IMG/VR virus record: IMGVR_UViG_3300041809_001476
Coordinates: 1-50,964 of that record
Source: a virus
Length of the DNA stretch: 50,964 bases
Direction: 5' to 3' (one strand)
Both the position numbers and the translations under genes were made by a program. This document shows positions 1 to 50,964 of this stretch, one piece after another. The notes beneath the pieces are model-generated. The model was not told the DNA's origin, did not search any database, and saw only the letters and a list, made by a program, of their open reading frames with translations. Numbering within the stretch: the first letter of the stretch is position 1; every line of letters begins with the position of its first letter.

Positions 1-157
1 GATTCAATATGACCTTCTAACAACTAGCACGGAACACCAGGATTGTCTACGGGAATGTCCTAAGTGCATACGGGACGAAGTACAATGCACCGATTGTGTC
101 ATGCAGCAAGTCTAGCTGATTTGCTTGGTCCTTCAGTAGATTGTATTGGAGGCAACA

Positions 158-721
158 ATGTCATTCATAGGCAGCCACCTACTCTTCGGATTCTTCTTAA
201 TCTGTGCGGCGTTCGCCAGCCCGTTCATCCTCGTGGGTGTCATCACATACTACCGTCCCAAGCAAACCGTGCGCTGTGTCGAGAAGTCGTTCAAGTGGCT
301 TGCCATCGTGGTCGCGGTACTGGTTGCCCTAATCATACTCTTCGCCATTATTGATGCCATGACGCCTATGACACTCGTGATAATCCTATTGCTCGCGATC
401 CTTTTCAGGCAGCACAGGCAAAGGGCCAGTCACAATCTGACTCCTGCTCCAGTTGATCATCATGCCGAAGCCATGCTTGATAACATGGCGTCACTAGCTT
501 ACAAAGTCCAAGAACTTAAAGATCAGGTTGAACAACTTCAAGTTCAGCTAGCTGGCGTGTCCGTGGCGGCTTTGGGTGGTACCTCCCATCCTGCTGTCGA
601 GGGTGACTATGTCTGGTCAAGTGCTTACCGGGATGTCCTGGGACTGCGTCGCGAGTATGACAGTCTAAAGAGAGCACCGGGCGCGGAGCGTCTAACTGCC
701 GATGACAAGATCCGGGGATGA
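158..721 (+). CDS. Small membrane protein with C-terminal coiled coil
   Basis: Predicted 187-aa protein. I chose ATG 158 because GGAGG (149-153) sits just upstream; an upstream in-frame TTG at 146 has no ribosome binding site. Residues ~5-32, ~44-66 and ~67-84 are hydrophobic and look like two or three membrane spans. Residues ~107-138 form a heptad-like coiled coil (AYKVQELKDQVEQLQVQL), followed by a polar tail. This resembles phage inner-membrane proteins of unknown role. The leader carries the CAGTAG motif seen before three other genes. Function unknown; good confidence that it is a real gene. Confidence 0.75.
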   Translation: MSFIGSHLLFGFFLICAAFASPFILVGVITYYRPKQTVRCVEKSFKWLAIVVAVLVALIILFAIIDAMTPMTLVIILLLAILFRQHRQRASHNLTPAPVDHHAEAMLDNMASLAYKVQELKDQVEQLQVQLAGVSVAALGGTSHPAVEGDYVWSSAYRDVLGLRREYDSLKRAPGAERLTADDKIRG

Positions 722-941
722 GCATTCGCTGCCAGTATCCCCTGTCGGGGATTCGGATGACGATCTAATGGATTTCTACGGCATTGAAACGTTCGGGGAC
801 GGGCAATATCGCTTAGGACCCGGCTTGCGACCAGGATTATCCTTGGTACCTGCGTCGTCCTGTTCCACATCACCCCATTCGTTACGAAGACTGCTGACTT
901 TTACGAGTCCAGCACTGTCCAGGCGTAGCTTCCAATTGTAA

Positions 942-1386
942 TATGTGGCAACGGTGAGGCGGAGTGCCGTTCAGCACAGGCAAAGTGGTGTGATTTCCGG
1001 TACGTTACTGGCGTAGCTTGATGAGGCGGGGCATAGGCAAGGCACCGTCGATTTCAGTATCGGCGTAGTCTCTAGCATAGCTGGGGCATGGTGCAGTGAT
1101 TTCTCGCATCGGCACAGTGAGTTGACGTGACGGTGAAGTACCGTCGATTAAGGGCAACGTTACACGAAGTGGCGATTTTGCACAGCGGGGTTGTGTTACG
1201 GTTCCGTTAGACGAGGCATCGGCAAGATTGGGCTAAGTGCAGTGCTGGCAGAGTTATCCTCGGCTGAGGTACAGTTGCGTTGAGTCAAGTTTAGCACGGG
1301 CGATGTAGTGCTAGATTCTGCGTTGGCATAGCGGAGTGCAACTTGGTTGGGTCATGGTGAAGCACGATTTAGTTCTGCTCAGTTGT
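942..1386. repeat. G-rich degenerate repeat tract without genes
   Basis: About 445 bp without a convincing ORF. The plus strand is rich in short, imperfectly repeated units built on GGCRNAG or GGCAxxG, for example AGGCGGGGCATAGGCAAGGC (1024-1043), GGCGTAG twice, GGCATAGCGGAGTGC near 1325, and ACCGTCGATT twice (1044 and 1140). Purine/G bias on one strand and irregular spacing distinguish it from CRISPR or simple tandem repeats. No function is assigned; it could be a recombination-prone tract, an origin-like region or a family of degenerate RNA elements. Confidence 0.6.
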
Positions 1387-1448
1387 TCCGGGAGGATTCC
1401 GTGGAGACACGGACACATGTTGCCATAACGGTGCCTCAACCTCCCGGA
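1387..1448 (+). ncRNA. Candidate compact structured RNA
   Basis: An outer 9-bp perfect stem is formed by TCCGGGAGG (1387-1395) and CCTCCCGGA (1440-1448). It encloses a 6-bp hairpin TCCGTG-GAGA-CACGGA (1398-1413) with a GNRA tetraloop, and a weaker GTTG...CAAC pairing (1419-1440). There is no U-run, so it is not an obvious terminator. It ends the G-rich repeat tract and precedes a small ORF. It could be a small RNA, a cis-regulatory leader or a DNA-level cruciform; the family is unrecognised. Confidence 0.5.
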
Positions 1449-1476
1449 GCATCATTGTCCACAGTATTGAAGCGTC

Positions 1477-1830
1477 GTGAAAGAGCAAATTGAGCAGCTG
1501 GTTCGTTCTGGCAAGTGTATGAAAGAGATCGCTGTTATCCTGGGTTTTCCTTACAGCAAATTTCCCTTCATTCTTGAGGAATTATGGCCTGAAACTCATG
1601 GCCGATGGACGAAGCTCTGTGAATTACTCGGTGTAGATCCCTGGGCGACCACAAAACGCAACACCTGTGCAGGCGCGGCGGGATCAGCTGTTTTCTCAAT
1701 GTTGGCAAGGGATTTTCCTGCTCAAAGTAGCACTATTAGAACCAGGTCAGGAGTATTCAAACTCCCGGAGATCCACATCAAAATTGGTGTGGATTTTCTG
1801 TTTAGGAGGCAACATGTTACGTTGGGCTGA
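1477..1830 (+). CDS. Hypothetical protein, HTH-like N-terminus, doubtful C-terminus
   Basis: Open reading frame of 117 codons from GTG 1477; ATG 1519 is an alternative start. The first ~55 residues look protein-like and resemble a helix-turn-helix (MKEIAVILGFPYSKFPFIL). The last third is low in character, and a terminator-like hairpin lies inside it at 1771-1803. Another frame over 1645-1760 (RRDQLFSQCWQGIFLL) looks more protein-like, so a frameshift near 1650 is possible. No clear ribosome binding site. Function unknown. Confidence 0.4.
   Translation: MKEQIEQLVRSGKCMKEIAVILGFPYSKFPFILEELWPETHGRWTKLCELLGVDPWATTKRNTCAGAAGSAVFSMLARDFPAQSSTIRTRSGVFKLPEIHIKIGVDFLFRRQHVTLG
1771..1803 (+). terminator. 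Rho-independent terminator or attenuator
   Basis: ATCCACATC (1771-1779), loop AAAATT, GGTGTGGAT (1786-1794), followed by TTTCTGTTT. The stem has nine pairs including one G-U. It lies just upstream of the ribosome binding site of the 1814 gene, so it may attenuate that gene or end the transcript of the 1477 gene. Confidence 0.65.
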
Positions 1831-1957
1831 ATTTAACACCGAGGAAGAGGCCGATTCATTTTGTTTTGGTTTGAACGGGTTCGGCTGTCCGTTCTATAAA
1901 TTGTACGGGGTTAACGGACGCGGAAAATGGTGGGTAAGATTTGCCGGTCTCTACTAA
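1814..1957 (+). CDS. 47-aa small protein
   Basis: ATG 1814 is preceded by AGGAGG (1804-1809) at ideal spacing, which decides the start. The product is short and acidic at the N-terminus, with an aromatic, glycine-rich C-terminal half (YGVNGRGKWWVRFAGLY). This pattern is common in tiny phage proteins of unknown role. It is convergent with the minus-strand gene ending at 1954, overlapping it by 4 nt. Confidence 0.6.
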   Translation: MLRWAEFNTEEEADSFCFGLNGFGCPFYKLYGVNGRGKWWVRFAGLY

Positions 1958-2259
1958 GAACAGAAGGTCAGCAAAGTTTCAATAGCAGCGAGTAGTATCC
2001 CGGTGAGGATGACAACGAGTAAAATTCCGAGGAGAGAAGTTTTTAGGAGTTTCCAGAGAAGTGACGGTTCGGACGGCCTAATCCTCGATGAGAAGTTTTT
2101 GGAAATTCGGGCACATTCGTTGCAAATAGTTGGTTCCTTACCCATAAAGATACCCGCTATTCCTATGGGCCAGAATAAAAGGCAAGTTGGTAGCACCCAA
2201 TCTGGGTAATGGCCCGCTTCAGTTACTTTTCCACACTTTTTACAGAGGTCTAATGCCAT
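1954..2259 (-). CDS. Zinc-ribbon membrane protein
   Basis: 101-aa protein. The N-terminus has CKKC (residues 6-9) and a second CNEC (~46-49), typical of a zinc ribbon. A hydrophobic stretch lies between them and a strong transmembrane helix at the C-terminus (SLLGILLVVILTGILLAAIE). The start ATG (2259-2257) overlaps the ATG of the divergent HNH gene (2258-2260) inside one CATG. Function unknown; probably membrane-bound with its metal site in the cytoplasm. Confidence 0.65.
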   Translation of the reverse strand: MALDLCKKCGKVTEAGHYPDWVLPTCLLFWPIGIAGIFMGKEPTICNECARISKNFSSRIRPSEPSLLWKLLKTSLLGILLVVILTGILLAAIETLLTFCS

Positions 2260-2986
2260 GTGCCTACACTCTACCGTTGCCTTCTACAAATCAGCTACAG
2301 AAACCCAACAGAGACGAATTTTGACCATTTCCAAACATCTCCGTGAGGCGTTAGTAAGCCGGTTCCCAGGTGTGGATTTTACGCCTTATTTTGCCTTCAT
2401 TGAATCCCGACCTTCGGTGAAGAAAGGCGAGAAGCACCATATACTTCCCGAGAACGAATTCCCCAACTTTAAGAACGCTGTCGGCAACCTGATTCGAGTA
2501 TCCACAGGGGACCATCTAATGGCCCACTATTACTTGGCCCTTTGTGCGCCGGACTTCGTCCCATTCCAGATGGTTTTCTATTTCATGGCCAATTTCAGGA
2601 AGTACGCTTCCCAGATCAAACTCGAGGAGTTACCTAGTTTTTGCGAAATCTTCGAAAAGGGAAGAGAACGACAAAAAGTCATAGCAGCAGAAGTTGGTAG
2701 GCAAAATGTAATTAGTGGTCAGTTCGCCAAAATCCAAACGGTTGAAAACAGTTTGAAAGGAGGCCGTGTCGCTGGTCGTATCGCTGTGGATAGCGGCCAG
2801 CTTGCTAAAGCCAGTGTTTTAGGTGGTTTAGCCTCTTTGAAATTAGGTTTGTCTTCGTTAAACCTTAGCCAAATGAAGCCAGAGGATCTCTCCAAGTGGG
2901 GTACAAAGGGTAATCATGTCCGTTTTCACGTCAATCGCGGTATTACTAATTCAGAATGTTCGTTGTGCGGAGGTAAAGATCAATAA
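2258..2986 (+). CDS. HNH homing endonuclease with modular DNA-binding repeats
   Basis: 242-aa protein. Residues ~58-95 carry an HNH core (KHHILPENEFPN then NLIRVSTGDHLMAHYYLAL), where paired His residues coordinate metal and cut DNA. The C-terminal part (~165-240) has GGRVAGRIAVDSGQLAKASV-type repeats and ends in HVNRGITNSECSLCGG, the pattern of nuclease-associated modular DNA-binding motifs in phage homing enzymes. AGAGGT (2244-2249) is the ribosome binding site and lies within the divergent gene. A terminator follows at 3013. It is probably a selfish mobile gene. Confidence 0.85.
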   Translation: MCLHSTVAFYKSATETQQRRILTISKHLREALVSRFPGVDFTPYFAFIESRPSVKKGEKHHILPENEFPNFKNAVGNLIRVSTGDHLMAHYYLALCAPDFVPFQMVFYFMANFRKYASQIKLEELPSFCEIFEKGRERQKVIAAEVGRQNVISGQFAKIQTVENSLKGGRVAGRIAVDSGQLAKASVLGGLASLKLGLSSLNLSQMKPEDLSKWGTKGNHVRFHVNRGITNSECSLCGGKDQ

Positions 2987-3012
2987 CAAGTAATTGAAAA
3001 CAATCAAACGGC

Positions 3013-3047
3013 GGCGCGATTCTACATGGATCGCGCTGTTTGTTTTT
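3013..3047 (+). terminator. Rho-independent terminator after HNH gene
   Basis: GGCGCGAT (3013-3020), a 9-nt loop, ATCGCGCT (3030-3037), then GTTTGTTTTT. Strong GC stem and a U-rich tail. Confidence 0.85.
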
Positions 3048-3081
3048 AGCTGATTTTGGCCTAAATCTCGTAGGATGATAT

Positions 3082-3714
3082 ATGACGAAAACACTTTTTG
3101 CTTTACTCATCTCGTTGTGCTTGACTGTGGTTGCCCACGGCCAAGTTTCGGCTATGGATGAACACAAGCTCGATGCTTTCGCCCATGCCATAGCACATGC
3201 GGAAGGATTTGGTGTGAGGAACACCATTCCGACGCGATATCACAACCCCGGCGACATTCGTAGCAGACGCGGTGGACGCCATTATGCGGGCCAAGTGGGC
3301 CTCAATAGACACGGATATGTGATTTTCAAAAATGATGCGGCGGGTTTTGCCGCGCTGAAGGACCAACTACGGTTGATGGTTTCCGGCCAATCGAAACATT
3401 ACGGCGCGGATATGACTCTAGAACGTGTGGCACGAATTTATGCCACTGGTTGGAAGCGGTGGGCTAAGAACGTCGCCAAACAGCTCGGGGTGTCCCCTTC
3501 TGTGACTTTGGTTGAATATTTCGACATTCCGCCTAGCGTTCAAGTCAGTGACGACGGTCATGCTCTAAGCTCGATTTTAACGTTCACGCCGGTACTTCCG
3601 GCTTCTCCAAATGAATTGTCGAAGGAGCAGGAGAAGGCTCTCGACGATGCCACGTTACAGATGTTGTACCAGCAGGACCAGGATAATCTGCAGCGACAGA
3701 CATTTTGTATCTGA
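3082..3714 (+). CDS. Secreted lysozyme/transglycosylase-like hydrolase
   Basis: 210-aa protein. Residues 1-20 are a signal peptide (hydrophobic core FALLISLCLTVVA). The mature part has an HAEGFG motif with Glu41 as candidate catalytic acid, then YHNPGDIRS and a FKNDAAGFAALKDQLRLM block. This is the layout of the small muramidase-like domain found in phage tail and lysis proteins ('NNPGNI...G..A'). Residues 110-140 (YATGWKRWAKNVAKQLGV) complete the fold. Probable target is peptidoglycan. Placement before the tail operon suggests lysis or cell-wall penetration. Exact family uncertain. Confidence 0.7.
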   Translation: MTKTLFALLISLCLTVVAHGQVSAMDEHKLDAFAHAIAHAEGFGVRNTIPTRYHNPGDIRSRRGGRHYAGQVGLNRHGYVIFKNDAAGFAALKDQLRLMVSGQSKHYGADMTLERVARIYATGWKRWAKNVAKQLGVSPSVTLVEYFDIPPSVQVSDDGHALSSILTFTPVLPASPNELSKEQEKALDDATLQMLYQQDQDNLQRQTFCI

Positions 3715-3740
3715 TCGAAATCGGGCAGTATTGAGTCAAC

Positions 3741-4001
3741 ATGAGAGTTATCCTGCTGCCCGATGAACCCGATAACAACCTTTATGATTATCTTCTGCAT
3801 GTTGTCCGCTCCCATACTGGAGCGGGCATTGTGCCGGAGGAAGGGTTGTTGGCTTACAATCTCTATGCGCGGATTACCCAAGCCCAAGCGGTAGATTTAG
3901 CGAATGCGGAGTGTGCTCAGGAAACTGTTCAACAGCTTGAGCAATTGAAACAACAAGAATCGGAATCCGAAACTCCGCAGTCGGAAAGTGGACAGGTTTA
4001 G
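3741..4001 (+). CDS. Hypothetical 86-aa protein
   Basis: Begins at ATG 3741, 26 nt after the hydrolase gene, and ends in a Glu/Gln/Ser-rich tail (EQLKQQESESETPQSES). The first half has a compact alpha/beta look (MRVILLPDEPDNNLYDYLLH). It is convergent with the lysozyme gene, sharing 4 nt. Function unknown; possibly cotranscribed with the secreted hydrolase. Confidence 0.6.
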   Translation: MRVILLPDEPDNNLYDYLLHVVRSHTGAGIVPEEGLLAYNLYARITQAQAVDLANAECAQETVQQLEQLKQQESESETPQSESGQV

Positions 4002-4441
4002 GAATCAAACTCCGTAGTTTCGGCCTGCCTGCGCCGCAATAACCCTGCTACAACTTGACCTCCTGCATGGTCCCAAAGATCAAATTGGGCCGCCGCGCCC
4101 GCGTAATTCCCCGAATTTAGGAGGCGCAGCATTGTGCTGGATTCAAAGTTCCCACTTCCATCGTTGAAGACGAAATCTGTTAGAGCGTCAAACTCTCCTT
4201 GCGTGAGAGTTACGGTCACAACTCGATTGACAACCTCGGCTGCCCACAGGATGTCTTCCAGGAGCCAAGCATCGGCTTGGGCTTGGGTGATTACCATTCC
4301 AACAGTTACATTAGGCCCAGTGTGACCCCAACCCACGGTTGGAACTCCATGAATGTCTGCGTATCCTACAAGAGCGCAGGATTCGAATTGTTCGGTTAAA
4401 TGCTCCCCAGTTTGGGAATAAACCATTGGAGGATTTGGCAT
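3998..4441 (-). CDS. T4-type lysozyme (endolysin)
   Basis: 147-aa glycoside hydrolase family 24-like lysozyme that cleaves the glycan strands of peptidoglycan. The catalytic triad is visible with T4 spacing: Glu20 in FESC, Asp29, and Thr35 in GVPTVGWGHT (9 and 6 residues apart, as in T4 E11-D20-T26). No signal peptide, so it would need a holin or work from the virion. It is second in a two-gene minus-strand operon, 10 nt after the 4452-4991 gene. It could be a baseplate lysozyme rather than the lysis enzyme, given its structural neighbour. Confidence 0.85.
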   Translation of the reverse strand: MPNPPMVYSQTGEHLTEQFESCALVGYADIHGVPTVGWGHTGPNVTVGMVITQAQADAWLLEDILWAAEVVNRVVTVTLTQGEFDALTDFVFNDGSGNFESSTMLRLLNSGNYAGAAAQFDLWDHAGGQVVAGLLRRRQAETTEFDS

Positions 4442-4451
4442 TGTTTTGTCC

Positions 4452-4991
4452 TTATGTTGCCACGTCTAAGTAGAAACTGTCCTGGGTAAAATCCAGCGTT
4501 ACCACCATGGTGGAAGCAGGCCCGTCGTTTTGCAAGATGTTCTCAGCTCCTTCGTCGGGAGTGTAGATCACGGAAATCACGCCGTCAGCATAGGCCAATC
4601 CACTCGGAGTGTATCCGATAGTGCTTTCGTTGAAGTTATTTGTTAACGCATAAAGATCAGCCAACAGGAACTGCATCCACAAAGTCAAGTTCGGATAGGT
4701 GGATTCGTCCAGGATTGTCAAAGCAACTTTGGACAACAGGACTAGACCGGCAGTCGGGAAGCTCGCTTGGGCGCTTCGGTACGGTCCTGGTGTATCAGCT
4801 TCTACAAACCATGAAGCGTATTGAAGACCTGAGATCTCTGAAACTTGCTGCCCGTCTGTGTAAAGGATTCCGTCCCAAGCAAATCCGTTGTGCCCAAGTG
4901 ATGGATTGTAGAAGGAATCGTCATCTTTAAGCTCTATCAGCGCGGTGGCTACCATGCTCTGATTCAAGTAGTTGTATGGGATAACTGCCAT
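4452..4991 (-). CDS. Putative phage structural protein
   Basis: 179-aa beta-rich, acidic protein without signal peptide or membrane segment; rich in Asp, Thr and aromatic residues (SFYNPSLGHNGFAWDGILY). It is the first gene of a minus-strand pair with the lysozyme and divergent from the 5058 spike gene, with a 66-bp promoter region between them. Composition matches tail-associated proteins. I do not recognise the family. Confidence 0.6.
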   Translation of the reverse strand: MAVIPYNYLNQSMVATALIELKDDDSFYNPSLGHNGFAWDGILYTDGQQVSEISGLQYASWFVEADTPGPYRSAQASFPTAGLVLLSKVALTILDESTYPNLTLWMQFLLADLYALTNNFNESTIGYTPSGLAYADGVISVIYTPDEGAENILQNDGPASTMVVTLDFTQDSFYLDVAT

Positions 4992-5057
4992 CGTTGGTTT
5001 CTCGCCTTCGGAGTCCTATATGAAGGTTTCGAAACCGACTTCCGGAAGTCAGAATAG

Positions 5058-8000
5058 ATGAAGACCTATCCCACAACAGTTTCCCGAACTTTAGACCCCA
5101 CTGGCAAGTCTCTCGTCACCGTCGTAGGCCAACATGACCAAGAGCTGGCCGATGCAGACATTGACCTTATACAAGATCTCCAAGATTTGAAACGGACGAG
5201 TCTCTTGGAGTTCACTACTTCGGGCGGCATTACTTATGCTCCTTTTCAGTTTAACTCATTCACTCCCAACACTTTCTTCATACCGGCCTTCGATGTCCTG
5301 TTCAATGGGGAAGTAATCCATGTGGCCGGCAATCTATCGGCTGATCTGAATCTGAACCGTGTGGTACTTCCGCCACCCTCGTTTTGGGCACCAGGCACCC
5401 AGGCCGAAGATGCTAGTGTCTACGTCGTGTTCTTGGAGATCTGGTATCAAGCGTTGAATTCTGTCTCTGGTCAGGGTTACTACAAAGATCCTCAGACGGG
5501 CTTGCTCTATTTTTATCCTTACGGCGGTGTTAACCCGGATCCCTCCAATGCGGAAACAATCCCGAACGATAATACCGATCCTTTCTTGCCCAACATCACT
5601 ACGCAGCGTGCACAGATCCAGTGGCGTCTCAGTGTGCAGAATGTTTCACTGAGCTACAATTTTTCATCGTACTTGTTTGGTCTGGATCCCGACACCACGG
5701 ATACGTCGGCTTTTAGTGTTCCATTAGCTGTGCAGGCCCAAGCAGGCCAAACAGCTCCCATACCGGGTACAGCATATCAATTTGCCAATCTAGGTCCTAT
5801 CACTGGGGACTCAGCTGTTTGGCGAGCAGGTTTTCCGATTTGGAATGCAGCAACTTCTTATGCGTTAAATGCTATTGTCACCTATGGTGATCAGTTGTAC
5901 TACAGCACAGCAGCGAACAACGTCGGAAACATTCCAAGTGTTGGTGCTCCCTGGGCTGTTGCCACTATCTATGCTTCTTCTTTGGGCACCATGGATGGCT
6001 ACAGCTATGCTATGCCAGTGGCAGTTGTTTTCCAGCGTAACTCGGGTCCCTTCAACATTGGTACCAATCCGTTTGGTTCTGCCAATCCGGCTATTACCGG
6101 CTCTGGTCTTCTGGCTTCGGGAATCTCGGGGCGCTATGATTCCAAGTTGGCGGACCAGATTTTCGTCGGTGACGTGATTGACACCCGTTCTACGGTCAAA
6201 CTTGACGGGTGGAATTACGATAAAATCATGCGAGAAGGTTTCGGTGACCTGGCTGTGGGAAATACTCGCTTGGCGATTTCGCGCGGTCTATCCCCTGGCA
6301 ACAAACCCGAAGCTCTAGGATCGACGCTACCTTACACTGTGGCTGTAGCTCCAAGTCCAGTTTTGGGTACCAACACAATCAGTTCTTGGCTCCCTCTCAC
6401 TGTGGGTAACACGACGTTGAGTTGTGGATTTACAAATGGTTTTGGTTCAAATGCCCAGACCTTTTCCACAGCTATCTTAGTAACCACGAATCAAAAGGCA
6501 GTGGGTCTTATTGGGCAGCCTTGGGTCCAGAACGATTCCTTCACGATTTCGTTGCCGGTGAATGCCGGGGCAACCATCCAGGAAGTAAGTCTGACGGCTC
6601 TAGTCACCAATGCCTCGACCGGCCAGATCACTCCCGCTGCATTGCTCCAAGGGCAGGTACAGATCATCGTAGGATCTACATCCGCTTCCGTCACCTTCAA
6701 TAACGTTCTGACGGGTACAGCCTTTGACCCTGGTGCCAATCCAATATCTGTGGTCGTTGTAGTACAACTTACGGCGGGAACAGCGGTCAACCTAACCCAG
6801 ATCCCTCTGTCCGTGGACGGCGGCTTGCTCTCTGATTTCATTTCGGGGAAACAACTCCCGGTCTATGGTGTCTCGGATTATGTGGTTGATGCCACGTTGT
6901 TGACCACGGAAGTAGCTGAAATGCTAGTGTATAACCCAGCATACTCTAGTGTCGTTTTCGGAACCCAGGTTTGGCTCGCCATAGCTGGCACTGATCCGCG
7001 TTTAGCGCAGTCAATAGTTGGTGGTGTGCCATTCACCACGCTGACTCTGAATCGTCTAGCAATAAACGGGATCTCAAATGGGTTGTATGTTCTTCAGGCT
7101 TGGGACCAGGCTACGAATGTTTACTATGCTGTTTCCAGTCGCAGAATGAATGGGGCTAACACTTCAGTTACGGTCCAAGGCGCGGTGCCGGCAACCTCGA
7201 CTCTTATGGTTTCTCTGTTGTTGCAAGACACTTGCCAAGTCGCTTACAACGCACCGGTCAAAGCTATCACCACGATTGAAGAAACCGTCTTAGTGGGCAA
7301 CTACAGTTCGAATTTCTTGTTCTCCATGGATCCTCGCGTCAGCATCGTCTCAGTGTACTACAACTCGGCGAACAGCACAAACACGATTCTGTTAGCAGCT
7401 AACGGGTGCACTCTCCAAGGAGTTTCAGGGGACACCGTTACCCCGATGATTTGGGTTTTAGACAACCTTGGGAATTTGAACGCCAGTCCAATCAGTAGTT
7501 TGAACATAGCTGACGGTTTGATGACGGTCCAGGTTGTGGGAAACAACCTCACCACAGCCACGTTTGTGCTCGCGATGGCTATCAATCCAAACCTTGATCC
7601 AAATTCTTCTTTCGTTGTGCAAATTGAATATCTGCCCTACCAGGGTGAAGGTGTTCTTTCAAGGAATTACGAATTTGTTCACGCTGAGGATAATGCGCTG
7701 GTGACTACCAATGGCACCGGCACAGCACCGGTGGCAGGATTGTCTGATGTGTTTCCTTATAACCGTGAGTTGCCACTCGCGGTGTCTATGCCTTCCCAGT
7801 TAAGCTGGAATGATGCGACTCTAACAAACGAAGCGGTATCTAGTTTCTTCGACAGCAACTTCGTTACGATGCGTGTAAATGATGTGGAACACACTTTCCT
7901 GGTGCCTTTGCATACTGCTGACTTCATCCCACCGGTTAACAAAGATCTTCGGAAGACCATCCAATTCATATCCACTGGTGGGCGCGGATTCTCCAAGGCC

Positions 8001-8984
8001 ATTCCGCACATCGGTTACGGCATAGGCGGGCTTACTCCTGAAACTGTACTCGGGCAGAACTTGCAAGCTACTGTAGCACCAATTACGTTGTATGTCAACA
8101 ACGTAACGGGCAATGATGCAAACAATGGGTTGACACAACAGACCGCCACTCTTACGATTGGGGCAGCTCTCGCCTTGTTGCCGCCTGTGCTACGGCATCC
8201 TTGCGTGATCACTTTGATTTCTACCGGTGTTGCATTCAGTTTGGCTGCTCTTCCAAGTGCTTTGCAAACAATAGCATTAGGTGATGGGACGATCCGTTCG
8301 GCTGAAATGTTTGCCCTTGGAAATCTTTCAAGGGTCATACAATCTGCTGGTCGATTGGTCATTACCAGCCAAGCCGGGGCTACGTCTCCAGTTGTTATTG
8401 ACGCGACAGGTTTCGCAGGTTTTGGAAGCGGCCCGACTTCGGCCTTCTACCTAGACACGACCCGAGTGATCTTCAACAACATTCAGTTCCAAGGATTTAC
8501 GAATCCGACCATAACGGCTTACAACTCCGATGTGGATTTCGTAAACTGCGTTTGGGTTAACAACGTACAAGCAGGCGCGTATGTGGGCTGTGATTCGGTC
8601 ATCCTTGATGGTGGTTCGACTACTCTTCCGACAAGCGGTGTTGGTCATGTCTGTGTACAATCTAATCTGACTTCGTATGGGCATGCATTAGCTGTCGTAG
8701 CGGTGGCAACAACTACTGGGCCATTTTACGCAGGTTCCCAGAACTCGACACTGAATTTACAAAACCACGCTGTCGGAGGCGTCAGTGAAACCAACATTAC
8801 TGTCACCACGCTCGTTGCAGAGGTCTCGTTAAACTCTAGCATTTCGGTGACACAAGACTTTCAGACGGAGGGCACAGCGAATCTGACAGCGAATTCCGTA
8901 TTAGCTCGAACGGTTCTTGTAGATCCGTTCTTGGGTGGTGTCACAGAAGACAGTACCTCTAACACGGTGGCTCAGCTAGGATAA
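5058..8984 (+). CDS. Large tail spike/fibre with C-terminal beta-helix
   Basis: 1308-aa, Thr/Ser/Val/Asn-rich virion protein. The N-terminal ~250 residues look like a baseplate-attachment domain (TVSRTLDPTGKSLVTVVGQ). Residues ~262-300 (WNAATSYALNAIVTYGDQLY) match a carbohydrate-binding module similar to CBM5/12. From residue ~1008 the sequence (LYVNNVTGNDANNGLTQQT) begins a right-handed beta-helix of the pectate-lyase type, common in receptor-degrading spikes. There is no signal peptide, as expected of a virion protein. The next gene starts 2 nt after the stop, so the genes are cotranscribed. Inferred role: host-surface recognition or depolymerisation. Confidence 0.75.
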   Translation: MKTYPTTVSRTLDPTGKSLVTVVGQHDQELADADIDLIQDLQDLKRTSLLEFTTSGGITYAPFQFNSFTPNTFFIPAFDVLFNGEVIHVAGNLSADLNLNRVVLPPPSFWAPGTQAEDASVYVVFLEIWYQALNSVSGQGYYKDPQTGLLYFYPYGGVNPDPSNAETIPNDNTDPFLPNITTQRAQIQWRLSVQNVSLSYNFSSYLFGLDPDTTDTSAFSVPLAVQAQAGQTAPIPGTAYQFANLGPITGDSAVWRAGFPIWNAATSYALNAIVTYGDQLYYSTAANNVGNIPSVGAPWAVATIYASSLGTMDGYSYAMPVAVVFQRNSGPFNIGTNPFGSANPAITGSGLLASGISGRYDSKLADQIFVGDVIDTRSTVKLDGWNYDKIMREGFGDLAVGNTRLAISRGLSPGNKPEALGSTLPYTVAVAPSPVLGTNTISSWLPLTVGNTTLSCGFTNGFGSNAQTFSTAILVTTNQKAVGLIGQPWVQNDSFTISLPVNAGATIQEVSLTALVTNASTGQITPAALLQGQVQIIVGSTSASVTFNNVLTGTAFDPGANPISVVVVVQLTAGTAVNLTQIPLSVDGGLLSDFISGKQLPVYGVSDYVVDATLLTTEVAEMLVYNPAYSSVVFGTQVWLAIAGTDPRLAQSIVGGVPFTTLTLNRLAINGISNGLYVLQAWDQATNVYYAVSSRRMNGANTSVTVQGAVPATSTLMVSLLLQDTCQVAYNAPVKAITTIEETVLVGNYSSNFLFSMDPRVSIVSVYYNSANSTNTILLAANGCTLQGVSGDTVTPMIWVLDNLGNLNASPISSLNIADGLMTVQVVGNNLTTATFVLAMAINPNLDPNSSFVVQIEYLPYQGEGVLSRNYEFVHAEDNALVTTNGTGTAPVAGLSDVFPYNRELPLAVSMPSQLSWNDATLTNEAVSSFFDSNFVTMRVNDVEHTFLVPLHTADFIPPVNKDLRKTIQFISTGGRGFSKAIPHIGYGIGGLTPETVLGQNLQATVAPITLYVNNVTGNDANNGLTQQTATLTIGAALALLPPVLRHPCVITLISTGVAFSLAALPSALQTIALGDGTIRSAEMFALGNLSRVIQSAGRLVITSQAGATSPVVIDATGFAGFGSGPTSAFYLDTTRVIFNNIQFQGFTNPTITAYNSDVDFVNCVWVNNVQAGAYVGCDSVILDGGSTTLPTSGVGHVCVQSNLTSYGHALAVVAVATTTGPFYAGSQNSTLNLQNHAVGGVSETNITVTTLVAEVSLNSSISVTQDFQTEGTANLTANSVLARTVLVDPFLGGVTEDSTSNTVAQLG

Positions 8985-8986
8985 AC

Positions 8987-11900
8987 ATGCCTGATCAACT
9001 ACAGTCCGCTCCCGCAGTAGCGGTTATTGACCAAAACAACGTTCTTACTCTCAACTGGCTTCCATATCCGTATGCCGCTGGTGAGTCGCCATCCGATGTT
9101 CCGTTTGATGATTACACAGGCTGGGAAATAGTAGCCCAGACTGGTGCTTTGTCGGGAGGTGTCTTTACTCCTTCAGGACTTCCGCAAACCTTTCTGAAAT
9201 CGGTGGCATTGAATCCAGGCGAGACACCCACCAGCCGCATATTCACTACAATTTTGTCAGCCGTTGATTACGGCCTGACGATGCAAGCTGAAGGCGTCTC
9301 GGGAGTCAATCCTAGTCCGTTTTGGGAAATTAACGGAACCCAAGCGCCATACGGATTTATCTTTCCCGCTGCCATAGTTTCTTCTTATGTCACTTTCAGC
9401 AATACGACGCTGCTTCTGAACCAGCAATTGACTGTGACTTTGGGCCCAGGATATACTGAAGCAGACCAATGGCAGATTTTGTGGCCGGATGGTACTTCCA
9501 CGGGCTGGATACCCCTGTCAGCCTCAGTTGTTACGAAGTCGTTTACGAATCCTGGGGCACAAGTTGTATCCATCCAAGCGCGGCGCAATTACACAGGCAG
9601 TGCGTACAATCCACCGGTGTCATTGATTCGCCAGTTGGCCGTGCAGATTTTTGTGATGGATCAGGAAGCCACCACAGTTTCCTCCTCTTCTGTTGGCTTG
9701 ACAACCACGTTGGGTTTCGCTGGCACTTCCGGATTCGAGATTGTAAATGCGATTACCAGCACACCAACTCCGCAGCCTTGGGAAGTGATTGCTCGTGCTT
9801 TGGTTCGCGACACCATCACCAATGAATTGAAGATGTTGCTTGCTACTTCGCGATTCACCAGCGCCAGCTCTTTGTTGGGCACTATGGCTCTTGATGTATT
9901 TCCGATTGAAGGCCGCCCCAAGACTTTAGAGCTTCTTACGCCGGTGGAACAGGAGATTACCGGTCCCAACACCGAGACTGTGCCGGTGAAAATCCAGACA
10001 ACTTCTCTTCCCAACATCATCGTAGGAAAATCTATAACCGATGCCTTGGGAACAACGTTGGCGATGTCGGTGCAGCCGAATACGGGCATCGCGCCTTATA
10101 TCTGGGCGGCTTCAGGCCTCCCGAATGGCGTGTTTATGACCAGCAATGGGATCATAAACGGTACGCCGCTGGAGATGGGAGAGTTCGAGATTGAGTTTTC
10201 GGTGCAGGATTCCAGCACGCCGTTCTCCATTGACGAAGTCGCTCTTCCGATCTTGATTGAAACTGACATGGAGGTCATAATCCAAGGTCAGCCCGCGACG
10301 AACACCGATCTGGGCACGGCAATAGTGGGAACTCCCTTCAGCTTGCAGATGGCCGTGGGGAATATCGTTAGCAGCAGCACATTACCTGGTGGCCTCGCGC
10401 CATACACTTGGAGCACTCCGGCAGGAGCATTGCCTGAAGGTCTTACTATCAACCCGACTACTGGTTTGATCGCGGGTGTGCCGTGTACATACAATTCTAC
10501 TTTGGACTTCGTAACACCGTTCAATGTGGTCATCCAGGTCACGGATGCCATTGGTGCGAAAGCCTCCAATACGTTTACCATGACGTTGCAACCGGCTGCC
10601 CTTCAGTTTGGCCCGGTGAATCAACCCGAGATTTTTGCCTCTCAGACATTTAAACTCGTTGTGCCAGTTTTTGGCGGTCAGTCGCCGTATACACTACAAG
10701 TGCACACCGATGATGGCGCTTCATCCCCAGCAGCTACGTACAGTCTGGTTGATGGCCAAGTGGAAATTGTTCTAAACATTCCAATTGCCAGCTCAGGTGT
10801 CCACTATTTCACTCTCACGGTCGCGGATGTCAACTATCCGAGTAGCTTGCCGGTCACCCAACAGTTCAGTTATCGGGCCGATGTCCAAATTTGTTCTCTG
10901 GAGTTTGTCTCCGGATTCATTCACAAATCAACTGGCGATCCCGGCGCGTGGACTTACAGCGATTCTAGCTCTAGTGATGTAATAGATTTGACAGGTAATT
11001 TAGGGAATTTTGTATTGCTACCATTTAACCCCTCAACCAACCCTACCGTTGATCCGGTGACGAATGGCCTCACGGTTGTTTTGAACCCGGCTGTTTCCCC
11101 GGCTACTCTAGTGGTAAACGGTCCTCCGACGACTTTTCGCAATTCAGAATTACGAGTACCTCTCGGTCTCACATACAATTTGGTGATTGGTGCAGTGACT
11201 AGTGGACCTTTTACTGCTAGTGAGAAAGTTGTGCAAACGACATCAGGAGCTTCTGCGTACTTGGTCTCCACTGCACCGGCAGGCCAACCCCCGGTTAACA
11301 ACCCTCCTATCGGCACCACTTTGTCCATCGGTCCGATTACGGGCATCCCTGACGCAACCGACATTTGGACTGGTCAGACGAGTAGCGCAGTCTTTACTCC
11401 GACAACTGCCCCAGTGATTTTTACACCAGCACCCGCTACCGTTTCACGTCCATACACTCTTATCGCGCATAATGACAGTTCGAACCCAGGCGCGGATTTT
11501 GGTTTGATGACTGCATATGTGCATCCCTACATTACCGGAGATGCTGTGGGCTTGAACCCTCGGAAACCCTATTACAACTCTCCGGATGTGTTTCCTGACG
11601 TCATTGCACCTTGGACCGCATCGGTTCAAGTGGGTTCAGTTCTGCCCCCCGGACTTTCCTTAGATGCTAACACCGGCCTTATTTATGGCACTGTGGCAGG
11701 AACTTTCAGTGGGACAAGCATCGTAGAATATTCCGACAACTCAGGCATATTGCACGGCGTCGTCACTATCAATTGGGCTATTTTGTCCAGTGATTTTACG
11801 ATGAACTCGTCCTTCTCCGATGGCAAGTTGGGCACAGCGTACACCACAGGCTCCCCATTAGGGACTATCGGTCCCGCGTTCAGCACTCTTTCATCGGTAT

Positions 11901-13078
11901 CCTTGGTGGACTCAACGGACTTCCCTCTTCCGAGTGGCTTGTCCGTCACGTTGGACGTGTCCAACTTAAATGTTCTCGTTGTTGGAACCCCTGTTGAGGC
12001 CGGTTATTTTGATGTTTGGTTCCAGATTACCGCTATCAGTGGTCAAGTGTGTTACGTTTACAAGAGAATCGTGGTGGATTATCCAATTGCGTTGACGATC
12101 ACAACTCCTTCAACTTTGCCGAACGCGATCGTAGCTGTTCCTTATATCCCAGCGAATGGTGGGGCGACAATGCAAGCGGTGGGTGGTACAGGAGGCCCAT
12201 ACACTTGGTCACTGTTCTCCGGTTCTTTGCCCGGTGGCATTGTGTTAAACAATGCCGAAGGCCCAGGAACGTTTTCTGGTTTTGCTTCGTCTGCAACCGT
12301 GTCACCGGCTGTTGTTGTGATTCAAGTAACCGATGGGATCAGTACGGTCCAAGGTACCTTCTATCTTTCTGTGCAAGTGCCTGGTTTGGTGGTTTCACCG
12401 TTGACGCCGATGGTGGTTACTTCTGGACGTCCGTTTAGTGCAATTCTTACAGCATCGGGAGATCCTCTCAATACTCCGTACACTTGGTCTATCTCCCCAC
12501 TTTCTTCATACCAGTTGCCCACGGGGCTGACGTTAGCTGCGAATGTCAATCCTCTCACGGCTACGGTTTCCGGAACGACATCGGCTACGGGGTTTAATGA
12601 AACCATCATATTCCGCGTCACGGATAGCATAGGAGCTTACTACGATGCTTCGATTGTTGTTCAAGTGATAGCAGGATTGGTGCTGCACGCTGGCCCTGAT
12701 TACGCAGACAGCCTCAGTTTAGGAATCTTGGGTTATGTGGACCAAGGAAATACCGATTCTATTGTGACCTTCAACAACCAACCGTTCCGCGTGATAGCTA
12801 CGGGCGTGATTAGCACTACTCCAGCGACCATATCGATCACGACGAGCAATCCAAATATCACTGCGGATGTTGACATTTTGGATACGGTCCACGGCATAGC
12901 GTATATCCATCTGCACGGGCCTTTTAGTTCAGGGGCATCGGGTTCCAATCCCCTCACAGTGACGGTAGTGGATTCTGGTGTAGGAGTTACTCAAACCTTC
13001 ACATGGTGGGTGTACAATGATGGCGTGTTCCGCATCGCACCTTCAACGGGTTCTCTCCCACTACAGGAAGTGTCATAA
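8987..13078 (+). CDS. Giant Ig-repeat (He_PIG-like) tail fibre protein
   Basis: 1363-aa protein made mostly of putative Ig-like repeats with the signature PYTWS...LP.GL....TG.I.G.P. Repeats start near residues ~367, ~471, ~887, ~980, ~1069 and ~1163 (examples: APYTWSTPAGALPEGLTI and GGPYTWSLFSGSLPGGIV). He_PIG domains are common in bacterial surface proteins and phage fibres and act as extended adhesion stalks. No signal peptide. It starts 2 nt after the spike gene and its TAA overlaps the next ATG (TAATG). Likely part of the tail fibre or baseplate periphery. Confidence 0.75.
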   Translation: MPDQLQSAPAVAVIDQNNVLTLNWLPYPYAAGESPSDVPFDDYTGWEIVAQTGALSGGVFTPSGLPQTFLKSVALNPGETPTSRIFTTILSAVDYGLTMQAEGVSGVNPSPFWEINGTQAPYGFIFPAAIVSSYVTFSNTTLLLNQQLTVTLGPGYTEADQWQILWPDGTSTGWIPLSASVVTKSFTNPGAQVVSIQARRNYTGSAYNPPVSLIRQLAVQIFVMDQEATTVSSSSVGLTTTLGFAGTSGFEIVNAITSTPTPQPWEVIARALVRDTITNELKMLLATSRFTSASSLLGTMALDVFPIEGRPKTLELLTPVEQEITGPNTETVPVKIQTTSLPNIIVGKSITDALGTTLAMSVQPNTGIAPYIWAASGLPNGVFMTSNGIINGTPLEMGEFEIEFSVQDSSTPFSIDEVALPILIETDMEVIIQGQPATNTDLGTAIVGTPFSLQMAVGNIVSSSTLPGGLAPYTWSTPAGALPEGLTINPTTGLIAGVPCTYNSTLDFVTPFNVVIQVTDAIGAKASNTFTMTLQPAALQFGPVNQPEIFASQTFKLVVPVFGGQSPYTLQVHTDDGASSPAATYSLVDGQVEIVLNIPIASSGVHYFTLTVADVNYPSSLPVTQQFSYRADVQICSLEFVSGFIHKSTGDPGAWTYSDSSSSDVIDLTGNLGNFVLLPFNPSTNPTVDPVTNGLTVVLNPAVSPATLVVNGPPTTFRNSELRVPLGLTYNLVIGAVTSGPFTASEKVVQTTSGASAYLVSTAPAGQPPVNNPPIGTTLSIGPITGIPDATDIWTGQTSSAVFTPTTAPVIFTPAPATVSRPYTLIAHNDSSNPGADFGLMTAYVHPYITGDAVGLNPRKPYYNSPDVFPDVIAPWTASVQVGSVLPPGLSLDANTGLIYGTVAGTFSGTSIVEYSDNSGILHGVVTINWAILSSDFTMNSSFSDGKLGTAYTTGSPLGTIGPAFSTLSSVSLVDSTDFPLPSGLSVTLDVSNLNVLVVGTPVEAGYFDVWFQITAISGQVCYVYKRIVVDYPIALTITTPSTLPNAIVAVPYIPANGGATMQAVGGTGGPYTWSLFSGSLPGGIVLNNAEGPGTFSGFASSATVSPAVVVIQVTDGISTVQGTFYLSVQVPGLVVSPLTPMVVTSGRPFSAILTASGDPLNTPYTWSISPLSSYQLPTGLTLAANVNPLTATVSGTTSATGFNETIIFRVTDSIGAYYDASIVVQVIAGLVLHAGPDYADSLSLGILGYVDQGNTDSIVTFNNQPFRVIATGVISTTPATISITTSNPNITADVDILDTVHGIAYIHLHGPFSSGASGSNPLTVTVVDSGVGVTQTFTWWVYNDGVFRIAPSTGSLPLQEVS

Positions 13079-15327
13079 TGCCCATTGAAACCGTAAATGT
13101 TGTCGTAACCGGCGCGAACCCAAGAACCATATCGGTTAACGTCAATGTGGGTCTCGTTTCTGGATCTGGAACTGCCTCGGTTTCGTACCAAGGAGCTACA
13201 GGTGGAGAAGACACGGCTGTTGCTAGTGGTTCGTTGGCCAGCAGCCCTTACACGTCAAACGATGCTTACGTCGCATGGCAGGTAGCTAACGGTCCCATTG
13301 CGGTAGACAATCCGGCCACCATCAAGGTTTATTCGACCACGCCAGGAACGCTCGGATGGCCCTATGGGTCTTCACCTACTATCACAGGCAGCCTTTCAAG
13401 TTCCAATTCTAGTAACTCTCTGGTATTAAACCAAGTTGACGCCAACCACCCGATAAGCGGCATAGGTTCATCCAACAAAGCGAATCCGATGACAGCGATT
13501 CAGCAGACTTCAACGGGTGCATTCGCTAGCAATTTATTTCTCACTGGAACTACCAGCAGTTTCCTTTTAGACATTACAGGTGATCTTGTTGTTTCGGTGC
13601 CTGGAATTTACACACTGTATTTCAACTACGCCAATGCAGGCTATTGGGCTGTGTATTTTTCCAACAAAGCCACGATCATAAGTGCTACGAATTTGACTGG
13701 TGGCGCTACGGCTTTCCCCTCGGTTGGCCCCGCAACTGGATTCCCACTGGCAGCTCAACAGGCCCAGACCGGTTCCACGTTGGGACCTCCTAACTTTGTG
13801 GCAAACTCGGGAGGAGCACTCCCGACGCCCGCTTACGTCTACATCAATTTTCCAACGGCAGGCGTTTATCCGTTTGAATTTGTTTACAATCAGAGTGTGG
13901 CCATCACGGCTGGGTCGGGTGCGAACGGGTATTTCCAACTTACATATCTTTCAGGTGAAACCACTCAAACTCCAAGTGGAACGCTTGAGCTTGATGCTCC
14001 AACGGCGCTGCCCGTTACGCCTGTAACTCCGCCTGCTCCCACTCTTCCGAGTGGCAACCTGCAGTTGTCGATAACTAATGGCAGCACCCAAGTTGTGGGT
14101 GGCTTGATCCAACTGAGCATTGGGGTCACAGGTATCGTTTATTCCACGCAAGCCTACATTCCTATCCTTGAAGGGACTGCTGGAAAACTGTATGTCTACA
14201 GTGATCCTGCGGCGAGTGTGTACAACTTCCAAATAGGTGCTACGGGCGCTTTAGAATTTAACGGACACCCAGTAGCTCCAACCGCTGCTTTAGGCACCGT
14301 GTTTGAAGTCGCAGGCAGCAATAGCAGCTGGCAGGGTCGTGTAGCTTTAGCCTACGATCCAACGCCAACAGAGGGACAAACCATCAACGGAGCGACGGGA
14401 GCTTTCGAAGTCCAGTACAATGGTTCCACATTTGATTCTCACGTTGACGCTTCCATTCTCACGTTCCAAGCCGCCGACATCGCTTGGTATGACTCGGCAG
14501 ACAACTCTTTTGACCTGTTTACTCCGACCTTGAGTAGCGGGGGGACTATCAATCAAATTAACCTGAATTACATGGTGAATCCTACGGTTGACGCAGTAGC
14601 ACCGTATGTGTCAGTGTCTCCAACATCTGTTATTGCAAACGGGAACTCTTACATCATCACCATCACTTTGCCAAAACCGATGTCCCCTGAACAACAAGGA
14701 GCATTGGGCACCGGAAACGTTGTTGAATCCCCCACCATCACTTGCACCAGTGCGTCGGTGGGCACAATTACGCCGGTTCTAGATGGTTCCGGTTGGTTAA
14801 CTGGGTGGACCGTATCTATCACTCCGGTAATATCTTCTTCAAACATCAGTGCTTCGTTAGGGTTCACTCTTGTTGGGACTCTCACGTATCTTTCGGGGGA
14901 CTCTTTCATAACCGGATCTGTGACTTATGTTCCAACCCAAGCGATTCCTCTGACGTTTATTGGGGAAGGCTATACAGCCCCAACGATTGCGTCCTTCGCG
15001 GTATCCGGGCAATCGGGAACCGCTCCAAATTATTCTATGTCGCATGCGGCAACTTTGACAATGACTGCCACGGTCACAAGTTCCCTCAACGACAACATGA
15101 CGTGTGCTTTCTATCGTAAGGCAAACACCGGGACCCCTGTCAACTTAGGAAATGGAACGCTCATGAACAGCTACACCAGTGGAGGTCTATATTACAAAGT
15201 ATTTCAACTCTCTAGCAGTGGTTGGACCGCTGGTGTTACGTATAGCTTAGGAGCGCAAGCTACTGACACAGTTAGCAGTTTACAGAGCAGTCTGTACTAT
15301 GATTCCAGCACCTTTGCTGCAACCTAA
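13078..15327 (+). CDS. Tail fibre/adhesin-like structural protein
   Basis: 749-aa beta-rich protein. Residues ~150-290 contain two aromatic blocks (VPGIYTLYFNYANAGYWAVY and AGVYPFEFVYNQS) that look like a PA14/GLEYA-type ligand-binding beta-barrel. A Pro-rich hinge (LPVTPVTPPAPTLPSG, ~310-325) leads to C-terminal Ig-like strands. Translation is coupled to the preceding gene by a 1-nt TAATG overlap. Probable adhesion component; the domain call is tentative. Confidence 0.65.
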   Translation: MPIETVNVVVTGANPRTISVNVNVGLVSGSGTASVSYQGATGGEDTAVASGSLASSPYTSNDAYVAWQVANGPIAVDNPATIKVYSTTPGTLGWPYGSSPTITGSLSSSNSSNSLVLNQVDANHPISGIGSSNKANPMTAIQQTSTGAFASNLFLTGTTSSFLLDITGDLVVSVPGIYTLYFNYANAGYWAVYFSNKATIISATNLTGGATAFPSVGPATGFPLAAQQAQTGSTLGPPNFVANSGGALPTPAYVYINFPTAGVYPFEFVYNQSVAITAGSGANGYFQLTYLSGETTQTPSGTLELDAPTALPVTPVTPPAPTLPSGNLQLSITNGSTQVVGGLIQLSIGVTGIVYSTQAYIPILEGTAGKLYVYSDPAASVYNFQIGATGALEFNGHPVAPTAALGTVFEVAGSNSSWQGRVALAYDPTPTEGQTINGATGAFEVQYNGSTFDSHVDASILTFQAADIAWYDSADNSFDLFTPTLSSGGTINQINLNYMVNPTVDAVAPYVSVSPTSVIANGNSYIITITLPKPMSPEQQGALGTGNVVESPTITCTSASVGTITPVLDGSGWLTGWTVSITPVISSSNISASLGFTLVGTLTYLSGDSFITGSVTYVPTQAIPLTFIGEGYTAPTIASFAVSGQSGTAPNYSMSHAATLTMTATVTSSLNDNMTCAFYRKANTGTPVNLGNGTLMNSYTSGGLYYKVFQLSSSGWTAGVTYSLGAQATDTVSSLQSSLYYDSSTFAAT

Positions 15328-15338
15328 AGGAGATGTGA

Positions 15339-16082
15339 GTGAACTCATTTTCCGGTTACACATACGCGGTGCCTGGGCCTCCTTTCAATTTCCTGGGTAA
15401 TTTTGCGGAAACGCAAAGGAACAATTTCTTTGCCTGGGTGAACGCCCGAACTGGAAATTTTTCTGCTATCAAATTGCACCACCAAATGCGAGCGGAACAG
15501 CTGCGCAAAACTGCTGGCATTCTTGAGACTTTTTATTCCACGGTCAACGATCAAAAATTGACCCCCACATTCCAGAAGCCTTCGTGGCAACCCGGTCCTA
15601 ACGGGCACTTCACTTATGCTCATTGGGAAGATCAATTGCCCATGACAGCTGTAGCTGATATCAAGGCGCTAATGAAGCCTCAATTTCAGCGAGATGAAGA
15701 AGGCGTATTTTTCATGAATCTCATGAGAAATCTTATTGAGAAGCATGAGGATAGTGCCCAATACGCGACCGATGCTATGGCTCCGGCCACGGCGGTGGGA
15801 GCAACTGGTGCGACAATTTCAACCAGCGCGGCGGGCGCAACCGGTCCGAACTCGCTGAGCATAGCGGCCTTACTCGCCAACATCACTACCTATTTCGGAC
15901 AAACACAGTATCTGGGCGCTCTAGTGAAGGACCAAACTGATCAGTACAAGGGTCAGCCGCGCTATCGTGTGCATCAACTTGATCCACCTACCATCTGGGA
16001 GCTGGAACAAGTCAACCATTCGCCAGCCGGATCCCCGATTATGATCAAGCAGGTTGATCCTGTACAGGACCCGATTCCATAA
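15339..16082 (+). CDS. Phage structural protein, unknown
   Basis: 247-aa protein starting at GTG 15339, supported by AAAGGAG eight bases upstream. The N-terminal half is helical and polar; an Ala/Gly/Thr-rich hinge (TAVGATGATISTSAAGATGP) lies at ~150-170. The C-terminus ends in Asp/Pro (QVDPVQDPIP). It is coupled to the next gene by TAATG. No recognised domain; its position between fibre and baseplate genes points to a tail role. Confidence 0.65.
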   Translation: MNSFSGYTYAVPGPPFNFLGNFAETQRNNFFAWVNARTGNFSAIKLHHQMRAEQLRKTAGILETFYSTVNDQKLTPTFQKPSWQPGPNGHFTYAHWEDQLPMTAVADIKALMKPQFQRDEEGVFFMNLMRNLIEKHEDSAQYATDAMAPATAVGATGATISTSAAGATGPNSLSIAALLANITTYFGQTQYLGALVKDQTDQYKGQPRYRVHQLDPPTIWELEQVNHSPAGSPIMIKQVDPVQDPIP

Positions 16083-16864
16083 TGTCTTACGATTTCGACA
16101 CAACGGCAGAACCTTGCGACCACGAGCAGGCATTAGAGAGGTACATAGTCAGTCCGACGGATTTTCGCACTTTACTACTAGCTTCTAATCCAGCCATCCG
16201 TATGCGTGCCCCGATCAATGGACAAAGCCTAGTTCAAATGTTCATCAGCGGGCAGTATGTAGCCCAGGACGATCCGGTTTTTGGGTACACGTTTGTGGCG
16301 GACGACAATCCGAATCTCGTTGGTTTCACTGGATACGTCTTTTTCAAAATGGTTTTTAATCATCCGGTTCGTTTCATTACGCCTTTGATCGAAGTAACTT
16401 ATCTCACCACCGTGGCGTATTGCTTAAAATGTAGCGGTACAAGTCAATTGGATGATTTCAAACGCGCCAGCTCCGGGGCTTTTCTTATCATCGTTGACAC
16501 CCGCAAATTAGTGCAGAGAAGCCTCAAGTACATTTTGACTTCCCGTTGCCCATTCTATCCCTTGCTGGCTTGTCCACTCAGGACATACATCGGGAAGAAA
16601 ATCGCGCAGGCTTCGGTTGCCGATGTTTCAAATGCGGTGATGACGGCTTTGGCTAATTTCAAAAAAGTTCAAAGCGCCCAGGCCACTGTGCAAACGCTAA
16701 CCCCACTAGAGACTCTCAAGGACATCACTAATGTTTCAGCATTACCAGTGAAGGGTGATCCCACTGCGGTATCAGTTTTGGCACAGGTGTCTTCGTACGG
16801 TACGACAGCGACTGTACCAATTGGATTTACAATAAACAGTAACACGCTTACAGCAGGGCAATAG
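16082..16864 (+). CDS. Phage structural (baseplate-region) protein
   Basis: 260-aa protein beginning at the TAATG overlap. It has an early SPTDFRTLLLASNPAIRM block, a central aromatic beta-region (FTGYVFFKMVFNHPVRFITP) and a helical C-terminal third. Two Cys pairs (CLKCSG and the CPFYPLLAC stretch) are present. It directly precedes the gpJ-like gene, the position of baseplate wedge components in many myoviruses. Family not recognised. Confidence 0.6.
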   Translation: MSYDFDTTAEPCDHEQALERYIVSPTDFRTLLLASNPAIRMRAPINGQSLVQMFISGQYVAQDDPVFGYTFVADDNPNLVGFTGYVFFKMVFNHPVRFITPLIEVTYLTTVAYCLKCSGTSQLDDFKRASSGAFLIIVDTRKLVQRSLKYILTSRCPFYPLLACPLRTYIGKKIAQASVADVSNAVMTALANFKKVQSAQATVQTLTPLETLKDITNVSALPVKGDPTAVSVLAQVSSYGTTATVPIGFTINSNTLTAGQ

Positions 16865-16865
16865 C

Positions 16866-16937
16866 ATGAGTTGGTCTCCAGAAATTCGTAAAGATAGAGC
16901 CGTCAAAGCAGTTCAAGCTCGATGGGGGAATGCATAA
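16866..16937 (+). CDS. 23-aa mini-ORF coupled to baseplate gene
   Basis: ATG 16866 to TAA 16935-16937 encodes MSWSPEIRKDRAVKAVQARW plus three residues. The stop overlaps the ATG of the gpJ-like gene (TAATG), and it starts one base after the previous stop TAG. The peptide is basic and helical and resembles a motif (SPEIR.....AV.ARW) seen in small phage and bacterial proteins. It may be a real microprotein or a translational coupler. Confidence 0.4.
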   Translation: MSWSPEIRKDRAVKAVQARWGNA

Positions 16938-19900
16938 TGTCCCCTGTTCTCACCACCCTCAAACCGCTCATTGTCACCTCCCCGGCGATTATTGGGCAAT
17001 CCCTGTCCATCGACACCCAAGTTTTACCTCTTAGCATCCAAGCCGACACTTACGCTATCCCTTGGGTCGAGAACACGGAATTCTTCCCCGGTGACCAGAT
17101 AGTAGATTCGAATGGGAATGTGCAGACGGCTACTGTTGATGGCGTCACTGGCTTAACGTCTCCCACTTGGTCAAGTGGGCAAGGAAATTTCACAACGGAT
17201 GGTGCTCAAGTTTGGGTTCTCATTGGTGTTCCGGATACCACCCGCATCGAAGTCCTTATCTATGATGAAACTTTCACGTTCCTGAATTACACCCTGGGTT
17301 CCCAGACGACTCCTTTCCTGGAATCTTGGACCACTTTCACAGGTGATATCAATGTGGATCCAACGATTCCTCAGACGCTTTTGCAGATTCGGGGTAGAAA
17401 TTACGATCCTTCCCCCGGCGCGGTGTGGCAAGCCAACATCAACTATACAGTTGGCGCACAGATCATAGACAGCAACGGTAACGTGGAGACGGTTATCATA
17501 GCTGGAATTTCAGGGGCCGCTGTTCCTGTTTGGCCTCTTGGGATCGGAGTCCAGACGACGGATGGAGGAGCAACCGGCGCGGTTTGGATTATGACCGGTC
17601 TGCCGGCTCTAACCACTACCGTCCAAACCAATCTGATTTATTTCCAGTCAAGCGATGCAGTCCAGATTGGACCCCCTTCCGGTGTCACTGCCTACAAAGG
17701 GGCCACGTCTTGCCAACTTGAGTGGGCACAACCAATGTTCCCTGGCACGCTAGGTGTTCAGGTGATGCTTTCCACTGATCCTACTGGCGTCAATGTCCCT
17801 TTTACACAGTTCGGGGATCTTGTTTACAATGTAACGCGAACAGCCAACGTAATTATTTCGGAATCGAATCAATCTAGTACAGTTCCAAATGTCGAGACTC
17901 AGGATATCACCAATGTAGTGATAAATTCTCCAACATTAGCTACTTTGACCGTGGAAACTGGAACCGCTTTCCAGACCAACCAGCCAATCACTATTGCGAG
18001 TTTGACCGCAGCGCAAAACCTCCAGTTGAACGGCACTTGGACAGTTTACGGGGCGACTCTCAGTACAGTTATAATCCAGGGTTCAGGTTGGACCGCGCAC
18101 GGAGCGGTTGCTGATACTGGTACCGCGACTCAAACTCTTACCACCAGCACTACAACTTTGACGACAACCCAGGAAACTCAAGAAGTTTCTTTCAGCTCGG
18201 TTGTGATAACTCCCGGTGACGTTCAGAATGCCACGATATTCTACGCGATGTTGTCAGTGGTTGTCCAAGATCCTAACACAAACGTTGTGTTCCAGTCACA
18301 ACAAAATGGTCCCATAACTTGTGGCTTTGTGAATCTGCAAGTCGTTAGTCCGACGGATTTCTTAGCCTTGCAACGCAAGGAAGATATCGCGGGTCGCCTT
18401 ATTACATACATCACCAACCTTTATCCCGATTTGGACTTGTCCCCGCGTTCGGAATTGCGAGATTTGATCATAGATCCAATCGCTTTAGAGCTAGCCAATA
18501 TGTCGGTTCGTGAATGGTTTAGTCGGTGCGCCACTAGCATCTCGGCTATGAGCCAACTAGATGACACGACTGGCGATGGTTTTAGTGACCCATTCAGCCA
18601 ATCACCGACCAAACAACAATTGGCCCGCGCTTATGGTTTAAGCGCCTCGGACACACAATCCCTCGTCGATACCCAGTTTGATATCCTGGGTGAACAAGCG
18701 GGTGTCACGCGGGGTACAGCGACGCCGGCAGTCGTAGAGTTGACGTTGTTCACGTACATAGAGCCAACATTGGCTGTTACTTTCCCACTGGGTGTTCAAG
18801 TAAGCACTGTGATGGATGCTAATACACCCGCGTTGACATTCGTCACAACGACTTCTGCTACTGTCACTCCGCAATCGGCGAACTCTTATTACGATCCAGA
18901 ATATGGCTGGTGGGCTATCTCTGTTCCAGCCCAGTGCACAACTACGGGCAGCGTGGGCAACGTGGGTGCGGGCACGATTCGTGTTATCACGTCGGGAGCA
19001 CCGAATGGTTGGAGTGTCACTAACTTGGAAGGTGCAGATTATGGTTTTGACGTCCAGATCAACTCAGCATTTGCGGCACAGATACAAGACCGTCAGGTTA
19101 CAGGTGTGGATTCCGGCACACGCAATGGATATTTAACCACGGCGCGTAAGACACCGGGTGTTATAAGGGCTTTGGTTGTTGCTGCCGGCGACTTAGAGAT
19201 GGTTCGTGATTGGGACTCGGTTCGCCAGAAGCATGACTATGGCTGCGTGGACATTTATGTGCAGGGCACTAGCTTTTCTGAACAGGATGAGGACATCGCT
19301 TTCTCCTACGAAAATTCGAGTATTTACGGGAATTTTTCCACCTATCTAGGTGTGTCAATCCTCAACAGCGCGTTGTTGACGTTTGCTATCTCGAACTTCT
19401 CCTTGCTGCCTTATGGTGTGGAAGCGATACAAGAATTCCTGGCTCAAAACAATTCCGGCCAAACGTTCTATTTCGGCACAAAGAACGCTCAGTTCAACAA
19501 CGCGCTGGGGATTTTCAGCCTAGACCCCAACGAGATGGCATACCAATATTCTGGCGATGAAATTTCGCAGGCAGTGGTGCCAGTAATTTTAAACAACGTT
19601 CCAGCCAACAACAAAGCGGTGTTGCACGCTTTGACCAGTGGGGTGGCCACTTACACTTTCTATCTCAACGTGCGCATGCAGTCTCCATTGGAAGTTGTCC
19701 CGTCCTTCCAACCTGTTCTGGAAGCGATCTCCGCTATTGGTGACGGGCAAACCGGCGCGGTGTCTAGTGATCTATTAGAGCTGATTCACACTTCGGATTT
19801 CTTGTTGCAAGGGGGATCTAACGACGCTGGGGATGAGGTTCTGGTTTACTCTACAAACAGTTCCCCTGTCTCTACTTCAGTCACCTTGGCCAATAATCCT

Positions 19901-21625
19901 GAGTTCATAGACACTGCTATGGATATCCCGGTGAATAGCAATGGGCAACCAGGTAATGTTCTTTCAGTTCTCAGTGCCGATCTTTCCATCGCCTACGTTT
20001 ATGGCACGGATTACACTATCGTTCCAGCCGTGGCTCCAAATCCTGCATGGGGCGGGCGTTACCGCTCATATGCGCTGAAGGCTCTAACGGAAACCTTCGA
20101 TCTTACTAATGTGCAAACCGATCCTACAGGCACCATCCTTACGATCAAGGCTGCTAACAATCTAGATCCGGGTGCAGATGTCACTTTCAACAACGTGGCT
20201 GTGGCGACTTGGTTGAACGTTCTACCGGCAGTTACCGTAGCGACGGCGACTCCCACCCAGTTCACGGCCACGATTACTGGTGGCCCATTAAGCTATGATG
20301 TTCCGGATACAGGGAATGTCGTGGCTCAAAATATTGCGCCGGGTGACACCGTTGTGGTTTCATACAACAAGTTCTCCTTGTATGAACAATTGACTTACGT
20401 AGCAGGTGAACCCCAGACTCTAACGGGTACATCCCCCACCACACTCAACCACGAGGGCTTTATCCAGAACACCTGGTTGCCTGAGAGTTATGCCAACACA
20501 ACGTTGAGTTATGATGGCGCGGTGTACAATGCTGACGGCAGTATGAATCTGCCAGCGGCTATCGCAGCTGGTTCGGTGTACGCGGGTGCTCCTCCACTTC
20601 TGTTAGGATTTACGACGTTGGTTGCTGCACAAGTTTCCCATGGCAACCGTTATATCAAAGTGACTTTCTTCGATGGAACAGCCAACCTTGTTATGCTAGA
20701 AGGAGTCGACTATACATTAACTGTAGATCCAGTCTCGGGTGCCGCTACGCTGGCGAGAATCCTAACCGGCCACATTCCAGACGGTGGTACGGTTCTCGTT
20801 AGTTACTTCTACAACGAAGTCTTTACGATGGCAACGGAGTACCCGGCCTTCGTAGAACAATTGGCTACAACAATTGCGGCTACGCAGCACGCGGCAGCCG
20901 ATGTGCTTATCAAAGCCATGGTGGAGAATGGCGTTGATGTTTCCGCGACTATCACGTTGGCTTCAAACGCTACCGCCAGTGTTGTGGATCCTCAAGTTCG
21001 AACCATCATTGGCATCGTTATGGCTAATTCGGTGGGAACGCTACAACAGTCTACAATGATACAACAGATTCTGAATCTCACGGGGGTTTCCAACGTAGCA
21101 ATACCGTTTACGAAGTTTGCTAAGACCGACGGGGCTTACGACATCGATATCATCATCCCCACGGGTACGGATTGGTTGCAATTGAAGCAGGATCCAGCGT
21201 TCGCCGGCATCTCGCTTCCAACCAATTCGTTCATAACGGAGTTCCCGGTGCTGCCCGATGCCACTATTCCTTCAGGTGGCCAACCGAATGCCTTCGTGGG
21301 AATGTTGTATGAAGGGCAGCCGTATCAGCGTTGCCTTTCTGTTCAGGCCTTTCTGGCGTCTACAGTACCTTCGTTTTACATCATTGGCACTAACGATCAA
21401 ATCAACAGTTCTACGCCGCTGCCCAACTCGTATGCACAACGCGTGATGTTGATAGAAGCGCCAGCGATAACACAGCCGACGACTCGAGCCTACCGAGTGA
21501 CGTATCAGGTGTATGGCGAGGGTGGCTATAAAGATATCACGATCAGCAGCACGGAATACTTGGTGCCGGCAAAGGTCGTCTTGAACTATCTATCAGCTCC
21601 GGCCACCACCACTTTGGGAGGCTAA
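16937..21625 (+). CDS. Baseplate J-like protein with N-terminal binding modules
   Basis: 1562-aa protein. The start is ATG 16937 (GGGGGA upstream, TAATG overlap) rather than 16922. Two copies of a W...IIDSNGN...W module lie at ~35-95 and ~155-215. Residues ~584-705 carry the baseplate J core (GEQAGVTRGTATPAVVEL ... GSVGNVGAGTIRVI), followed by a typical RQVTGVDSGTRNGYLTTAR segment. The C-terminal ~250 residues include another gpJ-like stretch (VVDPQVRTIIGIVMANSVG). Baseplate J proteins form the wedge that surrounds the tail hub in contractile phages. At over 1500 aa it is several times larger than P2 gpJ because of added adhesion modules. Confidence 0.85.
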   Translation: MSPVLTTLKPLIVTSPAIIGQSLSIDTQVLPLSIQADTYAIPWVENTEFFPGDQIVDSNGNVQTATVDGVTGLTSPTWSSGQGNFTTDGAQVWVLIGVPDTTRIEVLIYDETFTFLNYTLGSQTTPFLESWTTFTGDINVDPTIPQTLLQIRGRNYDPSPGAVWQANINYTVGAQIIDSNGNVETVIIAGISGAAVPVWPLGIGVQTTDGGATGAVWIMTGLPALTTTVQTNLIYFQSSDAVQIGPPSGVTAYKGATSCQLEWAQPMFPGTLGVQVMLSTDPTGVNVPFTQFGDLVYNVTRTANVIISESNQSSTVPNVETQDITNVVINSPTLATLTVETGTAFQTNQPITIASLTAAQNLQLNGTWTVYGATLSTVIIQGSGWTAHGAVADTGTATQTLTTSTTTLTTTQETQEVSFSSVVITPGDVQNATIFYAMLSVVVQDPNTNVVFQSQQNGPITCGFVNLQVVSPTDFLALQRKEDIAGRLITYITNLYPDLDLSPRSELRDLIIDPIALELANMSVREWFSRCATSISAMSQLDDTTGDGFSDPFSQSPTKQQLARAYGLSASDTQSLVDTQFDILGEQAGVTRGTATPAVVELTLFTYIEPTLAVTFPLGVQVSTVMDANTPALTFVTTTSATVTPQSANSYYDPEYGWWAISVPAQCTTTGSVGNVGAGTIRVITSGAPNGWSVTNLEGADYGFDVQINSAFAAQIQDRQVTGVDSGTRNGYLTTARKTPGVIRALVVAAGDLEMVRDWDSVRQKHDYGCVDIYVQGTSFSEQDEDIAFSYENSSIYGNFSTYLGVSILNSALLTFAISNFSLLPYGVEAIQEFLAQNNSGQTFYFGTKNAQFNNALGIFSLDPNEMAYQYSGDEISQAVVPVILNNVPANNKAVLHALTSGVATYTFYLNVRMQSPLEVVPSFQPVLEAISAIGDGQTGAVSSDLLELIHTSDFLLQGGSNDAGDEVLVYSTNSSPVSTSVTLANNPEFIDTAMDIPVNSNGQPGNVLSVLSADLSIAYVYGTDYTIVPAVAPNPAWGGRYRSYALKALTETFDLTNVQTDPTGTILTIKAANNLDPGADVTFNNVAVATWLNVLPAVTVATATPTQFTATITGGPLSYDVPDTGNVVAQNIAPGDTVVVSYNKFSLYEQLTYVAGEPQTLTGTSPTTLNHEGFIQNTWLPESYANTTLSYDGAVYNADGSMNLPAAIAAGSVYAGAPPLLLGFTTLVAAQVSHGNRYIKVTFFDGTANLVMLEGVDYTLTVDPVSGAATLARILTGHIPDGGTVLVSYFYNEVFTMATEYPAFVEQLATTIAATQHAAADVLIKAMVENGVDVSATITLASNATASVVDPQVRTIIGIVMANSVGTLQQSTMIQQILNLTGVSNVAIPFTKFAKTDGAYDIDIIIPTGTDWLQLKQDPAFAGISLPTNSFITEFPVLPDATIPSGGQPNAFVGMLYEGQPYQRCLSVQAFLASTVPSFYIIGTNDQINSSTPLPNSYAQRVMLIEAPAITQPTTRAYRVTYQVYGEGGYKDITISSTEYLVPAKVVLNYLSAPATTTLGG

Positions 21626-21627
21626 CC

Positions 21628-21843
21628 ATGCTTACCATCTTTTGCAAAGACCATCCAAACTATCTGGCGATTAGAAGGAAGCCGCACGAGGATTGTGAGG
21701 CATGTGCGCTGCTCTACATTCTACGGCATCAGTGGGAGCGAGATGCAGAAAAGAAGTTAGGCGGACTGAATCCTTACCAGTTCATTAATGCTGACAAGGG
21801 CGCAGAAGATCTTCGTGTCAAGGAGGCAGCTGACCTTGGCTAA
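21628..21843 (+). CDS. 71-aa Cys/His-rich small protein
   Basis: Starts two bases after the baseplate gene. The N-terminal half has CKDHPNYLAIRRKPHEDCEAC, whose Cys/His pattern suggests a zinc knuckle. It is helical beyond residue 27. The ribosome binding site and start of the next gene lie inside its 3' end. Function unknown. Confidence 0.6.
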   Translation: MLTIFCKDHPNYLAIRRKPHEDCEACALLYILRHQWERDAEKKLGGLNPYQFINADKGAEDLRVKEAADLG

Positions 21844-23140
21844 CCCTGACCTCCTTTACCTCAGATCTCGCGAACAACTTCTTATATACGAAGATTCACG
21901 TTTCTATTCCCTCATCCACGCGATGGCAAATTTCTACACCACGCGGAATGACAACTCAATCTTTGGGAATATTCTTCGCGCTGTTGCCCGAGAACTAGCC
22001 AAACTCGAATACGACTATGCTTACGATCTAGTCGGTAAGCAACCACAATTTCTAACCCCTCCCGATATCAAACGTCGGTGGGCTAATTCATTATTCGTCA
22101 GCAGTGATTTTCCCACGACGACTCCAGTTCAATACGACGTGCAATATCGGGCCATGCTGGTCGCCTTGTTACAAGCGTACAAACAAGGTGCGCGGTTGTC
22201 CGCAATCGAAGAAGTCATTACAGCTTACACTGGGCTGGACATAATCGTTGTAGAATTGTATAAACTGATAGGCAACGGGATTTATGATATCTCTGACGTG
22301 AACACTCTTCAGGTTTCCATTCCTGTAGGTGGTTCCAATCCGTTAGAGGATATCCAGAACCTTTTACAGCTCGAGCCTATCACCAAAGATTTGTACGGCG
22401 CGATTGATTTGGCGAAGCCCGCGCACGTGGGCGTGAACTTTGCGATAGTTTTCGGCACCGGTGAAGACATCGACGCTTACGTGACTGACATTTCGGAATC
22501 GGTGACCTTTGGAATTAGAGATGAACTTATCATCACCTATCAAATCGTTGAGCCAGAGCCGTTTAGAGGTCCGATGCTCATTCAGGCTCCCATTTTGAAC
22601 CCGGCTAATCCACAGACGACGATTGCCGCTTGGGGTCGCACGTTCCCACAGGTGCTTACTACGACGGAATGGGCGAACCTTACCGCGATCAATCCCCTCA
22701 CAAACATGGAAGAAGTGTTTGCCATCGAGCCGCCATTGCTGGCCTGGCAACCGAATACTAGCTACACGCTAGGACAGCAGATCATCGATAGCAACTACAA
22801 CATCCAGACCGTTACCACGGCTGGCGTTTCGAAGACTGGTTTACCCCCGACTTGGACACAGGCATTTGAAGGTACCACGTTGGATCACACAGTCACTTGG
22901 ACGTTGACCGCACCAACCGCCAAGGCCGCGTACAATGCGCCGCCAGACAGCTCGGAAGGTAACTATCTCTTGAGTCAGGCTGCTCTGAACTGGATTATTC
23001 TCCTAAACCCGGATGGCTCGCCAACCGGCTACCTGGCAAATTACGATCCGCTGCACCCAGCCGGTCTGCTTGCGCCGCGTCTGGATCAAGCGTGGGAGAT
23101 TGGTCGCGGGGACGCGAACTACATCTTTGAACTTACGTAA
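21836..23140 (+). CDS. Tail/baseplate protein with IIDSN-type module
   Basis: 434-aa protein. I chose TTG 21836 because AGGAGG (21821-21826) sits 9 nt upstream and it gives an 8-nt overlap with the preceding gene; an ATG at 21788 has no such site. The N-terminal ~150 residues are helical (SLIHAMANFYTTRNDNSIFG), as in baseplate proteins encoded after gpJ. Residues ~300-360 carry the third copy of the W...IIDSNYNIQTVTTAG...W module. Role: probable baseplate or fibre adaptor, inferred from gene order. Confidence 0.7.
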   Translation: MANPDLLYLRSREQLLIYEDSRFYSLIHAMANFYTTRNDNSIFGNILRAVARELAKLEYDYAYDLVGKQPQFLTPPDIKRRWANSLFVSSDFPTTTPVQYDVQYRAMLVALLQAYKQGARLSAIEEVITAYTGLDIIVVELYKLIGNGIYDISDVNTLQVSIPVGGSNPLEDIQNLLQLEPITKDLYGAIDLAKPAHVGVNFAIVFGTGEDIDAYVTDISESVTFGIRDELIITYQIVEPEPFRGPMLIQAPILNPANPQTTIAAWGRTFPQVLTTTEWANLTAINPLTNMEEVFAIEPPLLAWQPNTSYTLGQQIIDSNYNIQTVTTAGVSKTGLPPTWTQAFEGTTLDHTVTWTLTAPTAKAAYNAPPDSSEGNYLLSQAALNWIILLNPDGSPTGYLANYDPLHPAGLLAPRLDQAWEIGRGDANYIFELT

Positions 23141-23143
23141 CCG

Positions 23144-24454
23144 ATGGGTGAATGTAAAATACCCATATGGTTTCTTCTTCAGGCAAGTTTCTCAACAGAG
23201 CTCTACCGCTCCTCTCCCCAAATCAGCTATCTCCTACATAGTAGAATGAAACAGGCATACATCAGCCCTCCTGCCGGATTACTCGACGTGACTATCATCC
23301 GGGACAACGACCCTCGCGTTGTTATTACACTCGATCTAGGAATCCCCAATTTTACTGTGTTTTCTCTGAAAATGCCCGTGCTCGAACAACCAGGTTCCAT
23401 GACGGAACTACTGTCCGAAGCTCTTTCAGCGTTGCTGGACGAGATGTCGTGTTTCATGCTTAGTCTGGCGTTTGACGAGAAGGTTATTGTCGCCATCTAT
23501 GCGATGGTTCTGGCCACTTTCAAAGAGATGACACCCGATTCAAAGACGGATGCCAGCCAATCTCAAGTGGGTAGGGATGACACCGTTGTGACTTACGAAG
23601 GCAGCTTCCAACTTCCACAGCCTTTCGTCGATGAAACACACCGGAAAGTTGTCACGGGTTCTCGGGTTCTGAAGCGCGTTCCAAAAGTACGCCGGGTTGA
23701 GCTTACGGTTGAAAAACCCCAAAAGGTGCAAAAAGAAGATCTCGGAAGAGTTATTCGGCAGTACCGCAATCGCTCGTTGAAGACTCAACCTAGAAATCTA
23801 TTCATGGTTGTTTACGACCAACAAGGCCGTCCTGCTGGCACTGTTCCAATGGGGGCTAAATTCAGAAACAATCTCTTGAAGCTGAGAAGTTCACAGCAAG
23901 CATCAACACCACAATTTACCGACCCCGCTACGTTTGAACGTCTCAATGAACTGCTTTACAAGAACGTCGTGGGTATTCCAAAGAGCATATCCGTAGAAGA
24001 AAATGAATTCCTTCCGGAAGCCTTCTGCGGTGATGACATGGCACTGTACGCGGATCGCACACATCGTTATCTGGTGAAATTTCCCGACGGGCGTGTTGTA
24101 AAATTTCACAACCGGCCTAGTGTTCGGGCATTGCGAAATCGGAACTACCCGGTGCCCTCGGAATATTGGCGATGGAATTTGATCAAGAAAGATGAGGTTC
24201 CAGATCCGGCAGATGAAATCAGTTTTTCGGAAGTGGAAGAAAACCCTGAGCTCGAAGAAAATACGAACGAGAAAACTTCGGCTAAACTATGTAGCCAGTG
24301 TCACATAAGAGCCGAATGGCGCGATGGACTTTGTCACAAGTGCCTAGAGAAACAGAAAACCGGTGTCGCCGATGCAGGCGGTGGTTGGAAGAAAGACACC
24401 CAGACCGAAATCGCTTTGGAAACGGGTGAGAAGTCCAGTATTGACTCCATATGA
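23144..24454 (+). CDS. Hypothetical protein with C-terminal zinc ribbon
   Basis: Open from ATG 23144 (436 codons). ATG 23246 (MKQAYISPP, preceded by AGTAGA) may be the true start, because the first 34 residues look unlike the rest. The middle is mixed alpha/beta with basic patches. Near the C-terminus is a four-Cys zinc site, CSQCHIRAEWRDGLCHKC. The stop overlaps the next ATG (ATGA). Expressed with the tail operon; no family recognised. Confidence 0.6.
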   Translation: MGECKIPIWFLLQASFSTELYRSSPQISYLLHSRMKQAYISPPAGLLDVTIIRDNDPRVVITLDLGIPNFTVFSLKMPVLEQPGSMTELLSEALSALLDEMSCFMLSLAFDEKVIVAIYAMVLATFKEMTPDSKTDASQSQVGRDDTVVTYEGSFQLPQPFVDETHRKVVTGSRVLKRVPKVRRVELTVEKPQKVQKEDLGRVIRQYRNRSLKTQPRNLFMVVYDQQGRPAGTVPMGAKFRNNLLKLRSSQQASTPQFTDPATFERLNELLYKNVVGIPKSISVEENEFLPEAFCGDDMALYADRTHRYLVKFPDGRVVKFHNRPSVRALRNRNYPVPSEYWRWNLIKKDEVPDPADEISFSEVEENPELEENTNEKTSAKLCSQCHIRAEWRDGLCHKCLEKQKTGVADAGGGWKKDTQTEIALETGEKSSIDSI

Positions 24455-24678
24455 TTACGCAGATAGAACTTGAAGAAGGTGCGGTGGACGGCATTCGTCC
24501 TTGCTATTGGGTTTCTCACACACGGGAAGAGCATTTGATTCCGGGCAAACAGATCATTTTGTCCGAAATCGGTGTAGCGACACCAGTTACAGTGAGACGA
24601 ACTTTCGTTTCTCTAGCAGATGGTCACGCGCTGCCGGAAAAGGCAAGATACGGGCAGCTGCTTGAGATTTTGAATTAG
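24451..24678 (+). CDS. 75-aa hypothetical protein
   Basis: Coupled to the upstream gene by a 4-nt ATGA overlap. A short, acidic, beta-rich protein (IELEEGAVDGIRPCYWVSH) with no membrane segment or metal site. Function unknown; its position supports a small virion or assembly factor. Confidence 0.55.
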   Translation: MITQIELEEGAVDGIRPCYWVSHTREEHLIPGKQIILSEIGVATPVTVRRTFVSLADGHALPEKARYGQLLEILN

Positions 24679-24691
24679 AGGAAGGTTTGCA

Positions 24692-25399
24692 ATGGAAAAA
24701 CCGTTTTACACCGATTCGTTTAACCCGGAAATCATATTGCTAAAAAAGCGCCCGATCGTTGAACGCGCACTTCCAACAGTTACAGGCCACATTCGCGTTT
24801 TCCGCCAGGATGATCCTTCCGTAATACTTTACGAAGAAAAGAACATCATCGTCAACACAGTTAAGTGGTTGTTCGCTAGACTTATGGCGGAGTCAGCCGG
24901 TGCTCTTTCTAATCCGTCAGTCACTAGTGGAGTTTTCAACGAACCACAGTTTGGCGTTTGGGGATTGGCACTAGGATCAGGCGATCCTAGCTGGCCACCG
25001 GAGACCCAGCCTGTTGAAACTTCTACCCAGACCGCGCTCATCACCGAAATTAAGCGCAAGCAGTGTTCTTCGATCCAGTACGTTGACACTAACAATAACC
25101 CGGTCGTTGGCTTGTCTCTCCAGGTGGATTTCCAAACAGTGGTCAACCAAACGTTGGATCAAATCAACGTCCCAATCCGTGAGATGGGTTTGATCGGTGG
25201 CGGTACGCAGACCAGTTCCCCGGCCCCGCCGCCTTTTGTCGATACGCCAGTCACGGATATGTCGAGTCCCAACACGCCTTACTTCAATCCTGAGGAGCCG
25301 ACATTGAATAGTGTAATCCTGATAAATTACAAGACCCTTCCTCCGCTACCGCTACCAGCGGGGATCAACCTGATCTTCAGTTGGGTGCTGAGCTTCTAA
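24692..25399 (+). CDS. Phage structural protein, unknown
   Basis: 235-aa protein with GAGGAAGG upstream of ATG 24692. It starts basic and polar, then has a Gly/Pro-rich central part (ALGSGDPSWPPETQPVETS) and a Pro-rich C-terminal quarter. The layout resembles small virion proteins of large myoviruses in which a loaded N-terminus leads to a Thr/Gly domain. TAATG coupling links it to the next mini-ORF. Confidence 0.6.
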   Translation: MEKPFYTDSFNPEIILLKKRPIVERALPTVTGHIRVFRQDDPSVILYEEKNIIVNTVKWLFARLMAESAGALSNPSVTSGVFNEPQFGVWGLALGSGDPSWPPETQPVETSTQTALITEIKRKQCSSIQYVDTNNNPVVGLSLQVDFQTVVNQTLDQINVPIREMGLIGGGTQTSSPAPPPFVDTPVTDMSSPNTPYFNPEEPTLNSVILINYKTLPPLPLPAGINLIFSWVLSF

Positions 25400-25479
25400 T
25401 GGCAATCGTAGCCCAAGACGCAGTTCGCTGTTTGATGCCGGGGGATTACATCGTTTGTGGGTCTAGTGGGCGCGGGTGA
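25399..25479 (+). CDS. 26-aa mini-ORF
   Basis: ATG 25399 overlaps the preceding TAA (TAATG) and the frame ends at TGA 25477-25479. The peptide begins MAIVAQDAVRCLMPGDYIVC. Its 3' end lies inside the first copy of a 20-nt repeat that precedes the next gene. It could be a coupled microprotein or spurious. Confidence 0.3.
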   Translation: MAIVAQDAVRCLMPGDYIVCGSSGRG

Positions 25480-25493
25480 TCCGCCGAAGGGAG
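25474..25493 (+). repeat. 20-nt leader repeat, copy 1
   Basis: GGGTGATCCGCCGAAGGGAG, identical to the sequence at 25747-25766. Both copies lie immediately before a small gene and supply its purine-rich ribosome binding site. Confidence 0.8.
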
Positions 25494-25500
25494 AGAGGCT

Positions 25501-25743
25501 GTGAGCAAAGACACGCGAGAATGTCGTTGTAAAGTCGAACACATTCTACTGTATGGAATCACGTCCTATGACTATGTAACTCAGCGTTTCTCTCTGCATG
25601 CTGTCGATAGAACAAAAGCTCGTGCGCTTGCCCACCAGATGATGATTAAAGACGAATTCAGGTTGAAAGAACATCGGGCGCAGGTCAGGATTGAGGAATT
25701 TGAATCAGATCACGCATTCGCAAGTTCGATGATTATGGCGTGA
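25501..25743 (+). CDS. 80-aa hypothetical protein
   Basis: GTG 25501 is chosen because GGGAGAGAGG lies just upstream, within the repeated leader. The product is a basic alpha/beta protein (ARALAHQMMIKDEFRLKEHR) with two N-terminal Cys. The next small gene carries the same leader, so the two may be regulated together or derive from a cassette. Function unknown. Confidence 0.55.
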   Translation: MSKDTRECRCKVEHILLYGITSYDYVTQRFSLHAVDRTKARALAHQMMIKDEFRLKEHRAQVRIEEFESDHAFASSMIMA

Positions 25744-25746
25744 GGA

Positions 25747-25766
25747 GGGTGATCCGCCGAAGGGAG
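25747..25766 (+). repeat. 20-nt leader repeat, copy 2
   Basis: Identical to 25474-25493; ends 7 nt before ATG 25774. Confidence 0.8.
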
Positions 25767-25773
25767 CGACACG

Positions 25774-25974
25774 ATGAAAAAGCACGACGCAGTTGACCGT
25801 TTGATTGAGAAAATCCGCGAATCAATGTTTCACGCCTACAAGAACGCTGGGTACGGTGATGCCGAAGCCCGAGCCGACAGCTACGCGGGCGGGGTGAGGT
25901 TCGCGGCCTACAACCAGGTTCACAAGCTGCGGTATCCGAGCAATGCGGTCGAAGTGACGGGGAACTGTCGGTAA
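25774..25974 (+). CDS. 66-aa hypothetical protein
   Basis: Starts at ATG 25774 behind the second 20-nt leader repeat. Helical, charged protein (DAVDRLIEKIRESMFHAYKN) followed by a Gly/Ala-rich turn. No recognised domain. Confidence 0.55.
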   Translation: MKKHDAVDRLIEKIRESMFHAYKNAGYGDAEARADSYAGGVRFAAYNQVHKLRYPSNAVEVTGNCR

Positions 25975-26003
25975 ATTACGAAATGGGTGAGGGGGACAAT
26001 TAG

Positions 26004-26195
26004 ATGTTCCGTGTTCTTACACCTTCCGGAGTGATCGCAGATGGCGCTTGGCGAACGCGGGAAGAGATTCCAGCGCGTATTCCAGACCGATTCTATCACT
26101 ACTTCGACACTTCCGAGGAAGAGATCATCGAAGTCCCTGACGATCCAGCGGTCCTGGAAGCGACGGATCTTTCAATTCCTCCCGGCCTACGCTAA
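26004..26195 (+). CDS. 63-aa acidic hypothetical protein
   Basis: ATG 26004 is preceded by GAGGGGGA. The product has a beta-rich start (MFRVLTPSGVIADGAWRT) and an acidic C-terminus (EEEIIEVPDDPAVLEATD). Function unknown. Confidence 0.55.
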   Translation: MFRVLTPSGVIADGAWRTREEIPARIPDRFYHYFDTSEEEIIEVPDDPAVLEATDLSIPPGLR

Positions 26196-26214
26196 ACTTC
26201 CTCGCCCTAAGTAG

Positions 26215-26778
26215 ATGATCAAACAGCCCAAACCCAGACCTTCTCATCCTCCGATAGGGGAGCCATTTCCTCTACCGGGTTTGGTCAATGGGAATCTTCT
26301 TGCGCTCAAGATGTCGGATCGTATCGCGACCGGGTACATTCAGGACGGTTCTGCCGCAGATGAGAAAGTCATAGATTACTGCGCATTCTTGGGTGTCCGA
26401 CGGGCTTCTGTGCGGGACGGGAACATCACATATTGGGGGGAGTCCCTGTTTTATAGTGCATACGGGGAGCCTACTCTTATCTGGAGAACGTTCACCCAAA
26501 CATGGGTGGATCGTTGTGGCAAAGGGGAGCTACTCACTTGGGGACAACTGTCCCAATCGCCTCCGCCGCCCTATTATCAACAGGTTCATCTAGAACCCCA
26601 GTCCCTCATTATTCAGCCTCCGGTGATGGAAGTCAAAGGTCTGTTGCTAATAGGCGCAGGCTACGATCAACAAAAGAGATATTGGTTGACCTTCCGAGGA
26701 GATTGGTGCCCGTTGTTTCGTGATCCTAACCCGCCCTATAACGCTGACCAGTACATAAACAACATTCCGCCAGTTTAG
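26215..26778 (+). CDS. Hypothetical 187-aa protein
   Basis: Start ATG 26215 follows AAGTAG, 19 nt after the previous stop. The protein is Pro-rich at the N-terminus (PKPRPSHPPIGEPFPLPG) and has many Trp/Tyr in a beta-rich body. A Cys at ~57 and another near the C-terminus may form a metal site. No membrane segment. Probable virion-associated protein from its place in the operon. Confidence 0.6.
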   Translation: MIKQPKPRPSHPPIGEPFPLPGLVNGNLLALKMSDRIATGYIQDGSAADEKVIDYCAFLGVRRASVRDGNITYWGESLFYSAYGEPTLIWRTFTQTWVDRCGKGELLTWGQLSQSPPPPYYQQVHLEPQSLIIQPPVMEVKGLLLIGAGYDQQKRYWLTFRGDWCPLFRDPNPPYNADQYINNIPPV

Positions 26779-26796
26779 CCGAAATCCTTTCTCTTT

Positions 26797-26818
26797 CAGT
26801 AGGTTAAATTGGAGGGAA
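26797..26818 (+). promoter_or_regulatory. CAGTAG-type leader motif
   Basis: The 22-nt block CAGTAGGTTAAATTGGAGGG + AA is almost identical to 50459-50480 (one difference) and related to 134-154. It contains the ribosome binding site GGAGGG and follows a pyrimidine-rich stretch. It may be a phage-specific promoter, an RNA-processing site or a conserved translation leader. Confidence 0.5.
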
Positions 26819-26821
26819 ACT

Positions 26822-27016
26822 GTGGCCAAACTGTCTCCGATGCTTGTCGCCCACGATTCCAAGAAAGAAATCGTAACCGACGCCGAACTTAATGCGGCCT
26901 ACTTGGAGTCGATTCTAAAGAAGGACAACACTCTGTTGAAAATCGTCCTTCTCAAACTTTTTCCCAACACTGGTAGATTTTTCGTTCGACCCGTATTGCC
27001 AGAGGATACGATATGA
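26822..27016 (+). CDS. 64-aa hypothetical protein
   Basis: GTG 26822 lies 6 nt after GGAGGGAA in the conserved CAGTAG leader, which decides the start. The product is helical (AELNAAYLESILKKDNTLLK) with a basic C-terminus. It shares an ATGA overlap with the next gene. Function unknown. Confidence 0.55.
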   Translation: MAKLSPMLVAHDSKKEIVTDAELNAAYLESILKKDNTLLKIVLLKLFPNTGRFFVRPVLPEDTI

Positions 27017-27363
27017 TCAAAAAGCGTATCTGTGGCACGTGTGGTGGAGAGTTTATCCTTACCCCCGGCAAGCCCGGTCTCATAACTGATTGCCTCAATT
27101 GCGTTTCAGGAGAAGTCCCTTTGCTTATGGCTAAGGTGGCTTGGTCTGGAAAGCATCAAGTGGACATAGAGATTACTTCCGACCGCAGGGCAGCAACCGC
27201 TTTCAACAAGGCACAGAGAAGGTCTGGTCCCGGTCCTCTTTCTTCTATCGTAAGTCCCAAGGAAGATTCGGTGGGAAGGGAATCGGGAAAATCCGGGTCA
27301 GGTTCTGAACCCGGCGCGATGTACCATTCCGGCCTTAATGAAAAGCATCATTTGAAACACTAA
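27013..27363 (+). CDS. Zinc-ribbon protein with Ser/Gly tail
   Basis: 116-aa protein coupled by ATGA to the upstream gene. CGTC (residues 7-10) and DCLNC (~26-30) form a zinc ribbon. The C-terminal ~40 residues are Ser/Gly/Pro-rich and disordered. It is the last plus-strand gene of the tail operon and is convergent with the minus-strand hypermodification gene pair, overlapping by 4 nt. Confidence 0.6.
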   Translation: MIKKRICGTCGGEFILTPGKPGLITDCLNCVSGEVPLLMAKVAWSGKHQVDIEITSDRRAATAFNKAQRRSGPGPLSSIVSPKEDSVGRESGKSGSGSEPGAMYHSGLNEKHHLKH

Positions 27364-27575
27364 CATCCGTCGATATCAATATCTCTTGCTTCAAGTTTTA
27401 CTTTGTACTCATCCGCAGCTTTCTTTAGCTCCGACACTGTCAACCCAAAGTTGATCACCGTCTTCGCTCTGGTGACGCACTCCTTGCAGACATAGATTTC
27501 GTTCCGGCTAATTTCAGGAAGATGATCTCCTTTATTCGGTTCATTGGGCGCGTAGTTACACAATAGGCATGGCAT
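27360..27575 (-). CDS. 71-aa zinc-binding small protein
   Basis: ATG 27575 lies inside the end of the upstream 27556-28584 gene (20-nt overlap), with AGAGGA as ribosome binding site. Two Cys pairs, CLLC (residues 3-6) and CKEC (~28-31), indicate a zinc ribbon; a charged helix follows. The shared transcript suggests an accessory role to the base-hypermodification protein, but this is inference only. Confidence 0.65.
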   Translation of the reverse strand: MPCLLCNYAPNEPNKGDHLPEISRNEIYVCKECVTRAKTVINFGLTVSELKKAADEYKVKLEARDIDIDGC

Positions 27576-28584
27576 CCCAATCCTCTTTTCTGATGTTCTC
27601 GCAGTACAAGTTGACGCCCCACTTCGGCGGGTAGAAGTATTGTATCGGCTTAGGATTAGCTTCAAAAGTGTTCTTGATCCGCTTCCCTTCTTCTACAAAT
27701 TCGACCATCCCATCTTTAGTCGTGGCGCGGGTGTATTTGTCAAGTTCGCAGAAGAGATTCTGGATGTCAATGAGCTGTAATGGACGGTCACCTATGCGTT
27801 GGAAGTTGTATCCGAACTTCTTGAAGGCATCGTCTTGGTGTTCCGCCATGTAACGGATAACTTCTGCCGGGGGATTCTTCTTAAAATCGATGCCCTTGAA
27901 GCACTTCTCGATGCCGCGTAACGACCCCGGCCCCGCCACGGTGAAATCCATCTCGGTGAAATTGGTCAGCGAGCTGTAATTAATGTCGGTGATGTATTGA
28001 TAGGCGAGGAAGTCTCCCATCAAGCGGTAGGAACGGATGAGTTTGAAGGCCGTTTCCATATTGGGACAAAGCGAGATCTTCAAAGGCAGCTTGTCCTTCA
28101 TTATCTGTTCTAACAGCTGGAGGTACATCCGATGACGCGGTTGACCTTTGCTCCCAGAACCGGTCATCATATAAGCGTTGCTGTTGATTCGGATTCCTTT
28201 ATTGATACATTCGGTTAGGCACTTGTCAGCTTCTTCTATTGTTCGAGAATCATATTGAATCCCGCTGCCAATTTTTCCCATCCGGTTGGTTAGGCGTTCC
28301 CAAGTTTCGGGTAGATTGAAGATCTTGAAGAGCATGATGCGGAAGAAGGTGTCCTCAACCAACCGGACATTCTCTAACCCATCATAGACCACGTTCCGAA
28401 TCAAATATTGAGAGACGCGGTCTGAAGCGCGGTAGGCATTAGTGAACTTGAATTTCTGAAGGATGGGGTCGGTCGTCCACGGGCCGGGTTGTCCGGTTAC
28501 TGGCCAACCTAGACGCTTGAAGAAAATGTTCTGTCTCTCAGACGCGAAGTACCAAAACAGCTTGAAATTAGGAGTAATTTCCAT
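27556..28584 (-). CDS. Putative DNA base-hypermodification protein (HMUDK_hel-like)
   Basis: 342-aa protein. Residues 10-60 contain the hallmark FASERQNIFFKR ... PWTTDPILQKFKFTNAYR ... DR, and residues ~273-284 contain DIQNLFCELDKY. From memory these match the helical domain family (HMUDK_hel) linked to 5-hydroxymethyluracil DNA kinase and related thymidine hypermodification proteins of phages. I see no Walker-type kinase domain, so it may be the stand-alone helical form or a glycosylase-like relative rather than the kinase. AAGG lies upstream on the minus strand. The AADT/PLP operon at 42-45 kb is the likely functional partner. Family fairly sure; exact reaction unknown. Confidence 0.75.
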   Translation of the reverse strand: MEITPNFKLFWYFASERQNIFFKRLGWPVTGQPGPWTTDPILQKFKFTNAYRASDRVSQYLIRNVVYDGLENVRLVEDTFFRIMLFKIFNLPETWERLTNRMGKIGSGIQYDSRTIEEADKCLTECINKGIRINSNAYMMTGSGSKGQPRHRMYLQLLEQIMKDKLPLKISLCPNMETAFKLIRSYRLMGDFLAYQYITDINYSSLTNFTEMDFTVAGPGSLRGIEKCFKGIDFKKNPPAEVIRYMAEHQDDAFKKFGYNFQRIGDRPLQLIDIQNLFCELDKYTRATTKDGMVEFVEEGKRIKNTFEANPKPIQYFYPPKWGVNLYCENIRKEDWDAMPIV

Positions 28585-28621
28585 ATGAAGCTAATACCTT
28601 AGAAGGAGTATTCTATTCAAT

Positions 28622-29067
28622 ATGATCCCTGGAAATCAAACTGGATTAAAGCGATCTGAAGAAACCAAAGCGTTAATGCGAGCGGCTTGGGACAGGAATA
28701 GAATTTCTAGAATCGCCAAAGGCAGACGACGCAACAGCAAGCGCCCGTATGAATCGTTGTATAATCATTTTGTGTACGTTGCCAAGCATCACAGAATTCC
28801 AGTGGAAATTACGTTTGAAGAATTTCTGAAATTCACCGCAATATCTACATGTTTTTACTGCAAAGAACCTGTCAAGTGGAGTGTAAGAAATATCCCCGTA
28901 GAAGGGGCTGGGTATAATCTTGACCGAAAAATAACAATCTCGGATATGTCGTTGAAAATGTCGTGGTTTGTTGTAAAAAGTGTAATCGGATCCGAGGCAA
29001 CTATTTTAGCCATGAAGAATTCACAGTCATGATGAATGCTTTATTGGTTTACCGGACTAATAACTGA
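28622..29067 (+). pseudogene. Frameshifted HNH homing endonuclease
   Basis: Open frame from ATG 28622 (AAGGAG upstream) runs through CFYCKEPVKW and GYNLDRK, then is thrown out of frame at the A-run 28926-28932. Read one base shifted, the sequence continues as NNLGYVVENVVVCCKKCN then RIRGNYFSHEEFTVM to TGA 29065-29067. That is exactly the second half of an HNH endonuclease (YNLDR...GY...N...C..CN). One missing A in a 5-A run explains the break. In-frame translation instead stops at 29032. The cause may be inactivation, a sequencing error or -1 ribosomal slippage. Confidence 0.75.
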
Positions 29068-29075
29068 GGGCAAAC

Positions 29076-30518
29076 ATGGCAAATCACCCACTTCTTCAAA
29101 AAAGAGCAAGCGATTCACAATCCCGTGAAGACTTGAACAAGGAATTAGAGAATGCTCGGGCAATGAAGAAAGCCAAAGCGCCCGCTTGGAAAGTCACTAT
29201 CCGTAGTCCAAAAGATCAGACTCGTGTTGAGAAGGTGGAAGGAGCTAACTATAGAGTGGTCGAAAGGAAAGTTGCGCCAACACTTCGAAGTGGCGAAGCT
29301 ATTCAGAGTGTGACGGTTGCAGCCAAAAAGGCTTCCGAAGAGAAGAAACCGGGATCAAGTCGTTTTCTGACAATTGCTGAAGTTAAGGCAGCTTATGCCC
29401 GAGGCGTGAAGGAAGGGCGTTTCGTAGAAACTGCTGAGGGCATCCGAGACACCAAGGATGATACTTTCCTGCCATGGAGTCCAGAAGAAGCTGAACGCTG
29501 GAATCGAGAAATAGAACAAGAAAAAGTAGATCAAGCAGGCACCGGCGATTATGAATTTTACAGTCCGGATCCCGGATCTCCGGCTGCTGAAGAATGGATC
29601 GCTAAGAAGCAGATGGGGATCCAAGGTGCTGTGAAAAAAGCTGATCAAGACAATCCTATGTGCGACTGCGGACATCGCAGAAATGATCATAACGAGAAGG
29701 GGCTTTGTGATATTTGTGGAGCCAAATGCCCTGGTTTTGATTCGGCAGAAAACTCGGAGCCTGTGAAACTAGGCGCGCAACCTTGGTATGGCAAAGGTGG
29801 TGACGCTCCGGCAGGTGCTGTAAAGCAGAAAAATCGTCCCAGCGTTGAAACCCTTGCCCGACAGCATAAGCAGCACGAAGGAATGTGTGATCTGAGCAAC
29901 CCAGTCTGCAAGGCTTACACTGACATGAGGATTGCTGATCCGGGATGGTGGCCTGGTCGGACCGCAGATGCCGGCAGGGATTGGTATAAAAAGCACCCAG
30001 AACGCATGGTAAAATACGGACCAGGAGATCGTCCAGTAGGTCACCCAGATAGAGAGATGGAACAAGAGCATCCCGGCGCGGTGTGTTCCGATTGCGGACG
30101 CACGGTGACCAATGGCGAATATTCGTACGGGGGTTCCAATTGCTGCAAGGCTGACGTGGTCGCTGAAGAGGAATATGGTAAGACCGGCGCAGTAAAGGCT
30201 CCCCGTTCTTACAAGCAGGCCGCCCGCGAAGCTGGACCGTTGCGTTTCGGTGTACCGGAAGAATTCCAGGAGCAGGTGGCTAAGTCATTGTTTAGCCGAG
30301 GCATGGAAGACTTCCAAGTGCTCGCTGACGAGTTTCCACACTTAGTTTTCTTCCAATTTTCGAGTGAACCGGAATATGAAGCGGCGGTTAAGATTATTCG
30401 GCATGATTTCAAGAACCAGATCCAAGGTGGCAAGGGTCTTTGGTCTTGCGAGTTTGGCCAGAAGGTTCCCGGTACCCGGCCAGGTAAACGATGGCTCGCG
30501 TCCCATCTTTCAAAGTGA
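29076..30518 (+). CDS. Large phage protein, N-terminal part (interrupted by inversion)
   Basis: 480-codon ORF of a large, charged protein with several zinc-knuckle-like Cys sites (CDCGHRRNDHNEKGLCDICG ~195-215; CSDCGRTV ~345). Repeated basic motifs such as VKKA and VAAKKAS also occur in the 778-aa gene downstream. The last ~22 residues after CEF (~460) look non-native: the coding sense switches strand at ~30456. The natural continuation is restored if 30457-31022 is inverted (see that feature). Expression relies on GAGGGC upstream of ATG 29076. Function unknown; possible virion or scaffold protein. Confidence 0.65.
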   Translation: MANHPLLQKRASDSQSREDLNKELENARAMKKAKAPAWKVTIRSPKDQTRVEKVEGANYRVVERKVAPTLRSGEAIQSVTVAAKKASEEKKPGSSRFLTIAEVKAAYARGVKEGRFVETAEGIRDTKDDTFLPWSPEEAERWNREIEQEKVDQAGTGDYEFYSPDPGSPAAEEWIAKKQMGIQGAVKKADQDNPMCDCGHRRNDHNEKGLCDICGAKCPGFDSAENSEPVKLGAQPWYGKGGDAPAGAVKQKNRPSVETLARQHKQHEGMCDLSNPVCKAYTDMRIADPGWWPGRTADAGRDWYKKHPERMVKYGPGDRPVGHPDREMEQEHPGAVCSDCGRTVTNGEYSYGGSNCCKADVVAEEEYGKTGAVKAPRSYKQAAREAGPLRFGVPEEFQEQVAKSLFSRGMEDFQVLADEFPHLVFFQFSSEPEYEAAVKIIRHDFKNQIQGGKGLWSCEFGQKVPGTRPGKRWLASHLSK

Positions 30519-31022
30519 TTTCCCAAACGCCTTGCACTTGAGGATCCGGACGACCCTTAGCTCCTCTTAAATCGAGAGTTGATTCGTCCATGAGAAACTG
30601 AATGGCTCCGTCAGCCGTGTCGTGGTACTTTGTCATGGCGTTCTTCGCTGAAGCTGTCTGCCCTGGCTTCTGCCACTTTACAACACAACCTTCGGGGCAA
30701 TCGGATATGTCGCGCAACATTCCTTCGTAAGTACCATCCTTATCATAAGCGAAAGGAAACAAAGGCTGCGGGGTGCGTTCCGGTTGTGGTATCAATGGCA
30801 AACCCTTCATGCGACGTGAACGATTTGCCGAAACTGCGTCCCTGTATTTACGTTCATTCTCAAACCAAGCCCTAGATGCAGCCTCACGTTCAACCGGGTC
30901 TTCAATCTTAATCCCTGGAAGTGCGGCTGCTTTTAGATTGTTCATCTTGTGCAATGGTAAGTTCGTTTCCTTCGGATGAATTTCCATCTCGTTAGGATCA
31001 GCCAGCGACTCTTCTCCCCAGG
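30457..31022. other. Probable 566-bp inverted segment inside one gene
   Basis: The minus strand of this segment encodes good protein (AWGEESLADPNEMEIHPKE to GTRAIVYLAGYREPSG), while the flanks encode on the plus strand. At the right edge both ORFs lack a start codon and ribosome binding site. Turning the segment over joins 29076-30456, the reverse complement of 30457-31022, and 31023-32213 into one frame: 1381+566+1191 nt = 1046 codons with no stop before 32213. Junctions become CEF-AWGEES and REPSG-QTNDFEYED. Borders carry GTTTG (30452-30456) and CAAAC (31023-31027) as a short inverted repeat. Confidence 0.7.
30457..31022 (-). pseudogene. Internal gene fragment on the reversed strand
   Basis: Minus-strand ORF (open 31101-30409) whose protein-like part is confined to the inverted segment. 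First in-frame ATGs are at 30987 (MEIHPKETN) and further in, without a ribosome binding site. Content is charged and helical (RAWFENERKYRDAVSANRSR) with a beta-rich end (VWEITLKDGTRAIVYL). It reads as the middle of the 29076-32213 protein. Confidence 0.6.
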
Positions 31023-32213
31023 CAAACGAACGACTTCGAATATGAAGACGCTGATGACCGAGCTTTCGCAGAGCAAGAGCGCAAGAATCGTCCTGACCCA
31101 TATGGTGTCCGAACTTCGGCTGTTACACCAGACCCTGTTGACATTCAACAATTGGCTACGAAATATCCTAAGTCAGTTGCCTTGGCCATGGAGAAGACCT
31201 CCGACGAATACGGAAACTGGACTGATGTAAAGAAGTCGATGAACCCGGTCTTAGAACTTGAGAAAGCCGTGGTTTACAACGTTCTGTCTCATCATGGCCC
31301 CGATGTAGACTATACCAGGATCGGAAGAGTTCTGCCTCGCATACGAAGGAAAGCCGGGGATGTTTTGAAGGCATTTGAAACCGGCAAGTTGTTAGGAATA
31401 ATGGAGGATATGGGATTCTTTGGTCCAAGTTCTGATCGGCTGCGCGGCCCCGCTGACCGATACTATGCCTCGACTAAGAAAGCAGCCCGAGAAGATCCAT
31501 TGTGGAATGAGTTCCGCGCCCATGCTGTTCACAAACCACCGTTGCGAGGAATGCGGCCTGCTATCTGGGAGAACATGCTTGGCACTGTGTATGCGCTATC
31601 GCCCGAGCGAGAGTGCAAATACTTTGACTACAACTATGATGAAGCCGTGAAGTTTACCGGTTATCCAGACCGAGCAGGCCATGTTCGTGTAGCAAAAGTT
31701 CCGCCGAACGGAAGCCGTCAGTGGATACAAAGCGGTACGACTGAAGCAACACCCCGTCCAGGAAAGCTAGTCTGGTGGGTGATGGATCAAGGGAAAACTG
31801 CTGGAGTGTTCACCCCCGAGGGGTACCAATCTCATCCAAAAGGTGAACGACCTCAATCGGAAGAATACAAACAGGCAGCTCGAGAGCTGATCGCAATGTT
31901 TGGTAATCAACCTCCCGACGACTGGCAGACTCCGGCAGCGGACTGGGCCGCCGCAACCGGTCTCGATGCAGACTATCTCTATGATTTTCTACTTAGAGAA
32001 CTGGAGTGGGATCGTCGGAAGAATGCTTTTGGCAAGAAGCAGATGTCTCCTGAAATCTATCGCCTCATGCGTGAGTATTCGGAGTTAGAACCTCGACCCC
32101 AAGAGACTTTCGATGAATGGGCGGAGAAACAGCGAGCTGTTGTTACCCGTTTCGTGCCGGAGCAAGGTAGATTCAATTTTAGCGCGAAGCTGCTCTCGAA
32201 GGCATCCAAGTAA
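31023..32213 (+). CDS. Large phage protein, C-terminal part without start codon
   Basis: Coding character begins at ~31023 (QTNDFEYEDADDRAFAEQER), but no ATG, GTG or TTG exists before TTG 31152, which lacks a ribosome binding site. The product is charged and helical with many Trp and Pro, and its last residues (AKLLSKASK) resemble the VKKA-type endings in the neighbouring proteins. Best explained as the 3' part of the 29076 gene cut off by the inversion. In this orientation it is probably not translated. It overlaps the antisense GIY-YIG gene by 35 nt. Confidence 0.6.
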   Translation, partial: QTNDFEYEDADDRAFAEQERKNRPDPYGVRTSAVTPDPVDIQQLATKYPKSVALAMEKTSDEYGNWTDVKKSMNPVLELEKAVVYNVLSHHGPDVDYTRIGRVLPRIRRKAGDVLKAFETGKLLGIMEDMGFFGPSSDRLRGPADRYYASTKKAAREDPLWNEFRAHAVHKPPLRGMRPAIWENMLGTVYALSPERECKYFDYNYDEAVKFTGYPDRAGHVRVAKVPPNGSRQWIQSGTTEATPRPGKLVWWVMDQGKTAGVFTPEGYQSHPKGERPQSEEYKQAARELIAMFGNQPPDDWQTPAADWAAATGLDADYLYDFLLRELEWDRRKNAFGKKQMSPEIYRLMREYSELEPRPQETFDEWAEKQRAVVTRFVPEQGRFNFSAKLLSKASK

Positions 32214-32964
32214 CTCGTCCCCGCTTCCAACCTTGCGCAACATAGGTTTCCAATTCGTTTGGAAAAATATAGACAGATTTACCATCCTTGCTGATCCACA
32301 TTCTTCCCGACGTAGAATGATTGAGTTTCTTACGCCGTAAGCCACCACGCTGCCATCCGTTGGCTACCCAGGCTTCCACTTCTTCAGAAGGTACGTGGCG
32401 CTTCTTGCGCATAATCGGGTGGGAGATCCAAATGTTTCCAAAGGCTGGATTTCGTTCTCCGGATAAGGATTCTCTCAATTTTTGTTTGTGATCTTCAGAT
32501 AAGTGATCGCCTTTCATTACGCTCTTACCCAATCTTCGATTTTCCTTACATTGCGCTATCGCTTTCCTTCGTCGTTCCGCGTGCAGTTCCGGGTGGTTTT
32601 TCCACCAAATTTGAAGTTTAGCCCCGGCCCGTTTTGCACCTAACTTCTGTCCCGACTTCCCACTTCTATTGATGTAATCAAACCCTCCTTCTCCACCTTT
32701 GCGCATGTTGTAACATTGGGGGTTCTGAGACTCCTTAGCCACTAATTCTTCTTCTTTGTCAAAGGCCTCAGTTGCGTTTTTGAAAGTGAAAAGGATCTCT
32801 TTACGAAAATTATCCGCACCGTATTTCTGAACAGCACGAAGCACCAGCGCACCAGAGCCTAGATATTTGTCTAAAGGGTCATCTGTTTTGTGAACACCTA
32901 TGTAGAATTTCTGGTTAAGAAGATTTACGGTCCGGTAAACTGTGTACGGACAAGAGTTCAGCAT
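32179..32964 (-). CDS. GIY-YIG homing endonuclease
   Basis: 261-aa protein. Residues ~7-70 form a GIY-YIG-like nuclease domain (YTVYRTVNLLNQKFYIGVHK, then AVQKYGADNFRKEIL). A middle basic region carries modular DNA-binding motifs (LSEDHKQKLRESLSGERNP). Two repeats at ~170-250 end in VEAWVANGWQRGG and LETYVAQGWKRGR, a pattern of tandem DNA-recognition units in phage endonucleases. AGAGGT upstream of ATG 32964 sets the start. It is divergent from the tmRNA gene, a typical location for mobile endonuclease genes. Confidence 0.8.
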   Translation of the reverse strand: MLNSCPYTVYRTVNLLNQKFYIGVHKTDDPLDKYLGSGALVLRAVQKYGADNFRKEILFTFKNATEAFDKEEELVAKESQNPQCYNMRKGGEGGFDYINRSGKSGQKLGAKRAGAKLQIWWKNHPELHAERRRKAIAQCKENRRLGKSVMKGDHLSEDHKQKLRESLSGERNPAFGNIWISHPIMRKKRHVPSEEVEAWVANGWQRGGLRRKKLNHSTSGRMWISKDGKSVYIFPNELETYVAQGWKRGRVTWMPSRAASR

Positions 32965-33019
32965 TCGGCACCTCTATAACGTTGCTGTAGCTGAAAAACC
33001 CCTTTCTGTAGTAATATAG

Positions 33020-33306
33020 AAGTGCAAGATGATTGTGTGAAGCGTCCAAGAAGGCTGTAACACACGGGTTCGACTCCCGTGCCGTCCACCAATAAACTAA
33101 CGGGCGGCTAAACGGCATTCGACTGCGGCATTGAAGGGACGGGGACAATCCGGAACGTCTGTGGCCCACCGTAACGGGACACGGGAATTTAACCGCGACG
33201 GCAAAACCGCTTGCGATGGCAGCGGCAGCCTAAAAACTGCTGTACCACGAGGATTCGGGGCGTACCTGGGAACAGAAGCCAGCAGACCATCGCTGGCAAC
33301 GCCTCA
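33020..33306 (+). ncRNA. ssrA: Circularly permuted (two-piece) tmRNA
   Basis: Gene order is 3' half, then 5' half. 3' part: T-arm ACGGG-TTCGACT-CCCGT (33064-33080), acceptor GCCGTCC (33081-33087), A73, CCA 33089-33091. A 10-nt spacer follows. 5' part: GGGCGGC (33102-33108) pairs fully with the acceptor strand and includes G3-U70, the alanine identity pair; TTCGAC follows at 33118-33123 in the D-arm-like region. P2 joins the pieces: GGACG (33137) with CGTCC (33043) and ACAATC (33145) with GATTGT (33031). Tag ORF 33201-33233: AKPLAMAAAA, stop TAA. H5: GCGGCAG (33222-33228) and CTGCTGT (33237-33243) around the stop, as in E. coli. A further stem is 33257-33263/33299-33305. Outer ends approximate. 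It would rescue stalled ribosomes and tag proteins for proteolysis. Confidence 0.85.
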
Positions 33307-33323
33307 CTTCTTAGGAGAACTCC

Positions 33324-35660
33324 ATGCTCAACGGCCTCAAGGTAGCGGAAGGTGAAAGCGATAAGCAACTTCGTCCGATGGATCGAACAGATTGGATGGC
33401 CTTTGCCGGGGCAGAGAATTTTGATGACGGTTCGGAGCCGATGATTGCCTACGTAGATGTAACGCAATGGCCTTCAGAACATCGGAAGGATACGCCAGGG
33501 TCCCAAGAGCCGGTGGATGGTGTGGTTGTTCTCGCTGACAAGAATGGTGTAGCCGTAAGTGGCACCAATGCCGCGTTCGTTCTTTTTGGCCCCGAGAAAG
33601 AACAGGCTATCGAGATTGGCAATAAGATCGTCCAGTCAGCTCCTGTCAACTGGAAGGATTTGGTTCGTCAAGGATTTGAACCCATCAATTTTCCGAATGA
33701 CAACGAATTGCAACGTGAAGCAGCGGAAGAGGAACCGGGCCGCATTCCTCAGAACGCTTCTGTGAAGAAAGCTGCACGCCCAGACAATTTTGACTACAAG
33801 ACGGAATTAACGACTCCCGATGGGTATGAGATTCAGTCCTACAATCCTTTTGCTGATCCAAAGAATCCGCGTCGCTTTTCAGTTTGGCCTCCCGAGGGCA
33901 ATGCGGTGGGCGATTACAGTAGCTTGGAAGAAGCTAATCTCGCCATCGAACAATGGAAACAGTTTGGTGACCCAGAGCTGTTGAAGAGAGATGGCGGAGC
34001 GCGATTCAAAGTCCGAAAGGCTTCAGCCACAAAGACCGCTGGCAACTTTAAGGGTGCTTGGACGAACGAACCGCAACCCGGCCCGGAAGAACTCCAACCC
34101 GTCAATGATACGATCGCTTTTCTGAAGTCGGATCCATCCCAGTGGTATGCCATTAGGTGGCATGGTTACGCTGGGGACGAAGGCACTTACGATATGGTTG
34201 GCCTGCCTGCCGAGCCTCAATCTGTAAATGACATCGCAGCCGTTCTCGATGAAACTCCCACACAAATTGCTCGCGCTTCGGAGGATGGATACTACTCTTA
34301 TTCTTCCAAGGACCAGTTGCTAGCTTTCTCAAATCTCTCCCTCACCAAACCAACCGAGACTTATGGTGCTCGAAACGAAGAGGAGTATTTCCACTATATT
34401 CAAGAGCTGCCCGATTTTGATGACGTGTATGCTGCCGCCATGAAAGAAGATGAAGGCGCACCCGAGGAAGGCCATGAGGCCTCTTATTTGGAATGCCCTG
34501 ATTGCGGCCAACGTATAGACACCTGGGATGCCGAGCAGGGGTCCTATAATCCGGCAAAGTTGGATGAACATCGTGTTAAAGAGCATCAAAAGAAAGGCTC
34601 TGTGAAAACCGCTGGTCCCATGGATGTAGAATCTCCCGAATCTTCTTTTGTTGATACCGATCACAAGATGCGACCATTTGAGAGAACCGATTGGTATGGT
34701 TGGGCCGGGGCGGAGAGTTTTGAAGGAGGGCAGGGTCAACCGGACATCCCGCCTTACATCGCATATGCCAAGGTTGTCAATTGGCCCGAGATTGACGAAT
34801 ACAATTTTGAAAACGAAAACCCGATCGACGAAGTCGCTGTGATTGTGGATGCTAACGGCGTTTCGATCAATGGCTCGAACGGTGCGTACCAAATTGATAT
34901 GGGCAGCAAAGAGACTAACCTCTCCGAAGCGAACCAAATGCTGTTGCACCAGCCCATCGACGTCAACCAGTTGAAGGATCAAGGCTGGGAAGAGATTAAC
35001 ATCTTCCCTATGGAAGAACAGCAGAAACGTCGACAAGAAAACATGATGCGCGATCAGCAGAAAAAGAATACCGAAATCCAACAAGCTGATCCTACAAAGC
35101 AGCGAGAATTGGAATCCGGTCGGAAACCGATGGAGGCTTCTGCGAAGAAGAAGAAAGCCGATGAGGAAAAGGAAAATTGGAGAGATGAAGATTTTCCGTC
35201 TAATAAACCACCCCTCAACGATATGCGCAAGGCCGTACAGATTTTGACACGTGTGGCTAAGACTCCTGAACAAAGAGAGGCTTTAGACTATTTGAAACGA
35301 GCTGTACTGGCGCTGAACGACCGCATTTACAAGGAGATGGGCGTTCCTCCTGTGGATCCTCTTATGGCATCCGTGAAAACTGCTGACTCCATGTCCGAAG
35401 GTGTTGATCCGAATTTGGTCAACGACATCAACGAACAGACCCGCCAAGACGAGGAGAGGATGTATCGTGAGCTCGAACAAGAAGGTCAAGAGGATCGTGA
35501 ACTGCACGAACAACGTGAGGGTTGGCCTGATTCGGATGAGGAGACAACTGAGTCTACCATTTCCCACATTGTAAATGTTTTACAAGACAGCTCCATGTCT
35601 CAGGAAGCCCGTATTGCTCGTGCTCATTCGGAATTAAAGGATTGGCTGCTCACTCACTAA
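33324..35660 (+). CDS. Large phage protein with internal duplication
   Basis: 778-aa acidic protein; AGGAG precedes ATG 33324. Residues ~16-125 (RTDWMAFAGAENFDDG ... GVAVSGTNAAFVLFG) are repeated at ~450-570 (RTDWYGWAGAESFEGG ... GVSINGSNGAYQIDMG). Between them are a Cys pair (CPDCGQ ~391) and several VKxA linkers (ASVKKAAR, ATKTAGN, GSVKTAG, ASVKTAD). The C-terminus is coiled-coil rich and very acidic. No signal peptide. The linkers could be cleavage sites or flexible joints in a virion protein. Family not recognised. Confidence 0.7.
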   Translation: MLNGLKVAEGESDKQLRPMDRTDWMAFAGAENFDDGSEPMIAYVDVTQWPSEHRKDTPGSQEPVDGVVVLADKNGVAVSGTNAAFVLFGPEKEQAIEIGNKIVQSAPVNWKDLVRQGFEPINFPNDNELQREAAEEEPGRIPQNASVKKAARPDNFDYKTELTTPDGYEIQSYNPFADPKNPRRFSVWPPEGNAVGDYSSLEEANLAIEQWKQFGDPELLKRDGGARFKVRKASATKTAGNFKGAWTNEPQPGPEELQPVNDTIAFLKSDPSQWYAIRWHGYAGDEGTYDMVGLPAEPQSVNDIAAVLDETPTQIARASEDGYYSYSSKDQLLAFSNLSLTKPTETYGARNEEEYFHYIQELPDFDDVYAAAMKEDEGAPEEGHEASYLECPDCGQRIDTWDAEQGSYNPAKLDEHRVKEHQKKGSVKTAGPMDVESPESSFVDTDHKMRPFERTDWYGWAGAESFEGGQGQPDIPPYIAYAKVVNWPEIDEYNFENENPIDEVAVIVDANGVSINGSNGAYQIDMGSKETNLSEANQMLLHQPIDVNQLKDQGWEEINIFPMEEQQKRRQENMMRDQQKKNTEIQQADPTKQRELESGRKPMEASAKKKKADEEKENWRDEDFPSNKPPLNDMRKAVQILTRVAKTPEQREALDYLKRAVLALNDRIYKEMGVPPVDPLMASVKTADSMSEGVDPNLVNDINEQTRQDEERMYRELEQEGQEDRELHEQREGWPDSDEETTESTISHIVNVLQDSSMSQEARIARAHSELKDWLLTH

Positions 35661-35663
35661 AGT

Positions 35664-36110
35664 ATGGCCAAGATCCATATCAAGACGTTGCACGATCCTG
35701 ACTCCTACGTCCCCTGGAAAGAGTTCTTCGGCGGTTCGTGCAAGGGCGATCTGGGCTCCTGGATTCCCGATGATTTTGATCTCGTCATGGGACAATATGA
35801 TCCTGAGAGCGCGACAGGCGCGGTATCGGCGGGCGGTGTTACCCGCGTAGCTACCAGTGGATCGCAGACGTGGAGATATTCACAAAGTGATCCGGCCCGA
35901 TCCGGCCCGATCCGGCCTTCCCCAGTTCCCGCCATGATTAGAACTCCGGTCACTTTTCGTGTTCCTAAGCGGTCAGCAACACAAGGAGACCCAGTAGCAG
36001 AGCGTCTCCAGGCCGCAAGGCAAGCCGCTCGTGATTCCTTTACTAGACAAGTGGCCGACGCCCGTGCGCATACGGCTAACATCCTCTCAAAGCTCGGCAA
36101 CGCCAAGTAA
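35664..36110 (+). CDS. Hypothetical 148-aa protein
   Basis: Begins 4 nt after the previous stop. The N-terminal ~40 residues are aromatic and acidic (PWKEFFGGSCKGDLGSWIPD), the middle is Gly/Ser/Pro-rich, and the C-terminal ~40 form an Ala/Arg-rich helix (AERLQAARQAARDSFTRQVA). A 10-bp sequence repeated three times (35889-35918) encodes DPARSGPIRP in the middle. Unknown function. Confidence 0.6.
   Translation: MAKIHIKTLHDPDSYVPWKEFFGGSCKGDLGSWIPDDFDLVMGQYDPESATGAVSAGGVTRVATSGSQTWRYSQSDPARSGPIRPSPVPAMIRTPVTFRVPKRSATQGDPVAERLQAARQAARDSFTRQVADARAHTANILSKLGNAK
35889..35918 (+). repeat. Three tandem 10-bp repeats within a CDS
   Basis: GATCCGGCCC repeated three times (last base of the third copy differs). 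The unit is not a multiple of three, so copy-number change would shift the reading frame of the 35664-36110 gene. Confidence 0.85.
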
Positions 36111-36118
36111 TAAGTCTC

Positions 36119-36460
36119 ATGGCCAAGAAACCCAATCCTCTTGACGAGTTTATAGAGATAAGCACCGATAGCCGAAAGAGCCGGGGGCTGCCTAGCCCGT
36201 ACACAAAGCGGGAAACACTCATTCAGGAATGTGGACAAGGAGCTGGCTTAGGAGCTACCGCAGTTTCTGAGTTTGAACAAACAGATCCACGTGGGATCCA
36301 CCAGTCCAAGTTACAGGGTCCAGATGACAAGAATGCATCCGGAGTAGGCGCGATGAACGCTGAATCGGTGCAAGTTATGCAAAAACTCACCAAGGAACAA
36401 CTTCAGTTTGGCAAGGAAGATTATCTTCAGTTTGGAATCGAGGAAGACGAAGAGGATTAG
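36119..36460 (+). CDS. Hypothetical 113-aa protein
   Basis: ATG 36119 follows the upstream stop by 8 nt without a strong ribosome binding site. Lys-rich start (MAKKPNPLDEFIEI), Gln/Gly-rich middle and acidic end (FGIEEDEED). Probably disordered. Unknown function. Confidence 0.55.
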   Translation: MAKKPNPLDEFIEISTDSRKSRGLPSPYTKRETLIQECGQGAGLGATAVSEFEQTDPRGIHQSKLQGPDDKNASGVGAMNAESVQVMQKLTKEQLQFGKEDYLQFGIEEDEED

Positions 36461-36492
36461 CCATTTAGCTAAGTTTTTCAGTAGAATACTAC

Positions 36493-36627
36493 ATGAGCAA
36501 AATTGACAAAACCGCAGCGTTCACGAAGGAAGCCGCCGTCATCATTGCAAAGATTGAAAACGCCAAGACGGTTGCTGAGAAGAAAGTCGCTCGTGAAGAG
36601 CTTGCCAAATTCCTATCCCGTAAGTAG
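36493..36627 (+). CDS. 44-aa helical microprotein
   Basis: ATG 36493 follows CAGTAGAATACTAC, a CAGTAG leader variant. The product is a single charged helix (AVIIAKIENAKTVAEKKVAR) ending in SRK. The stop TAG (36625-36627) lies one base before the ATG of the next gene. Too short for a domain call. Confidence 0.5.
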   Translation: MSKIDKTAAFTKEAAVIIAKIENAKTVAEKKVAREELAKFLSRK

Positions 36628-36628
36628 A

Positions 36629-36922
36629 ATGTCACGCGAAGTCCCACTGTACCCGATCAAATTTGACGAACTCCCGAAGCCGATTTACATGCATCTGGAG
36701 CGACGTATCCGTGAGCGGAAGATCCCGCCCGAAGACCTCGCGAAATGGAAGGTTTGGAAAGCGACCGGGCCTCTAGCGCCAGAGGGAGATTGGTTCAAAG
36801 ATTTCGGTTCCTATTTGCTCGCCGGCAGCGGTCCCTACCCCAAGACCGTCTTGACACCGGATATGGCGGGTTACGGTGTCAAGCTGGCCATGTTGGTCTT
36901 GGTTGAGGATTTCCTTGGTTAA
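36629..36922 (+). CDS. 97-aa hypothetical protein
   Basis: Start ATG 36629 is one base after the upstream stop, favouring coupled translation over ATG/ACG options further up. The product has a basic helical N-terminal half (MHLERRIRERKIPPEDLAKW) and a Gly/Pro-rich end. It is convergent with the GcvH-like gene (4-nt overlap). Function unknown. Confidence 0.6.
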   Translation: MSREVPLYPIKFDELPKPIYMHLERRIRERKIPPEDLAKWKVWKATGPLAPEGDWFKDFGSYLLAGSGPYPKTVLTPDMAGYGVKLAMLVLVEDFLG

Positions 36923-37536
36923 TTCAGCAAGAACTCCTTAGCAGTGGACACCCAATCTAGGCCCATCTTCACTGCAAAGTCTTCCACCACTTCGCCGCCG
37001 TCTTGTGCCAACGCAGGGTGCAAACGATTCACGGCATCTCCGATGAACCATTTCCATGCACCATTGTGTAACAGATTGCGAAGGCTAGTCTTCTGGTCTG
37101 GCGAAGATACTGTCATAAGCCAATCCTCACCATAAGGATCTTGTATGGTCCCTGGTTTTAACCTAGCGTAATTGACATCTGTAACGGTGCCTTCGATTGG
37201 AGAGATAAGACTCACCGCGTTTCCGTCACGAGTGACGGTGGCAAACTTCTGCCCCTGCCGGATCCATGTGTTCCGATTTGGAAGCTGGATGTCGTCAACT
37301 GAGCCTAACAGTTTGGCGGTGAAGTCATCGATACCTACGCGCACAAGCGTAGGAGATTCGGCTAATGCCCAGGTATGACCCGGATGGAAGAAAAGATTCT
37401 CGGGCATAAAGAATCCGTTGAAGAGGGCGCGTAAGGGTTTAAATTGTGGAGTGATAACTGCAATTTTGCCCCGACTTCGGATGTAATCGATGAGAAGGAA
37501 CAGGAGAAACGTGAAGAGAACTAACAGGACTGTCAT
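36919..37536 (-). CDS. Membrane-anchored GcvH-like protein without lipoyl lysine
   Basis: 205-aa protein. Residues 1-17 form a membrane anchor (MTVLLVLFTFLLFLLID). Residues ~50-155 follow the glycine-cleavage H-protein/biotinyl-lipoyl fold: HPGHTWALAE, VRVGIDDFTAKLLGSV, IQLP, then SPIEGTVTDVN and DPYGEDWL. The lysine that carries lipoate in true H proteins aligns with Asn106 in TRDGNAVS, so a classical lipoyl role is unlikely. I recall similar membrane-anchored H-like proteins in Acidobacteriota, which hints at gene transfer from the host. Upstream are two 19-bp direct repeats (37624-37664). Function in the phage unknown. Confidence 0.7.
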   Translation of the reverse strand: MTVLLVLFTFLLFLLIDYIRSRGKIAVITPQFKPLRALFNGFFMPENLFFHPGHTWALAESPTLVRVGIDDFTAKLLGSVDDIQLPNRNTWIRQGQKFATVTRDGNAVSLISPIEGTVTDVNYARLKPGTIQDPYGEDWLMTVSSPDQKTSLRNLLHNGAWKWFIGDAVNRLHPALAQDGGEVVEDFAVKMGLDWVSTAKEFLLN

Positions 37537-37623
37537 AAATCACCTCGCGTATGTATATGCGCGCCGATGGCCGTTCTGTAAGTTGATTGCTTACAAGGAG
37601 GTTATTTCGAAACGTTTAATTTC

Positions 37624-37664
37624 GCTATAGCGATTTACAACGGTGGCTATAGCGGAATACAACG
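37624..37664. promoter_or_regulatory. Two operator-like direct repeats
   Basis: GCTATAGCGATTTACAACG (37624-37642) and GCTATAGCGGAATACAACG (37646-37664), 22 bp apart. Each starts with the self-complementary core GCTATAGC. They lie between the stop of the 37674 gene and the start (37536) of the GcvH-like gene, i.e. in its upstream region. Spacing of two helical turns suggests protein binding. Confidence 0.55.
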
Positions 37665-37673
37665 ATTTTTACA

Positions 37674-37853
37674 TTAGCGTATTTCGAGAATGATGGCGTT
37701 GCTGTGAGAGGAGTGCCATCGTTGGATAACTGCTTCCGTGATCCCGTTCTTTTGCATATACTCACTCCCGATCTTTCCCAGTAGTTTGTCGTTCCACTGT
37801 CCGCAAGAACAGAACCAATGACCATCAGATTCAATGGTGAGTACGTGGTTCAT
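37674..37853 (-). CDS. 59-aa Cys/His-rich protein
   Basis: Start ATG 37853 with AGGGG upstream on the minus strand (an earlier ATG at 37874 is possible). The sequence has HWFCSCGQW and a distal WHSSHS, a C-x-C...H-x3-H arrangement like a small zinc finger. Most of the longer open frame upstream (to 38198) lies over hairpins and looks non-coding. Function unknown. Confidence 0.55.
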   Translation of the reverse strand: MNHVLTIESDGHWFCSCGQWNDKLLGKIGSEYMQKNGITEAVIQRWHSSHSNAIILEIR

Positions 37854-38045
37854 GCCAATCACCCCTGTTGCCATAAAGATAATTACCTGAAGTTTGAAAA
37901 CTTTCAGTATTCTATAACGAACAGCGAAATTGGCCCCGAACCATCCGTGGTCTGCAGATCTAACGGGTCGAAAGTAGCCACAGCAGCCTCTGAAGTGGGG
38001 TGGTCGGTTGCAAACGCATTTCAGAGGTATTGAAGCAACAACATA

Positions 38046-38121
38046 CCGGGACAGTTCACCCGGCCTTGAAACGGGCGCACATTGCGCCACTGGGCGGAGG
38101 GCCGCGATTGACACACGGCCC
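38046..38121 (+). ncRNA. Hairpin-rich leader RNA
   Basis: Three consecutive perfect hairpins: CCGGG/CCCGG (38046-38063), GGCGCA-CAT-TGCGCC (38074-38088) and GGGCCG/CGGCCC (38099-38121). A longer stem CCTCTGAA/TTCAGAGG (37987-38027) lies upstream. A short ORF at 38145 and a terminator at 38254 follow. It may be a regulatory leader or small RNA; not a tRNA by any fold I could make. Confidence 0.5.
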
Positions 38122-38144
38122 TCGGCTCTTTGAAAAGAGAGATT

Positions 38145-38231
38145 ATGAGTCAACAACATCAAACACGAACTACAACGCAGACCCAAATTACGGGTCACAG
38201 CGGCTTCGTGTCTGATGGATGGTACGATTAA
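38145..38231 (+). CDS. 28-aa mini-ORF downstream of structured leader
   Basis: ATG 38145 with AGAGAG upstream; encodes a Gln/Thr-rich peptide (MSQQHQTRTTTQTQITGHSG plus eight residues), ending at TAA 38229-38231, just before a terminator. It could be a leader peptide of an attenuator or a real microprotein. Confidence 0.35.
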   Translation: MSQQHQTRTTTQTQITGHSGFVSDGWYD

Positions 38232-38253
38232 GGTACCAAAAGATCAGAAAGAA

Positions 38254-38280
38254 GCCGCCAGAAATGGCGGCATTTTTATT
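38254..38280 (+). terminator. Strong rho-independent terminator
   Basis: GCCGCCA-GAAA-TGGCGGC (38254-38271) with a GNRA tetraloop, followed by ATTTTTATT. Separates the structured leader and mini-ORF from the tRNA cluster. Confidence 0.9.
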
Positions 38281-38299
38281 GTTCGAAAGGAGTTCGGTC

Positions 38300-38422
38300 A
38301 TGGATGAAAATTACAGCGAGTGGACAAGTTGCGAATTCTACGGTCATAACTTTGTGACCGATGAGGAAACCGGTCGGACGGCTTGCACCGACTGTGAAGA
38401 AACTGTGGAAGACGAAGCCTAG
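38300..38422 (+). CDS. 40-aa zinc-knuckle-like small protein
   Basis: AAGGAG (38287-38292) precedes ATG 38300. The product is very acidic with CEFYGHNF and CTDCEE (four Cys/His ligand candidates). Its 3' end, including the stop TAG, overlaps the first 10 nt of tRNA-Ile, so mature tRNA processing would cut this mRNA. Function unknown. Confidence 0.6.
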   Translation: MDENYSEWTSCEFYGHNFVTDEETGRTACTDCEETVEDEA

Positions 38423-38490
38423 CTCATGGCGGGTAGAGCACCCGGCTGATAACCGGGAGGTGCCGAGTTCGACCCTCGGGGCTTCGACCA
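38413..38490 (+). tRNA. tRNA-Ile(GAT)
   Basis: 78 nt including encoded CCA. Acceptor CGAAGCC/GGCTTCG, D-stem GCTC/GAGC, anticodon arm CCCGG-CTGATAA-CCGGG, T-arm CCGAG-TTCGACC-CTCGG, discriminator A. All stems pair fully. The 5' end overlaps the stop of the upstream small gene. Confidence 0.95.
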
Positions 38491-38495
38491 ATTTT

Positions 38496-38690
38496 ATGAC
38501 GGATGCATTGCCAGAGCGACCATGTTATGCTTGTGGGGCCAAGCCGGGTGGAAACCTGCGACTCCACAATTCTGGTTGCACATATGTAGCGCGGTTGTGC
38601 GAAGTTTGGCCAGGTGTGAGATTGTTTGTAATGGGTGACAATGGATCTTGGCACAAAGAAAGCCGTAGGAATCCAAAGCACCCTAAATGA
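38496..38690 (+). CDS. 64-aa Cys-rich protein between tRNAs
   Basis: ATG 38496 lies 5 nt after the CCA of tRNA-Ile with no ribosome binding site, so translation may be leaderless after tRNA processing. CYACGAKPGGNLRLH and SGCTYVARLC give four Cys and a His, a plausible zinc site; the C-terminus is basic. The stop is one base before the next tRNA. Function unknown. Confidence 0.5.
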   Translation: MTDALPERPCYACGAKPGGNLRLHNSGCTYVARLCEVWPGVRLFVMGDNGSWHKESRRNPKHPK

Positions 38691-38691
38691 T

Positions 38692-38766
38692 GCTGGTGTA
38701 GCACAAGGGCGGTGCGCCTGATCCGTAATCAGGAGGTTGCTGGTTCAATTCCAGTCACCAGCTCCA
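38692..38766 (+). tRNA. tRNA-Thr(CGT) with C33
   Basis: 75 nt with encoded CCA. Acceptor GCTGGTG/CACCAGC, D-stem GCAC/GTGC, anticodon arm CCTGA-TCCGTAA-TCAGG, T-arm GCTGG-TTCAATT-CCAGT, discriminator T. The loop has C instead of the nearly universal U at position 33. G1-C72 and C2-G71, threonine identity pairs, are present. Confidence 0.9.
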
Positions 38767-38781
38767 ATTTTAGGAGGTAAC

Positions 38782-39054
38782 ATGGAAGACCGAAGTGGTT
38801 TTTTGCCGAGCAAGCAGTATCGCTGCCAGGATGAAGATTGTGGCCGCGTGAGTTTTGGCCGTGATTTGCTCCCTGTGCAAGCGAGACAATTGGTCGAGGA
38901 TCCAACGCAGAAGTATGGTCTGCGTGAAGTTGGGGACGTCTTTATTAGTAACCGGGTATGTCCGTACGATCGAGGACTAATGGACCGGCGTCCCTGCGGG
39001 CTTTTCGCGTTCCCGATGCTTTGTGGACATGACGCTCTTTACGGCGTCGAATAA
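38782..39054 (+). CDS. 90-aa zinc-binding-like protein
   Basis: ATG 38782 is preceded by AGGAGG with good spacing. Cys-rich: YRCQDEDCGRVSFG near the N-terminus and VCPYDRGLMDRRPCG and LCGH further on. Likely one or two zinc ribbons. It lies between two Thr tRNAs and ends 5 nt before the next. Unknown function. Confidence 0.6.
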   Translation: MEDRSGFLPSKQYRCQDEDCGRVSFGRDLLPVQARQLVEDPTQKYGLREVGDVFISNRVCPYDRGLMDRRPCGLFAFPMLCGHDALYGVE

Positions 39055-39059
39055 GTTTT

Positions 39060-39134
39060 GCTGGCGTAGCACAGTGGTAGTGCACCGCTTTGGTAAAGCG
39101 GAGGTCGTTGGTTCAATCCCAATCGCCAGCTCCA
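39060..39134 (+). tRNA. tRNA-Thr(GGT)
   Basis: 75 nt with encoded CCA. Acceptor GCTGGCG/CGCCAGC, D-stem GCAC/GTGC, anticodon arm CCGCT-TTGGTAA-AGCGG with normal U33, T-arm GTTGG-TTCAATC-CCAAT, discriminator T. Very similar to the CGT copy, which suggests duplication. Confidence 0.95.
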
Positions 39135-39137
39135 ATT

Positions 39138-39608
39138 ATGAATCACTGGGCGGCTCCAGTATTAAGCCTTGTGGATAAAAAGTCAAGTCAACTCGGAATG
39201 CACTATAGCACGGCAGCAGCTAGACTCGATAGAATGGTTTTGTTCATGTTAATTCAGCGTTGCAGCTTGGACTCGTGTTTCCAGTGTGGTAAAAAGATAG
39301 AACGTTGGCAAGATCTTAGCACAGAGCACAAGCAGCCTTGGCAGGATACCGACCCGGCGCTGTTTTGGGATTTAAGTAACATAGCGTTCAGTCACAAGAG
39401 TTGCAACTTTGCCGCCGCGCGACGGCAAGATCCTAAAATTGTGATTCCATTTTTGGATTCTATTCGTCCAGAAACGTTGAACGAAAAGGCACCTGAGGGC
39501 ATGGCTTGGTGCAGTGGCCACCAAACTTACCTTTCACGGGACTTGTTTGATAAGAACACGACGAAGAAGAATGGTCTTCAAAGCGGTTGTAAAGAATGCA
39601 GAGCTTGA
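39138..39608 (+). CDS. HNH endonuclease within the tRNA cluster
   Basis: 156-aa protein. CFQCGKKIE, then LSTEHKQPWQ, then FSHKSCNFAAARR form a C..C...EH...H..CN HNH-type metal and catalytic core (residues ~42-95). A second Cys set (CSGHQTYL ... CKECRA) closes the protein. ATG 39138 is only 3 nt after the CCA of the Thr-GGT tRNA and has no ribosome binding site. Likely a homing enzyme targeting the tRNA region. Confidence 0.75.
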   Translation: MNHWAAPVLSLVDKKSSQLGMHYSTAAARLDRMVLFMLIQRCSLDSCFQCGKKIERWQDLSTEHKQPWQDTDPALFWDLSNIAFSHKSCNFAAARRQDPKIVIPFLDSIRPETLNEKAPEGMAWCSGHQTYLSRDLFDKNTTKKNGLQSGCKECRA

Positions 39609-39613
39609 TATTT

Positions 39614-39688
39614 GCAGGTGTGGCTCAATGGCACAGCAGCGGATCTGTAATCCGCCATTTGGGGGTTCAAGTCCCTTCGCCTGCTCCA
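39614..39688 (+). tRNA. tRNA-Thr(TGT) with C33
   Basis: 75 nt with encoded CCA. Acceptor GCAGGTG/CGCCTGC (one G-U), anticodon arm GCGGA-TCTGTAA-TCCGC, T-arm GGGGG-TTCAAGT-CCCTT, discriminator T. C33 again replaces U33. D-stem GCTC/CAGC has one mismatch. G1-C72 and C2-G71 present. Confidence 0.88.
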
Positions 39689-39693
39689 ATTTT

Positions 39694-39769
39694 AGGGCGG
39701 TAGCTCAATCGGCAGAGCCACCGGCTTTGACCCGGTAGGTTGTAGGTTCGATCCCTACCCGCCCTGCCA
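39694..39769 (+). tRNA. tRNA-Gln(TTG)
   Basis: 76 nt with encoded CCA. Acceptor AGGGCGG/CCGCCCT, D-stem GCTC/GAGC, anticodon arm ACCGG-CTTTGAC-CCGGT, T-arm GTAGG-TTCGATC-CCTAC, discriminator G. The 3' part of the minus-strand HNH gene overlaps it on the opposite strand. Confidence 0.95.
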
Positions 39770-40295
39770 ATCTTTCTCCAGTACTGTATTGATTGCGCCA
39801 ATTTCGGACGTTTCGCCCAGCGTAGGTATCAGTCTGGCTATGGCAATTGGGACATAGTTTTTCTAGATTTTCCCACCTATCGTCTTTGGAATCTCCGTTT
39901 TTGTGATCTACGTGGAATCTGAGTGGCTGTCCTTGCCAGATTGGTCCTTGACCGCATTTGGCACAAATGTCAGGAGTTCTAGAGTAAAATCGAACCTTGG
40001 CTATTGAAGAATGGACGGAATTGATAACGAAAACAAGGTCATCTGGGATGTGTACAGGGTGCCCTGTAGTTTGAATCTTCTTTAGCATCAATTTTCCAGA
40101 TTCAGTTTGACTCCATCCTTTTGGGAAAGGATTTTTAGGGGTTAGACCTTTTCTTTTTAACGTTAAAGCTATTCGTTGGCTGATTTCATTTCTGTCTTTC
40201 TTGGTAGCAAAGGAGCAAATACAACTTCTGGAGCAGAATCGTCCACTCCCGTAGGATCCGTCATGCGTCTTGGTGCAATTTTCGCAGTTTGGCAT
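39705..40295 (-). CDS. HNH homing endonuclease overlapping tRNA-Gln
   Basis: 196-aa protein, start ATG 40295 preceded by GGAGG. The N-terminus has CENCTKTHDGSYGSGRFCSR, a Cys/His DNA-binding finger common in phage HNH proteins. The nuclease core is CAKCGQG, FHVDHKNGDS, NLEKLCPNCHSQT (residues ~112-168). The last ~20 codons run antisense through tRNA-Gln and probably are not native; the gene may have been inserted beside the tRNA. Confidence 0.8.
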   Translation of the reverse strand: MPNCENCTKTHDGSYGSGRFCSRSCICSFATKKDRNEISQRIALTLKRKGLTPKNPFPKGWSQTESGKLMLKKIQTTGHPVHIPDDLVFVINSVHSSIAKVRFYSRTPDICAKCGQGPIWQGQPLRFHVDHKNGDSKDDRWENLEKLCPNCHSQTDTYAGRNVRNWRNQYSTGERLAGRVGIEPTTYRVKAGGSAD

Positions 40296-40443
40296 TTGAA
40301 CCTCCAATACAGTTTCGGAAAGTTACTTCATGGGGGATCATACCCCTCACCCGGTGCCATCTCTTAGCTGAAACTTTAGTTCCCTCCGTAGATTACTCTC
40401 GAAGCAGTATTGAACATTGGAAGTCCAATATCCCAGGAGAATT

Positions 40444-41529
40444 ATGAAATCTACGAATCGTTTCTCGTTTCTACCCCTTTTGATTGCAATCGCGTTCACG
40501 CTCGTCCCTTCGGCCTTCCCCTGCTCCAAGAACCCTCCCCCGACTCCTTGTTCCGGGTACTGGCATGTGAATTCGAAATCTGACAGCTGGGAATGCAAGG
40601 TTCCCCCGGCCCCGACGCCGAAGCCAAAGCCGACTCCGACTCCGACCCCGGCTCCGACCCCGACGTCCACTAATTCAAACTCGAACAGCAATAACAACTC
40701 GAATTCAAACTCGAACAGCAACAACAACTCGAACAGCAACAACAACACTTCGAAATCCACTTCCAATGCAACTTCAACGGCCAATGCTTCCCAGCAACAG
40801 GGGCAGCAGCAATCCCAGTCCAACCAGGCCAACGGCAACGGCAGCAATTCCAACAACACCAACACGGTGAACGAAGCGGCGAAGATTCCGGTCGCTACCG
40901 CATATGCTCCGACGGCTATGCCGACTGTGCCTTGTTTCAAGAGCTATTCGGCTGGAGGCCAAGCAGCAAACTTCGGTTTCAGTGCGGGTGGCGGTAAGGT
41001 GGACGATAATTGCGCGCAGTTAGAAGTGGCTCGGTCTTTTGATCTTGCCGGCGAACGCCTTGCGGCTTGCAAGGTGAAAATCAACACCAAGTATGCTAAG
41101 GCGGCTGGTGTCACTCTGGAAGATTGTTTGAAAACTTCCGAGCAGGCTGCTGCGGTGGAGACTTTCCGCCACACGGATGTACAACCAGCTCCTCCTTCGG
41201 CAATTGCAATACCGAGGCTGGCAACTCCCGAAATACCTATCGCGACTCTTCCCATCCCGAAACCGATGGCCTCGGAACCGATCTCTAATTTCCTGGGTTT
41301 TGTGACCGTCTTCAACAACGTGACGAAAGCTAAGTTGGATGATATCGTTGTCCTCGCGAAACAGGATACCACCGGGCATCTTCGGCTCCGTGCTGGTCGC
41401 AATAGCTTAGGTCTGGCGGACAACATCAGAGCGTACCTTATCTCTGCCGAAATAAACGGGCAGCGTGTAGAAGTGCGAGATGATGGGGACAACCATGGCG
41501 TTGAGATTCTGTGGGTCAACGGCAACTAA
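40444..41529 (+). CDS. Secreted protein with Pro/Thr and Ser/Asn linkers
   Basis: 361-aa protein; AGGAGA precedes ATG 40444. Signal peptide at 1-22 (FSFLPLLIAIAFTLVPSAFP). Then a small Cys region, a PTPTPTPAPTPT linker (~57-75), a long Asn/Ser repeat (~77-115), and a conserved-looking domain (~160-225: CFKSYSAGGQAANFGFSAGG ... DNCAQLEVAR ... CKVKI ... LEDC) with four Cys. This domain recurs in secreted phage and conjugative-element proteins as I recall, with no known function. The C-terminal ~90 residues are beta-rich. Probably exported to the periplasm or cell surface. Confidence 0.7.
   Translation: MKSTNRFSFLPLLIAIAFTLVPSAFPCSKNPPPTPCSGYWHVNSKSDSWECKVPPAPTPKPKPTPTPTPAPTPTSTNSNSNSNNNSNSNSNSNNNSNSNNNTSKSTSNATSTANASQQQGQQQSQSNQANGNGSNSNNTNTVNEAAKIPVATAYAPTAMPTVPCFKSYSAGGQAANFGFSAGGGKVDDNCAQLEVARSFDLAGERLAACKVKINTKYAKAAGVTLEDCLKTSEQAAAVETFRHTDVQPAPPSAIAIPRLATPEIPIATLPIPKPMASEPISNFLGFVTVFNNVTKAKLDDIVVLAKQDTTGHLRLRAGRNSLGLADNIRAYLISAEINGQRVEVRDDGDNHGVEILWVNGN
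40674..40733 (+). repeat. Two 30-bp tandem repeats (Ser/Asn linker)
   Basis: Copies at 40674-40703 and 40704-40733 start TTCAAACTCGAACAGCAA and differ at one base. A third partial unit follows. In-frame (30 = 10 codons), so copy-number change alters linker length without breaking the gene. Confidence 0.85.
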
Positions 41530-41579
41530 CCAGTAAGCGCAAAGCCGAGCGCATCGGCAACTTAAAACAGGAGATTTGA

Positions 41580-41849
41580 ATGAAGACAGCTATTCTCGTC
41601 CTCGCTCTTGCAGTAAGCGGTATGGCGTTCGCCCAGTCATCTACCGATACTGTCAAGGGGGCTAACGACCGCGTCCAGCGCATTCTGCCCGCGCAGCCGC
41701 CCGTTGAGCATCCATCCACTCGCACAGCAACACAAGCAGCTAGCGAAGCAAAGTCAAAACCCGCAGCCCAGACCCCGTCAACTTTCCGCCGGGAAGCTGC
41801 GCCGCCACCGAGTCCTTGCCCAGCGGCTGGCAAGCCGACCTGCAAGTAA
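41580..41849 (+). CDS. Small secreted Pro/Ala-rich protein
   Basis: 89-aa protein; ribosome binding site AGGAG. Signal peptide MKTAILVLALAVSGMAFA, then a Pro/Ala/Thr-rich, presumably disordered chain ending in CPAAGKPTCK. The following terminator at 41872 ends the two-gene secreted cassette. Function unknown. Confidence 0.65.
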   Translation: MKTAILVLALAVSGMAFAQSSTDTVKGANDRVQRILPAQPPVEHPSTRTATQAASEAKSKPAAQTPSTFRREAAPPPSPCPAAGKPTCK

Positions 41850-41871
41850 AATACAGCAATTCGCCGGCAGT

Positions 41872-41903
41872 GCCCTCAACGAAAGTTGGGGGCTTTCTGT
41901 TTT
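41872..41903 (+). terminator. Rho-independent terminator
   Basis: GCCCTCAAC-GAAA-GTTGGGGGC (one G-U pair) followed by TTTCTGTTTT. Confidence 0.9.
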
Positions 41904-41919
41904 AGAATAGGAGGACAAC

Positions 41920-42237
41920 ATGGGGCTAGAATACAAGATCATTCCGAGCGAGCGAAAAGTTCTGAACAAGGTCACATGTGACTGTTGCAGCAAGGAGATT
42001 AGAAAGACGGGCGATGCTCACTGGAATCCATGTGGTGAGCCTTATAGCAACTTCTTTGAACCGTCCTTTGACGATTTTTTCCTCTTTGAGAAGTGTTGGG
42101 GTTTTGACTCCTCTCAAGACGGGGTAAGGCAACGAGCGGTAATCTGCGAAGATTGTTACAAGGTGATTTTCAAAGACGTCAAGATGGAAATCACTCACTA
42201 CTTCCCGGGTTGGACCATTCAGGATACGAACAAATGA
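41920..42237 (+). CDS. Hypothetical zinc-binding protein
   Basis: 105-aa protein; AGGAGG precedes ATG 41920. CDCC (residues 20-23), later CEDC (~76-79) and an internal HWNPCG suggest metal binding. Rich in Phe/Trp in the middle. It is convergent with the minus-strand gene ending at 42246. Function unknown. Confidence 0.65.
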   Translation: MGLEYKIIPSERKVLNKVTCDCCSKEIRKTGDAHWNPCGEPYSNFFEPSFDDFFLFEKCWGFDSSQDGVRQRAVICEDCYKVIFKDVKMEITHYFPGWTIQDTNK

Positions 42238-42245
42238 ACCAACAT

Positions 42246-42599
42246 CTAGCAACCTGGCCCGCGATCAAATGCATTTTGATTTTCTGTTTTCGGACGTTGA
42301 GCCATCTTTTTGATTTCGTCCATTCGTTCCTGAGACACTGTCACTAAGATAGGCGCGGGTGATTTCCTCACCCACAGATCTATCATCTCCTGCCGCCATT
42401 CTTCAGAACGTTCTAGGAGTAAATTTATTAGAACGGCGGTAAATCTTTCGTAGCTCCAATTTTCATGCTGCGCAAGATTCCAAACATAGCTCGCTAAAGG
42501 ATCTTTCAACATCAAGATCTCGGTTTGTTTTCGTAGTTCTTCGTTGGAAGATGTAATCGCTTGTTTGACGTCTGCTTCAAAGTTGCTGTTGTAACTCAT
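42246..42599 (-). CDS. 117-aa helical hypothetical protein
   Basis: Starts inside the end of the AADT gene (23-nt overlap) and so is in the same operon. Mostly helical (ADVKQAITSSNEELRKQTEI; FTAVLINLLLERSEEWRQE), with no Cys cluster. Co-expression with the AADT suggests a related role, but no family is recognised. Confidence 0.65.
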   Translation of the reverse strand: MSYNSNFEADVKQAITSSNEELRKQTEILMLKDPLASYVWNLAQHENWSYERFTAVLINLLLERSEEWRQEMIDLWVRKSPAPILVTVSQERMDEIKKMAQRPKTENQNAFDRGPGC

Positions 42600-43821
42600 G
42601 ATTTTCTTCCTCTACTTTCTTGTTGAAATCGTTCTCAAAACACGACCAATCCTGATTCATCATAACTGGAACGCCGGTTAAGCGGTAATGGTTTTGTTTC
42701 TCCGGTCTAAGACCAGGGTCACCGGGGTTGTCTTCCAAACGAAGCCATTTTGGAAGATAAGATTGGCGCATCTTCCAAAAGATCGAAAAGTCTTCTTCAG
42801 GCCAACGCTGTTCTGCCTTCTTGATTCGATTATAAAACATGTCAGCGTAAACGCCAGGGTAACGGCGGTTCTTACGATGCCAGCTCTTGTAAGTGCAGAG
42901 TTCAGATTCCAGCGTGAAGTAAGTTACGTCCCAGGCAAAGTCCCGACCTTTGAATCGTTGCTTGGCTTCTTCCAGCAACACAGACCCTTCCTTCTTTAGC
43001 CATCCCATTACTTCCGGAGTGTACTTGCCTTCGAAGCCGGTGCCATTTTCCGGCCCAGTCCAGTCAAGATCGTCCCGGCCTAAAACTTTGGCCAGACCAT
43101 TGCGTAATGATTTGCTTCCTGTGATGTCTTCCAAAAACAAGGAGTTGGGTTCAATATTGAGCTTGGCGATCCGCAAATACTCCAGATAACTGAACGTAGA
43201 CATGCGCCCAAAAGAGTAGAAATCTTCCCGGACCATATCCCAAGCTGCCTGAAAATTCTCCAATGGGTTATCACTAACCATGGCATCATTGAAAAAGCTC
43301 GTTTGGTCGTTTCTACAAAGCTCTTTGTATCGGGTAACTGATTTGATGAAATCACGTTTTTGATGACGGCGATCTGTGTCAAATTCTAAGCGGGGCCATT
43401 CAGTGTTGTACCACTTGGCCAACGCGTCAGAGTTCAAACTAGCGAAGTCGGGAAACCGTTTGAAAATGAGCCAAGAGGTCAAAGGGTGCTGGGTGTTACC
43501 ATTGATGAAAATAAACCACAACAGCTCCTCCCGTGTCCAGTTAAGCTCCTTCTTCAAAAATGGGAAAGTCATGTAGGGAAGACTGGCCCCCGCGTGGACA
43601 CGGTACTTGAGGCAGAACTCATAAAAACGCAAGAAGACTTCCCGGCGATACTGCGGCTGGCGGAAGTCCATGCCCAACTCGAGATCCTGAACCTCGTTGC
43701 TGTAGCGGTCGCAAACCAAATCGCTGTAACGGCCCGGAGTCGTGTGATCTACACGGGCTACAAGCACACCGTCAAGTCCGATAGCGGACTGACCGAACGG
43801 GCTGTAAAAGAGATCGCTCAT
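42577..43821 (-). CDS. Putative amino acid:DNA transferase (AADT)
   Basis: 414-aa protein starting at ATG 43821 (MSDLFYSPFG), which overlaps the stop of the preceding mini-gene. Motifs in order: FLRFYEFCLKYRVHAGA, LWFIFINGNTQHPLTSWLIF, RRFPDFA-like segment, FDTDRRHQKRDFIKSV, FSYLEYLRIA, LEDITGSKSLRNGLAKVLGR. These correspond, from memory, to the alpha-glutamyl/putrescinyl thymine pyrophosphorylase clade later named amino acid:DNA transferase. These enzymes displace pyrophosphate from activated 5-hmU in phage DNA with an amino acid. The PLP enzyme two genes upstream in the same operon could further process the adduct. Family fairly sure; substrate amino acid unknown. Confidence 0.8.
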   Translation of the reverse strand: MSDLFYSPFGQSAIGLDGVLVARVDHTTPGRYSDLVCDRYSNEVQDLELGMDFRQPQYRREVFLRFYEFCLKYRVHAGASLPYMTFPFLKKELNWTREELLWFIFINGNTQHPLTSWLIFKRFPDFASLNSDALAKWYNTEWPRLEFDTDRRHQKRDFIKSVTRYKELCRNDQTSFFNDAMVSDNPLENFQAAWDMVREDFYSFGRMSTFSYLEYLRIAKLNIEPNSLFLEDITGSKSLRNGLAKVLGRDDLDWTGPENGTGFEGKYTPEVMGWLKKEGSVLLEEAKQRFKGRDFAWDVTYFTLESELCTYKSWHRKNRRYPGVYADMFYNRIKKAEQRWPEEDFSIFWKMRQSYLPKWLRLEDNPGDPGLRPEKQNHYRLTGVPVMMNQDWSCFENDFNKKVEEENHELQQQL

Positions 43822-43922
43822 TGAAACCATTTCAATATCTCGTCAATGCTTTTGCCATGCAAGTATTCAGGCAAATACGACCATCCTACCATCATAAGAC
43901 CCCGCAAGATTTTATCTCTCAT
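43818..43922 (-). CDS. 34-aa mini-gene coupled to AADT
   Basis: ATG 43922 to TGA 43820-43818. The stop overlaps ATG 43821 of the AADT (ATGA). It encodes a helical peptide (MRDKILRGLMMVGWSYLPEY ... GKSIDEILKWF). The leader GGGAGCAAACCGACTTTATG nearly repeats that of the 44306 gene. It may be a real microprotein or a translational coupler. Confidence 0.45.
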   Translation of the reverse strand: MRDKILRGLMMVGWSYLPEYLHGKSIDEILKWFQ

Positions 43923-43965
43923 AAAGTCGGTTTGCTCCCGAACGGGCTGAGAAGAGATCGCTCAT
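43912..43965 (-). pseudogene. Duplicated remnant of the AADT start
   Basis: ATGAGCGATCTCTTCTCAGC then CCGTTCGG nearly copies the AADT start at 43821 (28 of 29 bases, one 1-base gap). The frame ends after 17 codons. It starts within the stop of the 44306 gene. Looks like a small tandem duplication at the operon's gene junction. Confidence 0.55.
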
Positions 43966-44306
43966 GCACTCTTCGCAATAAAAATTGGTGTGTCGTCCCA
44001 GTTCTTGCTGATACGACCCTTCTTGACGAGATGATCGCGGTATTCGCCTGAAGTAGCCCAGATCTTTTCTCCCAGCATGAAATAACCTTTGGGCAGAGGT
44101 TTAGTAGGATCGAGTTGGCAGATTGCTGACCACGGGCCAAACCCTCGTGGGACCCATTCCATGTTGTGTTTGCGTAGCCGTCGATTCATCCAACGGATTA
44201 CTTCGTATGGTTCAGGGTCATAGATCATAGAAGCACCACTTTGGGGATCGCTTAAGGGGTGTCTTTTGCGAATTACAAAACCCTTCCAGTCCTTAAAATT
44301 GCTCAT
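43962..44306 (-). CDS. Hypothetical protein between PLP enzyme and AADT
   Basis: 114-aa protein coupled to the PLP gene (ATGA overlap). Basic, with many Trp/Pro (RHNMEWVPRGFGPWSAICQL, PKGYFMLGEKIWATSGEY). No signal peptide. Its place between two base-modification genes suggests an accessory to that pathway. Not a family I recognise. Confidence 0.65.
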   Translation of the reverse strand: MSNFKDWKGFVIRKRHPLSDPQSGASMIYDPEPYEVIRWMNRRLRKHNMEWVPRGFGPWSAICQLDPTKPLPKGYFMLGEKIWATSGEYRDHLVKKGRISKNWDDTPIFIAKSA

Positions 44307-45211
44307 AAATTGGGTTTGCTCCCCACAATCCAGTACAGACTTCTTTCGTTTAGATACTGGCGGAATTGGTCCAAGTGGTCTTGCATGTAACAGAAAGTTT
44401 TCCCTTCATAGCGCGGATGGAATTCAAGATCGTCATAAGAGTATGGCTTGAGTTGGTCGTAAGAAGTGTACCCGGAGTCAATCAAGTCAATTTCAATGAA
44501 ATTGTAAGGCAAGGGCAACGGATCGCCCGTCACCTGTCGAATGAGATCCAGGCGTTCATTTGTCCACCGTTGGTGTTTCGGAATGTTCGCCATGATCCGA
44601 AACAAGATTACATTCTTAAGGGATTTTGGCTTGAACCGGCCTAATCCATAGAGAATAGAGGTAAGCGAGTTGCAAGACCCGGCTGGGACCAAAAGATTCT
44701 CGACGTGGTTGGGGATGTTTCGTACTTGCTCGCTTCCGATTCGGTGGAAAGCCTCGACCCGTTCCGGTGTATTGACTTTGTGCTCTACGGTGATGTTGGT
44801 CTCGATGTGGAGCCAACCGCGTTCTTTGGCGAGTTTCAACGACTGAGAATTCAGGTTGCCCGCATAGCCCGGATTAACATAACGAATCTCAGCCCCGAGT
44901 TTCTTGGCCGCCTCGATGCTTTCAAACTTTGAAGGTTTGACCGAAGGGTTGCCGCCCGTAAACTGGACGCATTCCATACCGTAATGTTTGGCACAAGCAG
45001 CCACCATACAATGCTGAGGGGATCCTCCTACCGCGCCTGACGCAACACCGGGATAAGGCTTTTCGTTGAAAAGCCAAATCAGTTGTCGGCACTTGCTGCC
45101 GTTGATCCCACCCACACCCATCGGAGCGAAGAGATCGTCCCGCTTGAACCAAATGCCACCGTGCTGTTCAACAGGGGTGAGATCGTAAGCAGACTGCAGC
45201 CATTGTTCCAT
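44303..45211 (-). CDS. PLP-dependent enzyme of the hypermodification operon
   Basis: 302-aa fold-type II PLP enzyme like ACC deaminase/D-cysteine desulfhydrase. WFKRDDLFAPMGVGGINGSK places Lys40 as the likely PLP-binding lysine. A later NLLVPAGSCNSLTSILYGLG is the phosphate-binding/glycine-rich loop region. No signal peptide. First gene of the minus-strand operon: PLP enzyme, 114-aa protein, mini-genes, AADT, 117-aa protein. In thymidine-hypermodifying phages such as ViI, a PLP enzyme acts after amino acid transfer; a similar role is inferred here. GAGGTA precedes ATG 45211. Confidence 0.8.
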   Translation of the reverse strand: MEQWLQSAYDLTPVEQHGGIWFKRDDLFAPMGVGGINGSKCRQLIWLFNEKPYPGVASGAVGGSPQHCMVAACAKHYGMECVQFTGGNPSVKPSKFESIEAAKKLGAEIRYVNPGYAGNLNSQSLKLAKERGWLHIETNITVEHKVNTPERVEAFHRIGSEQVRNIPNHVENLLVPAGSCNSLTSILYGLGRFKPKSLKNVILFRIMANIPKHQRWTNERLDLIRQVTGDPLPLPYNFIEIDLIDSGYTSYDQLKPYSYDDLEFHPRYEGKTFCYMQDHLDQFRQYLNERSLYWIVGSKPNL

Positions 45212-45297
45212 TGTTGGTAGATACCTCGAGCCGCGCTACACCACGAATTCAAAAGTCAGAAAATCCGATTCGTTAGCGGTTTGCAGTAATAAACTTT

Positions 45298-46068
45298 ATG
45301 CTGACCCATGCGACCGCAGTTGGTTCCCGGAGTTATCAGGAAGATCGTTACTTCACCGCTATCCACCAGGACGGCCTTTTGTTTGGCGTGTTTGACGGGC
45401 ACGGTGGCGAAGGCTGCTCAACCTATTTGGCAGATCATTTCTTCGGGTCATTTTTCTTTCATTTCGATAACCCCAAGATTAACAACGCTCGTCAAGCCTT
45501 CCGCGAAACATTCGCAGCGATGGCAAAAGAAACTCACGATATGGTCGATGGCTCCACGGCGTCCGTTGTCTGGATCCCTAACACTGAGAAAGAAAAAGGC
45601 GGGTTAAAATGCACGAAGGCCATTCAAGACACAGCCATCGTAGCCATTCTAGGAGACTCTCCGGTTGTTATCGGGACACCGAGAGGATTCCATTTGAGTC
45701 CGGACCACAACGCTCGGTCTAACGACAAAGAATGTCAGGCGGCAGTAAAGCGCGGGGCGCGTTGGGACGGCGATTACCTTTGGAACCAACATTGGGGTTC
45801 CCGCGCTCACGGATTACAGATGGCTCGTGCTTTCGGTGACGTGGATCTCCCTTTCTTGCGCCGCGTTCCCCAAATCTACACCCGGCCCATCCACGATTTC
45901 GTTCTAATTGGGACAGATGGTCTCTTTGATCCTGGGCATACATTAGCAAGTAGAGTCCCCGACATAGTGACCATGGTTCGTGTGGGTCATACGGCGGAGC
46001 AGCTCGTTGAAATCGCAGTTGACCTGCCCACGGGGGACAACGTCACGGCTATCCTCTGGAGGAAGTAG
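45298..46068 (+). CDS. PP2C-family Ser/Thr protein phosphatase
   Basis: 256-aa protein with PPM motifs in order: RSYQEDRYF (Glu15, Asp16), FGVFDGHGGEG (Asp33-Gly34), TASVVWI, AILGDSPVV, LSPDHNARSNDKE, ARAFGDVDL, IGTDGLFD (Asp207) and TGDNVTAIL (Asp247). All metal-binding acids are present, so an active metal-dependent phosphatase is likely. No membrane anchor or sensor domain. It is 87 bp from the divergent PLP gene and 12 nt before the helicase gene. A protein phosphatase is unusual in phages; it may act on host signalling or defence kinases. Confidence 0.85.
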   Translation: MLTHATAVGSRSYQEDRYFTAIHQDGLLFGVFDGHGGEGCSTYLADHFFGSFFFHFDNPKINNARQAFRETFAAMAKETHDMVDGSTASVVWIPNTEKEKGGLKCTKAIQDTAIVAILGDSPVVIGTPRGFHLSPDHNARSNDKECQAAVKRGARWDGDYLWNQHWGSRAHGLQMARAFGDVDLPFLRRVPQIYTRPIHDFVLIGTDGLFDPGHTLASRVPDIVTMVRVGHTAEQLVEIAVDLPTGDNVTAILWRK

Positions 46069-46080
46069 TATCAACCTCTT

Positions 46081-48879
46081 GTGGAACTCAACGAGGAACA
46101 GACCTTAGCAGTCCAACATCCCCCTGGTAATCCAGCCTGTCTAATCGCTGGAGCCGGTTCTGGTAAGACCCGCGTCCTAACTGAGCGGGTTCGCTGGCTG
46201 ATGGCACAGGGCGTTTCCCCGCGTCGTATCTGTGCTCTTACTTTTACGAACAAAGCTGCCGAGGAGCTAGTTAATCGACTCGGAATCTCCCAACACACTC
46301 CTCGGGACTTAACGCCTCGCGTTACCACTATTCATGCCTTGGCACTCTCCGCTATACGAGTGAATCCTTTGGGATTTGGGCTACAGGCCCGCGTCTCACC
46401 TTTGGACGACTACGACCAAAGCCAGATGATGAAGAAGATCGTAGAGCGGACCAAATCTTCCGAGGATCCCTATCGGACGTTGGAAATGATAGGTTTCCAC
46501 CGGGCGCGGGGTTGCGGCTTTGCTAAGGATTATGACGAGAAGATCCATGAGCTTGCTCAGAAAATGCACGGCGGCTATCACGCCATGGAACAGACACAGT
46601 TGGGACTTTGGAAGCTGTACGAAGAAGAGAAGACCAAGAACTCGGTAGTAGACTTTGACGACATGATTCACTTGGTTGTTCGCCGCGCTAGGGAGGATCC
46701 TTCTTGGCGGGCGAAACTGGAACGGATGTATGAGTTTGTTCTAATGGATGAAGCCCAAGACACCAACCCTATCCAATGGGACTTCGTAAACTTGTTGTTG
46801 GCGGAAGGCAATCCTAACCTGTACGTCGTTGGCGATATGAGCCAGTGTCAACCTCCCGGCACGAAGGTCACAATCGTTGTAGATCCACCAAGGGGTGCGT
46901 ACCCAGCGAAACTAGAGCAGAAGAGCATTGAAGAGTTAGTTGATGGGGAGCTAGCAGGAAACGTGTGGTGTAAGCACGACCAGTACACCTACAGCGCGGG
47001 ACGAAAGATACGAGTAGCAAAACGGTGGTACGAAGGTCCGATGCTCTCGGTTTCTCACAACGGTAGGACAACCCGCGCTACACCGAATCATTGGTTTTGG
47101 GTACGGTTTAACAAACAGTGTATTGGCAAGCACGTTGTTTACTTGATGTATCGAAGTGACCTTGGTTTCCGTGTCGGATTGACGAAGTTCAAGAGGACAA
47201 CGGAGAGTAATTGCTATGGTTTGTCTTACCGGATGGCGCAGGAGAAAGCAGATAAAGGTTGGATTTTGCGCGTCTGTGATACACGAGCGGATGCTGAGTG
47301 CTGGGAAGAAATCTACTCCATCAAGTACGGTATTCCTGAGTGTTGTTTTGACCCGGTAGGTTATCTGAACCGCAAGGATGAGCATATTCGCCTCGTGTTC
47401 TCCCACGCAAATCCAGAAGGTGGGCGACGCTGTCTGGCCGACCACGGGCTGCTAGAAGAATTTCCTCTAGCCGTGAGGAACGGGGAAGTTTCTAACGGGC
47501 ACCGGGCCTACAATCAGAGTTGGCGCGGTTACTTCAAGTGTGCTGCCGCGAATCTGTTGCCTAAGTTTATGGAAATCCCCCTAATCCGGCGCAACGCGAG
47601 TGCATCTATCACGGCGGTAAGTTCCGAACCCTACGCTGGCTGGGTGTACTCCCTGGATGTAGAGAAAGACCACACCTACGAGGCGGATGGAATCATTGTA
47701 GGCAACTCAATCTATGGGTTCAACGGTGCAGTCCCTGATATCCTCAAGCAGTACAGCGAGAGCTGGCGCGGCCTAACGCCAACCCTCTATCGTATCGCCC
47801 GCAACCACAGGAGCGTACCAGAGGTCGTCAAGTTAGCGAATGCTATTCAGACCAAGATGACGCATACCATTCCTTTGAAGATGATAAGCTGGCGGGGAGA
47901 ACAAGGGGACAAAGGTGTCACCAAAATGCTGAAGGCTTCTTTGCCTTCCGACCTAGCCGCAACCATTGCACACGAGATTTACAGCGGCAGTCTGCTTAAA
48001 GAGAACCCGATTACCTACCGCGAGAATTGTGTGCTAGTCCGCAGTGCGATACAGATTAGAGATTTGGAAGGGGCGTTCGTTCGTCTCCGCATTCCTTATA
48101 TTGTGCGCGGCGGACGTGGCCTACTACAGACCGAAGAGGTCCGAGACGTCCTAAGCTATCTCCGGTTGGCTACTAACCCAAAAGACTTCATGGCACTCGT
48201 ACGCTCCTCCTCCGTCCCGCGCCGGGGCGTTGGAGAGGTTGCGCTAGAGAAGATCCGTGAGAATGCCAATGCGCAACATGACGGTGATCTTGTAGCAGCT
48301 TGCGCCGTTGGTAGCGACAAACTAAGTCTGTTCGTCAGCGTGATACGAGCCATACAAGCCGACGCCGGAAATCCAGTGAAGGCATTGGAGACTATGCTGC
48401 GTATGGTCAACTATCAACAGTACATTGTTGACAAGTACAAATCGCGTGATAAGGAAAAAGGACCGGCCAAGATAGAAAACTTGGAGAGATTTGGTCAAAT
48501 GCTTCAAGGATTGGTTGAAGATACCGGTATGACTCTGGAGGATGTCGTTTTTCAGTTGTCTATAGATCGACAGTCCGAAGACGATGAGAGCGGTAAGGTA
48601 GTGATCAGCACTATACACGCGGCCAAGGGTTTGGAATATAAGAGATGTTACGTTACCAATTTGTATGAAGGTTCTATTCCGCACAAGTTCTCTATGGGCA
48701 ACCCAGAAGAGGTCGAAGAGGAACGACGGTTGTTGTATGTGGCCACGACCCGTGCAAAGGACATCCTCGTCTACTGTATCCCCGGTGTGGTCCAAATGGG
48801 ATTCAAAAAAGGACAAGGGGGTCCTAGTTACCAGCAAGTCGTGCCTAGTCGCTTTCTTGCGGAAATAGGCATATTGTAA
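46081..48879 (+). CDS. UvrD/Rep-type DNA helicase split by an intein
   Basis: 932-aa precursor; after removal of 287 residues the helicase is 645 aa. Motifs: Q-motif (NEEQTLAV), Walker A AGAGSGKT (Lys29), ALTFTNKAAEE, TIHALAL, Walker B MDEAQD (Asp223-Glu224), motif III VVGDMSQ/SIYGFNGA (split by the intein), and motif VI YVATTRAKD (Arg891). Superfamily 1 3'-5' helicases unwind DNA in repair and replication. It starts at GTG 46081; GGAGGAAG lies somewhat far upstream. The intein sits in a strictly conserved ATPase motif, as is typical. Confidence 0.9.
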   Translation: MELNEEQTLAVQHPPGNPACLIAGAGSGKTRVLTERVRWLMAQGVSPRRICALTFTNKAAEELVNRLGISQHTPRDLTPRVTTIHALALSAIRVNPLGFGLQARVSPLDDYDQSQMMKKIVERTKSSEDPYRTLEMIGFHRARGCGFAKDYDEKIHELAQKMHGGYHAMEQTQLGLWKLYEEEKTKNSVVDFDDMIHLVVRRAREDPSWRAKLERMYEFVLMDEAQDTNPIQWDFVNLLLAEGNPNLYVVGDMSQCQPPGTKVTIVVDPPRGAYPAKLEQKSIEELVDGELAGNVWCKHDQYTYSAGRKIRVAKRWYEGPMLSVSHNGRTTRATPNHWFWVRFNKQCIGKHVVYLMYRSDLGFRVGLTKFKRTTESNCYGLSYRMAQEKADKGWILRVCDTRADAECWEEIYSIKYGIPECCFDPVGYLNRKDEHIRLVFSHANPEGGRRCLADHGLLEEFPLAVRNGEVSNGHRAYNQSWRGYFKCAAANLLPKFMEIPLIRRNASASITAVSSEPYAGWVYSLDVEKDHTYEADGIIVGNSIYGFNGAVPDILKQYSESWRGLTPTLYRIARNHRSVPEVVKLANAIQTKMTHTIPLKMISWRGEQGDKGVTKMLKASLPSDLAATIAHEIYSGSLLKENPITYRENCVLVRSAIQIRDLEGAFVRLRIPYIVRGGRGLLQTEEVRDVLSYLRLATNPKDFMALVRSSSVPRRGVGEVALEKIRENANAQHDGDLVAACAVGSDKLSLFVSVIRAIQADAGNPVKALETMLRMVNYQQYIVDKYKSRDKEKGPAKIENLERFGQMLQGLVEDTGMTLEDVVFQLSIDRQSEDDESGKVVISTIHAAKGLEYKRCYVTNLYEGSIPHKFSMGNPEEVEEERRLLYVATTRAKDILVYCIPGVVQMGFKKGQGGPSYQQVVPSRFLAEIGIL
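46846..47706 (+). mobile_element. Intein in the helicase motif III
   Basis: 287 residues (256-542) between Gln255 and Ser543 of the GDxxQ/SIY motif. Block A begins at Cys256 (CQPPGTKVTIVVD). Block B is TTRATPNHWFWV. Block F is GWVYSLDVEKDHTYEADG, ending IIVGN/S. The residue before the last Asn is Gly instead of the usual His. The middle (GKHVVYLMYRSDLGFRVGL ... KADKGWILRV ... SIKYGIPECCF) looks like an embedded nuclease, GIY-YIG-like in pattern, so it may be mobile. Splicing not proven. Confidence 0.85.
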
Positions 48880-48891
48880 TTTCTTACCTAC

Positions 48892-48920
48892 GCGATTTCT
48901 ATATAGGAAATAGAAATCGC
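48892..48920 (+). promoter_or_regulatory. Hairpin with the ribosome binding site in its loop
   Basis: GCGATTTCTAT (48892-48902) and ATAGAAATCGC (48910-48920) form a perfect 11-bp stem. The 7-nt loop ATAGGAA contains the likely Shine-Dalgarno AGGA. ATG 48922 follows two bases after the stem. The hairpin would hide the start region and limit translation on long read-through transcripts. Confidence 0.8.
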
Positions 48921-48921
48921 C

Positions 48922-49587
48922 ATGGATTTACCCCAAGCGTCTGGTATCTACGAAATTCGAAACTTTACCAATGGCAAATTATGGATAGGACAATCCGTCA
49001 ATATTAAAGCTCGATGTCGTCAGCACAGGACAGATTTGAGACTCAAGCAGTCTAGTCCCCACCTTCAAAGTGCCTGGGATAAATATGGGGAAAATTCATT
49101 CCAATTTTCTGTTTTAGAGTTGTGTGAAGTCATAGATCTTGACGTAAAAGAAACTTATTGGATCGGGTTTTATAAGTCTAGTGAGCGAGAATACGGGTAT
49201 AACATTGAACGATTTCCACAGGGCACTGGTCCAAGATCCCCTGAGTTTCGTGAAAAACTTAGTAAAGTGAAAAAAGGGACTCCTTGCAGCATCAAAGGTT
49301 ACAAATGTTTTTACAATCCCCAAACAAAACAAGAAACTAGGTCTAAAGAATCTCTTGCTCTGCCCTGGGTACCGGGGCGCGGCCCTGCTAAACTTGAAGC
49401 TGTGGCTAAACGTGCAAAAGCGAACACAGGCAAAAAACGTACTCCTGAAACTTGCCGGAGAATAGCCATCGGAAACACAGGGAAGACTTGGTCAGAAGAA
49501 ACACGAATCATTTTGACAGAGTTTGCAAAACAACGTACTGATATAGGTAGAGATGGGCATACCGGTCGGTTTGTTTCAAAGAGATAG
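48922..49587 (+). CDS. GIY-YIG homing endonuclease
   Basis: 221-aa protein. GIYEIRNFTNGKLWIGQSVN, then ARCRQHR and SAWDKYGENSFQFSVLE match the GIY-YIG nuclease (catalytic Tyr/Arg/Glu region, residues ~8-75). The C-terminal part has modular DNA-binding repeats of the NUMOD3 kind (EFREKLSKVKKG, KRTPETCRRIAIGNTGK). It sits right after the intein-bearing helicase gene, and its start is controlled by the 11-bp hairpin. Typical selfish mobile gene. Confidence 0.88.
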   Translation: MDLPQASGIYEIRNFTNGKLWIGQSVNIKARCRQHRTDLRLKQSSPHLQSAWDKYGENSFQFSVLELCEVIDLDVKETYWIGFYKSSEREYGYNIERFPQGTGPRSPEFREKLSKVKKGTPCSIKGYKCFYNPQTKQETRSKESLALPWVPGRGPAKLEAVAKRAKANTGKKRTPETCRRIAIGNTGKTWSEETRIILTEFAKQRTDIGRDGHTGRFVSKR

Positions 49588-49619
49588 CTAGTTAAGAGGT
49601 AGGAGTCGTAGATTAACTC

Positions 49620-49808
49620 ATGGAAATTTTTGTCTGCCGGAAATGCGTTTTCAAAGCAGTTCATAACGAGGACGGGAGTTTCTCTTTTTCTGAAAACGAA
49701 AATGTTGTATCCGTTCAAGATTTAGGATGCCCGCCGGAGTACATTTTCGAAAATAAATTCTGTCCTCTTTGTTATTGCGGCTTCCCTCTCAAGAAAGAGA
49801 CACAATGA
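49620..49808 (+). CDS. 62-aa zinc-ribbon protein
   Basis: CRKC (residues 6-9) and CPLCYCG (~48-54) form a zinc ribbon around a variable acidic middle. AGGAG is ~16 nt upstream of ATG 49620, a little far. The stop overlaps the next ATG (ATGA). Function unknown. Confidence 0.6.
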   Translation: MEIFVCRKCVFKAVHNEDGSFSFSENENVVSVQDLGCPPEYIFENKFCPLCYCGFPLKKETQ

Positions 49809-50440
49809 AAATCTTACTGGCAACAATTTTGTTCTGGCTATGCGTGTCGGCGATGGCTCAAATTCCGCTGCCCGCTCCGGAAGGAACTCTCCTTGTGGTG
49901 GGAACTTGTTCGGTGGCGAATTTTCCAAAAACCTACAAAAGAGGAATGCACGGCAAATGTAAGGGTGACTACGATATTGCATCCACTAAACGGTTTGTGA
50001 CACCCGGAGAGTACCGGGTGTTCATTCACTTAATCGGCCCATCTTCAGAATACTTTGTATCTTGTTTGGGTCATGTGCATTGGAGTACCTGGGGGGGTCA
50101 CTACATCTTCAGCAAAGACTGCGTATTTCCTGACGACTACACTAAACGTAACGTTTTAACCGGATCAAACCCGTACGAAATGGGCCGTGCTACTCCTGCG
50201 TTGCCAGAGGTTGGATCCTATGTTCCTTACCTGTGGACTGGAAACTATGAGGAGAAGCTGATCATACGTTTTGCCCGCGATTATCACGACACCACTGGGA
50301 CAATGTTTCAATACACTCTTCTCCAGATGGCGACAAGCCGGAGTTGGATAATTACATCGGATGAAATTCCCGATCAATATCGATGTTCAAACGGCGAGGT
50401 TCTTGTTGAAGGAAAAAGAAAATGTCGTCCGGATAAATAG
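49805..50440 (+). CDS. Secreted protein, unknown
   Basis: 211-aa protein starting at ATG 49805 (ATGA overlap with the previous stop). Signal peptide MKILLATILFWLCVSAMA. The mature part has about six Cys (TCSVANF, GKCKGDYD, SCLGHVHW, KDCVFPDD, YRCSNG, RKCRPD), enough for disulfides, and many aromatic residues. Likely periplasmic or surface protein. No family recognised. Confidence 0.65.
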   Translation: MKILLATILFWLCVSAMAQIPLPAPEGTLLVVGTCSVANFPKTYKRGMHGKCKGDYDIASTKRFVTPGEYRVFIHLIGPSSEYFVSCLGHVHWSTWGGHYIFSKDCVFPDDYTKRNVLTGSNPYEMGRATPALPEVGSYVPYLWTGNYEEKLIIRFARDYHDTTGTMFQYTLLQMATSRSWIITSDEIPDQYRCSNGEVLVEGKRKCRPDK

Positions 50441-50458
50441 CTGTTCTATCTTCTTTCT

Positions 50459-50480
50459 CAGTAGGTTAAACTGGAGGGAA
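50459..50480 (+). promoter_or_regulatory. CAGTAG-type leader motif
   Basis: CAGTAGGTTAAACTGGAGGG + AA, matching 26797-26818 at 21 of 22 bases and preceded by a pyrimidine-rich tract. Supplies GGAGGG for ATG 50486. Confidence 0.5.
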
Positions 50481-50485
50481 GCAAA

Positions 50486-50689
50486 ATGAAATCAGGATTG
50501 CTGGGTTTTCTCGTTGCGATGTTGGTTGTGGCTCTGGGGTATTCGATTCCAACAACGATGTCCCTCGTTAAGAGACCAGTCCCGGTTATAAACACGGAAG
50601 TTACGGTGACGCCGGAAGACAACGGCGCGGCGGACGAGAATTCTGGCCAGCCTGTGCAGACTTTGCAGCGCACGAACCTTTGCATATGA
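50486..50689 (+). CDS. 67-aa small membrane protein
   Basis: N-terminal transmembrane helix (LLGFLVAMLVVALGYSIP) and a periplasmic-looking Thr/Val-rich tail. Could be exported or a single-pass protein. ATGA overlap with the next gene. Function unknown. Confidence 0.6.
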   Translation: MKSGLLGFLVAMLVVALGYSIPTTMSLVKRPVPVINTEVTVTPEDNGAADENSGQPVQTLQRTNLCI

Positions 50690-50841
50690 AGCTAACCAAC
50701 CTCATTTTGACAGTGGTAGCCCCGTTGGTGGCGCTCAACAACATCTATGGTTGGGGTCTCCGGTTTCTCGAGGTTAGAATGGGCACTTACGATCCCAGAA
50801 ATTGGGATGTATCAGTAACGAGGAAGCATAGGCACAAATGA
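50686..50841 (+). CDS. 51-aa small membrane protein
   Basis: ATG 50686 overlaps the previous TGA. Hydrophobic N-terminal segment (NLILTVVAPLVALNNIYGW), then a basic C-terminus ending TRKHRHK. The stop TGA (50839-50841) overlaps the next ATG. Function unknown. Confidence 0.55.
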   Translation: MKLTNLILTVVAPLVALNNIYGWGLRFLEVRMGTYDPRNWDVSVTRKHRHK

Positions 50842-50964
50842 ACGACTTTGGAATCGACATCACAGGTTTGACTGCGGTGCTAAAGGCTCGCAATTTTTAC
50901 AAGAAACCGTCCACGGATAAAGAACGAACTGTAGTTGTAATTCAGGGTTCTGGCTGCGATCCTG
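50838..50964 (+). CDS. Partial CDS truncated by the window end
   Basis: ATG 50838 (ATGA overlap) with 42 codons to the window end: MNDFGIDITGLTAVLKARNF and on. No domain visible in the part seen. It continues the coupled gene run. Confidence 0.5.
   Translation, partial: MNDFGIDITGLTAVLKARNFYKKPSTDKERTVVVIQGSGCDP

Follow-up and report, generated by a model that had tools for sequence, protein, structure and literature searches.

The virus record IMGVR_UViG_3300041809_001476 (IMG/VR), a complete linear record of 50,964 bases analysed at its full length and referred to here as the window, contains a circularly permuted tmRNA gene at 33031-33305 on the plus strand. It is very probable that the gene is a circularly permuted ssrA in intact form, carried on a fragment of a large soil phage related to Tunturi_5, and that it acts by the mechanism proposed below. 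tmRNA is the RNA that rescues stuck ribosomes. In the two-piece form, the CCA and the acceptor G mark the sites at which a precursor is cut; the G3-U70 pair directs its charging with alanine, and the RNA acts with SmpB on stalled ribosomes.

A permuted order of segments, in a phage-encoded gene of the two-piece type, had been proposed in the first-pass annotation. This anatomy is confirmed by ARAGORN, which calls a tmRNA* at 32998-33324, by the Rfam model RF04321 (tmRNA_permuted), which gives a full-length match over 33031-33233, and by the sequence itself. The segments run from the P2 5′ halves through the T-arm, the acceptor 3′ strand with its CCA, the spacer, the acceptor 5′ strand, TTCGAC, and the tag to H5:

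33031-33305, plus strand: permuted tmRNA gene, minimal extent, bounded by the outer P2 and the far side of the 3′ helix (32998-33324 by ARAGORN)
33031-33059, plus strand: P2 5′ halves, GATTGT (33031-33036), CGTCC (33043-33047), and GCTGTA (33054-33059), from RNAduplex and the sequence
33064-33080, plus strand: T-arm ACGGG-TTCGACT-CCCGT, a 5-bp stem with a TTCGACT loop
33081-33091, plus strand: acceptor 3′ strand GCCGTCC (33081-33087), discriminator A, and encoded CCA (33089-33091)
33092-33101, plus strand: spacer of 10 nt, presumed to be cut out of the transcript (4-81 nt in relatives)
33102-33108, plus strand: acceptor 5′ strand GGGCGGC, with which the mRNA-like piece begins; 7/7 pairing, with G3 pairing to U70
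33118-33123, plus strand: conserved TTCGAC of the tRNA-like domain
33124-33150, plus strand: P2 3′ halves, TGCGGC (33124-33129), GGACG (33137-33141), and ACAATC (33145-33150)
33195-33233, plus strand: probable tag frame ATAKPLAMAAAA, with resume codon GCG at 33195 and stop codon TAA at 33231-33233, from ARAGORN and an alignment with the tags of relatives
33222-33243, plus strand: H5, a 7-bp helix (33222-33228/33237-33243) whose loop contains the stop codon
33257-33305, plus strand: 3′ domain, a 7-bp helix (33257-33263/33299-33305) around a hairpin (33278-33283/33292-33297) and CCTGGGAACAGAA (33265-33277)

The acceptor stem pairing in full across the two pieces, the alanine-specifying G3-U70 pair, the 10-nt spacer between the CCA and the acceptor 5′ strand, and the enclosure of the tag stop by H5 had all been described correctly. 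P2 also joins the pieces as described, but in three short blocks (33031-33036/33145-33150, 33043-33047/33137-33141, and 33054-33059/33124-33129) and not in two. Removal of the spacer is presumed because known two-piece tmRNAs lose theirs. The composite pattern GGTTCGANTCC-N8-CCACC-N5-35-GGG-N11-15-TTCGAC has one match in the window and none in 100 dinucleotide shuffles. The region of H5 and the 3′ domain (33215-33306) folds with a z-score of -2.78, with one of 200 shuffles equally stable; the stability of the whole gene is ordinary (z-score -0.95) by a method unable to represent pseudoknots or the tertiary structure of the tRNA-like part.

The window is assigned to a large tailed phage that has a relative in Tunturi_5, an acidobacterial jumbo phage. 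Among annotated phages, Tunturi_5 is the closest match both for the baseplate wedge protein (16922-21625; 47 % identity) and for the UvrD helicase (46081-48879; 51 % identity). Tunturiibacter phage Tunturi_5 (PP885688) has a genome of 308,711 bases and is a soil phage isolated on an acidobacterium (PMC11924767). Relatives of the wedge protein were found at 57 viral loci, on contigs of up to 463 kb, and none were found in bacterial genomes. As the nearest annotated relative of the phage infects an acidobacterium, the Acidobacteriota are the likely host phylum. No SmpB gene was found in 16 phage records, therefore the SmpB of the host is presumed to be used.

Several other features of the window were observed. 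A homing endonuclease-like gene (32179-32964, minus strand) is directly upstream of the tmRNA gene on the opposite strand, and a GIY-YIG nuclease gene is present at 48922-49587. Directly downstream of the tmRNA gene, 33324-35660 encodes a 778-aa protein that weakly matches one PHROG, itself of unknown function, and for which no relative was found in viral contigs or phages at the sensitivity used. A 5-hmdU DNA kinase (27556-28584, minus strand), an amino acid:DNA transferase (42577-43830, minus strand), and a PLP-dependent enzyme (44303-45211, minus strand) are likely to form a thymidine hypermodification set. The UvrD-type helicase has a probable intein at residues ~279-542, with a weak match to PF14890 (E 0.00054); the Tunturi_5 helicase matches it in two pieces, 69 % covered, and a relative in SPO1 has an annotated intein. 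Five tRNA genes at 38413-39769 comprise three Thr isoacceptors (CGT, GGT, and TGT), Ile, and Gln, and a phage-borne PP2C-type protein phosphatase is encoded at 45298-46068.

Within the clade, around a dozen distinct relatives have a permuted tmRNA gene downstream of the baseplate-wedge gene. Tunturi_5 itself, alike in wedge protein and helicase, has a permuted tmRNA at 157899-158195 on the minus strand, with an RF04321 score of 86.4 bits. It differs from that of the window in its longer tag (AKVLSFARKFVPAVSSTRAFAMAA), in being missed by ARAGORN, and in being absent from the annotation of the record; tmRNA is also unmentioned in the Tunturi_5 paper (PMC11924767). The RF04321 cut-off was exceeded by 15 of 49 related or tag-similar records, three of which had been picked up by the pattern scan and by tag likeness and not by way of the wedge gene; three others share one sequence. 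Besides Tunturi_5, 12 records found through the wedge gene are over the cut-off, about 10 of them distinct. There was no match in 31 of the 49 records, however many of the records are fragments and absence in those remaining therefore means little. In the wedge-related records, the gene follows the wedge gene at a distance of 5-17 kb and shares its strand, except for one record (G020), in which it is on the opposite strand.

The acceptor stem and P2 covary strongly between the pieces. In all 16 sequences compared, the acceptor stem pairs 7/7 and G3-U70 is present; the latter is likewise invariant in the gap-free alignment (14/14). In this alignment of the acceptor stem and P2 (n=14), 97.6 % of cells pair, changes on both sides are seen in 12 of 18 pairs, and none of 500 shuffles attains any of five measures; the P2 blocks were picked by hand with pairing in mind, so that the P2 part of these values leans towards structure. 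Independent of this choice of blocks is a permutation test on the 16 sequences, in which each P2 half was paired with its own or with swapped partners and the observed mean was reached by 3 of 20,000 permutations. For the window, its own P2 pairing outdoes all 15 swapped partners (RNAduplex). The outer P2, GATTGT/ACAATC in the window, is GGTCGT/ACGACC, GCTCGT/ACGAGC, or GCTAGT/ACTAGC in others.

A lack of any covariance-model hit had been named in the first-pass annotation as grounds for rejecting the gene. The score with RF04321, 53.6 bits, is over the cut-off of 47; among the subtype models, the beta-type RF01850 gives a full-length match of 29.2 bits, below its cut-off of 84, and the alpha-type RF01849, outscored by beta within the clan, is below its cut-off of 50. 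This test is weaker than had been assumed, because one-piece tmRNAs adjoining a tRNA also exceed the RF04321 cut-off. Six of 247 Acidobacteriota genomes do so, at 54-62 bits, and each of these matches is a one-piece tmRNA; tRNAs immediately precede it in five of the genomes, and in the sixth a second tmRNA-like match takes that place. The RF04321 score of the window alone is therefore weak evidence for the permuted form. For comparison, the 30 bacterial (alphaproteobacterial) permuted tmRNAs fetched score 126-163 bits with RF04321, and 20 bacterial alpha genes score 203-311 bits with RF01849. A beta origin based on model scores was considered and discarded; alphaproteobacterial genes reach up to 72 bits with RF01850, matching the beta model equally well, so that the match of the window to this model says little on origin.

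These six genomes give substance to a reading in which the 5′ part of a one-piece tmRNA adjoins a stray tRNA-like T-arm and so produces a false match to the permuted model, the score of the window being in the same range. No complete tRNA was found upstream of the window's gene by ARAGORN or Rfam, however, and the single usable T-arm/CCA in the window is upstream of the 5′ piece. A one-piece layout, with a downstream T-arm, acceptor strand, and CCA able to pair with 33102-33108, was sought in the window without success; the parts expected downstream of the tag in a one-piece gene (RF00023), namely the T-arm, the acceptor 3′ strand, and the CCA, are missing there. As the acceptor strands also covary between the pieces in the permuted order, this reading is highly improbable, and is refuted as far as sequence allows. 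It is also improbable, if a little less so, that the gene is a decaying, non-functional remnant of a captured tmRNA gene. The low model score would suit a remnant, as would the homing endonuclease gene directly upstream and the results for expression signals: no promoter was recognised upstream of the gene, where the best match is equalled in 274 of 300 shuffles, and no terminator was found at its end on the gene strand, although one is visible by eye in several relatives. Yet the helices, CCA, G3-U70, tag frame, stop codon, and H5 are all intact, and the P2 of the window differs from those of its relatives by compensatory changes, which are not expected of a remnant.

The window tag is probably ATAKPLAMAAAA, starting from GCG at 33195, since this start is given by ARAGORN and agrees with the tags of relatives in alignment (ATAPLAMAAAA, ATAPKALAMAAAA, and ATAPKAMAAHA); the tag AKPLAMAAAA first read from the sequence was two codons short. 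No clade tag ends in LAA (0/13, three tags read by hand); nine end in AAAA, two in AMAA, and two in AAHA. An LAA end is found in 30 of the 32 calls that ARAGORN made at tmRNA loci of acidobacterial hosts, and in 37 of 61 distinct tags from other viral permuted tmRNAs. One of the two host exceptions is the odd tag EGQASRGGDLAQQYLDQSLSAG, a tmRNA* call that was taken as spurious, the locus having been fetched through a one-piece RF00023 match. These counts favour a functional RNA with a tag that is not for ordinary degradation by host ClpXP, for example one that releases ribosomes and adds a weak or phage-chosen degron, but the clade tags still terminate in Ala. Such a role is a minority possibility, unlikely but with appreciably more weight than decay, and is a variant of the preferred explanation that is compatible with it. 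The altered tag end may change the fate of the tagged protein.

A comparison with the host had been suggested from the start, and the two differ: the clade has two-piece genes and no LAA tags, whereas the likely host phylum has one-piece genes and mostly LAA tags. One-piece tmRNAs were found in four acidobacterial genomes, with scores of 164-196 bits, one of these being of the Tunturiibacter group (Edaphobacter lichenicola M8UP30), and over the cut-off in 37 of 40 genomes sampled across the Acidobacteriota, with scores lower or higher than these. In one Acidobacteriota genome, a second one-piece tmRNA match (1696-2028 of the locus, minus strand; 110.5 bits) is beside the first (155.2 bits). 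No verified permuted gene was found among the matches over the RF04321 cut-off in 247 Acidobacteriota genomes. The clade's version of the tmRNA seems to work in bacteria with an ordinary one-piece tmRNA.

Derivation of the phage gene from the host was considered due to the near-identical tRNA-like ends of two relatives (L187 and L189) and the one-piece gene of the Tunturiibacter group (L321). A shared 3′-domain motif of the CCTNGNNACNNAA type speaks against the host's tmRNA having been permuted independently. The window and four other sequences (L187, L196, L181, and L184) have it. Among permuted tmRNAs it occurs in 25 of the 30 from alphaproteobacteria and in 70 of 115 from other viruses; among one-piece genes it occurs in none of 25 from Acidobacteriota and in 1 of 23 from proteobacteria. 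As the motif was defined with clade sequences and the beta consensus already in view, and as 10 of 13 clade sequences lack it, it is a lead and not proof.

No phage had been known to the first-pass annotation to carry the two-piece form, however one was described in 2022 in phage Melnitz, which infects Methylophilales (PMC9004378). The same study reported 53 predicted two-piece tmRNAs among 133 unique phage tmRNA structures, based on ARAGORN predictions from 18,146 genomes (PMC9004378), and a 2025 catalogue lists 79 tmRNA sequences from bacteriophages, all forms included (PMC11915505). At least 119 IMG/VR viral stretches match a permuted-tmRNA pattern, and ARAGORN makes calls on 100 of the pattern-matching stretches examined outside the clade, all tmRNA*. 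The window's gene extends the published phage two-piece tmRNA to another phage clade. As in Melnitz and other marine phages, the permuted ssrA gene is complete and belongs to a large tailed phage, its form is predicted by ARAGORN, and its function is presumed. It differs in phage lineage, in having no riboswitch recognised with the gene, in the clade tags (AAAA, AAHA, and AMAA ends versus mostly LAA), and in the one-piece tmRNA of the likely host phylum. With the sequences of RF04321, in which the alpha, beta, and cyano types are merged (PMC11915505), it shares segment order and the tRNA-like domain, but it scores far under the alphaproteobacterial genes fetched and its best subtype match is far below that model's own cut-off. 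The one-piece tmRNA of the Acidobacteriota (RF00023) has the tRNA-like hallmarks and presumed function in common with it, but differs in its ordinary order of segments, in tags like AEPQFALAA, and in lacking the CCTNGNNACNNAA-type motif. No prior report of a permuted tmRNA in this phage clade or in the likely host phylum was found in the partial coverage of the literature available.

Beyond the established gene anatomy, covarying helices, conservation, and clade position, we infer transcription, processing, charging, tagging, and a benefit to the phage. The transcript would be trimmed by host tRNA-processing enzymes at CCA 33091 and G 33102, so that the 10-nt spacer would be lost and the acceptor and mRNA-like pieces would remain joined through pairing in the acceptor stem and P2. 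The host AlaRS would charge the molecule through G3-U70, and host SmpB and EF-Tu would deliver it to stalled ribosomes, where the nascent chain would gain Ala and ATAKPLAMAAAA and be released at the TAA. Ribosomes would in this way be kept free during infection as host mRNA is degraded; such ribosome recycling is the most likely benefit to the phage. It is a more speculative and rather unlikely proposal that the clade of acidobacterial jumbo phages adds a two-piece, non-LAA-tagging tmRNA to the one-piece tmRNA of the host in order both to free ribosomes and to steer the tagged products away from, or elsewhere within, host proteolysis.

For annotation, RF04321 matches of about 47-65 bits call for a check on neighbouring tRNAs, and some permuted genes of this clade escape ARAGORN. 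The phage two-piece tmRNA, so far mostly marine or aquatic, is brought to a clade of large phages that has an isolated soil member, Tunturi_5, with a cultured host. The clade's version sets itself apart by its unusual tag end and by a likely host with an unscrambled tmRNA gene. As phage and host differ in both form (two-piece and one-piece) and tag (AAAA and LAA), the fates of proteins tagged by each could be distinguished in one infected cell, which would make the purpose of phage tmRNAs directly testable in the Tunturi_5 system.
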